A stretch of DNA of 64,000 nt from Stereum hirsutum FP-91666 SS1 (taxonomy: Eukaryota; Basidiomycota; Agaricomycetes; Russulales; Stereaceae), in the NCBI RefSeq assembly GCF_000264905.1, contig NW_006763139.1, forward strand, positions 1,280,313 to 1,344,312, given 5' to 3'. Made by a program: the position numbers and the translations under genes. Shown here in pieces: positions 1 to 64,000 of this stretch. The first letter of the stretch is position 1. Each line of letters begins with the position of its first letter. The notes beneath the pieces are model-generated. The model was not told the DNA's origin. It did not search any database and saw nothing but the letters and a program-made list of their open reading frames with translations.

Positions 1-387
1 CGGGACGCATTGTTGGCTGATAAACGGAAGGAGATGGACCTGCGGAGTATGTATAAACGCGCGGGTTGGGTGTGTCCGCACCAGGTGAAGAACAAGGATC
101 GACCGGTGGCGGGGGGTCCGTGTCTCGGGGCGGCATGGGAGATCGAGGATTTTCGGATCGTGCTTTTTTCGTACGATCTCTTCAACGAGACTGTGCTCCA
201 GCCGCGGCCGTGCCCCGATGATAAGGTGGCCCCGCAGCTGTGTGAGGCTTGTAAGGCGAGTATTACGGAGGACGAGGAGCGGTTCAGGCGGACGATCTGG
301 AGCAGATTGCCTGGGTATTGCTTTAGGTTTGATTGGGAGAACGTGAGGCAGCAGCAAGCAGATGCGCATGGCGCACAGGTTATGTAG
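1..387 (+). CDS. BTB/POZ-type protein, C-terminal part (cut by window edge)
   Basis: The frame is open from the first base to the stop at 385-387, so the gene begins upstream of the window. The C-terminus has a Cys-containing segment (LCEACKASITEDEERFRRTI) followed by a W..LPGYCFRFDWENV ending. This resembles the C-terminal part of the BTB-domain proteins expanded in mushroom-forming fungi, where a WxxLPxxFxLxxW-like ending is common. The degenerate inverted copy at 57,085-57,930 includes the upstream BTB-like half, which supports the family call. The left copy keeps about 190 bp that the right copy has lost. The role is unknown; BTB proteins usually mediate protein-protein contacts. Confidence 0.55.
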   Translation, partial: RDALLADKRKEMDLRSMYKRAGWVCPHQVKNKDRPVAGGPCLGAAWEIEDFRIVLFSYDLFNETVLQPRPCPDDKVAPQLCEACKASITEDEERFRRTIWSRLPGYCFRFDWENVRQQQADAHGAQVM

Positions 388-1184
388 AGGTGAGTCTTTG
401 GCGGTGTTCGTTCCGTGTGTTGCCGTGTCGCTGACAACTTGCTTTCGGTCCGCATAGGTCACGTCTCTGTGCGATTGGTTCAACTATTATTTCTTTTCAA
501 TCTCTTCTCAACTATGAACATCCCTGACTGCACGCTGTAGAATCTGCTTTGAATGCTCATCGGTCTCGTTCCTGCTTCACTTTACCCTTCGCGAAATATC
601 TTTCCGAGTATCCTCAGTTGACGCCCGGCTTTTGATTTTTGATGCATTCGTTCTTGGTAAACATCCACATCGAGCTAGCCCTTCCGTCGCCACGACAGGT
701 CGATAGAATCACAACGCATTTATTCCCGCCGGAGGATAGATTCATTCACGACGTACGCACATCCCGTCAGTATTCAGTGTATGTCACAATTCTCGTTCGA
801 CGAAAGAGCAAGCAGAAAGAAGGCGATCTTGGAGCCTCGGACAGAACGAACGCCATACTTACTTAGTCTAAGTGAGAGTCGCCAGGGCAGGGGAGAATAG
901 CTTCGGGGGCTCTTGCTGTCGTCCGTTCGGTTCGACTGGTGCGACTCGATTGAAGGCCTGTCGTTAGTTACGACGACTCTGACGCTCGCAGCTGCGTTGT
1001 CTTGAGTTCAGTGCCGTCTGTTTTCTAGGCCTTTCTGCAATCATTACAATGTCGTTGATATTCTGAGGCGTTCTATTGTTCTGGAGTGAACGAACAGCTA
1101 CGGGGTGGCAGCTTCTGACGAATCTGAACACAGCGAACGTCGGAAGACGCGCGAACGATGTGTGCTTGCTCATGTTGCACACAA
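388..1184. other. Intergenic remnant sequence in left arm
   Basis: No convincing gene. The sequence aligns with 56,560-57,070 in inverted orientation, so it is part of the arm. It contains a near-perfect 13-nt palindrome (ACTTAGTCTAAGT) at about 863-875, also present in the right arm at about 56,606. Short open frames here are not conserved in frame between the two copies. Confidence 0.6.
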
Positions 1185-1475
1185 AAGACAGACCAAAGGA
1201 AAGATCAACGACATCGAGAGGCAAAATTGCGGGGACGGAATACATGAACACAAAGCGAAATACAGGGACAGTCCGCGTGACATAAACGAAAGATCAACGA
1301 CAGAGTCACGAAGCAGGATTGCAGGTACAAAATACATGAACAGAAAGGAAGCTACAGGCACAATCCGCGAGACGTAAACGAACGAACAACAACGTCATGA
1401 AGCAAAGCTGCAGGGACAAAATACATGAACACGAAGCGAGATACAGGCACAATCCGCGAGACATAAATGAAAGAG
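1185..1475. repeat. About 90-bp tandem repeat, 3-4 diverged copies
   Basis: A unit built around 'acataaacgaaagatcaac' and 'aatacatgaacac' recurs with a period near 90 bp (matching points near 1,281, 1,373 and 1,461). The same array is present inverted at about 56,040-56,290. Open frames in it on both strands are a by-product of the repeat period. No function is apparent. Confidence 0.75.
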
Positions 1476-1555
1476 AAAAAGAGGGAGATCAAACGGTCGA
1501 GAAACAGAGAAAGACGGGATAAAACTACTTGTAACCACAGGGATGTTGAACCGCG

Positions 1556-2300
1556 CTGGACACGAGCCGATCGCTGTAGATGGACTGAGCCAGGACATGG
1601 TTATGTAGCTAATATCACCGCCACAAAGGAAAATAGGGACCACGAGACGAAAGGCAAGGGAGCACAAATGATGCAAAGGGGACAACAAAAACAATGGTTC
1701 AAAGATGAGTGAACGTACATGGGCCACAAGTGATGCAAAGGATCACGCTGGACACTAGCCGATCGCTGTAGATGGACTATGCCAGGACATGGTCATGAAG
1801 CTCGTATCAGCACGAAGACGAGAGGTTGCGGATGAGGACGAGGAAACCGTATCAGATGCACGAGTACAGTTACATGAACCATAGGTGATGGAACCCAACA
1901 CGCTGGACACTAGCCGATCGCTGTAGATGGACTGTGCCAGGATATGGTCATGTAGCTGGTACCGATACATCGCGTCCGTAAGTTTCTGTAGAACAAAGTG
2001 TGAGGGATGCAAAACAAGGCGGAAGGAAGACGGCGTGCACGTACGAAGAACCTCACGGAGGTCAATTAAATCCATACTAGAACAGTGTGTTGATGGAAGC
2101 CAAGACGCTGGACTCGGACACTGGCCGATCGCTGTAGATGGACTGTGCCAGGATATGGTCGTGTAACTGGTGTTGATGCATAACGTCCGTAAGTTTCTGT
2201 AGAAGAGTATGTAAGGAAACGTGAAACAAGGCAGAAGAAAGAGTGCACGTACGAAGAACATCACGGAGGTTGATCAAATCCATAGAACAGTGTGTTGATG
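1556..2300 (-). repeat. Tandem copies of the gene B 3' end
   Basis: Four copies of a 150-210-bp unit lie downstream of gene B. The word CCGATCGCTGTAGATGGACT occurs near 1,567, 1,759, 1,914 and 2,125. On the minus strand each unit carries an intron-like stretch (gtacgtgcac ... ttctacag) followed by an exon-like peptide containing LQKLTD..H.HILAQSIYSDR. Two units repeat the sequence that encodes the end of gene B (INTLFYG). The array is mirrored at 55,215-55,930 downstream of the right gene B and is absent downstream of the solo relative at 35.5 kb. It may be spliced as alternative 3' exons or may be untranslated. Confidence 0.75.
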
Positions 2301-4305
2301 CCAAGACGGGAGCAGGCCGGACGGCGACCACTCGATGTGGTTTGAGGAACGGCTGCTTCAATCTCGTCGACCACAATATAGAATGGTAGGGTGCCGTATT
2401 CGTCATCGAAGTATTGTAGATTCTTCCAATGCAGGGAGTCAAAGCGAGCTTCAGCCGTCCGCTTTAAGTCGACAGTGGAACATTGAGTCCTCATTATGTG
2501 CCGATAAACTACTGAGAATATGTCATCGCCGTCTGTAGTGCATGGCGGGCTATGCTGAAATGAAGCCCATTCCGCACGCGCGTACCGCACATGTAGATCT
2601 CGAGGGAGACAATCCAAGAACCTTGAGAGGACAACAATGCGACTTAAGTAGAGAGCGTAGAAGCAGCGTTCTGCCATAGCAGCGCGGCATGATGTGGCTT
2701 CAGGACTGTGAGACGCAGTGTCCACAACGGTAGAAAGGTCTTCGATTGCCAGGATTAAATCCTGGGAAAGCTTGCTCTTACGAGCTTCCTCCGCCGTCTT
2801 GTTTGGCGAATATGCGAAGTATAGACCCCAGTATGCGCTGATCCCGAGCACGAGCTCTGGAGTCCGCGGAAGGGGAGCCACATCATTCTGAGGTCTTGTA
2901 AATGACCACGAGTGAATGAGATGATTGGACGATGGATATGAGTCGATGTTGCGCACCTTCGTTCCACAAAGCTACGCCGTACGCGATCGCGGTCCCAGAA
3001 GTAAGGATGCGCAAGGGAATCAATAGCGAGTGAACCGGTGGGAATCAGCGAGATTGGCAATCGGTGAGACGAAGGATGCAGAATTGATGATGGGGTGAAC
3101 AGGGATTCTAGTTTGGACATGGCTTCGTCGATTGGTGCATCTAACACATTGTGGAATAAACCTAGTATTCTTTGATAAGTCTTGTGAAAAGTAACAATAG
3201 GCGGCTGCACTCACGATGATGGCAAAACTCAAAGAGGTTGCGATCTACGCGAAATTTGTTCATGATATCTGCAAGCTCTGGGTATTTCTCTAGCGTAATC
3301 CTCTTCACTTTGCCGTCGGGCTCATCACAGGTCGCTAATCCCAGTGCTCGAGTGTAACTATCGAAACCAACTATACGGAAGAGGGAGTATAATGGCCATA
3401 CTCGATTGATTGTATCGTCGTACTGAGCAGACAAACGGGCTTGCTCGGATTCGGGAAGTTCATTCCAAGCGAGATGTGTGGGTACATATGTTGTGGTCGG
3501 GATCGATATGTCAAATGGAGGACGAGAGGGGATAGGTATCGAGGGACAGATCGGGATACTAGGTGATGAAGTAGGAGCTGAGATAGGAGCCGGAGTAGGG
3601 TTGAGAATCTGCGTGATCCGGATGGGGACTGGATGTGCTTGAATGCGAGAACGTGTATAGGCCAGGATTGAACGTGCAGCGACTGGGTCGGAAGGTGGCG
3701 TGGAGACGACAGCTGGTGGAGCCTGAGCGCTAGCTAGGATGAGAGCCGCGGTAGAGGTTGGACTGGGAGCAGGGATTGTATGTTGGACGGGAACAGAGGC
3801 GGTGGGCTCGACGAAAACTGAGAGCCTCGATGTTGCAAGGCTTCTACGGATCCGATCTGGGGTCATCCTGAGCGAGTAACGGGTCTGGATGGGAACAGCT
3901 GGCTTTGTCGAGTTACGGGCTATGCGCTTCGTCGGTCGAGAGGTCAGATGCCGTTGGTGATGCCGCTTTGCCTTGGGTTCAACTTCGGAAACATCAGCGT
4001 CGACAGCGGTGCGCTGACGCTTCCTGAGGTTGGGCTTCGTGGGAGGGATTGGGACTGGGACTGGATTAGGAGCTGGGATGGAAACGGTACTTGCTGCGAT
4101 GCTCCTTCTGACGCGCTCTCTTGTATTCCTCAGCGAATAACGGTTCTGGCTGGTTGTCGCAGGCCTTGTCGAGGAACAAGTCTGACGTTTCGGCGGTGGG
4201 GAGGTTAGATGCCGCTGGTGATGCCGCTTTGCTTTTGGTTCAACTTCAGAAACATCAGCGTCCACAGCGGTGCGCTGACGCTTCCTGAGGTTGGGCTTCG
4301 TAGGA
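2261..4305 (-). CDS. Gene B, left copy (5' end in assembly gap)
   Basis: Partner of gene A, transcribed away from it. Exon 1 (from the gap down to about 3,208) starts with basic, Pro-rich repeats of 87 residues (KRQRTAVDADVSEVEPKAKR...), then a Pro/Ala/Ser linker, then an about 100-residue domain (LAWNELPESEQARLSAQY ... FEFCHH) that gene A also carries. Two further exons follow, with introns near 3,165-3,208 and 2,920-2,980. The C-terminal domain contains YWGLYFAYSPNKTAEEARK and FYIVVDEIEAAV; the latter resembles a Walker B strand, but no Walker A is visible. The end is GINTLFYGFDQPP and the stop lies at 2,261-2,263. The start codon falls in the gap and is probably the MLGKRRRD start seen in the right arm. 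Function unknown; the basic N-terminus suggests nuclear location. Confidence 0.75.
3758..4305 (-). repeat. In-gene 261-bp (87-residue) tandem repeats R3 and R2
   Basis: The segment coding KRQRTAVDADVSEVEPKAKR is repeated with an exact 261-bp period (equivalent bases at 4,014-4,018 and 4,275-4,279). R3 is about 3,758-4,018 and R2 is 4,019-4,279; R1 lies in the N gap, as judged from the right arm (about 52,512-52,760). Each unit is rich in Lys/Arg/His and Pro and includes a Q.RYSLR motif. The R1/R2 and R2/R3 junctions have the same sequence, which argues that the left-arm order R1-R2-R3-gene B is the original one. Confidence 0.8.
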
Positions 4306-4742
4306 NNNNNNNNNNNNNNNNNNNNNNNNNNNNNNNNNNNNNNNNNNNNNNNNNNNNNNNNNNNNNNNNNNNNNNNNNNNNNNNNNNNNNNNNNNNNNNN
4401 NNNNNNNNNNNNNNNNNNNNNNNNNNNNNNNNNNNNNNNNNNNNNNNNNNNNNNNNNNNNNNNNNNNNNNNNNNNNNNNNNNNNNNNNNNNNNNNNNNNN
4501 NNNNNNNNNNNNNNNNNNNNNNNNNNNNNNNNNNNNNNNNNNNNNNNNNNNNNNNNNNNNNNNNNNNNNNNNNNNNNNNNNNNNNNNNNNNNNNNNNNNN
4601 NNNNNNNNNNNNNNNNNNNNNNNNNNNNNNNNNNNNNNNNNNNNNNNNNNNNNNNNNNNNNNNNNNNNNNNNNNNNNNNNNNNNNNNNNNNNNNNNNNNN
4701 NNNNNNNNNNNNNNNNNNNNNNNNNNNNNNNNNNNNNNNNNN
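4306..4742. other. Assembly gap (437 N)
   Basis: Undetermined bases. The flanks match 52,536 and 52,911 in the right-arm cassette, where the interval is 374 bp. The missing part should therefore contain repeat R1, the gene B start region and part of the promoter. Long open frames crossing the N run are artefacts of the gap. Confidence 0.98.
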
Positions 4743-5034
4743 CGCGCCGGGTGTTGTGTCTTGTTTGCTTTGGACACCATCTCACGCGTCGGTTGCGCGT
4801 CGGCTAACACCTCCCGAACTTCTTCCTTTCCCTACTTTGCAGCGACACAGGGCAATCCCAACCTCCACCACCCATATAGCCTTTCCGCTGCTTCCTACTT
4901 TCTTTCCCTCTACCACCATCCTATCCTCCCGGTGAGTATTCTCATGCTTTACCTGGTTCTTTCTGACGACGGTTCTCTAGTCTTCTCGAGACACATCAGT
5001 AACTCACCGTGAGTTGCCCTATACCGAAAGGACC
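4743..5034 (+). promoter_or_regulatory. Promoter and 5' UTR of gene A, left (shared with gene B)
   Basis: The region between the divergent genes is pyrimidine-rich near 4,820-4,930, with a TATA-like CATATAGCC at about 4,871. A likely 5' UTR intron runs from gtgagtattc at about 4,931 to ctctag at about 4,980. It is almost identical to 52,911-53,202, which in the right arm drives gene B instead. Confidence 0.55.
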
Positions 5035-8000
5035 ATGGCCCGCAAGCGAAAGAAGTCAAACCCAGATGCTGCAGACACATCGGACGGCCGCGATGGCCTT
5101 CCACTGGCAGGGCCCTCGCCTCCTGAGCCTATTCATGCTTCCGGCTCGAGCAGAACTCTCCGTCCTCGGAAGCCCTCCCGGCCAAGCTCTCATATGCCGG
5201 TATCTCTCCCTCGACAGCCTGCGCCTGTAGAAGATCGTCTCCCTGAGCCCCACGTGAAACGCGCTCGTCTCGGTGCTCACGACGCAATGCTTGTGCTCTC
5301 CTCGGAGACTGCCCAGTCGGGCTCTGTTGTAGCAGCCGAGTCTTTGACCAACCCGCAGCCCAGCGCAAGGTCTTCTCGTATTGCCACCCAAAATCTCGAT
5401 CTAGCTCGTTCTCCTGATCATGGGCTCGCTTCGGCTCGGATACAGATTGCTGGTGATAGGCTCCTGTCTACTGAGCTGGACTTCGGGTCGAATCGACCTC
5501 ACCCTGATGTTGACCATAACATACGAAGGCTCCCCATACCGGCCAATAAATTCGGAATCGTTGAAACAACACTTGAACGCCCTGCTCGCTCTCCTTCAGT
5601 AGATCCTGGCCAATCTTCTCAGCTCACCTCGAGTTCTACGCCAACGTTCCCTCCTCACGCTGTTCTGCTGAGCACCACTGCTGAAGCACCATCTACTCCC
5701 CCAAGCGTCACTCCGTGGGAAGCCTTGTCCCCTTCCCAAAAAACACAGCACGAAATTCGGTGTCAAGAGTTATTGACTGCTGCAGAACAGAGGGATGATG
5801 CCCCACTTTTGCATTGGACGCACCTTCATAATTTTTGGTCAGCTTGGGGCCTGCGTCACACCGCAAGCGAAACAGATGCAAATAGATTTTTCTCCTCGCA
5901 CCCAGAGATTGGACCATTAACAGAGGCTTTCCGGTGTGAACTGGCTGGCTCTCGATCCCCTTCCGAGTTGGCTCGATATTTCTATCAGCTCATCCATCAT
6001 GGCAAGTTCTTTAAGTTTTCTGCAATTACACCATAGTATTAAATTGAACCACAGAAGTGTGGCTGAATTCACCTGTTGTACCAACGACGCAAACCCGTTG
6101 TACGTTGGATTCCTCACTAATTTTCCAAGAGAAACTGACGCTATTTCCCTCAGCTTCTACTCCCCCACGTGAATTGGCACCTCCTCCCAAAAACAGTGAG
6201 TTATACTGTCTCTGTGCCATATGACATCGATTCTAACCTCATTCTCAGCTACGCCACAGAAAGAGGTGTACCCAGTCGTAATGAACTGGCTCAAAAATAT
6301 TTTAGAGGTTGAGTTTAAACCCTTGTTCGATTCGCTTCGTGGAGGCAACCGCATCTCCCAACGCTTTGGAGTCGACAATGGCCGTTTGACGACCCTGACC
6401 CTGGATGATTTTGACTCCCCCCCCGCAGCGCTTTCAGCGCAAGTCAAGCGTGTTGCTGTTTATCACCAGAACACGTACGTTGCCTCTGATTGAGATCATT
6501 TGACGTTTACTTACGCTACAGTGCTAGGATTCTGACTGGAAACCAGGGGCAAGGCAAGAGCCGAACTTGCACACAACATGCTGCAGAGACAGGTGGCTTC
6601 CTATTTGCCCTTTTTCACAAAGAGGAGGGCCTACGCAAAACGTTCCCCAACGGCTCCGCGGTTTACGGCTCCCAGGACCTTCAGCTAGCAATAACGGAGA
6701 TCCTGGAAAACAAGTCCAAATTCAGCGACATAGCCGAAGATCCCCAGCAAATAGAGGACAACAGGGAGGCGGTCGAACATATGGCCTTAACAGTGGCCTG
6801 TAGTCGAGTCTTCGTCTTCAATGCCTTCCTTAGGTGTAAGCCGGACGACATATCGCTGGAGGACTGGCTGCATGACTGGACCGCGTTTCAAGTGGCCTCT
6901 GTGTTGTGCAACCCGGACGATGCTGGACCTCTCGAGGACATCTTCGTGCGCGTTTCCGCACTGCTTCGAAAAGCGTCTACGGAAGTACTTCTCAGACTCA
7001 TCGATTTTTTCTGGCATCAAATTACATCGAAATGCCCAAGGTTCTTGGATTTTTTCCCTCTGTTGCTGGACGAGGCTAGCTTTGGCCTACTTCTATGGAA
7101 TCTCTCTCACTTCCGCTGTCGTGATCTCCCCGATGAACCTTGCTCAGTTCTGACAGAGATATATCTTGTCTGGATGAAGTTGGGCATCTTCACCAGCAGC
7201 GTCTTCTCTAGTCAAAGCGGCGTATCGGCGGACACCATGAGGCGCGCCCTTGAGCCTACTGCGACCCTCTCTGGCTGGAAAACAATCGAGGTTTCCATCG
7301 AAGGTGGCTTTCGCAACTCGGAGGATCACCGAGAATTCTTACGGAACAAGCTTCAAGGCTGGGCTGACGAAAACGGTATCTCGAAAAAGGCTTTCGAAAG
7401 TTTTATGACACGCGCAGTGACGTGGCTTCGTGGTCGGTATGTGCCATTCCAGTCTTCCATACCTCCTGAAAATATCACTCATAGCCGTCTCTTTCGCCTT
7501 CAGCTATGAGCTTACGGTGTGGCTCATCGAGCTCATACTGGAGACGAAGACAAGATCTCCACAACGCCTTCTCAGTCGTCTCGTCCTCTTCTGGACCAGA
7601 GGTTGGACTGCTACGGATGGTGGACATTTCGAGTCCGCTGAACCTGAGCTTGAGGATAACATCGAGCAGATTATGGAACGGGTAGTAGTGCATCGCATTG
7701 ACTGGGCTGCTTTCGATAGCTGCACCAACGGTGAGTGATGATTTAGCCTTATCCAGCGTCATGGGAATAGTACGCTGATCGGACCCGCATTTTCAGCTGT
7801 TAAACAAGCTGTCTATAACATCACCTTGCACCAAATGGTGGGCGGATTTGGAACTTCGATCACCAAAGAAATAGGCAAAATCATTGAATCTATCCTCGGA
7901 AAGCTCATCTACGATGACGGTGACGATACCGATACAGGAATCGCAAGGTTCGACGAACCGTTGGTGTCTTCTGCGGTGAGGGCCCATTGCAGGGAGGCTC

Positions 8001-8903
8001 TGCTCGACCATATGTCATCTCACTGGTCGGCATTGGACGATCCCGTCTCGAAAGGCTTCGCTTTCGAACGCCAAATCCCAATGGTCATCGTAGATGTGAT
8101 GGGGGACTTCGCACCATTGGAGGATCTTCTCGAAATTGCCGAGGACTCGAAGTTCGCACACCTAGCAAAACGTGAATTCCGTCTGGTCAGTGTTCGCATG
8201 GAGCGTGGTGAGTATGTAGCGTCGGCGGTCTCGGCGACATCGGGCCCTTGCCCCCAGCTCGCCTACCAGACAGAGACGGCCATTGATTACCTAAATTACG
8301 TCAAGACTCCCGGGGGCGCGGCAATCATCTATCCTGACAAGCTTGAAGGTCCCGACTTGCACAACGAGATACAGGATAAGAATACAGGGAAGATAGTCGA
8401 TGTCGTGACACAGGCCAAGCTCAGCGTGAGTTCCGATGGGGTGAGGAATGACGTGTGCAGAAAAGGCGTCGAGAGCCTTGAACCTAGTCGCTTCCACCAG
8501 CGATATGACAAGAAGGTGCGTGCTCATTCTATTGCTGCTCTTCGATATTTTGCACCTGCTAATCTCATATACGTCTTTCGTTTGGTTTGTATCTCAGGAG
8601 GAGGCGTGGGTTCATACGACCCAATACGGCCCGGACATTCAGAAGCAATGGAAAAATATGAGAAAGGCGCGGTACCCAGGGTATACACCACCTAAGCTGT
8701 CAAAAGCAAAAATGGCTGCTGAGCTCAGGAAGATTCCCGACATGATTCCTGTTCTTGCCATCGCGGGGGTGCCGAAGTCGAACTTTTTCAAGGAGCACAA
8801 GGATGTCGCGCTGATGAAGCTCCACCACTTCCCGCGACTCTTCGGTAAGACCTGGCCTACTGCTCTCAAGAGGAGCCGGCCTCAGCCTCCGATGCCGAGG
8901 TGA
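5035..8903 (+). CDS. Gene A, left copy: P-loop NTPase with C-terminal REase-like nuclease domain
   Basis: Eight exons: 5035-6001, 6055-6099, 6154-6195, 6249-6474, 6522-7436, 7504-7730, 7797-8515 and 8598-8903, giving 1,148 residues. The start is the ATG in good Kozak context (gaccATGG), with KRKK soon after it. Domains in order: a disordered basic N-terminus; an about 100-residue domain (residues about 225-322) shared with gene B; Walker A GNQGQGKS (about 432-439); a likely Walker B FFPLLLDEA (about 603-611); and a C-terminal region (about 985-1015) with PD...DVVTQAK, typical of the PD-(D/E/Q)xK restriction-endonuclease fold. NTPase plus REase-like nuclease is the layout described for Crinkler (CR) effector-type proteins in fungi and oomycetes; assignment to that family is inference. 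Intron 1 has a GC donor (gcaagt). Confidence 0.8.
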
Positions 8904-9745
8904 TCGTGGTCTGCTTTCATTCATTGTTGTCTTATCTATCTCGAAATGTGTTTATGTATTCGGTCCTCTGGGCCTCTTCTCGCGACCTATCCCTTGTGTA
9001 CTCGTACTCCTACATCCTATGCATTATGCCTCTGTATGTTGCTTTCCGGAAATTTCTCAATATATCACCGATATTTCTATGCTGTCTTGTCATATTAGCC
9101 GGGCGATCTAGCCGTGTGGCGACCTGTGTGCTCGATTGTCGGGAAAGGTTGCACAGCTTCTTAAACAGGGTCCGAATTAGGGCTAATATCAGGGGATGGA
9201 TAATTTCAATGCTCGACCATTGCCAGGTTCCTTGTAAGGAAGCCTGGTTAAGGTCTTTGGGAGGAGGACATCGACGAACTACTTTCCCCCAAAAGCTATT
9301 ATGTCTGGCAACTTTGTTTTGGTGGAGAGACGACACGGGAGCGCAGTATGGTTTTTCGCACAGCACATAACTGATCAAGAGCCGCGATGAACATGGACTC
9401 GGAGGTCACTTGGATTCAGTGTGTCAAGCGTAAGGCAAAGTCTGCGACAGCCATACGAACTATCGAGGGGATGGATACCTCAATGGACGAATCCCGTGCT
9501 TGACCAAGCAAAATGTCGAGCATAACGCCTCTGACGAAGAATATTCATAGCTGCGAAGCGACCGAAGAGGCTTCGTAGGCCTGAAGCGCGCGTTGTAGTG
9601 AGATAAAAGCACCACATTGATGTAAATGAATTTGCGGGAAATGGATTCGCACAGGGTAAAAAGCAACGGCAGCAGAACCAAGATATTATCTGATCCGTAT
9701 TGCGTGTGTCAACACTCCTTGTCGTGTCATGCTGACCGTCACAGT
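8833..9745. repeat. 3'-end segment of gene A, left orientation (flipped in right arm)
   Basis: This 913-bp block contains the last coding bases of gene A (FGKTWPTALKRSRPQPP), its stop, and about 840 bp of downstream DNA. In the right arm the same block (47,788-48,717) has the same absolute orientation although the surrounding arm is inverted. The left arrangement gives gene A a natural end, so it is probably the original one. Apart from the gene A tail no gene is supported; the open frames on both strands are not recognisable. Confidence 0.85.
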
Positions 9746-9878
9746 ACAGAGACCGTGGGCACGGACACGGTGAACAAATCAAACAGAGTAAGAGTACAAG
9801 AATACGTTGACTCGATAAATCTCGAAGCCACAAGAGGTGGTATACCGCGAAACAAACCGCGAAGTGAGCGGATCGAAG

Positions 9879-11313
9879 TCAAACAAGCACCTTCCTCAGC
9901 TGCCACACCCTCGCCGGCAACAGCGTGACCGGACACCTACCGCTTTTCTCGACCTCCTCATACGCGCACCTATAGCAGAACACATACCCGCTCGGCAATG
10001 CCGTGGCATTCTTGATCCCTTCCCCGCAAATTGGGCATTTGCCGTACTTCCGTCCGTCGAGTTTCAGTCCTTGTGGATGCGGTCGAAGGAGGGCGGGTGG
10101 CGGGATGGATGGACCGAGCGGAGAAGATGAGAGCGTGAGCGAGCGGGCGGGGGATGAGGGAGAATACCACCATTCGAGGAATTTGATGAAGAAGATTGTG
10201 GTGGGAAGGAGAAGCTTGAGGGAATCGAGGAGGAAGCGAGGAGAGTTGCGAAATATGTGGCGTAATGTGTCGAAGGGAGATTTCGGAGGAGTTGTGGCCG
10301 AGGATCTTTGAGCGGCGAGGGACTCCGCGCGCTATACGATAACGAAGAATAAGACCAATGATGAGACGAAGAATGTATTGGATGTAGACTTACATAGTCG
10401 TCGATGCCTAGTCGACGTAGGTCGACACCTATCCAGGATAACCACGGTCGGTAATATGGTGTCTTTTCGAACAAATATGCGACGTTGTAAATGAGAAGCC
10501 AGTGTTCGAAGCCCATGTTCAGCCATGGGTAAAGCTTCTTGTATAGTCTCCTCCATCGGCCTCGCCAGGTCTAACAGAAGCTCAACAGGTCAGTCTCTCG
10601 TTCAAAAAGCTTCAACGATTGACCTGCGACAAGTACATACCTCTTCTGTCAATGCACGAATTTGCCTTCCTCCCGCATCATCGATGAGATCTGAGTCGAT
10701 CCCTCCGCCAAGGTCCTCGAAGTAATCCTGCGCTTTGGCACGAATGTATGGCAGGCCTACCTATACATTCTTGACTGCTTCGTCGATGTCGTACCATACT
10801 GAAAGATACAGAGAGACTTACGAGTAGGAGTAGAGAGCACCATACCTCCCTTCTTCGTAGGTTCTCCTCGGGAAATATACCACCTACAGCTGCTTTAGCT
10901 CGTTCGGTCTCAAACAAAGGTCGGCGCCGGCGTTTGAGGCCATAAAAGTTCTCGGAGAAGGAGGCATCTACATTGATGTAAGTAATCACAACTCAAACAA
11001 AGAAGCTATACCAGACGAACTATGTTGCCTGAGATAATGCCGTTCCACGAACAGCATGATCAATGCGTAGAACTCTTCATGTCGATTGACTATCCGGAGT
11101 AGATATCTCGGATACCTTTGCGCAAAAACCTATCCAACAACACAAACAGTCACTTCAGCCTTATAATATAATCAAAATACAAGCAAGGCATACAGAAAGG
11201 ACATATTTGAGTGCAGGTTGGAGCAGGTCGCGTAGCTGTTCCTGAGCAATGAGCTCGAAAAGTGACGGCTTGAGGGGGTTTTCGCCCCCAACGATGTCGT
11301 TGAAAAACTCCAT
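9879..11313 (-). CDS. PEX12: Peroxin-12 (peroxisomal RING E3 component), intact copy
   Basis: Pex12 is a membrane RING protein which, with Pex2 and Pex10, ubiquitinates the import receptor Pex5 at the peroxisome. The start is [20 protein letters not shown], followed by exons with RQHSSS-like and [15 protein letters not shown] segments, then [23 protein letters not shown], and a C-terminal zinc-binding RING-like domain (CPICGEG ... GYVFCYRC ... [17 protein letters not shown]). The short Pex12 RING lacks several canonical zinc ligands, which is normal for the family. Introns are short (for example the one ending ttggatag, near 11,130-11,200). The start codon lies inside the inverted duplication, about 130 bp from its inner boundary. 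The second copy at 46,185-47,651 is broken, so this is probably the only working gene. Confidence 0.9.
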
Positions 11314-11896
11314 GTTGTGGGTCAAGGCGCTCCCGGCAAGTGGTTCAAAGCTCGAACCTGATTGAATGCGAGGATAGTCCTAGGAGTACTGAAGCAGAGA
11401 GATGGAGGAGAGTGGAGGAGGTCCCAGGTGAGAGCTGATTTCAGGTGGAAGTTCCTGGTGGCGCGCCGCGGAACCGGCACCACAACAAGTTATCACGTGA
11501 TACGGGGAAATTGTTCGTTTTGTGCCACACATGTGGCAGAATCCGCCAATGACTCCCGAGTCCCATCCATCTCGAAGACAACCACAAAACGGACTTCAAA
11601 TGAATGTTGTTTGTGTACACCTCTTGTGCCCCTAGGAGGGAAGGCTGAGGAATGAGGCTCGGGCAAAGGAATTGTGGTCGAATTGCAATTTCCGGAAGCA
11701 CTTCAAAAGCGCGCCTAACGCGACGTAATTCGAACTTCAACCGTCAACCCGTCCTCCGAGTCGTACGAATCAATAATCTTCTTCCTTTCAACCATTGCGG
11801 CCACATATACACGCCCAAAAGACACACTGCGCTTCAGTCAAACTGATCCAACCATCGAAAATTTGCACTCAACTCGCAAACCCTGGAGTAACAAGT
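11314..11896. other. Arm boundary and upstream regions of PEX12 and the next gene
   Basis: The inverted duplication ends at about 11,445. The remaining sequence up to 11,896 is single-copy and holds no convincing gene. It should contain the PEX12 promoter and that of the rightward gene starting at 11,897. Confidence 0.5.
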
Positions 11897-13531
11897 ATGA
11901 GCTCAGTTCGAGAGCACACATACCGTGACAGCTACGACAGCGTCAGCATGCCGCCGGGCCCATTGCCTCCAATCGAGCTCGAACTGTGCGTTGTGTTTTT
12001 CTTCCTGTCCACCCGTAGTATATTACCTTTGTTCGGTGTATCATCGAGGACCGGATTTGCTTCCGTGTACCAGTATGCCCACGGTTGAAGCGTCAGACGC
12101 TGCCTGCTCGTTTCCTCATGGCCAGGGCACATTCCCGAGATTAGATGGCCCAATGGCCGTCATGATGTCTCGCGCATATCCTTAAAGACTGATGTCGTGG
12201 AGTTCTTGTCGAGACATCTCATCCACTTGTGTTCTCTGCACATAAATCACCTTCGCTTTGAACTACCCCACACTACGCCACCCCTGCTCTTACTTTCGTT
12301 CTTTCTGTTGGTCTGATTGACTGAAATTCTTGCTGTTCTTCAATTTTTTGAAAACTCTCAGTGCTTCTGATTCGGCTCCCATGTATCATCGTGTCCACAG
12401 ACCCATGCCTCCAACTGATGCACAGCTCGCAACAACAGCACTCGACGAGGAAGCGGCGTATCGCTTTCCTTCATTCTCCGCAAAGTAAATTATTCACTGC
12501 CTACAGTCATTCGACCCGCCCCTCACCTTTCCTTCCTTTTGCTTGTTCGACGCTCCTTTCACATGTATCCACATGCACGCACAATCTAGCGACGCCGTGA
12601 CCCTCGGTCTCTCCCTCCGCAAACGTTTTCGCGGTTCCTCACGCCATCAAAAACTAGGCAAAGGCCTTCTCATCACCATCCAAACCATAGTCGGCCACAC
12701 CCTCTTCTCGTGCACCGTAGGCGACCTCGGTGCGTCGGCCGGTCTCGGATATCAGGACGTGAGTTTGGATAGCTGGCAGGTGTTGGAGGGGATGGTAGCA
12801 GTGGTTCGGAGGACGGGACATTCGAGTTTCTATGTGGAGAAGGGGATGGGGGCGATGGGGAAGACGCCGAAGCAGATGGGGGTGGGGAGTGAGTTTAGGG
12901 TGCATGGGGGTGGTGAGTGGTTTGGTTTCTTCGCGTTTGAGACCAGCGTTGTGGTAGCGGGTGGCGTGTGGCGTGTGGTTTGTGGCGTTTGGTTGGTTTC
13001 GAATGCTGATATATGGTTTTTTCTCGAAGCATTTCCTGTATGGCTGGATGTAAGTTTTCATTTCATGTGCTTGTTTGCCTTCGAGATTGAAAACCCATCG
13101 AGAACGCGCCATGTTGTCCTATAGCGGTAGTCGCCTGTTATTCAGGCTCGAGTACGGACGATCATCACGTACGTCCATCGAATTTTCATATTATCTCAAC
13201 TCCACGGCTAATACATCCATGTTCGTTCCCCTCTCCTGGACAGCTGGTCGTAACATCATGTCGAGACTACCTGCACAAGATGGCCGACAAAGCGGGACCG
13301 CCACCACGATCTACGAGAATGCCCTCACCCGGCCTTCCACCGCCAGACAACAGCTCGGTATGTACGTCTCCTGTGGACGCTATCTCCTCTACGCAGACTT
13401 ATATTAATTATGTTGATCCCTGACGTGCATAGGAATGGATATCAACTTCGGCCGCAGGTAAACTGTACAGACCACGAGGTTTCGAAGAAGACGATCGCGA
13501 GCTTCACGACGAGCATGAACACATGCACTGA
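11897..13531 (+). CDS. Putative multi-exon hypothetical protein
   Basis: Weakly supported gene. A first exon codes MSSVREHTYRDSYDSVSMPP... and ends at a gtgcgt donor (11,986). The clearest later exons are 12,573-12,760 (HAQSSDAVTLGLSLRKRF..., GHTLFSCTVGDLGASAG) and a 3' pair: one exon starting after ctggacag at about 13,246, with MADKAGPPPRSTRMPSPG, spliced through 13,358-13,433 to EWISTSAAGKLYRPRGFEED and the stop at 13,529-13,531. The middle exons cannot be fixed by eye, and two separate genes are possible. No family is recognised. Confidence 0.3.
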
Positions 13532-13848
13532 GCCTTGTTCTGATAGAGATCCTTCAGCTTCGACAGTAGTGATTAGGAGTATAGGATTCGATTGAGGGCC
13601 TACGTATAGTACAGGGTGTGTAAGTAAGAGCGGGGATTGAAGGGGTTGAGTCAATATACGAGCCTTCGAAATGAGGAAGGGGAGGCGAAGGCGAAGGCGA
13701 ACGTAGGAGCTAGGTAGGAAGGCGGACGACATAAAACAGAAAAAGAAACATAGGAGATATGGCATGCGGTATGGGGACAATGGCGGCCATGTCGTATCAC
13801 AAACCAATGGCTCCTCCTCAGAACCAAGTTACAAGGGAGCGTGGCATT
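13532..13848. other. Convergent intergenic region
   Basis: This stretch lies between the 3' ends of the hypothetical gene and RIM1. It has a purine-rich run (ggaggcgaaggcgaaggcgaa) near 13,680. Nothing else is recognisable. Confidence 0.4.
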
Positions 13849-14578
13849 TCAAATAGAATGAGAGTCACCCTCGCTATCTTCGGCTGATTTGTGATGCTTC
13901 AAGACACGAATGGTTTCTTTGGATGTCAGAGAAGAATGAGTAGCACGACGTCAGCGTTGCGTGGATGCACATCAAGAGGTGGACGTACCATGACGGAGGA
14001 AGATAGAGCGCTGTCCCTGGGGTGTGCTGGGATCAGCACCAGCGTCCGGCTCGCGAATCTCAAAGTTGGCCTCGACGTAGACGTGAGAACCCTTTTTGAG
14101 AGTGCGGAGGTACTGGTTCGACGTTGGGCTGAAAGAGAGGATAGAGTGCCATGTCGTCTTGCCATTTTCTCGGGCTATGAGCCATAAGTGCAAACATATC
14201 AGTTATTTGTTCAGAGCGCGACAAAGTCACGGTATGGACGCACTGCCATCAGCACTAGGAGGGGGAGGGGTGGCTTGGGTGGCTACCACGTATCTACGGT
14301 GTTAAACCGACGTTAGAATGATGTTTGTAGGGTTTGTAGAAGTTGACGGTCCGTACGATACGTATTCCCTATCCGTCTTCGTGGTGCGAACTTCAGGATC
14401 TCTGCCCAAACGCCCGATGAGAGTTAGTTTTGCCATATCTGCAGCGCGAGAGCTGGTTGTAGAGAAAGCCTGGACGTATTTCTCAGTCAGTCAAGGTTGG
14501 GAGCTATTCACAATGATCAAAAACACATACGCGTGCAGACGCGCGCGTTGAAGCAGCAGAACGGATGGCTGAGAACAT
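13849..14578 (-). CDS. RIM1: Mitochondrial single-stranded DNA-binding protein
   Basis: Bacterial-type SSB that coats single-stranded mitochondrial DNA during replication. The start is MFSAIRSAASTRASA, a plausible mitochondrial presequence. The OB-fold body follows: KLTLIGRLGRDPEVRTT, then YVVATQAT, then ENGKTTWHSILSFSPTSNQY, then KKGSHVYVEANFEIREPD, then the exon SPQ-like TPQGQRSIFLRH, and the final exon ETIRVLKHHKSAEDSEG. All are typical mtSSB blocks. Five exons are joined by short introns; the last splice is gtacgtccac...catccaaag. Length is about 150 residues, normal for fungal Rim1. It is divergent from HBS1, 262 bp apart. Confidence 0.9.
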
Positions 14579-14840
14579 GGTGGCCAGAGAGAGATAAAGA
14601 CAAGGTATAAGGAGAGGTAAGGAGGACAAATTCACGAGCCGAACGCGGTGGAGACAAGTGATGTTTGTCACAACGTGACTAAAAGTGACCCTTTGTGACA
14701 GTGTTCATCTGGGGCTTCCAAATCAGGGGCTGTGACTCTCAGTGAAGAGCCTGCCATCTCCCTCGAGGCCGGAACGTGCATCTTACCGCTCGTCAGCGCA
14801 CTGTATATTACCTCTTTGCTTTGAATCCACGAATCACAAC
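14579..14840. promoter_or_regulatory. Shared divergent promoter, RIM1 / HBS1
   Basis: A 262-bp gap between two divergent start codons. It contains the related words agtgatgtttgtcacaacg and agtgaccctttgtgacagtg at about 14,659-14,703, an imperfect pair of GTGAC/GTCAC motifs that could be a binding site. This is inference from position. Confidence 0.4.
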
Positions 14841-17800
14841 ATGTCTAGACATAGGTTCATACGCAATATGGATCTTGAGGGTCAGTTGTGCATCCGCGAC
14901 AATATGCCGTGGCATTCGCGACGAGGCTAATTGTTGTGCTCTTCGCAGACGAGCAGGACGATGGGGCCCTTTCTGACGGTGGCGGGGGAGACGATTTGAC
15001 GCCGGAGCAGTCAGGTTAGTATGCCTTTGTGTGTATTTTTGTTGGCTTGATGTATTGAAGCTCTCACATAGAGAAACTTGAAGCGGGATTGGAACACATT
15101 CGAGCCATCATAGGTCCAGAGGAACGGTCAGGCTTCACTGATTCTTTCATCGAGGATACTTTGTGGGATACCTATTTCGATGTGGAGAACAGTGTGAAGT
15201 ACATTTTAGGTAAGTTGATCTTGAATATCTTATGGTCGGAGAAGCAGCGTGCTCATTACCCCGCGTTAGAGGTACACGAGAAAAGGATGGCGGTCAAGGA
15301 ACGTAAAGGTGAGCGGTTGGATCCACACTTTCTTCTTAATTGTTATTCTCTTTCCTCGGACATCTTTTCTCGTTGTCGATATTCCTACTGTACCCGTTTA
15401 TCTTTTTCTTTGCTGTTTGCCTCTTGTCTTTTCTTGCCGCGAGGGGCGCTGTCACCCCCTCAGTTTAAACATCTGTCTGGCAATTACGAGAGAGAGAAGG
15501 TGCATTTCCCCTCGCTTGACGTCTCCGGATCCCGTCCCCGCCCTCCAATCCCCATGGTGGTGATCGTCGAAGTTGACTGTTTTCGGAATGCTGCAGAAGA
15601 ACGCGCCAGACTTGGGCTCTCCGCGGACTCCTTCGACGAGGACGAGGTTGCCACTGGCATCGCCTACGCTGCTCGGCTAGCAGCCGACGCCTACAACTTT
15701 GGTGGCCAAAATTCTTATCCCAACAACATCCCGCTCATCGCTCTGGCTCAACCGAATGGACCGGAATATCTAGAGCAGGAGGGTTCCTTCATCGACGACG
15801 CCGCGACTTCGAAACGACCTCTAAGCAGGATCACGGAGAAGACTGAGATCTCGGACATATCATACGCGAGGCCTATGGCGCAGGAAACGGCTTATAATCA
15901 GGCGTCATTGAGAAGTTCAACTTCAACCTCATCATACGGAGAGGTTATCGGTCAGTGGCATGCGCCTTCCTGCCTCGCTCCGCTTATTGATTAGATCTTA
16001 TTGTTTTCAGAGTCGAAGCTAGGTAGGGGCCCCCCTAGGATGTCATTCGAGTCGACTGCTACCATTCCCGATCCGAACGATATCCCCCCGTCACCTTCAC
16101 CGTCTGCGTGGCAACCACTTCCTAATCAGACTCCGAGCGCACCCTCTGCCGTCTCCTCTGGCTCTCGAACACCTGATACCATACCTGCTCGTCCACCCAG
16201 CGTGCCTTTGCCTCCACTCGACTTGATTCCTGACATGCCCGACAATCAGTCTAGAACGACTCGCGTACGAAGTCCTGAACACCATAATGCAATACCCGTT
16301 CAGGTCTTCCGGAATGGGTCTTCCAAACGAGTGCTGAGTCCGAAGCGAGCTCTCAGTCCACCTGTCGACGTCGACAAGCCATTACCGCCACCGCCCCCAC
16401 CATCCGAACCTCGCTATTCGGTAGCTCAATCCATCGCCACCACTGCACCCACGGAGCCCCAGCAGAAGAAACCGTCCAAGTTATCTACCCTTGCGACTTC
16501 GAGAGCTGCAAGTTCGAGATACAGCACGGCCACGAGGAGTTCCAGGCAGAGCGCCACTAGCGTCGGTGGGACATCCATATTGACATATCCTGCCCTCAGG
16601 CCTTCGAATGAGTCGATTATGTCGATGATCTCCGAGGAAGCTCCTTCGGAATCGGCCTCATCCACTGACACCATCGTTCGTCGTGCTATCCAGACCGCTT
16701 TGGACCAAGAGGCCGAGGATCGTAATGGGCACAATCGAGCCATAGAGCATGAACAGCAACCCAAGCAACCCACGGGGTCTCCCTCCAAACTCTCTTCCTC
16801 GACAAGCTCGCAGTCTACCGTTCGTCCTACTTCGTCGCCTGCATCTCCCTCGAAATTGCAAGCTCGTGCGGTGGCTTCCTCTGTAGCGTCCTCTGAGGCA
16901 CCCAAATCAACGCAGAAGTCGACTCAGCCGTCGAAACTTGCCATGTACGCCCAATCCAAGGCTAAGCCCTATGTGCCGAAGCCGAAAGCCCCACCTCGCC
17001 CTTCATCGCCCAATACACTCTTGCACAGCACGACAACCGAATACTTAACTCCGATAGCGAACGGACCCACTGCGACGACAGCCATCACCACGTCCTATCA
17101 AACTCTCAATCACCTCATGTCGCCTGCTAAATCTGTACTACCTCCCTCTTTCCCTCCTCACGACTACAAACCTACCCCTGGTCTTGCGAGTAGTCACACT
17201 GAAAAGAAGACGAGCTCTGGCGAGCCCAAACAGTCAAAATTGGCTATGAAGGCGAAGAAGTCACATGCGAAACCTGAGGTCAAGGCTAATGATGCAGAGG
17301 AAGCAATGGAGGATGAGAAGGCGTGGCTACCGGTCCCGACTATATTCTTGCCGGAAGCAAGTCGCTCCTGTGCGTCGCCCTCAACGTTTGCTTCACTCCT
17401 CGTCGACGACAACCCTCTGACATCTACCACTCATTCCACTTATCATCCTCAAGTCAAGAAACATAGAAAAGGAGAGAAAGAAAAGTCGTCTGAGGATAGG
17501 GATAGGGATAAGGGTGCTTCCAGGGAGCATCGCCACCACCGAACGGGCAGTCGGAGTAGAAGTCGGTCCAGAACGCGACATACATCAGAGGATGGGACGG
17601 AGAGGACCAAGTCAGTTCGCAGACATAAGTCCACGAAACACTCAGTACCAGCGCCGCCTGCACCTACGGCCAATTCGGGAACCAAAGGAGCGCCGTTCGC
17701 TTTCGATTCGCCGAGTCCGGACGATATCGTGTTCAACGCGAGGAAGGGAACTTCGCTCGCGAGATCACAGTCCACGGCGTCGACCATCCTTCCACCTTCA

Positions 17801-20429
17801 ACGGTTCCATCGAGGGGCCCTTCTTCGGTTGCGTCTACTGCGAAACGCTCTCGTGCCTAAAGACATCCACATTCACATATTCACAAGATCGCAACCATCA
17901 TTACCTGCATCATTACCTTCGTCATATCATCATTTCCTGCCACCACAACGTTTTCTCCCGTTCCATTGTTCTATCGTTTATCAACTTTCGGACTTCTACC
18001 CTTGTCTTCATATTCCGAACTGAACTGTGCATTGTTGACTTTCTTGTTGTTCCATTGGATGTACTGACTAGACCCACCTGTTTGTTGTGCCAACAATAAT
18101 GATTCTAACGACTTCTCTCCTCGTTTCCACCACTTTTTCACACAGCCGCCAAAGAACGCGAGAAAACGCAGAAGCTGGCAGCGCAGAAGAAGGTCGCCGA
18201 GGCTGCTTCGGCCGCTACCTCCCGCGCCACATCACCTGTTCCTGGCTCCGGCTCACCTTCCAAGAATGCTCATAAAGGAGGTAAAAAGGCTGCGGGTTCT
18301 GGACATACGGGAACGGGGACGCCCCTGAAGAAAGGTAATGTCGTGGAACAGAAGGATTTGGATATGCAGGGTCTGAACTTGGGAGAGAAGGATGAAGAGG
18401 GTGTAGTCGACGAGCCACCACCGAAGATGTCGATTGCAAGGGAGAAAATCATAGAAGAGGCAAAGAAAGCTTTGGAGGAAGAGCAGAAGGGTGGGAAGAA
18501 GGGTGTCAGTCTCGTCGTTATTGGTAAGTTTTTTTTTTCGCTTCAGTTGGTTTTTCTTTCGATCTGGGTTGGGCTAACATTTAATGTTCATCAACAGGAC
18601 ACGTGGACGCTGGAAAGTCGACGTTGATGGGCAGGTTGCTGTATGAACTGGGAAGAGTAGATGAGAAGAGAAAGACGGCGAATGAGAGGGCGAGTAGTAA
18701 GATTGGTAAGGGGAGTTTCAGTTGGGCTTGGGAGCTGGATGGAACGACAGAGGAGCGTGAGCGGTGAGTCTCAATCTTTACCAATGCCAACCTTCTCAGA
18801 CCCAGCTCATGGGCGAACACAGAGGAATCACGATGGATGTCGCCCTCCAAACTCTCGAGACACCACATCGCCACATCACAATCCTTGACGCCCCAGGCCA
18901 CAAAGATTTCATCCCTAACATGATCTCTGGTGCATCACAGGCGGATTGTGCGCTTCTTGTCGTGGACGCTTCCACAGGGGAGTTCGAAGCTGGATTTGAG
19001 AGGGGTGGACAGACACGAGAGCATCTAGTGCTTGTGAGAAGTCTCGGTGTGGCACAGGTCGTTGTGGCGGTTAACAAACTCGACCAGGTACAATTTACCC
19101 TAAAATTTTACTCACGTCACTTCTGACTATTTTTTAGGTTGGTTGGGCAAGTGATCGCTATGAGGACGTCTGCTCTCAACTCAAACCTTTCCTGCTCCAA
19201 TCTGGATTCCATCCATCGAAGACACGTTTCGTACCGGTGGGCGCTATGGCTGGTATCAACCTCCTAGATCGCGAAGGCGACGAAGCAAAAAACCTACGAG
19301 CATGGTATAGCGGTCCAGCATTGGTCGATCTGCTCGGTGATCTTCTCTTGTTTATCCACGCATTCCCATCCACCTAATGCAGCATTATGTGCGCTCGTAG
19401 ACGTCCTCCAACCTCCAACGCGCGACATCACCGCGCCACTCCGTTTCCCTGTCTCGAATGTGTTCAAAGGTCAAGGCTCCGGCACAGGTGTCTCTGGCCG
19501 GTTATGCGGCGGTATAGTCCAGGTTGGAGAAAAACTTCGTATCCTACCAGGCGATGAGACCGCCATCGTCAAATGTGAGCCCTTCAGCCTTCTCCCCGAT
19601 AAATCGGCATTGATCTCTATGTTCTTGCCATAGCGATCGAAACTGAGTCAGAGAGCCTCCCATGGGCCGCAGCTGGGACGAACGCAACGCTATATCTCAC
19701 CGCGGTAGATCCTATCCACCTCAATATCGGCAGCGTGCTGTGTCCCACGACAGATCTGATTCCTATGGCTGCATCATTTACGGCGAGGATCATCGTGTTC
19801 GACATCCAGGTCCCTATCCTTGCCGGTTCATCTGTGAGTTCATATATAGCCGTCCATGTACTATCACAAGGTTGTTGATTCATTCGTATTCGACTCATGT
19901 TTCGTGCGATTGCCACTACTTACCTTACTAGGTCGAATTATTCCACCACTCACGAGACGTGCCCGCTTCAATCTCGAAGCTCAACGCCACACTAGACCGT
20001 GCCTCAGGGAACACGCTCAAGAAGAACCCTCGGTACGCACCACTACATCACTTTCACCCCCCACCCCCATTCTTCTTTCCCTTTTCTTGCCTCTATGACA
20101 GGTAAACAAACGCTGACCACCTTCGTTACTCGTCCCAGTGTCTTAACGAAAGGCACCTCGGCCGAAGTCCAGATCAACATCCGACCCGCATCCCTCTCAG
20201 GCCCGAACTCTCGCGCTCAACCTATCCCTCTAGAGCCGTTCTCCGTCAATAAAGAGATGGGCCGGATCCTCATTCGGAGAGGGGGAGAGACCATCGGCGC
20301 TGGTACGCTTTCGTTCCTTCCCTCCTTGCCTTTTCCTTCCGTTTTGACCTCATCTCGTACCTGTCTCGTGTGGCGGTCGGACTGGCGACTACGTTACTTT
20401 CAGGCATCGTCTTGGACATCCTTAATTGA
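14841..20429 (+). CDS. HBS1: Hbs1-type translational GTPase (ribosome rescue)
   Basis: Hbs1 pairs with Dom34/Pelota to split stalled ribosomes. The N-terminal HBS1_N domain is visible over the first exons ([20 protein letters not shown] ... [10 protein letters not shown]). A very long Ser/Pro/Lys-rich linker (16,011-17,852) follows, ending [19 protein letters not shown]. The GTPase domain starts in the exon after 18,597: GHVDAGKST (G1), RGIT (G2), DAPGH (G3), NKLD (G4). Exons 19138-19336, 19401-19574, 19634-19833, 19932-20032, 20139-20302 and 20404-20429 code the EF-Tu-like domains 2 and 3, ending [10 protein letters not shown] likely intron at 17,853-18,145 removes the in-frame stop at 17,858-17,860. 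The linker is far longer than in yeast Hbs1. The intron at 15,309-15,596 is stop-free and 288 nt long, so its retention would keep frame. Confidence 0.9.
16011..17860 (+). other. Long HBS1 exon with alternative stop (possible Ski7-like isoform)
   Basis: This 1,850-nt exon is open to TAA at 17,858-17,860. The best in-phase donor is c|gtgccta at 17,853, overlapping the end of the frame. Splicing to 18,146 gives ...[15 protein letters not shown] and the full GTPase. Reading on gives a GTPase-less protein ending KRSRA. HBS1/SKI7 genes are known to make both Hbs1 and Ski7-like proteins by alternative splicing in fungi and animals, so a Ski7-like short form is plausible here. Confidence 0.5.
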
Positions 20430-21504
20430 AAGCTGAAGGAGTCAGTCGTCGGCAAAGGCACAATCACACGCATACACACACATAGTACACGCCGCAAACA
20501 CGAACGGGCGAAGTGAAAACCAGAATGTATCGATAGAAGGTTCGCTCTAGGGCAGACAGACGCGGCCCTGATCTCCCCGTCACATACAGTTAAGTTACCG
20601 TATGTACGATATGTAAACTCAGTATCCGGTATCCATTATCAAAAGCCATGTATCCAGCCAAGAAGAGACGTAGTCGAAGAAATGAGGAGGAAGACCAGGA
20701 CATATTTTGTATACGCGCCCAAGGACGTGAAGGAGTTGGGGGAGAACACGAACACCAAAGCATCGAAGCTGGAGCTTGAAGAGACGACCAAGTTCTGCAG
20801 ACAAGAGGAAGCCAAGACAACAAATCGACCGGGGCCCCTTGAAAGGAAGGCGCTCGAAAGACTATAATGACATGCGCATGCACTGTATTGTCCGTGCATA
20901 AGTAATACTGCATGTCGTATGGGGAAGCGAGGCAAAGATATGGATATGGGGATATGAGGACGTTGCAACAGACATGAAAGGGTGATCGTAAGGGACATAG
21001 AGGAACTCGTAGCTCGTGACGATATGTTATGGATGATGGGTGGGTGGGAGGCATGTGGGTGTGAGTGTGAGTGCGGTGCAGGAGAAAGAGGGAAGAGAGA
21101 GATAGAGATAGAGAGAGGGAGGGAGAGGTATCCGAGTGACTACGGGCTAGACTAGACAGAAACAGAGACAGACAGACAAAATATGCAGATGGTACACAGA
21201 ACACAGAACATCGATAACTCTAACATAAATAGAGAGGGGGGAAGCAATATAAGAGCGCGGGAAATAGAGGGAAGAGGCGAGGAGTGAGAGATGCAGAAGA
21301 TATGATTCCACAAGGAGACAAAGAAAATATATGAGGAAAACAACAGAGACCACCGAACCGAAGAAGTAGAAGAGTATGCATACTTGTGTCGCGTTGTTCG
21401 GAACCCGGGCGAGAACGAAGAAAAGCTTCAACCAAGGACAAAGGAAGGACCGAAAACACGGCAGTTCACGAACACGAGGACCGCCTCGTAAAATTCGAGC
21501 TCGC
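20430..21504. other. Convergent intergenic region with GA-rich tract
   Basis: No gene. Positions about 21,060-21,130 form a GA-rich tract (gagagagatagagatagaga), and 21,140-21,350 stays purine-rich on the plus strand. The long minus-strand frames here reflect that base bias. The region holds the 3' UTRs of HBS1 and the CBM48 gene. Confidence 0.6.
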
Positions 21505-23556
21505 TCACTTCTTCAAAGGCGAGCTCCCTTTCTCTCCCTTCTCCTTCTCGTTCCCGAAGAGGCCCTTGATCTTGCCAAAGACACTGCTCTTACGCTTCAC
21601 GCGCACGCTCGGGAACCGCTCAGGACTGTCACCACCACTTTTAGTGCTGCTCTCGCTGGGGAACGCCAAGCTCTGGCGCCACTTCTTCTTCGTCGTCCCG
21701 CCCGGAGAGCTGGTGGTAGTACTCCTTTCACTAGCAGGCGCAGGTGACGACCGGCCATTCTTGGTGGGCGTAACGGGTACGGGTACAGGCGCAGACGTGC
21801 CGTTCGCAGAACCATTGACTGGAGCAGCTGGGGCTGGGGTCGACTCTGCTGCTGGAGGTGGAGGTGTCGATGGCGCTACCGTCTCGGGTGCAGTGGTAGT
21901 CTCAGCTACCGTTTCATTTCCGGAGACCTCGGCCACGGGAACGACTTCTTTACCTTCACCAACGACGGGCGGAGCAGCCAACACCTCCGGGGCCTCCACC
22001 TTCTTCTCGCCTTCCACCACCTCGACGGCCTCGACGGGCACCTCCGCTGCGGCGGTGGCGACGGCATCCTCCGTCACCGGCTTGACCTCGACGTCCTTCG
22101 GCTCACCTTCAGGCTGCGCTGCGAGAACAGGTGGCGCGACTTCTGTGGCGGTCGATTCGGCTGGGATGGCTGGGACTTGGACGACTGGAGGTTCAGCAGC
22201 AGCTGTGGGAACGGCTGCGACGTCGGCTTCGGAGGCCTCTTTAGTGGGTTCGGTCTCTTCTGGAGCGATGGCAGTGTGTGTGGATGGACCCTCCTCTGCG
22301 TCGGGAGGTGGAGCGGAAGTGATGGCGCTCCCGGGGATAATTTCTGGCTCAGGGACAGAAGCAGTAGCAAGGGGGAGAATGGGGATAGGCACAGCGGGCG
22401 CGGTGCTCGCCTCGACCTATCAAAACGTACAAAGGCGCTCATCATCAACATACAATTCGCAAAGAAAGGTGAGCGTAAAATCCAACCTCGATATCCTCGA
22501 CCTCGGCCTCCCTGCTCTCTACCTCCGTAGCACTAGGAGCAACTTGCGCAACACTCTCCTGCACCTTCTCCGCGACCGGCGCGGCAGTCTCCTCAACCTC
22601 CGCAACGACCGGCGCTGCCGTCTCCTTCGCCTTCTCTACAACAGGCTCAGCGGCCGACACGGTCGGAGAGATCGCATCCTTAACCTCCTGGATAAAGCTG
22701 CGTGGCTCGGCCTCAACGGCGGGCGTGGGCGCATCGTACGCCTCGTCAATTTGGTTCGCGAAAGCGACGGCTGGAGCGACGATGGCCTCATGCAGCTGGC
22801 CTGCGATTGAAGACACTGTACCTCCGATCAGTCCCACGAACGAGAGTCGTGTCTCGACCTCCTTACCAGTGCCCGTACCAGCGGCGTCAGACTCTGCCGC
22901 TTTCGCAGTCGGAGTCGCTTGAGGCTCCGGTTCTGGGACGTCGACTGTTGGTGGTTCTTCGACGACCGCTGGCGGTTCTGGTCGTGATGGTGCAGTGTAG
23001 ACGTTGTTGACGAAGCCTCCGTGGTCAGTCTCTGTTGGCTCGCGGTCGGAAGTAACCCAGTGGCCGTCGACGATGAATTTGTAGGTGATCTTATCTTGCC
23101 ATGGGATGCGAACAGGGGCTTCGAAGCCATTCGCGGTACGAGTGAGATTGACAGAGGAAGACCACTGCCAGGTAATAAATAGAGGATTAGGACCAGCCGG
23201 TGGTGATACAGATGAACGTTGCGAGGAAGATGAAGAGGGAGAAGGAGCCGGTTCAGGCGGTGGGGCGGGTTTAGGGGCCCATCGAGAGATGAAAGATGGT
23301 AGACGAAGAGCAAGGCCGGCCGTGATGGACGGCATGGTAGGAGTACAGAGATGGATACAAAGAGCGAAAGAAGGGGGTGCGGTGTGGATAACTCGCCTGG
23401 TCGAAAGAGCCTGTTACAATAACATGGTGGGCATCTGAATAAGGCCTATATAACGCAGTCAGTATGAAGACCATGCAGAACGGGCGTGGGCAGGCTGTGG
23501 TCGGCATGGACGCACCATCTGAGGACAACCTGATGGAGCTCGTCTGATGCCGACAT
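21505..23556 (-). CDS. AMPK-type CBM48 (glycogen-binding-like) domain protein
   Basis: Four exons: 23516-23556, 23397-23445, 22487-23164 and 21505-22416. The domain is assembled across three of them: VVLRWPYSDAHHVIVTGSFDQ, then WSSSVNLTRTANGFEAPVRI, then PWQDKITYKFIVDGHW and GGFVNNVY. This is the CBM48/AMPK1-CBM pattern, as in AMPK beta subunits and yeast Crp1/Mdg1. The rest (about 450 residues) is low-complexity Pro/Ala/Glu/Val with repeated VAEVEE/VEKAKETAAPV segments and a basic Ser-rich tail ending KGSSPLKK. No catalytic domain is seen. Intron 2 has a non-canonical GC donor (cag|gcgagt). The intron also contains an in-frame ATG, so a shorter protein lacking the first CBM strands could be made. 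Confidence 0.8.
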
Positions 23557-26009
23557 GGTGAAGAGCAGGCTGGAGCGAGGAAAGGTAGATATCGGGGGCG
23601 TGGACGTGGGGTCGTAAGCTTGCAGAAGACGCAAGGCAGAAACGTGGGCGGGAGTGGATGCCGGGCACGCTGTACTGAACGCGTCAGCTAGCTTGTGATA
23701 ACGAGGACGACGCTCTGCTCACCGTTTTATACAGCTAGGAGAGGGTGTTGGGCGTCGTCGACGGCGGTGAGGAACTGGCGCGCAAGGCGGGGTAAGCAAG
23801 CGAACCTAGGAACGCGCTTTGCCTTGACGTAACCAATGCTTCCTTTCCGCACGATCTGCTCCTCATTTGCCACATTCCGGTCATATTCGGCCCATATCCA
23901 TCTTATGCTCTCCCCCAAATGTTCCACGGTTGCAGGACGTATGGTTGATATGAGCACAGGCATGCACCGTTGCTTGAAGGATGTATGGAAAACTGAGGCC
24001 TGAGGTACCAACGAAACGAGAGCAACATGGAAGAAATACGCTACAGTCAATTACCCCGTGGTGGGCCAGTACCCCGTAATGGGTCACCTTCCAAATGCGG
24101 GCGCTCGACACCTCATATGGTGGAGTTGTGCTCCCATTCGAAGCTTTGGAGCATGATATCATAGCATTTTTGGCCTTTCGATGCCAGCCCTCACCGTAAA
24201 CAGTAGGTGACCCATTACGGGGTACTGGCCCACCACGGGGTAATTGACTGTAGTGTGCCAAAAAGCAGTCGGAGCTTGAGCTTAAGCAGAGAATAGAGTT
24301 GAACATGGAAAAGCCAATGAAAGATAGAGAGAACAAGCAGGTTTGACATCCAGCCATATACCAGCCATCAAACGGCCGGAGGCTAATCATTTGCTTGTGA
24401 TAGAAGTGAATCCTCGCGACAGGTTGTCCGTGTATGCTCCACGAGGTGAGTCTGCTCAAGCAGCGCGACTGGCCAGCTTTGCTTTGACTACTGCTATACT
24501 TATGGGACCCAAGTCGAAAACTTCGGCGCTCAACGCAAAGCCAAGACACTTCTTCAAGACTAGAACTCTGATCAGCTTCCTTGTATACCTGGTTTTGGTC
24601 ATCTTGCGAAGCACCTTCGAGAGACCCTTCTGCTTCAACGCAAGAGATATCCAACGTTACTGGACGTTTTACACCTAGGATACGCAGTCGTGCTTGATGG
24701 GTACATACGCTCAACGTATATCACTTGTGAGTAACACTTCACGGCACAGGGCCACTTATGATCAACGTGCAGAAAAGTGCAAGGTAAAAAAAATTAGAAA
24801 TGGGTCTTCGGAGGAGTGTGGGTATCGTGGCCCCTCCCATGGATTGTGGCGTCAAATTTGAGAGAGGCCGTCGGAGTGCTTTACCCCGAACATCATGTAA
24901 TTATCGAGAAACATTCTTCTTCTTCTTCCTTGGCTTCGGATGCGCAACAACTAGAAACTTCACGCAAGCTCGTTTGACTGCGTCCTTCTGCAAAACCGAG
25001 GCAAGACGGATATGATAATGGACTATGCGTAGAGAATCCCCGATTGTGAGTACAGATGCTTCGTCGGACTAGGAACCAATGTATTCATCCTTTGGCTCCA
25101 ATTTGATTTTGTGGATACAAACTGCAATGTAGTATCGGCCTTATTCGCTCCTTTAATCCGCTGGGACGTCTTCGACTTGGGCCAACTTTACCGAACCTGA
25201 AGTTTACCGCATTCTACGATCGCAGAGCGTGTGGAGGACAAACTGGCTTCTTACCTGACATGCTTCTCTGGTTCTTGATCACTCTAATGGCTCTGGTTGA
25301 ATAGGAAAGTGATGCTCACTGCCACCACTGCGCATTGGGATCAGGGAACCAAAGTTGTCTCATTTGTCGTCTTGTCCAGGTCCAATGCTACCGTAACTTC
25401 CTTCTTCCTGTAATGGTACGCGTCGACGATCTATACCGGCCATCAAAAGGCCAAAGCCTAGTGTTTACGAAAGGGTCCAAGACGAGTAATGTTCTCACCA
25501 CCACTGTACCCTCGCAACAAATTGCACTCCTATGTTCACGTACTGTACCCGAAGTTGCGTCCATTAGGTGAGTTTTCTTAACACCGACCACCAATTGGTG
25601 CACCTCGCGCTGACGACTACTGTATGGGGCGAAGAAGTCGACAGCTTTGACGTTCAACGTAAAGCCAGGAAACTTCTCGAGGACGATGATCGTTCAACTT
25701 CGAAACCCTTACGCTTCGAATGCAACATATCCCCTTTTTCGATAAGTTGTGGATCCTGTATCCCGAGTGGTGCGAGAAACAGCGGACGGTTTCGAGCGAC
25801 GACGGGCACAGCAACGTTCCGAGTGAGCGCCTGAATTCGCTTCTTTTACTTTCTGCCTGTCTATAAAAGCCCCCGGACGAACCCTGGCCTCCAGAAACAA
25901 CTCAATCCAGCTATCTCTCGTCTCGCTCCTCCCCCAGTCTTTGAGCTATCAAGTGCACCTCTCTTTGTGCAACATTCCTCCACTTCCTCTTGCCTTCCAT
26001 CCTCGAACT
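23557..26009. other. 2.4-kb gene-poor region with MITE and decayed repeats
   Basis: No supported gene. It contains the MITE at 24,044-24,250. Two weakly similar stretches (about 24,510-24,700 and 25,630-25,770) share words such as caacg.aaagcca and ttcgaatgcaac-like sequence, and look like old copies of the same element. The last 100 bp before 26,010 are pyrimidine-rich and form the promoter/5' UTR of the dehydrogenase, with TATAAAAG at about 25,862. Confidence 0.55.
24044..24250. mobile_element. 207-bp MITE with perfect 46-bp TIRs and TA target duplication
   Basis: The ends are exact inverted repeats for 46 bp, beginning CAGTCAATTACCCCGTGG on both strands, and are flanked by TA at 24,042-24,043 and 24,251-24,252. 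TA duplication with CAGT-type ends is the hallmark of Tc1/mariner/pogo-class elements. The core of about 115 bp has no coding capacity, so this is a non-autonomous element. The perfect TIRs suggest recent movement. No other copy is seen in the window. Confidence 0.9.
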
Positions 26010-27669
26010 ATGCAAACCCGCGTCGCCCTCATCACTGGTGCTGCTCAAGGCATCGGAAAATCCATAGCTCTCCGTCTCGCCGCCGATGGCCTCGACATCG
26101 CCGTCAATGACATTCCTTGCAAACATGACCTTCTCCTTGCTTTGCAGGCCGAAATCCTCAAACAACACCCTGACCAGAGATGTCTCGTTTTGACCGGTGA
26201 CGTGACCGTAGAGGACGACGTGAAGAGAACGGTTGAAGAGACAGTGGAGAAGTTGGGTGGATTGGACGTGGTAAGCTAGGTCTCCCTCGAGTCTCGTCCA
26301 CGGTCGTTCTTCTGTTGCTATTCGCAAACCCTCCGGAAACACCGCAGAGTTGCACATATGCTTTATGCCTCACCTCGAGGCTTAGGCTATCTTGCTTCTA
26401 GATAACCTTTCTGGCTTCTGGCGCCCCCTGTCTATTTCTGCCCTGTCTATTTCGGTGCCGCTGACCCACATTCTCTCACTTCTGGCCTCCCGTGCAGATG
26501 GTGGCCAATGCCGGCATACTGATGATGAACTCTTTTTTGGACAGTACGTCACCATCTACCCGTTCCCCGTCCCGCATTTTTTTTCTGTTCTGTGAAAGAC
26601 ATGTTCACTGATCGGTCTTTCTTGCCCTTCTGTGACCTTTTGGTGTTCGTGATCGGACGCGCTGTGATCTTGGTGTTATAGTCTCCGTCGATGATGTGGA
26701 CAAAATCTTTGCGGTCAATTTCCGTGGTATCTTCCTCTGTGCGTTCACCCTTCGTCTTCCCTATCATCTCCGTCGTGAATGACTGACATTTTTTCCGTCA
26801 ATTCTACTCGGCGCAGGCTATCAATATGCTGCGAAACAGATGATCAAGCAAGGCCGAGGCGGGAAGATCATCGGCGCTTCGTCAAGAGCAGGCAAACGCG
26901 GTCGTTCTGGCGCGAGTACTTACAGCGCAACTAAATTCGCCGTCAGAGGATTCACGCAAGCTGTCGGTGCGTGCATACTAATTCTCTATCTCTCACTCCT
27001 ATATCTGAGCTTTGAATGTTTGAACGCCGGCATACAGCGGGAGAGCTTGGACCGCATGGGATCCAAGTAAACGCCTACGCACCTGTGAGTTTTCGTCTCT
27101 TCTCTTCCGAGAAGTGTAATCGTGATCATAGCTGAGAACATTCTTCATTCTACAGGGTGTGATCATGACAGACATGAGTGAGCATTGGCGCTGCCGAACT
27201 GAGTTTCCTGTGCTCAACTTTTTGTATATCATACAGTCCGAGCGGCCGCGGAAGAACGAACGCCAGACGCACAAGCTTTCCTGAAAGCGGTCCGTATCCC
27301 TCTATTTTCCGCTCTTCTCGTACCTTGTAAAGATGAGTCTCATGCCAATGATCATTCTAAATAAATCGGATACGGATACACAGGAAAGTAACAACGCAGC
27401 ACTCAAGAGGATCGGAGAACCAGAGGACGTAGCTTCCGTCGTGTCTTTCCTCGCGTCGAAGAACTCGGATTATATGACTGGTGAGTCTATCTTTTTGTTC
27501 AACCGGCATGCCTGTGCTTGTGCGCTTATTACTGTGCTATTCTTAGGCCAAACTGTGCGTATCTTCTACTGCCTTTTATCTGACCTTACTAGGCACAACG
27601 GATCTCTGATTTTCTAAACTGGATTTCTCACTCTAGCTCACCATTGATGGAGGACGACACTTTGATTAA
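26010..27669 (+). CDS. Short-chain dehydrogenase/reductase (SDR)
   Basis: Classical SDR with Rossmann motif TGAAQGIG near the N-terminus (MQTRVALITGAAQGIGKS), VANAGIL (NAG motif), VNFRG, the catalytic Ser in GASS, and YSATK (YxxxK). The C-terminus reads RIGEPEDVASVVSFLAS and LTIDGGRHFD. Length is about 260 residues. The pattern fits the diacetyl reductase/acetoin dehydrogenase-like or general 3-ketoacyl reductase type; the substrate cannot be told. At least nine introns chop it into small exons, including a 22-nt exon coding GVIMTDM and an 8-nt microexon (gccaaact, 27,547-27,554) needed for TGQTLTIDGG. It stands alone between gene-poor stretches. Confidence 0.88.
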
Positions 27670-30317
27670 CGTGGTGCTTCTCTCAGCCATGATGCATGAT
27701 GTTTGATGCTCGATGCCTGATATGTCTTTGCTTTTGTCTCATCCCTGTACATTTCCGTGCAGTTGCTTTCTGTCTAGTAGAGCCGAATGATACCCATGAT
27801 ACTATGCACTCGTATATCGCGAATTTTCGAATTACTGGGTGTATGACATCTCGATATCAACACTGTCTTGGTCTTATAATCAGTATATGGCGATGAAGAA
27901 CACTGAGAGTGTGCTGCACCAGCAGCGTACAATATATAACTGGCAACACATTCGCACTGTGGCTTTTGGCGTAACACAGCCTTGAAAGCCCGGGCCGTGT
28001 CTGTCCCGAGTTACCTGTTTTACCATATATAGCCTGTCTGAGCTTGGACAGCTGGCAGTGGTGCTTCGCAAGTCTTAGTAAATAATCTTGCGCTCGTCGG
28101 GTTATGCACGATTGCTATGGCACACAGCGTCAAGAGCCACATTTCTCTTTCTTCCTGATCAGCCTTCAACTGAGGTGCAGAATCACACCATTAACGGAGC
28201 CGACGAATTGTTTGCGAGAGTCAGATCAGACTGAACATGGATACAACGGCTATGGCACGCTGTATCCGAAATGGTTTGCATAATCACTACTACATCGTAC
28301 ATAGTGGGTAGTGGCTTGGCATATTGGGAAAGCTCGAACTATTCAATCAACGAAACGGCGGCCCTATCGCGTAATGGTAAGTCTCCGATTTAGCTGGTCG
28401 TAACAGCTCAGTGCTCATGCATACCTCGTAATTCCCCATCTTCTTTGACTGCCTTTGTTGGGGTTCAGCGGCGGGGCGGTGGTTGATAACTATCGGACCA
28501 ACGGCACGCTACACTGCCGCAGTCTGACACCCTGTGTCTATATGGAGTGCCGTCCTTCCTGTAACCAGTCGCCCAGGTGCACTGGTCGACCGGCTGGGAC
28601 TGTATCGCACCATGACACGCGCATGGAGCAGTGGAGGGCTGGGAGGGGTTTGAAGATAAGGCCATGGTCTGACATAGAAGAACTGAGCATAAAACACAGC
28701 GGGAAGGTTGGAAGTCTCGCTTACCTGTGTTTCGAGGAAGGCGGGGTTGAGTACACTGCAGCTGATCCCCGGAGTCCTTATATACTTTTTTGGAGCCTCT
28801 AATCCTGCTAAATTTTATTGAGACGCGAGATTACGTAGAGGCTTCTACTATGCTGCGCCACCCTTCCTCGTTCAGGTTGAAAGGAGTTAATCCTTGCGTG
28901 CCGTAAATCCCTAGGACACCTCTCCTAGCTTCAGGACAATTTCCGGGATCGCGAGGAAAGATGGGCGCTGACGTGTAAAGACCCGCCAATAAAGGTTTTG
29001 AACACATACAATCGAAGTTGCAATCGAGCATAACCATGTAATTCTTCGTGGGCGACAATAAAATATCAGAGTATGATGCCTGTATGACTTGAAAACATAC
29101 GTGCATGGTAGTTAGAGCTTTTGTAGAGCGTCGATCTTAGACATTGCCATTGGTTGGTTTGAAGCGCTCAGTGGTGGATCTGAATGCACTTGCAACAAAA
29201 AAATCCGTAACTGTTGTATGCCAAGCGATGATAAGAAGTTCTGACTGCGCCCATGACTTTATTGTTTATCGGCACTGTTAGATTATGGCTCGGTGCCGTG
29301 TATGCGAGCCTGAGGTATTTGGGTGGCGGCGTGGCCGTTTGAGGGATACTTCAAAGCGTATCAGACGCAGAAGAAGGAAATTTTAAAGAAGTATCTTATC
29401 TGATGGTTCACATCAGAGTCAGATTTATGACTAAAGGAGCAGTGGGGCCCGTCAAACGATCGATATACTATCAAGTATTAGCAGTCGAAGATACTGGCTT
29501 CGAGCACATAGATTCTGTCTCATGCTCAAATGGTTAAGTTAAGCCGATGAACCGCACTGATCAGTGATTCTTGAGGTAGATATATTAGTGAGGGTCAATA
29601 TAAATACCAGCACAAGGAACGAAGAATCACAATGCCAACACCGTCCGCTTCGGACTAGTCAACTGGTACAAAAGGGACGCAGGCAGCAGCCGCGTCACTC
29701 CCCAAGGACTTTGAAGTCATTGACACGGGGGCGAATGTCTCAAAGGCCTTGCAAAAGCCAAGAGAAAAAGAAGACTCGAGTAGAGACAGTGACTGAATGT
29801 ACGACTAGAGCGGTGTAGTAGTGGATACTTACAGGGCGAGTGTCCAGCAAAGCGCTAATACTTAGAGATTTTGCGCCACCCGGAATCTGCCGAAAACGCT
29901 CAGATTCTCCAGAACGCGGAATGCGTGCACAAGGAGGCACAAGGCGACAATAGAGCGTATCCGCGAAGAATTTTTTGAACTCGCTAAAGCCCAACGGGAC
30001 TCGGGGATTGGTCCGATCACCGTGTTAAAGTCGCTGCAGACTGGCGTCTTGCCTCTGGCAAGTCTGATAGGGCTTTCCCAGATTCTGGGTGGCGAAAACT
30101 CTCTGATCTAATCAAGCGCTGGTGATTTGGGAGCGGACTACAAAATCCAGGCGCTCTGTCCCACGGTTCCACAACCTCGACGTGCATCTCTGACTCTGAG
30201 GAAGTTTGGACACCTACGCTAGAGGTGAGTACTAATACTAGAGTGTATTTTCGACAGCAGGTATATCTATCTTTTGTTTTTATGACACTGCTTTCAGAAA
30301 CCGTCAACAGATCAGAA
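27670..30317. other. Gene-poor region, 2.6 kb
   Basis: Scattered short open frames on both strands without recognisable domains, AT-richer than the surrounding genes. I see no RNA gene or element with clear ends. The last about 100 bp should carry the promoter of the kinase-like gene. Confidence 0.45.
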
Positions 30318-31225
30318 ATGACGTCCGGAGACAACGAAGGCCCCTTAGGCACCCAACACCTTCGTCTCACCCATAAGCAGCAAGCCTGGGATGTGGACAT
30401 GGAGAATTTTGCGTTTTGGTCTCTTGTTTGGACTGATGGCGAAGATCACTGGCACTACAGATATCCATCCCGCCGCCTCCCCGAAGACACGTCCGTCCTT
30501 ATACCGCATGCTGTCAAAATACCCCAATCCTACTACCGGGTTCCGATCTCTGCCGGCATCGCACTTACGCCCACGCCACTTCCGGTACCAGAAGACAGCT
30601 TCATCAAGACTTATAACCTTATAGAATATGATCCAGAGACGTCGTCTCAGAGCAGCGCGCTTGCAGATCTGTTGCTTCAAGAGGCTCAGGTCTGTGAGAT
30701 CCTCGCAAAACATCCACATCGTCATGTCTGCGAGTATCGTGGTTATGTCCAAAAGAATGGGATGATCACGGGCCTGTGCTTCAAGCAATACGGAAAGAAC
30801 CTATATGAGGCTCTGAGAGATGGAGATGTCATCGATCATAGGAAAATCCTTGATGGGGTGAAAAGCGGTTTGGAGCATCTTCACGCCCTCGGACTCGTCC
30901 ATGTGGGTATCACGTTTACTTCTTCTCCTTTTTTCTTTTCTTTTTTTTTTCGGACGAACACAATGATCAGAATCTAACGAGGCTTGAACATCTACAGGGA
31001 GACATCAACCCCGCCAATATACTCTTAGATTCGACCTCTGCGCCGATCATCATTGACTTTGATTCTTGTTGTCGACAAGGCGAGCGCATCGTCGGCAAAG
31101 GCGGTACGTTCGAGTGGTCGAATGATGCAGAAACCGCGGAGGTAGAGAATGACTTCTACGGCCTTGAGAAGATTGCGGATTGGCTGCTCAAAAGGGGTGG
31201 GGAGGACCATGACTCCGAATGTTGA
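30318..31225 (+). CDS. Protein kinase-like protein
   Basis: Two exons (30318-30904, about 30998-31225). The second half carries eukaryotic kinase landmarks: GLCFKQYGKNLYEAL (hinge region), LEHLHALGLVH joined by splicing to GDINPANILLD (catalytic loop, HGD in place of HRD, with the Asn two residues after Pro), and IIIDFDSC (DFD instead of DFG), then GKGGTFEW. This HGDINP...DFDSC pattern is common in small kinase-like proteins of mushroom-forming fungi. The N-terminal lobe lacks a clear glycine loop, so activity is uncertain. The product is about 270 residues and stops soon after DFYGLEKIADWLLKRGG. A further exon-like stretch (31,333-31,480, ANVGRGAW) could extend it if an extra splice is used. 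Confidence 0.65.
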
Positions 31226-33328
31226 CAAAGTTCTTCGCCGCGATCGCAGGTAAATATTGTCGCGTTTATTGTCTACCTGAGCCCCATTCTCGTTGCTGTT
31301 GCCTATACTGAAACAATGACTTATTGTTATAGGCGCATGCAATACATCGATGCTGCCAACGTGGGCAGAGGGGCGTGGAAGGTGACGAATCGAGTTAGAC
31401 AAAGGCGTTCAGCTTCTGCTGGAATTGAGAATGTACCCTACGAGCTGCAAAAAATGAGAATGGCTTACCGACGTTACTCCACTTAAAGGACGTTATTGTG
31501 CCACATAGTTCAATTAAAAGCACGAGGTTTAGATGAACCGTAAAGATCAGTATCCTTTATGGACAAAGAGACGAGGTAGACAGATACCTGGCCATATTAC
31601 CTTGTACCATAGTGCAGAACGATAGTCAGAGCTACTTTCTTCGGACCACGGACGGTCCTGCATAGCAGCAGCGTGGTCGAGTGGTCGAATAGTGCACTGC
31701 ACCTCTCAGGTGTGAACATACCATTCGAAGTCGACTGGTAGGCAATGATCCATGCAGTCGTTCGAGCAGATGAGAGACGACTAGGTCAGATGAAGAAAGA
31801 CGAGGCGTGAACATTGTAGGCCCCTGGTTACCCTAGGACCACGCGAGAATCCAGTTCTGTAGGCGCTCAAGGGATGGGAAACACCGAAGCATTGACCATA
31901 CGGCTATGTTGTACGAGGTTGTACGCCGTCGACTTCATCGTGAACAACGAAGGACCGGACGCCACGAAGCTCGCAAAGAAGAGTCACGACGACGCCTGGC
32001 GATATCACGCGGTCAGGCCCGAACAGAGCGTCGGATGGAGGAGGGGAAACCCCTACCATATTCGCGGTTCGTGAGCTCGAACTGCTGCTGCTTTTCTCAT
32101 GGACATACACATGAAAGTGCTAATAGACAAGCATGGGGGATGCAGTAGCTGTAGAATATATGCACAGTAGGTGGTAAGTCACAAGTTCGTCATGCTGCCA
32201 CTCCGATTGACCCCATGCTGCGTAGTTGAGACAAATGGAGAGCAACTGTTGCAGCTGTTTCCTACTGCACTTATACCCATCACACCGTCAAGGCCTGACA
32301 GACCACTTGTGCGGAACTTACCCTTTGTCTGTCACCGGGCCCACATTCCATAGTCTGCGTGGATACCATGAAAGTCCGTTAGGCAAGCAGACCTCTGAGT
32401 TCAGGTATATGCGTTGACGAATACAGGTATACGATGAGCACAAAAGGCTAGTCCAGTCTCGAAACATGGAATGTGAGAGCACGAGTACAGAGACTGGACG
32501 AGCCTAGTCCAATTCTGGACAGAACGAACAGAGCAGAAGCGTTCCGTTATCCTGCTGCGAGTGAGCCGTGAGTAATGAAGAGCTTCGATATAGAGTTGAC
32601 GACGAGTAAACTGTGGGGACAGACGTCGTGTGGACGATTTGAGGCAAGAATAGTGCAGATGCAGAAGAGTACCTGTGATGGTGGGATGTCGTGGACGACG
32701 AGATTGGAACAGAGCGTTTCACCGGGATCGCGTTACGGTCCGAACTGGGTAAAGGGCTACAATACTGCATGCACAGGGTATAAGGATCTCCGCCATAGGG
32801 TTAGGCGGACAATTTTGACGCGAACTACAGGTACTGCAAGCCTTACTAGGGGTGTAGTTATGCCGTTAGATACAAGCCATGCAACCAGGGCAGCCAGTGA
32901 AGTTTTGTGAAGTTCGAGATGAATCTCGCCCGGCGAGTCCTTCACCCAGCTCAATCGAAACCCGAAGCATTTCTTGAGCAGAAAAGATGCAGTAACGATG
33001 AGGCTACCTCTATGAACCTGGCCCATGTGTTTTGAATATTTCAATATGCATCTTGAGGAGGAAAACGGGAAGACATCGCGCGAGGATGGTGGAAAAGGGT
33101 GAAGGATTTCGCAAAGTGGCCCACGGCGCAAACCGGTATGGTCGGGGATGGCCGGGAAAGCTGATGAAGGCCGGACCGGAGAAAAGATCTTCGATTACAT
33201 CAGCACGTTATATCCCCGGCCTTTGCTTCTTCTTCTCTTCCGCCATTTAGCTGCCTGCCTCCGCTCGCACCCCCACCTGAGCCACTCCTCTTTCCCCGCA
33301 CCCCGCCCGTACTTTCCACAACAATAAC
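31226..33328. other. Gene-poor region, 2.1 kb
   Basis: Except for a possible kinase 3' exon near 31,333-31,480, nothing coding is recognisable. Several 200-300-nt open frames overlap on both strands without codon logic. The CT-rich stretch at 33,220-33,320 is the likely promoter/5' UTR of the next gene. Confidence 0.45.
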
Positions 33329-34145
33329 ATGAGTTTTTCCGTCGACGATCTCGTCTCGTCCTTCAATGCAGCGCACGTCGGTCAAGAGGCAAGAGACTTA
33401 GCTGCTCTTCAGGTATGTTTCTCCGCATTTTCGATATGTAGGCAGTGCCTGATCTACTCCTTTGGCCCCACACTCCTTTCTCCCTCACCAGGCTCAGCTT
33501 GCACAGACATTGCTTTGGCAAATGCCAGCACAGTCTTCAAGTGCTCAGAATATCCCTCGCACGCGCAAGAACAGCGTCGCCCAACCATGTACCACTCCGG
33601 CTGCTCGTACGCCCTCGACGGGCTTCTTTTGGGACTCGGATGACAAGCGACGTCGGAGTTCTAGCGTTGCGAGCCGACGCTCGGAGTCGGATAGTGCTAT
33701 GGAATTCCGGGAGGAGGATATGGAGATGGACGATGAGCGGATGGTGGAAAATCTACTGCTGTCCTCCCCCACATCACCTCAGTCGGCCTCCCGAACGTTC
33801 TCTCAGTACATGGCGCCCGCACCGCCCCATCGACCGCAGCACCGCACGTCAGCAACATTCACCTCACCATCGTCGCCTTACGAACCCTCATCCCACTCTC
33901 AGTCATCATCACTCTTCACCACAACCGACCCATTCTATCTCGCCACTGTACAGCATCAGCATCAGCACGCCGCACCGTCTTTCTTTGCGCAAGCCGCACG
34001 ACCTGGCCACAATTCTCCTTTCATGCCCAAACCCCCTGTCCAAACCCAGTCTTCCATATCCGTTCACGGCATGTCAATGGACGTTGACTCGAGACCGATG
34101 CTCGTTTCGCCTGCAGGTCCCGGCATGGGCATGTACAACGACTAA
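33329..34145 (+). CDS. Ser/His/Pro-rich hypothetical protein
   Basis: Two exons, 33329-33412 and 33492-34145, splice cleanly (cag|gtatgt ... caccag) to 245 residues. The N-terminus MSFSVDDLVSSFNAAHVGQE is followed by a helical AALQAQLAQTLLWQ stretch, a basic Ser-rich part (KRRRSSSVASRRSESDS), an acidic patch (REEDMEMDDERM), then low-complexity Ser/Pro/His (QHQHQHA). No known domain. Codon structure and clean splicing make it a real gene; a regulatory, largely disordered protein is likely. Confidence 0.65.
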
Positions 34146-35512
34146 ATGAAGGCTGCATCGCCCTAGAGCCTGAGCTTAGCTGTGCCTCTTTTTCGTATTG
34201 TCGGCAGGACACCATTCTTCATGCATGCATACCCATCTCATCCCCTCTCCGTCCTCGTCTGCTTTTTGTCTCGGTGTAAATAGGACAGCGCACTGCTGTT
34301 TCACGACCATCGCTGTTCCGTTCAGGAGTCGATCAGGGTGACGTACGGACCTGTACATCCGCGTCCGGTATTGACCGGCCCGGTACTGGTGCCTCTTACC
34401 CCGCATTCTGTCCAGTTCCGGATTCGCACGCCCCACTCCCCACTCCCCGCTCATGCCGCATCTGTCGCGCGCTTTGACCATACACAAGTCATCAAAGACT
34501 TCGATGTTCAGCGCTCAGCCAGCACCATACATACTGTACATTCGGTATCATCTTGCAATATTTCCGAGCCCAATCTTCCTTACACTGTTGCAGTATAGCC
34601 CCTGTAGAGTGTTTCATCTCTTAGACCGAATTTCCTACGTTTCGTCTACTATCTGTCTTGTGTATTGTACGATTCCTTTATCTCATACTCCCATACGATC
34701 TCCACGGTCTCGTCGTAGATCTCCCAGTATCTATCTCTCGCTCATGGATTGCCTTTTGGCTCTTTCCGGTTACGACCTCTCCCCACTCTTCCTTCTACAT
34801 TCACGCGTAATTCTCAGTTATCCATCTTTATGTATGTTGTTCTGCTCCTTGCACTCCCGTTCTTGACCGCGTATCTAGTGCCGCGCATGCTGTACTGGTA
34901 ATTCACCAGGAGCAGTGACCAGTACTTACGCTTCTGACTATAGACAGCGGGTACTCTTCGACTGCTTCCTGTTTGCAAAGACAGTTTTTGTATCTGTTGG
35001 ACTTTGGTTCACGCTTCGAGTTCCTTCTGTATGAGCTATATGTTTCACGTAACCACAATGACTCTGTCTGTTGTGCTTTCGAGCTAGTGCTGTTTTGTCG
35101 ACGAGCCTTCCGAAGACGAGATATCTCCCAGGCAATGCTTACCCTTCGCTTTTTGCCGATCCGCTGTAGGCTTCGAAAAACTTCAGAAGTCACGCTACTG
35201 ATTTTGGTATCACCGCAGGCCTTTCAAAACTGAGGTTTCTAATACACGGGAGTTTGAAAATAGCGAGGGAACCCTGCGAGTCCGGCGTCTCTCGCCACCT
35301 CATTCTTGCCATGTGTGGCACTAGGAAGGCCGTGAGAACCCGCGAGATGAGCCCGGCAAGGCCCGTAGTTACCGTAACGGGAGAACAAAAGAACACCACG
35401 TGGTCTCTCTAAGACGAACTAGTTTCTTGTCAATGACCCTTTCACATCGTTCACCGTCATACTTACTCGCATTCTCCTCTGCTTTGCTTAGCTAAACGCT
35501 GCACACTAGACT
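34146..35512. other. Intergenic region
   Basis: 3' UTR of the Ser/His-rich gene and upstream sequence of the solo gene-B relative. Pyrimidine-rich from about 34,600 to 34,860. No supported gene. Confidence 0.45.
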
Positions 35513-36873
35513 ATGACGTTGAAGCGACGTCGCTCTTCAAACTCAGACTCCGACCCTGCATCAGAACTCGACTCTCGCGAGGAACTACTCTCGAAAACAC
35601 CTCGTTGTGCTCGTTTTGCTAATCCACACTCACACAAAACATTCATTCGCTCGTTTTTCGATTGTTCTTGGGAAACTTTGGGGGCAAAACGCAAAACTCA
35701 GCTCAGAGAGCACTACCAAGACATCTTCAATCGAGTTTGGGACGGAGACGAAATTGCCTTTCAATGGGACACATGGGCTAACCTTTTTGGTGCTTTGGGA
35801 CTCATGGCTGTCGATATGGATCAACTCCGCGAACTCGTTGTTGGGAGACACGAGGACCTGTACGCCATCATAAATCGCGCTCACCGAACCCACAACTTTT
35901 ACGACCTCTGTCACCATCGTAGGTCACACTTTTTCCTGCCATACACGAGCGCTCTCATATATCAAGGGTTCATTTTAGGCTTATTTTTCAACGAATTAAA
36001 TGCTGGGATTGATGGTGCCCTGCTCGACTTGGGGCCCTTCTTTCAAACGATCCGTAATGGTGGGCTCCCCTCCTACCAAATCGACTGTGACGCATGGCGT
36101 ACTGCGTGTCCTTTCGGTCTCGTTTCCGTTGGGCGTCCCTCCCAGCCTTTGACGCACCGTATCAAGACTATGACATTTGAAGAAGTGCAGTAAGCATCTT
36201 TCTCCCTCTCATCCTTGGCAAGTGAAACTTATCTCTCTGAATCGCCAGCCTGATCAGAAAATGGCATCCATCACCACAGACACCAAGTCTTCTAAAGAGT
36301 CTTGCACAGAACTGGGGGTTTTACTTCGCGTTCTCTCCCAACAAAATTGCCGAGGAATCAAGAGAGTTTCATCTATCTCAAGACCTCGTTCTCGTAACCC
36401 AACAACTCAGTCGTGCAGCCGACATGGCCCATTTCGATGCAACCCCACAAGCCATCCAAACAGCAGCTCAATGTTGCTTCTACGCTCTCTATCTCACACG
36501 TATCATCGTCCTTTCCTCTTTCCTCGACTCTCTCCCTCGGAGCATGTCAGCCGAAGAAGCTCGCCAGCAGTGGGCAGTCTTCCAGTATAACCCGCCCTCG
36601 AAGGATGGCAACGACGTCTTCGCCATTGTTTATCGAGCCGTCGCGGACGGCTCCCTCGACGACATACGGCGAAGTGTGGACGCTCGTTTCAGCGCATTGT
36701 GCGCCCGGAACAAAGAATTCTTTCCACAAGATCAGGGCAAAGTACTCCCTTTCGAGATTGTCATCAACGAGACCGAAGATTTTGTCGTGCAACCTCCCGC
36801 GAGCGGACGCCAACCGGCTTGTTCTCGCTTTGGCGTCCAGACGCTCTTTTGGGGGTTCGACAGAGCTTCTTGA
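35513..36873 (+). CDS. Solo relative of gene B
   Basis: Third member of the B family, with no gene A beside it and without the N-terminal repeats. Exon 1 (35513-35918) codes MTLKRRRSSNSDSDPAS, then the shared domain (SWETLGAKRKTQLREHYQDI ... HNFYDLCHH), ending at the same His-His splice site as genes A and B. Exon 2 begins after atatcaag at about 35,969 and ends near 36,188. The last exon carries LAQNWGFYFAFSPNKIAEES, CCFYALYLTRIIVLSSFLDS and FEIVINETEDFVV, and ends FGVQTLFWGFDRAS, parallel to gene B. The stretch aligned with the possible Walker B of gene B has INET here, so that motif is not conserved. The exon 2-3 splice site is uncertain. The frame is open across the matched parts, so it is probably functional. 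Confidence 0.7.
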
Positions 36874-37303
36874 GACCTGCATCGTCGTGCGTATATATTA
36901 CTCTACGCTTTGTTGGTGGTACTCATTTTTCTACTAGCCCCACCGAACCTGACAGCTTTCTGCCTGATATCTATTACTCAATATACCTCTTTCCACACCG
37001 CGTCCAATTTTACGACGAAGATTCCAGAGTAAACAACGATTTCGAAGGATCGTCTACGTGCCCCCTAACCCACCCAATCACTGTCTACACATCCTATGAC
37101 GCAGCGCTGTACTACCTCTTGCTCTGTCGTAATTGATTCTTCGACGACCCTTCCACATCTTCTGACCAAACTAGTGTGCCTTTGTCGGGTGAATCCATGG
37201 GGGTCAGGAGTGGGTGCCGGAGGTCAGTGGCTCGAGAGTAACTCTACGTCGGGGCTTCACAGCATCCGATTATTTTCGGTGGATGTGCCAAATTACCTTC
37301 AGT
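36874..37303. other. Intergenic region before tRNA
   Basis: Downstream sequence of the solo gene-B relative and 5' flank of tRNA-Asn. The tandem gene B 3' units found in both arms are absent here. No gene. Confidence 0.5.
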
Positions 37304-37404
37304 TGCCCCATGGCTGAGTTGGTCACAGCGTCCGACTGTTATCTGAGAGTCTCTGATAGCTTACAATGCATCGGAAGGTCGTGAGTTCAAACCTCACTGG
37401 GGCA
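37304..37404 (+). tRNA. tRNA-Asn (GTT) with 28-nt intron
   Basis: A full cloverleaf can be drawn: acceptor TGCCCCA/TGGGGCA, D stem GCTG/CAGC, anticodon stem TCCGA/TCGGA, T stem GTGAG/CTCAC with loop TTCAAAC. The loop is CTGTTAA after removing an intron at the canonical site after base 37 (37,342-37,369). The mature length is 73 nt before CCA. The anticodon GTT and the body match fungal tRNA-Asn. Confidence 0.93.
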
Positions 37405-37912
37405 GATATCCAGCCACAGGCAAGTTTTTGGTCTCGCTCCTTGTATTCTCCTTCCGGACGACGTTTCTAGCATCATTATGTATATATTGACGGACTCCCC
37501 GCCTTGGCTGTACGTGATACAATTGTTTCGCTTCATGGTGACTGTGACTGGCCTGGTGGATTATGAACATAGCTTATTCAAAAGTGGAGAAAGAGGATAA
37601 CAAAAGACTGAAACAACAACCCATAGCTTCAACGACTGGAGCAGAGAACTGAGGAGACGGATGGATATCGGATGCGGTACGCGTGCTGGCAGGGGGAGAG
37701 GTAGATGGAGCCCAGGACGATGGACGGGGTTGGGTGAACAGTGATGGGCGAGAACCGGGTGAGTGATGCGTGGCAAGGAAGTTAGGCATCGTTGGAGGAC
37801 GTGCAAGGCTGCAGTATGAGCCCTGGGTATGAAGGAAGACCAAGGTGTGATGTGAGAGTGCGACGAAACTGAGGGCAAGGTAAAAGAGAAAGATCCGGAT
37901 TGTCCGAGTGCA
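37405..37912. other. tRNA 3' flank and CNB1 3' region
   Basis: No gene supported. The tRNA is followed by TTTTTGG at about 37,424, a possible Pol III terminator. The rest is downstream of CNB1. Confidence 0.45.
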
Positions 37913-39117
37913 CTAAAAGAGGTCCTCGAGTGTCATTTGCTTGACGATATCCTGTCAGCACAAAGATGAAAGCGTCAGCCAAGGATGTTACGAGTGAGCC
38001 GAAAATGTGTTGGGCAAAGCAGGGGATAGGATAGGGTAAAAGTACGATACGCACGGTATTGTTCACCATGTTCGTGAACTCTTCGAAGGAAAGCTTGCCG
38101 TCACCATCCTTATCCGCCTCCATGATCGTCTTGTCCACAATCTCTTGCAGTTGTGAGTCCTATGTGTACAAGAAGATTGCGAAAGATATCCCAATAGGAA
38201 ATCAGAATCGTGAGATCAATCAAGTGACGTTTGCCATGAATAATGATTGTACCTTCAGGTTATTCCCCACCATCATCTTCAACACCAAGAACAGCTCTCC
38301 GTTCGAGATATAGTTATCCCGGTCCATGTCGTACACTTTGAATGCGACTACGACAAGTATTGGGTCAATTTCACAATATAACACACGAGGACCCCAGGTG
38401 CCACAACCACGAAGTCCGAGGGTCAAAAGAGAATGGGGGAGAGGTAAACAGGATAACGCACATCGGAGCTTCTCTTCCCGCCCTCCTCGGCTACTAAATG
38501 CACTCAGCCCACCCACGAACTCCTGGAAATCGACAGTTCCACCACCACTAGAGCCGCAATCCAACCGCCGGATGCGCCATCACGTTCGAGCGTCACCAGG
38601 AAAATGCAATGGAAATAATCAGCCGTGTTCATGAGGATCAAAGTGAAAAGGGAACAACGGACTCTTCATCGAAGATGGCGATCATGCGCGACGCTAATGG
38701 GTTGTTAGCGATCTGCGGGATCTGCAAGAACTCGTCACGATCTATTGAGCCAGAGCCGTCACTGTAGCCAGTAAATGTAGCGCAGGAATTGAAACACCAG
38801 AAGAAACCGTAAGTGATATGTTCGCAGAGACCAGGATATCATCGTAGGGAGATAGGTTGGGTGGCGAGACGCTACGGCGCTTCAGCGTACCTGTCCAGCT
38901 TCATGAACCGCTTCTTCAGTCGCTCCAGTTCGCTGGCATTAACTAAAAAGATATTAGCATGAGCTGAAGGACACTAAAGATATTTCGACGCACAATTCGA
39001 CCGCTTCTCCATATCCTCCATGAATTGAGATGCTGACGTCCGCCCAGCCAAGTCAATCGAACAGCTCTACTGCAAGCAATAAGGAACAAGAGCGAGATAC
39101 GGACGTGATTGGCCCAT
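37913..39117 (-). CDS. CNB1: Calcineurin regulatory subunit B
   Basis: EF-hand subunit that binds Ca2+ and activates the calcineurin phosphatase. The start is MGQS, with a myristoylatable Gly2 as in the family, spliced to [12 protein letters not shown], then [16 protein letters not shown]. Four EF hands are spread over small exons: [11 protein letters not shown] with [46 protein letters not shown] with [10 protein letters not shown], and [15 protein letters not shown]. The ending [12 protein letters not shown] is characteristic. Length is about 175 residues, as expected. It is divergent from MSS1, 236 bp apart. Confidence 0.93.
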
Positions 39118-39353
39118 GTTTGATGCTGATGCTGGTGTTCAGAGCGTTGACTTATTGGGAAAATACGACTCCGTGAGGATGTGGTCAAAGCGGGAAGATG
39201 GAGGGGGGCGCGGCGAAGGGGAACGCGTGAGGTAAAGTGGCCCGTGAGAGAATTAGTTCCGAGCAGCCGGCGGTGATGGCCACATCCAACTGCCAACCGC
39301 AGCTTTTACTAAATTTGTTCTTGGCTTTATTCTCGCCGCATCATCTCAGTCGT
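39118..39353. promoter_or_regulatory. Shared divergent promoter, CNB1 / MSS1
   Basis: A 236-bp interval between the start codons of CNB1 and MSS1. No clear motif is seen; the call rests on position. Confidence 0.4.
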
Positions 39354-41604
39354 ATGTTGGCACGACGCGCCATAACAGTTCGAAATATCTCTGCTAAGTG
39401 CTCTCGATGTTTATCTAGTAACCTCGCTACGTATCACTTCGCAGAACCGTGCAAACCTGCCACATCTCACGTACTGCCTGCTCAAGCTCCGAGGTTTTCG
39501 AGTCTACAGTCCACGAATGGTTCTAGCGCGAGACACCCTAATCATGACTTCCCACATAATAATCTAGTCTTATCTAATGCCCAGAGAAGAACCATATATG
39601 CTCTCTCAACTCCTCCAGGAAAAGCCGGTGTCGCAGTCATACGCATCTCAGGCCCAGATGCCTTGCAAGTGTGGCACTGCATGGTCCGAACTAGCTCACG
39701 AGCTCGTCGGGCTGAGCACCAGAAATATCATCCTACTGAGCGAGTCTCAAATATAATCGATTCCGATCCCCACTTGCCTATACCATGGAAGCTTGAACGA
39801 TGCCACATCGTTGACTCTGAGAGCGGTGAACTTCTCGATGACGGCCTAGTTGTGTTTTTCCGCGGTAGGTGGTTCAACATGCTTTTGTTCTTCCTTTCTT
39901 GGGCTAGTACTCATCTTGGTCGTTTTTCAGGACCTAAGTCTTTCACTACAGAAGACGTCCTTGAATTACACATACACTCCGGCCGTGCCATCATCTCTTC
40001 GATTCTTTCCTCTCTCTCGCACATATCTCTCCTCCGCCCAGCCCAACCCGGAGAGTTCACCCGTCGCGCTTTCGAAGGCGGAAGACTCGATCTGACGCAG
40101 GTAGAGGGCCTCAAAGACCTTATCGATGCAGAGACCGAGGTTCAGCGGAAGACAGCACTAGGAGTTGCGGGGGTGGGTAAGAGCCTCTGCATATGTTAGG
40201 CACGCACGAATTGTTGTTGATATAGGGTTCCTGTGAATTGCTGTACAGGGATCTGCAAAGGTCGTATTTGACGGACTCAGAAAGGAAATCATCAAGTGTC
40301 TTGCACTGGTCGAAGCTCTCATCGATTTCGGCGAGGGAGAGGATATCGAGGATGGTGTCTATCTGCAAGGTTTGTAATGTCACTCCAGGGCCCTTGACCG
40401 ACATCGTTGACAATTACGATTTCCTACAGCCAGGTCGTTAGGTCAAACACTCAGAGACAAGATCCAGCGTATTATCTCTGATAATCGACGTGGGGAAATC
40501 CTCAGATCTGGCATCCGCCTTGCTATCTTTGGTCCTCCTAACGCAGGAAAATCATCACTGCTCAACTTCTTGGGTAAACCGTCTTTACGTCCCTTCTCCG
40601 GTTACAAGCGTCTTCATACTAACGAACAACTTCTCACAGCTCAGCGAGAGGCGGCGATTGTCACTCACATACCGGGGACAACTCGCGATGTGCTCGAGTT
40701 ATCACTCGACATCGGAGGTCTGCCTGTTATCGTTGCAGATACAGCCGGCATGCGAAAGACGGAAGACATCGTCGAAGCTATCGGAGTAAAGAGAGCTGAG
40801 GAGACGTTCGTGCCACTCTTGGAATCCGTGCTGTGCTCATCAAAACCTTTCACTAACGGTGCCAATGCCTTTCGGTCACTCGTAGGCTTCAAACTTCCGA
40901 TATCTCCATCCTTGTGCTCTCCCTTCCTGACGCTCTATCGCCTTCATCTGCGCATCAGTCTTCTGATGAGATTCGCGTCACCATTCCATCAGCACTTCGA
41001 CACCTCATAACACCGCAGACTTTCATCTTGCTGAACAAAGCCGATCTCCTACCCTTAGAGTCCGCACCATTACCATCTGCACCTCAACAATCACCAACAT
41101 TCAAATCATCGGCACCTCGAATTATGATAGACGGTTGGGAACAAAATACGGTCTGGTCTGTCAGCCTTACATCGGCACTTGGTACACAGGAGTTTATGGA
41201 CGGATTCGCTCATGCTCTCAGACAACGGTTCGAATTCTTGCCTTCCGTTGGATCTCATATCATCTAACCAATCAGTTTATGTCAGATATGACCTTCTGCA
41301 AGCGGAGAATGCCACTGGAATGACTGATTTGCCCGTGAGCACGCATCCGCGACACAAAGCCCACCTCGAAGACGCTCTCAGATTCCTAGACGCTTTTCTC
41401 AACACGCGTAAGTCTCGACTTCCTTCGTCTCACCTCTAAGCAGCCAGACCTGATATCGTCAATCTAGCGCCGGAGATGCAGGACGTCGTACTTGCGGCAG
41501 AAGAATTGCGGTACGCTGCCGACGCGGTGGGCAAGATCTCCGGGGTGATTGGAGTGGAAGACGTATTGGACGTAGTGTTTAGAGATTTCTGTATTGGGAA
41601 GTGA
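39354..41604 (+). CDS. MSS1: Mitochondrial tRNA-modification GTPase (MnmE/TrmE family)
   Basis: Acts with Mto1/MnmG to make the 5-carboxymethylaminomethyl group on wobble uridine of mitochondrial tRNAs. The N-terminus [16 protein letters not shown] is a likely mitochondrial presequence. The TrmE N domain follows ([20 protein letters not shown] ... [14 protein letters not shown] ... [32 protein letters not shown]). The G domain has [30 protein letters not shown] and LNKADLL. The C-terminus ends RDFCIGK, the conserved C-(I/V)-G-K motif whose Cys is essential in the family. Several short introns interrupt it. About 560-600 residues. Confidence 0.93.
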
Positions 41605-41823
41605 CAATTCAGAGGCAGTCGGATGCTGTGATTCGAGAAACTTTCGAAACACTCAGGGGTTTGTAGATCGATAAATAAATCGTCATGAAACCCATCACAG
41701 TAACAGAAGTACCAGTAAATGGAAACGTGCATCGTCATCCATTCATTACCATAATAAATACATCCCACACATCTAACCCATCCTCAACCTTCTCCCCACC
41801 ACATTCCAGCCACGCAACGCTAC
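41605..41823. other. Convergent 3' region
   Basis: A 219-bp overlap zone of the MSS1 and MARVEL-gene 3' ends. Nothing else is seen. Confidence 0.4.
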
Positions 41824-42838
41824 TCAAACCTGCGGTGTCCCCGGATGCGCCACGCTCATCTGCGCATTATGGGGCCCAGGTGAACCCTGCGGCACGGAGC
41901 TATAAGGGGTGCCAGCGGGAGCATTAGGGTTATAAGGCGGGTACACATGTTGGCCGCCAGGTGCCTCTTTCGTGCCCGCGGGACCTGTACCTGCACCATA
42001 TGACAGGAAGGAGGCGTCGGAGAGGGTGGATGTCCAGGTGCGGTTACCGCGCGAGTGGCCGATGAAGGCGAAGACGATGAGGGTGACGGAATAGCCCATG
42101 ACTGGTGTTGGAGGAACGTCGGGACAGGTGAGAGTTCCTTTCGGGGACTGAGAAGGGAGGAAAGGGAAGGGACGTACGGAGGATCCAGGTTAGGAAACCG
42201 AATGCCTCCACAGCTTTGAATTCATTACATGCCTGGCTGACGATAGCTGTAGTGGAGGGTCAATACACGATCAATCGGGGAATGCACAGAGTGGTACGCA
42301 CGAGTGAAGTCGCCACATGAATAGCCCGCGAATACCTGACTATCGGTCCAGGCAGCATATGCTGCCGTCGCGAGCCAGAGGATCCAGAGGAAGCCTGTGG
42401 ATAGGAAATCATCAGTACGGTTTCTGAGTTGCAGATGGAAGGAAAGCCGTACTCAACACGCCGACCTCGACGATGATCATCGAGGTGAAAGCACCCTTCC
42501 TCAAGAAATCGATGACGAGCCTACGAACAAGCGCGTTAGAATAGTCTCTAGTTAAGACCTCGTCGAAAGAGTGCGGGGAACTCACATGGGCGTGATGAAG
42601 AGGAGCGAGAGGACGGCGGTGGCGACGGCCAATGCCGTGAAGATGTAGTAGCTATCGTAGTACTCTTCGGTGAGAGAGAGCACGTCGGCAGCGATACCCA
42701 TCACGATTATGGAGAAGAGGATGGTCACACCTATACACTTCGGAGGAACAATCGATGGTCAGCACTCTGCATACACTTTCCAAACAATATTTATGACTCA
42801 CCGAACGTGATGAGACGAGCAAGAGCAAAGAGACCCAT
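41824..42838 (-). CDS. MARVEL-domain-like four-helix membrane protein
   Basis: Starts MGLFALARLITFG, then hydrophobic helices ILFSIIVMGIAADVL, YIFTALAVATAVLSLLFI, ASMIIVEVGVLSFLWILWLA and LMGYSVTLIVFAFIGHSR, split over about five exons. The loop before the last helix has CGDFTRACNEFKAVEAFGFL, the usual paired-Cys loop of fungal MARVEL proteins. The cytosolic tail is rich in Pro/Gly (PAGTPYSSVPQGSPGPH). Size and layout fit the family found at membrane domains. Function unknown. Confidence 0.78.
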
Positions 42839-44017
42839 GGCTGATGAACTTCACAGAGAACAGAAAATGCTTCGTATGGACGTGACGGGGATTTCAGAAC
42901 AGGTCGTGTCACTGGAGGGAACTGCGAGTCAACGGCTAAGTCGTGTATGAGCGAGCTCGATCTGGGTCTGGAGAGAAACAGAGGACGAGTCGGGACTGAG
43001 AGGACCCCGTCCTCCATGCTAGGGGCTCTCTTTTAAATAGACACACGAAAAGTCCGCACAACACCCGCTGTGAGGAGACCATCACGTCAAGCGACCCGGG
43101 CATGTCATATCGTCAGATTCAGCCTGGCACGGAACAAGCGCACCAAGAGCATGAGAGATGAAATCAAGGATGCGGTCGTCGGCCACTAAGATTGCAAGAC
43201 GAGACCTTCCCGAGATGGTGATACCTGCACAAGGCAGAATGAATGAGGCAAAATCAGTTAATGCGTTTTCGCGGATCGGGACCGATTGCGAAACAAGGAC
43301 GATGCACGGAACATGATGCGTACCTTCATAAAGGCTGCCTCGATTTCTATGTGCAAGATAGGCCACAGGAGCATCATCCGGACTGTCCAGAAACTAGCCA
43401 TCGAGACTGACTTCGTCAAGTCGAGCAACAGACAGAGTAGCGAGCACACTAATTACCATAATACAGAAAGTACCTTCGTACAGCTGGGAACCAAAGGACA
43501 ATATAGCATGGTACTAAGACCTGGCCTGACTGACCTGCCACCGTTGCTCGTCCTCGTTGCTCACAGCTTTACCGCTATTCACGCCAAAGAAGGATAAATC
43601 GACGAACTTATCCATCACACAACATTGCAACAAGCGCCCATGCGAAGACAGGATTTTGACAGTTCATCAAATACCTTTGATCATGCTCAGGCTTCTTGAC
43701 CTGAGACATCCTGAGACTCGCCCTTGGCGATAAACCGGGATGTCATCCCGACGGTGGCATCATTCAGCGAGACGAATCATCTTGGAGGGACAAAGCAGGT
43801 GTGAGACGAGGCGAGGGAGAGAAAGAGAGACGATGTTGGCTTGTCTACTTATTGAAGGACGATTGAAGGACGAGAAGAGGTAAGAAACTTAAAAGGCGAC
43901 GGAACAAGACAGTTTTTCCCACACAAATGAGACGAACCTGAGGTGCGTGGCCCGTGGGGAAAATCTCCGTTATTTAGCGCCAAGCCTCGGGACCACATAC
44001 GCTGCAAATCAATATCA
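42839..44017. other. Gene-poor region, 1.2 kb
   Basis: Upstream of the MARVEL gene. Open frames on the minus strand near 43,082-43,366 (PCAGITISGRSRLAILVADD) may be an exon of an unrecognised gene, but no splice partner is convincing. Confidence 0.4.
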
Positions 44018-46061
44018 AACCTGTCAATTGACGCGCCGAGGGTGTAAAAAAAGACTTGTGGACTGATTGACTGCTCGGAACGGATGAACGGAAAACTTGG
44101 CTCCGTGCAGAAATTCATCGTGGTTTGCAGCCCCCAAGACCAAGTTCAACGACGCTCTTGGCTTTGCGGTGAGGTCATGACGGTAGGCAGCGGCAAGGCA
44201 GCGGTCAGGGGGGACAACCATCTAGCAGCGCCTTCTGTCTGCTGCAAAACACGGACGATGACATTCGACGGTATCTTTGATACAGTGGACGTAGACCCGA
44301 GTTCGTCGATTTTTTTCTTGCCGATGAGGCTGCTCGACTGAGAAGGGAAAGTCATCAATAGTAAGCTGGCCTTTTCAAAGCAATGGTACGGTCGCAGGCT
44401 GTGAGCTTCGCGCAAGTACATCAGATAAGACAGTTGGCTGGATGAGAATGGATGTCAGATAGGCTGAGAGGCAGTATCAGTCGTTCCTGTGGCACCGAGT
44501 ATTAAGACCTGCTTGATGAGCGGGTATAGCGCGTAGATCATGGTCAGTAGTTCATAGCCCAAGCGACTTGAACTTGGATAATGGTGCCTGAAAGTAGATA
44601 AAAAAAGGCTCAAAGACGCGTATTGACTATGAACGTGTGTACGATCATCGATCTGAACTTGTTGAGCATGCCTAGCCTCGTCCATTGCTGTAATGAGCTC
44701 GAGGCTGAGCGTCGTCTCGGGACTCGGACCTTTTTGGTGAGGTATCCATCGTACATTCAACTAAACATCTACCCCCGCTTCAATTTCTTCGGATCCTACA
44801 CACATCCAGTCAAGCCAACATCAGTTATCCGAAAGCAAAGAGGTCAAGGGCCTGGGCAGGACTCACATTCCCTACATCCCCCATCTCCACATCTCCTTCA
44901 TGATCATAGACTCTCTTCCTCCCCGACGGGCTCAAACTCCCCATAACATCGTCCTCCTCGCCCTCCATTTGGATATCGTCTTCGGACGATGAGCCAGCGG
45001 GAATGGCAGGAGCGGACCAGAGGTGGATTTGGGCGTCTTCGCCGCCCGTGAGGAGGACGTTGTGCTATAATTTGGTAGATGTGGATTTATTTGGACATGA
45101 GATAATGAGAAGAGGGTAGAGAAGGAGGGAAACGTACCCGTTCATCCCATAACATCGACCTGACAACGCCACTGTGGCCCGTTGACCATACACGCTCGAG
45201 TGCCCATGGGGCCTCCCGATCTTCGTAGTCTGCATTGCGGATGAGTGCGATATCACCTCTAAACCGCGCACAGAAGTCAGTCAGAATAGCTAGTCCGTGT
45301 GACGGAGAGTAGGCGCAAGAACATACTCGTTCGATCCTACGAAGACGCCCAATCCGCTGGTATCGGACATGTGGCAACCAACGAGATAGTCCGTTACCCA
45401 GGTATTTTGAGCCGTATGGACCGAAGGGCTGCGAATATCGAAGTCCTGTCTTTGTCTAACTGCTCACATTTACATCAGCCCCGGACATACTCACCAAAAA
45501 GAAAAAAAGAGTGAAGTGCAACTAGAGCGTACCTCATGCGTCCACGTACTAAACGTCTCCATATCGCTCGCCGCCCACACGTACCTCGATCGTCCACGAT
45601 TTTGGTGAAACCAGCCTACTTGGGATATACTGCATCCCCAGTTACTGACTTGAATGACGGCTTCGTCTTCATCTTCTTCGTCTGCGTTTGATAAGCTGAT
45701 GAGACCGTCGGAGGACGCGGAGAGGAGGGTTCTTGGGTGGGATGGCGCGGGCGAAGACGTAGACGTAGACGAGGACGGATGGATGAACAGTGGAGGGCTG
45801 TTATGTCATCGGAGTGGGTCGAGGCGTGGGTGCGGAGGGGTGCGACGGGATTTCGTGGATCCCTGCGAAACAAACCATGTAGTTGAGGAGTTGTCTATGT
45901 TTTGAGCGAAACGGGTAGAACCTATGTTTTTTTTTGACGCGACGCGCGAACGGCGAAGTGCGCGCGAATTCGAAAGGGGAAGTGCCTGTTTTGGATCTGG
46001 ATATTTTTAGGAACTCACGGGCGGGCCGAGAGCGTGCCAACTGCCAAGGCGTGCCGCCAGA
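44018..46061. repeat. Direct duplicate of the WDR89-like locus, truncated copy
   Basis: Matches 58,680-61,405 in the same orientation, starting at the shared word gacgcgccgagggtgtaaaa and ending at the shared gggccgagagcgtgcca. The copy lacks about 560 bp containing the gene's first exons and the GATGAG expansion. Its right end abuts the inverted arm at 46,062. Confidence 0.9.
44769..45880 (-). pseudogene. WDR89-like WD-repeat protein, broken copy
   Basis: Encodes remnants parallel to the intact gene at 59,530-61,249: DPRNPVAPLRTHASTHSDDI, GCHMSDTSGLGVFVGSNE-like and LLTGGEDAQIHLWSAPA. The first exons and start codon are removed by a deletion (the junction lies near 45,875-45,895), and the exon around 45,780 is frameshifted after SDDITALH. 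It should not make a WD propeller. Confidence 0.82.
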
Positions 46062-46184
46062 GCGATAAATCAGCTTTCACCAGGGACCTCCTCCATCTCC
46101 CTGCTGCAGTACTCCTAGGAATATCCTCGCATTTAATCAGGTTCAAGCTTTGAACGACTTGCTGGGAGCGTCTTGACCCACAGT

Positions 46185-47651
46185 ACGGAGTTTTTCAGCG
46201 ACATCGGTGGGGGCGAAAACCCCCCTCAAGCCGTCACGTTTCGAGCTCATTGCTTAGGAACAGCTACGCGACCTGCTCTAACCTGCACTCAAATATGTCC
46301 TTTCTGTATGCCTTGCTCGCATTTTGATGATATTATAATGTTGAAGTGACTGTTTATTTTGTTGGATAGGTTTTTGCGTAAAGCTATCCGAGATATCTAC
46401 TCCGGATAGTCAACCGACATGAAGAGTTCTACGCGTTGATCATGCTGTTCGTGGAACGGCATTATCTCAGGCAACATAGTTCGTCTGGTATAGCTTCTTT
46501 GTTTAAGTTGTGATTGCTCAGTGCTCACATCAATGTAGATGCCTCCTTCTCCGAGAACTTTTATGGCCTCAAACGCCGGCGCCGACCTTTGTTTGAGACC
46601 GAACGAACTAAAACAGCTGTAAGTGGGGTCTTTCCAGGGGAGAACCTACGAACAAGGGAGGTATGGCGCTCTCTACTCCTACTTGTAAGTCCCTGTGTAT
46701 CTTTCAGTATGGTGCGACATCGACGAAGCAGTCAAGAACGTGTAGGTAGGCCTGCCATACATTCGTGCCAAAGCGCAGGATTACTTCGAGGACCTTGGCG
46801 GAGGGATTGACTCAGATCTCATCGATGATGCGGGAGGACGGCAAATTCGTGCACTGATAGAAGAGGTATGTACCTATCGAAGGTCAACCACAGAACCTTC
46901 TCTGAATGAGGAACTGAGCTATTGAGCTACTGTTAGACCTGGCGAGGACGATGGAGAAGACTATACAAGAAGCTTTACCCATGGCTGAACATGGGCTTCG
47001 AACACTGGCTTCTCGTTTACAACGTCGCATATTTATTCGAAAAGACGCCATATTACCGACTGTGGTTATCCTGGATAGGCGTCGACCTCCGTCGACTCGG
47101 CATCGACGACTACGTAAGTCTACATCCAAGACATTCTTCGTCGCACTCATAGTCTTATCCTTCGCTTGACGTATAGCGCGCGGAGTCCCTCGCCGCTCAA
47201 AGGTCCTCGGCCACAACTCCTCCTCCTAAATCTCACCTCGACACTTTACGCCACATCTTTCGTAACTCTCCTCGATTCCTCCTCGATTACCTCAAGCTCC
47301 TCCTTCCCACCACAATCTTCTTCATCAAATTCCTCGAATGGTGGTATTCTCCCTCCTCCCCCGCCCGCTCCCTCATCCCCCGCCCGCTCGCTCACGCTCT
47401 CATCTTCTCCGCTCGGTCCATTCATCCCGCCACCCGCCCTCCTTCGACCGCATCCACAAGGACTGAAACTCGACGGACGAAAGTACGGCAAATGCCCAAT
47501 TTGCGGGGAAGGGATCAAGAATGCCACGGCATTGCCGAGCGGGTATGTGTTCTGCTATAGGTGCGCGTATGAGGAGGTCGAGAAAAGCGGTAGATGTCCG
47601 GTCACGCTGTTGCCGGCGAGGGTGTGGCAGCTGAGGAAGGTGCTTGTTTGA
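46185..47651 (+). pseudogene. PEX12 duplicate, inactivated
   Basis: Collinear with the intact PEX12 at 9,879-11,313. The start codon is changed to ACG (46,185-46,187), the C run in the fifteenth-codon region has six Cs instead of five (frameshift), and the CAG of LIAQEQL is TAG. The last exon still reads through the RING ([20 protein letters not shown]) and has a tandem 20-bp-scale duplication in its Pro/Ser stretch. The first exon is dead, so the copy is a recent pseudogene with little decay elsewhere. Confidence 0.9.
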
Positions 47652-47787
47652 CTTCGATCCGCTCACTTCGCGGTTTGTTTCGCGGTATACCACCTCTTGT
47701 GGCTTCGAGATTTATCGAGTCAACGTATTCTTGTACTCTTACTCTGTTTGATTTGTTCACCGTGTCCGTGCCCACGGTCTCTGTTCT

Positions 47788-48717
47788 CGCGAGTCTTCGG
47801 TAAGACCTGGCCTACTGCTCTCAAGAAGAGCCGGCCTCAGCCTCCGATGCCCAGGCTATCATGAAACTTGGTCTGCTTTCTGGTATTCATTGTTGTCTTA
47901 TCTCTCTCGAAATGTGTTTATGTATTCGGTCCTCTAGGCCTCTTCTCCCGACGTGTCCCTTATGTATTCCTTCTCCTAGATCCTATGCATTATGCCTCTG
48001 TATGTTGCTTTCCGGAAATTTCTCAATATATCACCGATATTTCTATGCTGTCTTGTCATATTAGCCGGGCGATCTAGCCGTGTGGCGACCTGTGTGCTCG
48101 ATTGTCGGGAAAGGTTGCACAGCTTCTTAAACGGGTCCGAATTAGGGCTAATATCAGGGGATGGATAATTTCAATGCTCGACCATTGCCAGGTTCCTTGT
48201 AAGGAAGCCTGGTTAAGGTCTTTGGGAGGAGGACATCGACGAACTACTTTCCCCCAAAAGCTATTATGTCTGGCAACTTTGTTTTGGTGGAGAGACGACA
48301 CGGGAGCGCAGTATGGTTTTTCGCACAGCACATAACTGATCAAGAGCCGCGATGAACATGGACTCGGAGGTCACTTGGATTCAGTGTGTCAAGCGTAAGA
48401 CAAAGTCTGCGACAGCCATACGAACTATCGAGGGGATGGATACCTCAATGGACGAGTCCCGTGCTTGACCAAGCAAAATATCGAGCATAACGCCTCTGAC
48501 GAAGAATATTCATAGCTGCGAAGCGACCGAAGAGGCTTCGTAGGCCTGAAGCGCGCGTTGTAGTGAGATAAAAGCACCACATTGATGTAAATGAATTTGC
48601 GGGAAATGCACAGGGTAAAAAGCAACGGCAGCAGAACCAAGATATTATCTGATCTGTATTGCGTGTGTCAACACTCCTCCTTGTCGTGTCATGCTGACCG
48701 TCACAGTAATGGTGGAG
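47788..48717. repeat. Flipped 3'-end segment of gene A (right arm)
   Basis: Same absolute orientation as 8,833-9,745 despite lying in the inverted arm. At its left edge cgcga..tcttcggtaag (natural gene A tail) now follows DNA that flanks the far side of the block in the left arm. At its right edge cacagta abuts the gene A body. A short filler (agaa on the minus strand) sits at the left junction. The original last about 23 codons of gene A are stranded on the opposite strand at 47,790-47,865. Confidence 0.87.
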
Positions 48718-51700
48718 CTTCATCAGCGCGACATCCTTGTGCTCCTTGAGTAAGTTCGGCTTCGGCGTCCCCGCGATGGCAAGAACAGGAATCATGTCGG
48801 GAACCTTCTTGAGCTCAGCAGCCATTTTTGCTTTTGACATCTTAGCTGGTGTATACCCTGGGCACCGTGCCTTTCTCATTTTTTTCCATTGCTTCTGAAT
48901 GTCCTGGCCGTATTGGGTCGTATGAACCCACGCCTCCTCCTGAGATACAAACCAAACGAAAGACATATACGAGGTTAGCAGATGCAAAATATCGAAGAGC
49001 AGCAATAGAATGAGTAAGCACCTTCTTGTCATATCGCTGGTGGAAGCGACTAGGTTCAAGGCTCTCGACGCCTTTTCTACACACGTCGCCCCTCACCCCA
49101 TCGGGGCTCACGCTGAGCTTGGCCTGTGTGACGAGATCAACTATCTTCCCTGTATTCTTATCCTGTATCGCGTTGTGCACGTCGGGACCTTCAAGCTTGT
49201 CAGGATAAATGATTGCTGCGCCCCCGGGAGTCTTGACGTAATTTAGGTAATCAATGGCCGTCTCTGTCTTGTAGGCGAGCTGGGGGCAAGGGCCCGATGT
49301 CGCCGAGACTGCCGACGCTACATACTTGCCAAGGTCCATGCGAACACTGACCAGACGGAATTCACGTTTTGCTAGGTGTGCGAACTTCGAGTCCTCGGCA
49401 ATTTCGAGAAGATCCTCCAATGGTGCAAAGTCCCCCAGCACATCCACGATGACCATTGGGATTTGGCGTTCGAAAGCTAAGCCTCTCGAGACGGGGTCGT
49501 CCAATGCCGACCAGTGTGATGACATATGGTCGAGCAGAGCCTGCCTGCAATGGATCCTCACCGCAGAAGACACCAACGGTTCGTCGAACCTTGCGATTCC
49601 TGTATCGGCATCGTCACCGTCATCGTAGATGAGCTTTCCTAAGATAGATTCGATAATTTTGCCTATTTCTTTGGTGACCGAAGTTCCAAATCCGCCCACC
49701 GTTTGGTGCAAGGTGATGGTATAGACAGCTTGCTTAACAGCTAGAAAATGCGGGTCCGATCAGCGTACTATTCCCATGACACTGGATAATGCTAAGGCAT
49801 CACTCACCGTCGGAGCAGCTATCGAAAGCATCCCAGTCAATGCGATGCACTACTACCCGTTCCATGATCTGCTCGACGTTATCCTCAAGCTCGGGTTCAG
49901 CGGACTCGAAATGTTCAGCATCCGTAGCAGTCCAACCTCTGGTCCAGAAGATGACGAGACGACTAAAAAGGCGATGAGGAGATCTCGTCCTCGTCTCGAG
50001 TATGAGCTCGATGAGCCACACTGTAAAGTCATAGCTGAAGGCGAAAGAAACGGCTGTGAGTGATATTTTCAGGAGGTATGGAAGACTGGAATGGCACATA
50101 CCGACCACGAAGCCAAGTCACTGCCCGTGTCAGAAAACTTTCGAAAGACTTTTTCGAGATACCGTTTTCGTCAACCCAGCCTTGAAGCTTGTTCCGTAAG
50201 AATTCCCGGTGTTCCTCCGAGTTACGAAAGCCACCTTCGATGGAAACCTCGACTGTTTTCCAGCCAAAGAGGGTCGCAGTAGGTTCGAGAGCGCGCCTCA
50301 TGGTGTCCGCCGATACGCCGCTCTGACTAGAGAAGACGCTGCTAGTGAAAATGCCCAACTTCATCCAGACAAGGAATATCTCAGTCAGAACTGAGCAAGG
50401 TTTGTCGGGGAGATCACGACAGCGGAAGTGAGAGGTGTTCCATAGAAGTAGGCCAAAGCTAGCCTCGTCCAGCAACAGAGGAAAAAATTTCAAGAACCTT
50501 GGGCATTTCGATGTAATTTGATGCCAGAAAAAACGAATGAGTCGGTGAAGTACTTCCGTAGACGCTTTTCGAAGCAGTGCGGAAACGCGCACGAAGATGT
50601 CCTTGAGGGGCCCAGCACGATCCGGGTCACATAACTCAGAGGCCACTTCAAACGCGGTCCAGTCATGCAGCCAGTCCTCCAGCGATATGTCGTCCGGCCT
50701 ACAGTCAAGAAAGGCATTGAAGACGAAGACTCGACTACAGGCTAATGTTAAGGCGATATGTTCCACCGCCTCCCTGTTGTCCTCTATTTGCTGGGGATCT
50801 TCGGCTATATCGCTAAATTTGGACTTGTTTTTCAGGATTTCCGTTATTGCTAACTGAAGGTCCTGGGAGCCGTAAATCGCGGAGCCGTTGGGGAATGTTT
50901 TGCGTAGGCCCCCCTCTTCCCGGAAAAGGGCGAATAGGAAGCCACCTGTCTCCGCAGCATGCTGTATGCAAGTTTTGCTCTTGCCTTGCCCCTGGTTTCC
51001 AGTCAGAATCCTAGCACTGTGGCGTAAGTAAACGTCAAATGATCTCAATCAGGGGCAACGTACGTGTTCTGGTGATAAACAGCAACACGCTTGACTTGCG
51101 CTGAAAGCTCTGCAGGGGGGGAGTCAAAATCATCCAGGGTCAGAGACGTCACGCGGCCATTGTCGACTCCAAAGCGTTGGGAGATGCGGTTGCCTCCACG
51201 AAGCGAATCGAACAAGGGTTTAAACTCAACCTCTAAAATGATTTTGAGCCACTTCATGACTACTGGGTACGCCTCCTTCTGTGGCGTAGCTGAGAATGAG
51301 GTTAGAATCAATGTCATACGGCAAAGAGACAGTATAACTCACTATTTTTGGCGAGAGGCACCAATTTGGATGGGGGAGTAGAAGCTGGAGGAAATAGTGT
51401 CAGTTTCACACAGCAAAGCAGCGAAGAATTTGACGTACGATAGGTTCGTGTCGGCGGTACAATAGGCCGATTCAGCCACACTTCTGCAGTTCAAATCAAT
51501 GAGAGTATCATTAAAGTGAATGTAACGAACTTGCCGTGGTGAGTGAGCTGATAGAAATATCGCGCCAACTCGGGTGGGGAGCGAGAGCCACCTAGTTCAT
51601 GCCGAAATGCATCGGTCAACTTTCCAAGATCTGGGTGCGAATGGAGAAGTTGAAGTGCGTGTCGTTCGTTTGTTGTATAGTGTAAAGCCCAAGCTGAGAA

Positions 51701-52777
51701 AAAATGGTGATAGTTTGCCCATTGCAAACGAAAGTCAGGATCTCTCGATTCTGAAGCAGTCAATAACTCTTGACACCGGGTTTCATGCTGCGTTTTTTGG
51801 GAAGGGGACAAGGCTTCCCACGGAGTGACGCTTGGGGAAGTAGATGGTGCTTCTGCAGTGGGGCCCGGCGTAACAGTGTGAGGAGGGAACATTGACGTAG
51901 AACTCGAGCGGAGCTGAGAAGATTGGCCGGGATTGGGTGAAGGAGAGCGAGCAGAATGTTCGAGCGTAGCTTCAACGAGTTCGAAATTATTGGCCGGTAT
52001 GGGGAGCCTTAGTATGTTATGGTCAACATCAGGGTGAGGTCGATTCGACCCGGAGTTCAGCTCAGTAGACAGGAGCCTATCACCGGCAATCTGTTCCCGA
52101 GTCAAAGCGAGCCCATGATCGGGAGAGTGAACTAGAGCGAGATTTTGGGTGCCAATACGTGAAGACCTTGCACTAGGCTGCAAATTAGTCAAAGATTGGG
52201 CTGCTACAACAGAGCCCGACTGGGCAGTCTCCGAGGAGAGCACAAGCAGCTTCCTGAGGTTGGGCTTCGTGGGAGGGATTGGGACTGGGACTGGATTAGG
52301 AGCTAGGATGGAAACGGTACTTGCTGCGATGCTCCTTCTGACGCGTTCTCTTGTATTCCTCAGCGAATAACGGTTCTGGCTGGTTGTCGCAGGCCTTGTC
52401 GAGGAACAAGTCTGACGTTTCGGCGGTGGGGAGGTTAGATGGCGCTGGTGATGCCGCTTTGCTTTTGGTTCAACTTCAGAAACATCAGCGTCCACAGCGG
52501 TGCGCTGACGCTTCCTGAGGTTGGGCTTCGTAGGAGGGATTGGGATTGGGACTGGATTGGGAGCTGGGATGGGAACGGTACTTGCTGCGATGGTTCTTCT
52601 GGTGCGCTCTATGGTATTCCTTAGCGAGTAACGGTTCTGGCTGGTTGTAGGCCTTGTCGAGAAACGAGTCTGACGTTTCGGCGGTGGGGATGTTAGATGG
52701 CGTTGGTGGTGACGCTTTGCTGGCGGTTCTGCTGGGATGTTGACGTCGACATTGTCGCGTCGACGTTTCCCTAACAT
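48445..52777 (-). CDS. Gene A, right copy: swapped N-terminus and new C-terminal tail
   Basis: All exons of the left gene A are present and open: the long first exon to a GC donor at 51,534, then the small exons, the NTPase exon (50,110-51,005 region, TGNQGQGKS), and the nuclease exon (48,842-49,711, with GPDVHNAIQDKNTGKI and VTQAK). The NTPase exon matches the left copy at roughly 90% of residues by eye. The N-terminus now comes from the gene B side: MLGKRRRDNVDVNIP and repeats R1 and R2, joined in frame at ...NLRK|LLVLSS. The 3' inversion replaces the natural tail after ALMKLHH with about 90 unrelated residues. An upstream in-frame ATG at 52,978 would add 67 residues, but that part looks like promoter sequence. 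Confidence 0.72.
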
Positions 52778-53451
52778 ACAGTTCTGGATCGGCCGGAGCG
52801 CATACATGGCGAGGGTATTGGATTGTGCAATCCTCAAAGGAGGTATGTCGCGGAACGCACAAGTCGCAAGTCGTGGATGAAAGGAGCGAGCGCGGCCCGG
52901 CATGGCCCGGCGCGCCGGGTGTTGTGTCTTGTTTGCTTTGGACACCATCTCACGCGTCGGTTGCGCGTCGGCTAACACCTCCCGAACTTCTTCCTTTCCC
53001 TACTTTGCAGCGACACAGGGCAATCCCAACCTCCACCACCCATATAGCCTTTCCGCTGCTTCCTACTTTCTTTCCCTCTACCACCATCCTATCCTCCCGG
53101 TGAGTATTCTCATGCTTTACCTGGTTCTTTCTGACGACGGTTCTCTAGTCTTCTCGAGACACATCAGTAACTCACCGTGAGTTGCCCTATACCGAAAGGA
53201 CCATGGCCCGCAAGCGAAAGAAGTCAAACCCAGATGCTGCAGACACATCGGACGGCCGCGATGGCCTTCCACTGGCAGGGCCCTCGCCTCCTGAGCCTAT
53301 TCATGCTTCCGGCTCGAGCAGAACTCTCCGTCCTCGGAAGCCCTCCCGGCCAAGCCCTCATATACCGGTGTCTCTCCCTCGACAGCGTGTGCCTGTAGAA
53401 GATCGTCTCCCTGAGCCCCACGTAAAGCGCGCTCGTCTCGGTGCTCACGAC
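52249..53451. repeat. Divergent promoter / N-terminal cassette, flipped in right arm
   Basis: 1,203 bp holding R2, R1, the MLGKRRRD start, the promoter, and the MARKRKKSN... first exon part. In this arm the R1/R2 side feeds gene A and the MARKRKK side feeds gene B, the reverse of the left arm. Junctions: gene A at 52,248/52,249 with no filler, gene B at 53,451 with a 4-nt filler (aaaa) before gtcagcgcacc at 53,456. Both joins keep frame (RK|LLVL and HDK|SQRT). No long inverted repeat is visible at the two ends. Confidence 0.9.
52778..53202. promoter_or_regulatory. Divergent promoter of genes A and B, right arm
   Basis: 425 bp between the two preferred start codons. It has a CT-rich stretch at 52,985-53,095, CATATAGCC at about 53,040, and a likely 5' UTR intron (gtgagtattc at about 53,100 to ctctag at about 53,148) on the plus side. 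It is nearly identical to the left-arm copy, but the side drives the other gene. Confidence 0.55.
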
Positions 53452-55214
53452 AAAAGTCAGCGCACCGCTGTGGACGCTGATGTTTCCGAAGTTGAACCCA
53501 AGGCAAAGCGGCATCACCAACGGCATCTGACCTCTCGACCGACGAAGCGCATAGCCCGTAACTCGACAAAGCCAGCTGTTCCCATCCAGACCCGTTACTC
53601 GCTCAGGATGACCCCAGATCGGATCCGTAGAAGCCTTGCAACATCGAGGCCCTCAGTTTTCGTCGAGCCCACCGCCTCTGTTCCCGTCCAACATCCAATC
53701 CCTGCTCGCAGTCCAACCCCTACCGCGGCTCTCATCCTAGCTAGCGCTCAGGCTCCACCAGCTGTCGTCTCCACGCCACCTTCTGACCCAGTCGCTGCAC
53801 GTTCAATCCTGGCCTACACACGTTCTCGCATTCAAGCACATCCAGTCCCCATCCGGATCACGCAGATTCTCAACCCTACTCCGGCTCCTATCTCAGCTCC
53901 TACTTCATCACCTAGTATCCCGATCTGTCCCTCAATACCTATCCCCTCTCGTCCTCCATTTGACATATCGATCCCGATCACAACATACGTACCCACGCAT
54001 CTCGCTTGGAATGAACTTCCCGAATCCGAGCAAGCCCGTTTGTCTGCTCAGTACGACGATACAATCAATCGAGTGTGGACGGTATACCGCCTCTTCCGTG
54101 GGGCTGGTTTCGATAACTACGCTCGAGCACTGGGGTTAGCGGCCTGTGATGTACCCGACGGTAGAGTGAAGGGGATTACGCTGAGGACATACCCAGAGCT
54201 TGCAGACATCATGATCAAATTTCGCGTAGATCACAACCTCTATGAGTTTTGTCATCATCGTGAGTGCAGCCCCCCTATCAGTACTATTCACAAGACTTAT
54301 CAAAGAATGCTAGCTGCATTCCAAAATGTGTTAGATGCACCAATCGACGAAGCCATGTCCAAAGTAGAATCCCTGTTCACCCCGTCATCAATTCTGCATC
54401 CTTCGTCTCACCGACCGCCAATCTCACTGATTCCCACCGGTTCACTCGCTATTGATTCCCTTGCGCATCCTTACTTCTGGGACCGCGATCGCGTACGGCG
54501 TAGCTTTGTGGAACGAAGGTGCGCAACGTTGACTCCTATCCATCGTCCAATCATCTCATTCACTCGTGATCATTTACAAGACCTCAGAATGATGTGGCTC
54601 CCCTTCCGCGGACTCCAGAGCTCGTGCTCGGGATCAGCGCATACTGGGGTCTATACTTCGCATATTCGCCAAACAAGACAGCAGAGGAAGCTCGTAAGAG
54701 CAAGCTTTCCCAGGATTTGATCCTGGCGATTGAAGACCTTTCTACCGTTGTGGACGCTGCGTCTCACAGCCCTGAAGCCACATCGTGCCGCGCCGCTATG
54801 GCCGAACGCTGCTTCTATGCTCTCTACTTAAGTCGCGTTGTCGTTCTCTCAAGGTTCTTGGATTGTCTCCCTCGAGATTTACATGTGCGGTACGCGCGTG
54901 CGGAATGGGCTTCATTTCAGCATAGCCCGCCATGCACTATAGAGGGCGATGACATATTCTCAGTAGTTTATCGGCACATAATGAGGGCCCAATGTTCCAC
55001 TGTCGATTTGAAGCGGACGGCTGAAGCTCGCTTTGACTCCCTGCATTGGAAGAATCAACAACACTTTGATGACGAATACGGCACCCTACCATTCTATATT
55101 GTGGTCGATGAGATTGAAGCAGCCGTTCCTCAAACCATATCGAGTGGTCGCCGTCCGGCCTGCTCTCGTCTTGGCATCAACACACTGTTCTATGGATTTG
55201 ATCAACCTCCGTGA
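53203..55214 (+). CDS. Gene B, right copy, with gene-A-type N-terminus
   Basis: The start ATG has good Kozak context (ggaccATGG). The first 83 codons (MARKRKKSNPDAADTSD... to RLGAHD) are those of the left gene A. They are followed in frame by repeat R3 (QRTAVDADVSEVEPKAKRHH), the linker, the shared domain (LAWNELPESEQARLSAQYDD ... YEFCHH) and then the B body. Exon 2 ends at 54,518 (gaacgaag|gtgcgc), and exon 3 runs from 54,581 (RPQNDVAPLPRTPELVLG) to the stop at 55,212-55,214, ending GINTLFYGFDQPP. About 630 residues, open throughout and very close to the left copy. The exon 1-2 boundary near 54,260-54,310 is not certain. Confidence 0.75.
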
Positions 55215-56480
55215 TGTTCTTCGTACGTGCACTCTTTCTTCTGCCTTGTTTCACGTTTCCTTACATACTCTTCTACAGAAACTTACGGACGTTATGCATC
55301 AACACCAGTTACACGGCCATATCCTGGCACAGTCCATCTACAGCAATCGGCCAGTGTCCGAGTCCACCGAGTCCAGCATCTTGGCTTCCATCAACACACT
55401 GTTCTATGGATTTAAATGACCTCCGTGAGGTTCTTCGTACGTGCACGCCGTCTTCCTTCCGCCTTGTTTTGCATCCCTCACACTTTGTTCTACAGAAACT
55501 TACGGACGCGATGTATCGGTACCAGCTACATGACCATATCCTGGCACAGTCCATCTACAGCGATCGGCTAGTGTCCAGCGTGCTGGTTTTCATCACCTAT
55601 GGTTCATGTACCTGTACTCGTGCATCTTATACGTTTTCCCCGTCTTCATCCGCAGCCTCTCGTTTTCGTGCTGATAACAGCTCCATGACCATGTCCTGGC
55701 ATAGTCCATCTACAGCGATCGGCTAGTGTCCAGCGTGGTCCTTTGCATTACTTGTGGTCCATGCACGTTCCCTCATCTTCGAACCGTTGTTTTTGTTGTC
55801 CCCTTTGCATCATTTGTGCTCCCTTGCCTTTGATATCGTCTCGTGGTTTCTATTTTCCTTCGTGGCGGTGATTTTAGCTACATAACCATGTCTTGGCTCA
55901 GTCCATCTACAGAGATCGGCTAGTGTCCAGCGCGGTTCAACAACCCTGCGGTTACAAGTAGTTTGATTCCGTCTTTCTCTGTTTCTCGACCGTTTGATCT
56001 CCCTCTTTTTCGCTTTCATTTATGTCTCGCGGATTGTGCCTGTATCTTGCTTCGTGTTCATGTATTTTGTTCCTGCAGCTCTGCTTCATGATGTTGTTGT
56101 TCGTTCGTTTACGTCTCGCGGATTGTGCCTGTAACTTCTTTTCTGTTCATGTATTTTGTACCCGCAATCCTGTTTCGTGATGTCGTTAATCTTTCGTTTA
56201 TGTCTCGCGGACTGTGTCTGTATCTCGCTTTGTGTTCATGTATTCCATTCCCGCGATTTTGCCTCTCGATGTCGTTGATCTTTCCTTTGGTCTGTCTTTT
56301 GTGTGCAACATGAGCAAGCACACATCGTTCGCGCGTCTTCCGACGTTCGCTGTGTTCAGATTCGTCAGAAGCTGCCACCCCGTAGCTCTTCGTTCACTCC
56401 AGGACAATAGAACGCCTCAGAATATCAACGACACTGTAATGATTGCAGGAAGGCCCAGCAACAGACGGCACTGAACTCAA
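55215..56480 (+). repeat. Gene B 3'-end tandem copies and 90-bp array (right arm)
   Basis: Mirror image of 960-2,260. Four units with CAGTCCATCTACAG at about 55,331, 55,551, 55,709 and 55,903, each preceded by intron-like gtacgtgca...ctacag in the first units. Then comes the 90-bp array (tttatgtctcgcgga...ttcatgtatt) at about 56,020-56,300. Copy number is the same in both arms. Confidence 0.75.
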
Positions 56481-57084
56481 GACAACGCAGTTGCGAGCAT
56501 TAGAGTCGTCGTAACTGACGACAGGCCTTCGATCGAGTCGCATCAGTCGAACCGAACGGACGACAGCGAGTCAAGAGCCCCCGGAGTTATTCACCCGCGA
56601 CTCTCACTTAGACTAAGTAAGTATGGTGTTCGCTCTGTTCGAGGCTCCAAGATCGCCTTCTTTCTGCTCGCCCGCTCGTAAAACGAAAACTGTGATGATA
56701 GACTGAGTACTGACGGGATGTGCGAACGTAACAGTAAGTGAATCAAGCCTCCAGGCGGAAATGCATCGTGGCACCGTCGACCTATCGTGGGGAAGGGAGG
56801 GCCAACTCGATGTGGACGTTTACCAAGAACGAATGTATTAGAAATCAAAAGCCGGGCGTCAACTGAGTACTCGGAGGTATACTTCGTGGACGGTAAAGTG
56901 AAGCAGGCACAAAGACCGATGATCATTCAAGATAGATTTTACAACGTGCAGTTAGGGGTTTTCATAGCTGAGAAAAGATTAAAAGATGTAATAGTTGAAC
57001 CCATCGCGCAGAGATCTATTCGCACCGAAAGCAAGTTGTCAGTGACACGGCAACACACAGAAGGAACGCCGCCAAAGACTCACC
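56481..57084. other. Intergenic remnant sequence in right arm
   Basis: Inverted counterpart of about 390-960, with small indels, including a palindromic acttagactaagt at about 56,606. No gene. Confidence 0.55.
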
Positions 57085-57930
57085 TCTGCATAATCAAGAG
57101 ATCGTACGAGAAATGCACGATGCGATGGTCCTCGATCTCCCATGCCACCCCGAGACACGGACCTCCAGCCACTCGTCGATCCTTGTTTTTCTCCGGGGTG
57201 CCGACACGCCCAACCCGCGCGTTTATACATATTCGAAAGGTTCATCTCCTTCCGTTTATCGACCGCCAATTCGTCTCGGAACATTCGGTCGTGCGCAGCG
57301 CGGAGGGCGTCAGCTTGACGATCTCGCCGTTGTACGCCCTCACGCCCTCGAAGAGCTCCTCGGTGGGCATTAAGGTGCAGTAGTAGTACGCGACTGGGAG
57401 GATGATCAGGACGGATTGTTTCTCCGCGACGTTGGCGGCCCGGAAGAGTTCTACCTTGTATGAGTCTGAATGGGTGTCTAAGTACGGGCTTGTAGTCCTC
57501 GAGTTTCGATGGGAAGCGGGAGGCGAGTCGGTGGATGGCATCATGGCAGATGATGTCGATCGTGTATTTGTCGGACCCGTCGAGTAGCTGTGGGGAATCG
57601 TGTAATTACGACGGGGATGACCGCACTTCGGAGAAATAAGGAAGTGTGCGTACCAGAGAGATGATCTGTATCTCGACCTCATGAGACTCGTATGTACCTG
57701 GAGGACAACAAGGGCCGACGACATGGACAAGACCCCAATCAATTCGCGCGCGAGAGAAAGCAGAGTCGACTCAGTTCTTGTTAAGCAAAGCCTTTAACAT
57801 ATACAACATCTCCGCCGACCACTCCTCCAAACGCACAACCTCACACCCTTCCACGCGCTCCTTCGTATTCGACGAAAACAACACATGATTGGGCACCTTG
57901 TGTCGCTTGGAGGGCCGTGCATTGTTATTG
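57085..57930 (-). pseudogene. BTB/POZ-type gene, broken right copy
   Basis: The minus strand shows a BTB-like start (HKVPNHVLFSSNTKERVEGC, EEWSAEMLYMLKALLNK), then a stop (TGA at about 57,775), a shifted frame with VELFRAANVAEKQSVLIILP and YCTLMPTEELFEGVRAYNGE, and the LAVDKRKEMNLSNMYKRAGW segment that matches the left-edge gene. About 190 bp coding the Cys-rich end is deleted between ctcttgatt and atgcagaggtgag. Some of the apparent breaks in the N-terminal half could be introns; the C-terminal deletion is certain by comparison. Confidence 0.65.
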
Positions 57931-59529
57931 TAGTCCACCACCACAGATTTTGCCGCGTCATCTAAATAACGAGGCCTGGGTCCGGCTGTTTTCGTTCTTG
58001 AGTCCGTCGCAGTTGGGCCTGTTACTTGCTCTTTTCCTTTTCCTTTGCTCTTGTCGAGAGGAGGAAGGTGTACTTCTTTCGCATTTCCGTTTCACTTGTC
58101 GAGAGGACGACAGAATAGAAATGCATTCCCGTCCGTCCTCGTCTGTGTCGATTCCCATGCCAAGCAGGTCCGAGATGCTATTCAGAGTGAAGACCACTGC
58201 AGAGTCAGAAACAGATGGCATGTCGACGGTCAGTACGAAGTGCGATGATCAAGTGTCAAGTGTTAGACTAGAGATTTAGGTCGACGAGAGCAAGAAGTAG
58301 GAAGAGGGGCCAGTGAAGAGAGAAGGGGTCGAAGCATAGGCCAGAGCGCAGATGAAGAACATAATGGACGACCGCGACGCGTTCAGGTTGCAGTCTGTGC
58401 CACGCGGAGCCACAGGTCGCGTCAAGAAAATATTTGCCAAAACGTGAGATTCAGAGCGCAGTACTATTTTGTCGCTCCATATCATTATTATATGCTAACC
58501 AATACCCTGCGAATATTATGAAGAAAGTGAACAGAAGAATAATATTTTCTAGGATTTACAGTGTTTTACTCAAGTGACCGTACGGTTGCGCGGAGTCCGA
58601 AGTCCGGCTGTGTCCAAGCCTGCGCCACAGTGGGCATCTGCATTTAAATCGACGGAGGGCAGAGTCGATGGGTCTTAAAAACTGTCAGTTGACGCGCCGA
58701 GGGTGTAAAAAAAGACTTGTGGACTGATTGAATGCTCGGAACGGAATATGAACGGAAAACTTGGCTCCGTGCAGAAATTCACCGTGGTTTGCAGCCCCCA
58801 AGATCAAGTTCAACGACGCTCTTGGCAGTTTTGCTGTGAGGTCATGACGGTAAGCAGCGGTCAGGGGGGACAACCATCTAGCAGCGCCTCCTGTCTGCTG
58901 CAAAACACGGACGGTGACATTCGACGATATCTTTGATACAGTGGACGTAGACCTAAGTTCGTCGAATTTTTTTCCTGCCGTTGAGGCTGCTCGACTGAGA
59001 AGGGAAAGTCATTAATAGTAAGCTGGCCTGATCTTGAAAGCAATGCTACGGTCGCAGGCTGTGAGCTTCGAGCAAGTACATCAGATAAGACAGTTGGCTG
59101 GATGAGGATGAGGATGAGGATGAGGATGAGGATGAGGATGAGGATGAGGATGAGGATGAGGATGAGGATGAGGATGAGGATGAGGATGAGGATGAGGATG
59201 AGGATGGATGTCAGATAGGCTGAGAGGCAGTACGAGTCGTTCCTGTGGCACCGAGTATTAAGACCTGCTTGATGAGCGGGTATAGAGCGTAGATCATGGT
59301 CAGTAGTTCATAGCCCAAGCGACTTGAACTTGAATAATGGTGCCTGAAAGTAGATAAAAAAAGGCTCAAAGACGCGTATTGACTATGAACGCGTGTACGT
59401 TCATCGATCTGAACTTGTTAAGCATGCCTAGCCTCGTCCATTGTTGTAATGAGCTCGAGGCTGAGCGTCGTCTCGGGACTCGGGACCTTTTTGGTGAGGA
59501 TTGCATCGTAAGTACATTCAACTGAAGAT
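57931..59529. other. Intergenic region left of WDR89-like gene
   Basis: 57,931-58,679 is single-copy without a recognisable gene. 58,680-59,529 duplicates 44,018-44,768. It contains the GATGAG microsatellite. Confidence 0.55.
59101..59202 (+). repeat. Microsatellite (GATGAG)17
   Basis: Seventeen uninterrupted GATGAG units. The duplicate copy at about 44,440-44,450 has a single GATGAG, so the expansion arose in this copy, or the array collapsed in the other, after the duplication. Confidence 0.97.
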
Positions 59530-61249
59530 CTACCCCCGCTTCAATTTCTTCGGATCCTACACACATCCAGTCAAGAGAAAATAGGTGAGGTGGAGACCAA
59601 CAATCACTGATGATGAGCTATCCAAGAGAAAAGAGGTCAAGGGCCTGGGCAGGACTCACATTGCCTACATCCCCCATCTCCACATCGCCTTCATGATCAT
59701 AGACTCTCTTCCTCCCCGACGGGCTCAAACTCCCCATCCCACCGTCCTCTTCGCCTTCCATCTTGATGTCGTCTCCGGATGATGAGCCAGCGGGAATGGC
59801 AGGAGCGGACCAGAGGTGGATTTGGGCGTCTTCGCCGCCCGAGAGGAGGACGTTGTGCTATCGTTTAGTAAACGCGAATAAGATTAGATTGATCCGGACG
59901 TGAAAAGATACGAAGAGGAGGGTGGAAGAGAGCACCTACCCGTTCATCCCACAACATCGACCTGACGACGCCACTGTGGCCCGTTGACCATATACGCTCG
60001 AGTGCCCATGAGGCCTCCCGATCTTCGTAGTCTGCATTACGGATGAGTGCGATATCGCCTCTAAACCGCGCACAGAAGTCAGTCAGAATGGCTAGTCCGT
60101 ATGATGGAGAGTAGGCGCAAGAACATACTCGTTCGATCCTACGAAGACGCCCAATCCGCTGCTATCGGACATGTGGCAACCAACGAGATAATCCGTTACC
60201 CAGGTATTTTGAGCAGTATGGACCGAAGGGCTGCGAATATCGAGGTCCTGTCTTTGGTCTAACTGCTCACATTCACATCAGCCCCGAATATACCCACCAG
60301 ATGAAGATGAAGTGCAACTAGAGCGTACCTCATGTGTCCACGTACTAACCGTCTCCATATCGCTCGCCGCCCACACGCATCTCGATCGTCCACGATTTTG
60401 GTGAAACCAGCCTACTTGGGATATACTGCATCCCCAGTTACTGACTTGAATGACGGCTTCGTCTTCGTCTTCTTCGTCTGCGTTGGATATGCTGATGAGA
60501 CCGTCGGAGGACGCGGAGAGGAGGGTTCTTTGGTGGGATAGCGCGGGCGAAGACGTAGACGAGGACGAGGACTGACGGAGGAAGTGGAGGGCTGTTATGT
60601 CGTCGGAGTGGGTCGAGGCGTGGGTGCGGAGGGGTGCGACGGGATTTCGTGGATCCCTGCGAAGCAAACCATATACATAAGGCTTTGAGAAGGTAAAAGA
60701 GGGATTTGTTGGTTCTTTACCAGTACAAGATCAAAGCTTCATCGCTCTGCATGCCCGTTCCTGCCGCCACAGTCATACCATCGGGCGAAACATCTGCGCA
60801 TAGCAAAGCGCGGGGTCTTCCTGCGAGGCGCACTGTGTAGGAACAGCACAGATACAGCCAGATTTATTCTTTGAGTGGTCAAAACGAGGTATACTCGAAA
60901 ATGTAATGCGGAAGCTGTACATACTTTGTACAGCTACCGAGCCTGCCCTATCATCCCATACTTTGATGGTACCGTCTTTTCCAGAAGAGACCAGGGAGCG
61001 CTGATTCGTGCCAACGATGGCATCGACAGCACGCAGAGAAGTAGTTCCCCCTTCATGGCCATATAGAGATTGAGCCGGACGGAGAGAATGACTGTCGAAA
61101 AGATATATTTCATTCGACGGTGCCGAAGCGGAAGCGGCATAACGAGATGGGAGAGCGGCTAGGGAGAGGACATAGGCGTCAGAGGGAAGACGCGTAGATC
61201 TGAGTGGATTTGAGGTGTTCGTGAACGATGCCGACTGTGCGAGGGACAT
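59530..61249 (-). CDS. WD-repeat protein, WDR89-like
   Basis: Starts MSLAQSASFTNTSNPLRSTR. WD blades are visible: NEIYLFDSHSLRPAQSLYGH, LVSSGKDGTIKVWDDR, HRTL-type LLSASSDGLISISNADEED, SDSSGLGVFVGSNEGDIALI, STGHSGVVRSMLWDER, then LLSGGEDAQIHLWSAPA. The order, the acidic insert after the third blade and the small size (about 400 residues) fit WDR89-type proteins. The C-terminus is acidic (DDIKMEGEEDGG, GDVEMGDV), with a last tiny exon DPKKLKRG, a possible nuclear signal. About six exons. Its truncated duplicate lies at 44,769-45,880. Confidence 0.8.
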
Positions 61250-61650
61250 GTCTATGTTTTTGAACGAAATGGGTATGTCGGTATGTTTTTTTTGACGCGA
61301 CGCGCGAACGGCGAAGTGCGCGGGAAAGAAAGAGTGCCTGTTTTGGATCTGGATCTTTTTAGGAACTCACAGCCGGGCCGAGAGCGTGCCAAGGCGCTGC
61401 CGCCATAGCGATCGGATTTCCAGTGGTCTCTGAGCTGAGCGGGGCGGACGGCTCGCATCCTCTCTCTCTCGCTCTCCATCATCCATTCCAACCGTCGTCG
61501 CGCTTGATTGTCCGCGACCGGTCTTCGTGCAGCTCTCATTCGTACACCCACGTTCTTTACCCACTCTCTTTTACCGGCCCACAAAGGCTTGTAGGCTTGT
61601 TAGAAAAACTAAGCGCATTTTTCCCCGTCGACGCCCTTCGTACGAACACC
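61250..61650. promoter_or_regulatory. Divergent upstream region, WDR89-like / membrane protein
   Basis: A 401-bp interval between divergent starts. It carries a T run (gttttttttgacgcgacgcg) shared with 45,920-45,950, and the end of the direct duplication at about 61,405. Confidence 0.4.
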
Positions 61651-62478
61651 ATGGCCCCCTCAGGTCAGTCAATATTTCAGTAAAATGGGTGAGCAAATAA
61701 CTAATGAATATATGGATCACAGCTCGCCGCCACCGTCTGCCTCAGCACCCGCGCGACTACGTCCTTGTTCCCGCGCCGCTTGGTATGTTCAGTGCACCCC
61801 CATCGACCCTGTCCGCAGTCTTACCGTCGCTACTTCCAACAAACAGATCTCTCACTCGCGACCATGAGCGAGAAATCGCCACTTCCCGCCATCGTCGTCA
61901 CGCCTTCTTCACCCTCGAGCTCAGGCGATTTCTCCATCGCCTTCCTCGCCCCCGCTCCCAAACCCTCCCTCTTCCAGCGCCTAACCTCTTCGCTTAGCTC
62001 TCCCACCAGTCCGACCTATCCGAACAGCCCCATAGCGCTCACCCTTTCTGATACCGACTCGGAAGCCGGCACACCGCCCCCATCCTCATCCGCCTTCCAC
62101 ATTCCTTCACAGTCCCCATCCTATTCGTCACTCTCGAATAAGTTGCAGCTCAAAGCACGCACCTCGTTCCTCCTGCTGTTGCTCTTCTTCATCCTCGCGT
62201 GCCATCTGCTCACTCATAGACTCGCGACGCGTATACCACATCTGGAGTTTGGGAACGTGAGGGATTTGACGCTTAATCCTGGCACGGAGTCGGCGACGAA
62301 TGGGGTGGGCAGTTGGTGGGATTGGAACACCGTTTGGGGAGAGGATGCGGAAGCGGATGTGGATACGAGGGAGTTTGTGATCAGGGAAGGAGGGTCCGAG
62401 GTGGAGTTCCCGTTGGAGGCTGAAGAGGCTGAGTTTCCGCTGGAAGCTGAGCAGATCGGGACGGAGAATGCAGTATAG
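61651..62478 (+). CDS. Single-pass membrane protein, hypothetical
   Basis: Three exons (61651-61663, 61723-61782, 61847-62478) join to 234 residues: MAPSARRHRLPQHPRDYVLV, then a Ser/Pro-rich cytosolic part (KSPLPAIVVTPSSPSSSGDF, SDTDSEAGTPPPSSS), one hydrophobic helix TSFLLLLLFFILACHLLTH at about residues 130-148, then an acidic C-terminal part with EFPLEAEEAEFPLEAEQ repeats. A shorter form from ATG 61,864 is possible. The layout fits a type II membrane protein. Function unknown. Confidence 0.65.
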
Positions 62479-64000
62479 TTCGCTGGGGTGTGAAGGACAT
62501 GATGTGGGATGTGGACACTGGCTTGAGGGAGAGAATTTATGTGGATACAGTTGTGGTTTTGGTGGACTTGCTGAACCGATTTTCGTTCGACGTGGTCAAC
62601 GTAAGGCGCACTCTCGAGCAGGTCCCGTTCGCTTGATGATGCAGACTACGACCCCTCGGCTCGCCGTCCGTCGACTCCTTGGACATTTACACGGTACGCA
62701 GGTCGCCGATCCTGGCGCACGACGCTATACGCCCTTCAATTCATTCTTCTTCCTGCCGTCTACATACATACGCACTATTTATCACCTTCAACCCCTTCGA
62801 ACTCACCGTTCTTGGTTTTGAACATACATCCATATCTACGCTTCGGGTTTTAGGTTTCCTTTCGGGTGACCACACACGCACACCATATCACACTGTCTGT
62901 GAGTGCAACCCCCTCTTTTTACTCTTCATCGGTATCGGTTGGAACCTCTTTTGAATCAAATTTTCTGGCTGGGAAAACGTCCTCTTTTACTTACTTACTC
63001 GCTACCCTTTTTTCTTTTCTCTTCTTCCCATGTTGCGTTCTCTCCATCCATCAACTATCGATTATCAATTTTATCAACCGTTTCAACCCCTTGATACCCA
63101 GCTTCAGCTGTACATATCTTTATCCCATTTTACCCACCCACCCATTGTTACCTGCGCTTTAGATAAAGCTGAGCATGGCATAGCGTAGCATAGCGTTACG
63201 CGTCACGGTGACGAGCGAGTCTTTCTACATATACAAGTATAGCTGGTATTTTTGCAGTGATGTCCGTGTTGTGCGTGTGAGGCGGACGGGCGACATCATC
63301 ATCGATATCGCGTAGGGCGAGCGATATTGCGCTGGCAGGGTCCCGGGGCTACCAGTGCTCGATGCGTTACGCTGAACAAATGCAGGCGTCCTGAACGATC
63401 CAGGGGAATTCACAGACCTGATCCCATTTGGAGTCTGAATGAGAGGCAGGGAAAATTGGATCTTGATTCTTGAAAGCTAGAGAGAGTTGCAAGAGAGTTG
63501 ATGTTACATATATACGACGGCATGCGAAGAGGCCTTCCAGTTGGCTCGTTGACAGGGGCGCGGAAGTTTATCACATGTGAGTGGATAATAAACAGGCGCT
63601 CGACGACGATACCTTGACGATAGGTAACTTACCTCTATGACCCACACCTCTGATTCCTTTACTTACACGGAATAAAGAAAAGAAGGCTCTGTTTTGGAAT
63701 CAAAAACCTGCGTTGCCTTTTCGGCTTGTTTAATGTGAATCACAGCCACATGGATTTGTTTTTGTTGCAGGAAACCCAACGTTCTCGCCGCGTCTTGAAG
63801 TGGCCAACGGCTGGTTCGATCTCACGACCTCTCGGAGGAGGAATTGTTATTGAGGAATACCAACCGTTAGACCACTGCGGCATTGATAGGACTGGGCGTA
63901 CCAGTAATATATACGACTCTTTCACTCCGATTTACACACATCTCTCGCTTGCTTTCGTCGCGAAACTAATTACTTTGCTTGACAATAAATCGATCATCGA
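62479..64000. other. Gene-free right end
   Basis: 3' UTR of the membrane protein and beyond; CT-rich 62,980-63,150. No supported gene. A hairpin with tRNA-like boxes lies near 63,795-63,885 but does not fold as a tRNA. Confidence 0.5.

Follow-up and report, generated by a model that had tools for sequence, protein, structure and literature searches.

Two divergent gene pairs in long inverted arms

The window, by which we mean the whole 64,000-nucleotide stretch of DNA analysed here (C9:1280313-1344312), belongs to the 46-Mb genome of Stereum hirsutum FP-91666 SS1, represented by a single assembly of 38 contigs. It contains two long inverted arms, whose segments share about 90-94% identity apart from two flipped blocks, and each arm carries a divergent gene pair, A and B. 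The pair is multi-copy in the genome; further copies or loci are referred to as L009-L018 and L020. Gene models were predicted from sequence alone, with splice sites picked by eye. The arms and their genes are as follows.

1-11441 and 46067-57278: long inverted arms
2261-4305, minus strand: left gene B, readable part, with its 5' end within a run of N
5035-8903, plus strand: left gene A in the ancestral arrangement, 8-exon model, 1,148 aa
48445-52777, minus strand: right gene A, chimeric, 8-exon model with a GC-AG first intron, 1,303 aa, open
53203-55214, plus strand: right gene B, chimeric, 3-exon model, 631 aa, open
1510-2171, minus strand, and 55295-55970, plus strand: copies of an element of about 50 bp

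The core of about 34.6 kb between the arms encodes ordinary genes (HBS1-like and TrmE/MnmE-like), together with a weak relative of the B domain at 35663-35917 (30% identity, E 2.6e-5) and a tRNA at 37304-37405 that Rfam reports and ARAGORN does not list. An open reading frame for a RING-finger protein (47118-47648) lies inside the right arm. The long inverted arms could allow inversion of the 34.6-kb core, an event distinct from the block flip described below.

Right gene A contains a Walker A-like motif, GNQGQGKS, and a nuclease-like C-terminal part with PD...QAK. Across 10 aligned copies of gene A, G6, G9, G11 and K12 of GxxGxGK are invariant, as are G86, E90, P179, D180, D186, Q205 and K207 downstream (G..(F/Y)E, PD, D, QxK); we take these motifs to mark a P-loop NTPase and a PD-(D/E)XK-like nuclease. 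In Pfam, AAA_22 matches two of the 10 copies (best E 1.5e-5) and RES weakly matches three (best E 0.0047), and no family scored above the cut-off on five pieces of the window. Profile searches of the PDB with gene A returned no relevant match, the best being designed proteins (E 0.0065 and 0.08), and despite its invariant positions the nuclease-like part has no relevant match in either Pfam or the PDB. Among the 7,995 best word-sharing candidates scored from a protein database, none was a homologue of residues 330-1230 of right gene A at E <= 0.001, and AlphaFold models built on two-sequence alignments were unusable (pLDDT 29.9 for the nuclease-like part, and 36.0). Stretches of B show similarity to the P-loop part of A, and vice versa, at several loci (23.8-35.1% identity, E 0.004 to 2.6e-7, composition correction off), suggesting that A and B are probably paralogues.

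CR/Crinkler proteins with P-loop NTPase and REase domains have been described (PMC5289972). Gene A resembles them in its conserved GxxGxGK, its later G..(F/Y)E, PD, QxK pattern and its multi-copy state; it differs in that no CR-type Pfam family matched it.

Downstream of gene B lies an element of about 50 bp (CCATGTCCTGGC.CAGTCCATCTACAGCGATCGGCT..TGTCCAGCG), with four copies per arm, which is found at L009-L017 as well. It has at least 39 matches in the genome; 38 copies were aligned, and 18 positions are invariant in a 34-copy alignment. The genes adjoining it are just about 65-72% alike between loci on C9 and those on C24 and C3. The element is absent from Rfam matches at gathering scores, and RNAalifold gave 11 pairs, one of them changed on both sides. 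In 5 of 34 copies, the hairpin following it ranks among the lowest 5% of shuffles; its median rank is 87 of 300.

Reciprocal exchange of 5' regions in the right arm

When the window is compared with itself by BLAST, the arms match in minus orientation (380-4018 with 57093-53456, and 5276-8827 with 52258-48710) on either side of a block that matches in plus orientation (4019-4305 with 52249-52535, 99.0%; 4743-5283 with 52911-53451, 98.7%). The opposite orientations of block and arms bear out the 1.2-kb flip in the right arm described in an earlier note on this DNA; of the limits given there, 52,249-53,451, the start stands and the true end is 53,455. The features concerned are the following.

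4019-5287, plus strand: block 1 of the left arm, in the ancestral orientation, with N at 4306-4742
52249-53455, plus strand: flipped block 1 of the right arm, counterpart of 4019-5287
52249-52777, minus strand: repeat header, MLGKRRRD followed by R1 and R2, 176 aa, with which right gene A now begins
53203-53455, plus strand: MARKRKKSN header, with which right gene B now begins

The block at 52249-53455 comprises the 5' parts of the two first exons and the region separating the two divergent start codons. The exchange is real: in the right arm, promoter side and N-terminus have been traded reciprocally, and in frame, between A and B. The two starts given in the earlier note hold: the 1,303-aa model of right gene A starts MLGKRRRD and reads openly from NLRK into LLVLSSE, and the 631-aa model of right gene B starts MARKRKKSN and reads openly through GAHDKSQRTAVD. 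The start of left gene B from the repeats, also claimed there, is unreadable in the left arm itself, as is the first repeat (N at 4,306-4,742); such a start is found in L009, which is free of N and shows a MLGKRRRD-repeat start leading into B. In L010, gene B starts MSGKRRRD, and a separate inversion disrupts it. Each of the swapped headers is basic, the net charge being +8 in one (83 aa) and +28 in the other (176 aa), and each has a high content of P, S and T; by their composition they are probably disordered. Thus the exchange need not alter targeting, and the proposed swap of targeting along with the N-termini is not evident. A tRNA-Thr placed by ARAGORN at 52413-52489 was taken as false, since it lies inside the coding repeat and is not in Rfam at the gathering threshold.

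Other copies in the genome give the polarity of the change. In L009 and L010 the alignment runs across both borders of block 1, and the order is that of the left arm. At all 10 other loci (L009-L018) the repeat header immediately precedes the B domain and shares its strand; in L010 a piece of the header is turned. These alignments show the left-arm order to be ancestral and that of the right arm to be derived. Twelve of the 17 places with a B domain were examined, and 11 of these B-bearing copies have the ancestral order, the right arm being the one flipped copy. Gene A was found at 11 places; in each of the 10 copies examined it adjoins B and diverges from it, from which we conclude that the pair in this arrangement is old. 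Two of the 12 B copies, L017 and L018, have no gene A match.

Two further inversions

When the two arms and L009-L018 (12 loci) were compared two by two, with reporting of pairs that share 700 or more aligned bases, turned segments were seen only if the right arm or L010 was a member of the pair. Among the copies on C24 and C3, no turned segment was found over 8.0-8.7 kb at 87-90% identity. The additional segments are as follows.

8830-9746, plus strand: block 2 of the left arm, in the ancestral orientation
47784-48708, plus strand: flipped block 2 of the right arm, counterpart of 8830-9746, providing a new C-terminus for right gene A
L010 4687-5049, equivalent to C9:1203186-1203548: inversion 3, about 0.36 kb, within the repeat header

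The second inversion, which the earlier note had not recorded, is a 0.9-kb flip at the 3' end of right gene A, in plus orientation relative to the left arm. L020 keeps the left-arm order through both borders of this flip and has about 0.5 kb of inserted sequence between the two, and the borders are clean if one substitution is allowed beside the gene-side border. After this flip, right gene A has a different tail in place of its final residues, and the frame is open to the stop at 48445; the C-terminal end that was lost still aligns in L010. The third inversion places stop codons in the gene B frame of L010.

Between the arms, dN is below dS in body A (0.078 and 0.184) and in body B (0.032 and 0.096), consistent with average protein constraint except over the last 39 codons of A, where dN (0.081) exceeds dS (0.040, from only 25.5 synonymous sites). 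This terminal excess, together with the removal of the C-terminal end by the second flip, raises the possibility that constraint on right gene A is weakening. Within body A, 5760-6180 differs from its right-arm counterpart by 15-38% per 60 bp, around a small domain common to A and B; this stretch is possibly diversifying, or possibly converted from another copy.

All three inversions lie on C9, two of them in one copy, and no borders recur among the copies, L010 having used others. Flips at such varied borders, regardless of frame, argue for accidents filtered by selection. Three inversions among the C9 copies exceed what would be expected if flips were rare and independent, and the cluster may be inversion-prone. 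With borders read by eye and a few substitutions assumed, none of the three shows a clear gain or loss of bases at its ends, and all appear conservative.

Origin and meaning of the exchange

At the end of flipped block 1, AAAA (53,452-53,455) occupies the position of GCAA in the left arm (5,284-5,287), L009 and L010. The AAAA replaces GCAA position for position, requiring no insertion or loss, and the 4-nt filler formerly suggested can be dispensed with. On sequence grounds the simplest event would be a blunt, conservative turn of the segment equivalent to left-arm 4019-5287 plus two substitutions, in a stretch where the arms differ at about 9% of positions in any case (9 mismatches per 100 in 5188-5287). 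Arithmetically, a conservative flip between divergent coding exons leaves A in frame exactly when B is in frame. The two frame conditions of a blunt flip are therefore one, and the odds of an in-frame outcome are about 1/3 rather than the 1/9 put forward previously.

Homology at the breakpoints was sought for the two right-arm inversions, and no inverted repeats were detected (+-40 bp, ungapped). The end-to-end inverted match of inversion 1 is equalled or bettered by 261 of 343 usable random pairs, and that of inversion 2 by 164 of 500; recombination between inverted repeats at the block ends was accordingly rejected for both, their scores being no better than those of random pairs. Recombination between the long arms was rejected by reasoning as the cause of the flip, since it would turn the core and not the block relative to its flanks.

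The pattern of divergence between the arms bears on whether the block was turned or copied. Mismatches inside and outside the borders number 2/100 and 1/100 on the B side of block 1, 9/100 and 10/100 on its A side, and 7/100 and 7/99, and 1/98 and 0/100, at the borders of inversion 2; the rates are alike at all four borders (Fisher p 0.495-1.0, eight comparisons). Divergence thus runs continuously across the borders, so the block that was turned in situ is the one native to the right arm and was not pasted from the left. A left block pasted in reverse into the right arm, in the manner of mating-type cassette conversion, would account for the lack of any mismatch over the 445 bases of the core (4743-5187), against an identity of about 90% in body A. 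However, high identity crosses the left breakpoint, with 11 differences in 599 bases outside (3420-4018) against 3 in 287 inside (4019-4305), and low identity begins within the block, at 5188-5287, at a rate like that just outside. Since the steps in divergence and the borders of the block lie at different places, we rejected cassette copying, which is extremely unlikely. The highly similar stretch of about 3420-5187 spans the B-side border and stops within the block, and its identical core points to either recent homogenisation or strong constraint. Flip 1 may be younger still than a homogenisation of this core, an order that we infer.

We regard it as probable that these inversions arose sporadically, through end joining, in a cluster where the divergent pair is duplicated, and that they left a fixed exchange and not a reversible switch. 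Each flip would have arisen once, from two double-strand breaks followed by end joining with turned ends. Flip 1 would have been tolerated with both of its breaks in basic, probably disordered N-terminal tails and with the two frames arithmetically linked, and in the right-arm copy A and B would thereby have permanently traded 5' UTRs, promoter sides and headers. The same one-off inversions might have come about by template switching at replication forks instead of breakage and end joining, as small in-situ inversions within duplicated arms with undetected terminal homology (in the two right-arm cases) would allow. Template switching usually leaves duplications or deletions, however, and the conservative appearance of all three inversions makes this route unlikely.

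Could the block instead be a programmed or recurrent switch that exchanges the promoters and N-termini of A and B, as had been proposed? Both chimeric frames are open, the block is nearly identical between the arms (98.7-99.0%) and inversions recur among the C9 copies, all of which speak for a switch. Against these points stand the single flipped copy among the 12 examined, the undetected inverted repeats at the block ends, the continuous divergence, in-frame odds of about 1/3, and the different breakpoints of the other inversions, one of which breaks the gene B of its own copy with stop codons. A Pfam scan of seven other open reading frames in the window yielded no recombinase match at E <= 0.01. 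We consider a programmed switch very unlikely, and the proposal is not upheld.

An assembly artefact, in which the right arm was misjoined from left-arm sequence, deserves consideration because long inverted arms are difficult to assemble and the left-arm block contains a run of N (4306-4742). Misjoins between repeats usually fall within the repeats, whereas the breakpoints here have no detected inverted repeat; 12 of the 832 bases compared are different in the right block, which is thus not a plain copy of the left one; both right-arm junctions are free of N with open frames; and a second flip of the same kind accompanies the first, as does one in L010. Accordingly, we judge an artefact quite unlikely.

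Small end-joining inversions that create chimeric genes are a known general class. The flips in the right arm and L010 are similar in that they occurred in situ, span about 0.4-1.2 kb, show no detected terminal repeats (in the two right-arm flips tested) and create new gene junctions. Unlike the usual members of this class, flip 1 spans the shared 5' region of divergent probable paralogues, and both genes were given new heads and both remain open. Flip/flop mating-type switching in yeasts such as Ogataea polymorpha and Komagataella phaffii proceeds by recombination between flanking inverted repeats (PMC6692504, PMC5720833). It is likewise a fungal inversion that alters the promoter context of a gene, but it turns large regions between flanking inverted repeats, whereas block 1 lacks detected border repeats and is known here in one orientation. 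Reports of a promoter and N-terminus swap like the present one were absent from the best-ranked literature matches, which is not proof that none exist.

A broader reading is that the A/B loci of C9 are inversion-prone and that small conservative flips around the divergent pair repeatedly re-head and re-tail these NTPase/nuclease-like genes, perhaps aided by the encoded nuclease; we hold this to be quite unlikely. If it were true, the exchange of promoter and header at inversion-prone loci would be a recurrent source of new variants. Under the sporadic end-joining that we favour, the right arm offers a clean natural case in which a single inversion traded the promoter sides and N-termini of divergent probable paralogues and left both open. 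It also corrects a tempting statistic, as the two frames of such flips are not independent, and it illustrates that outgroup copies within one genome can help to separate a one-off event from a switch.
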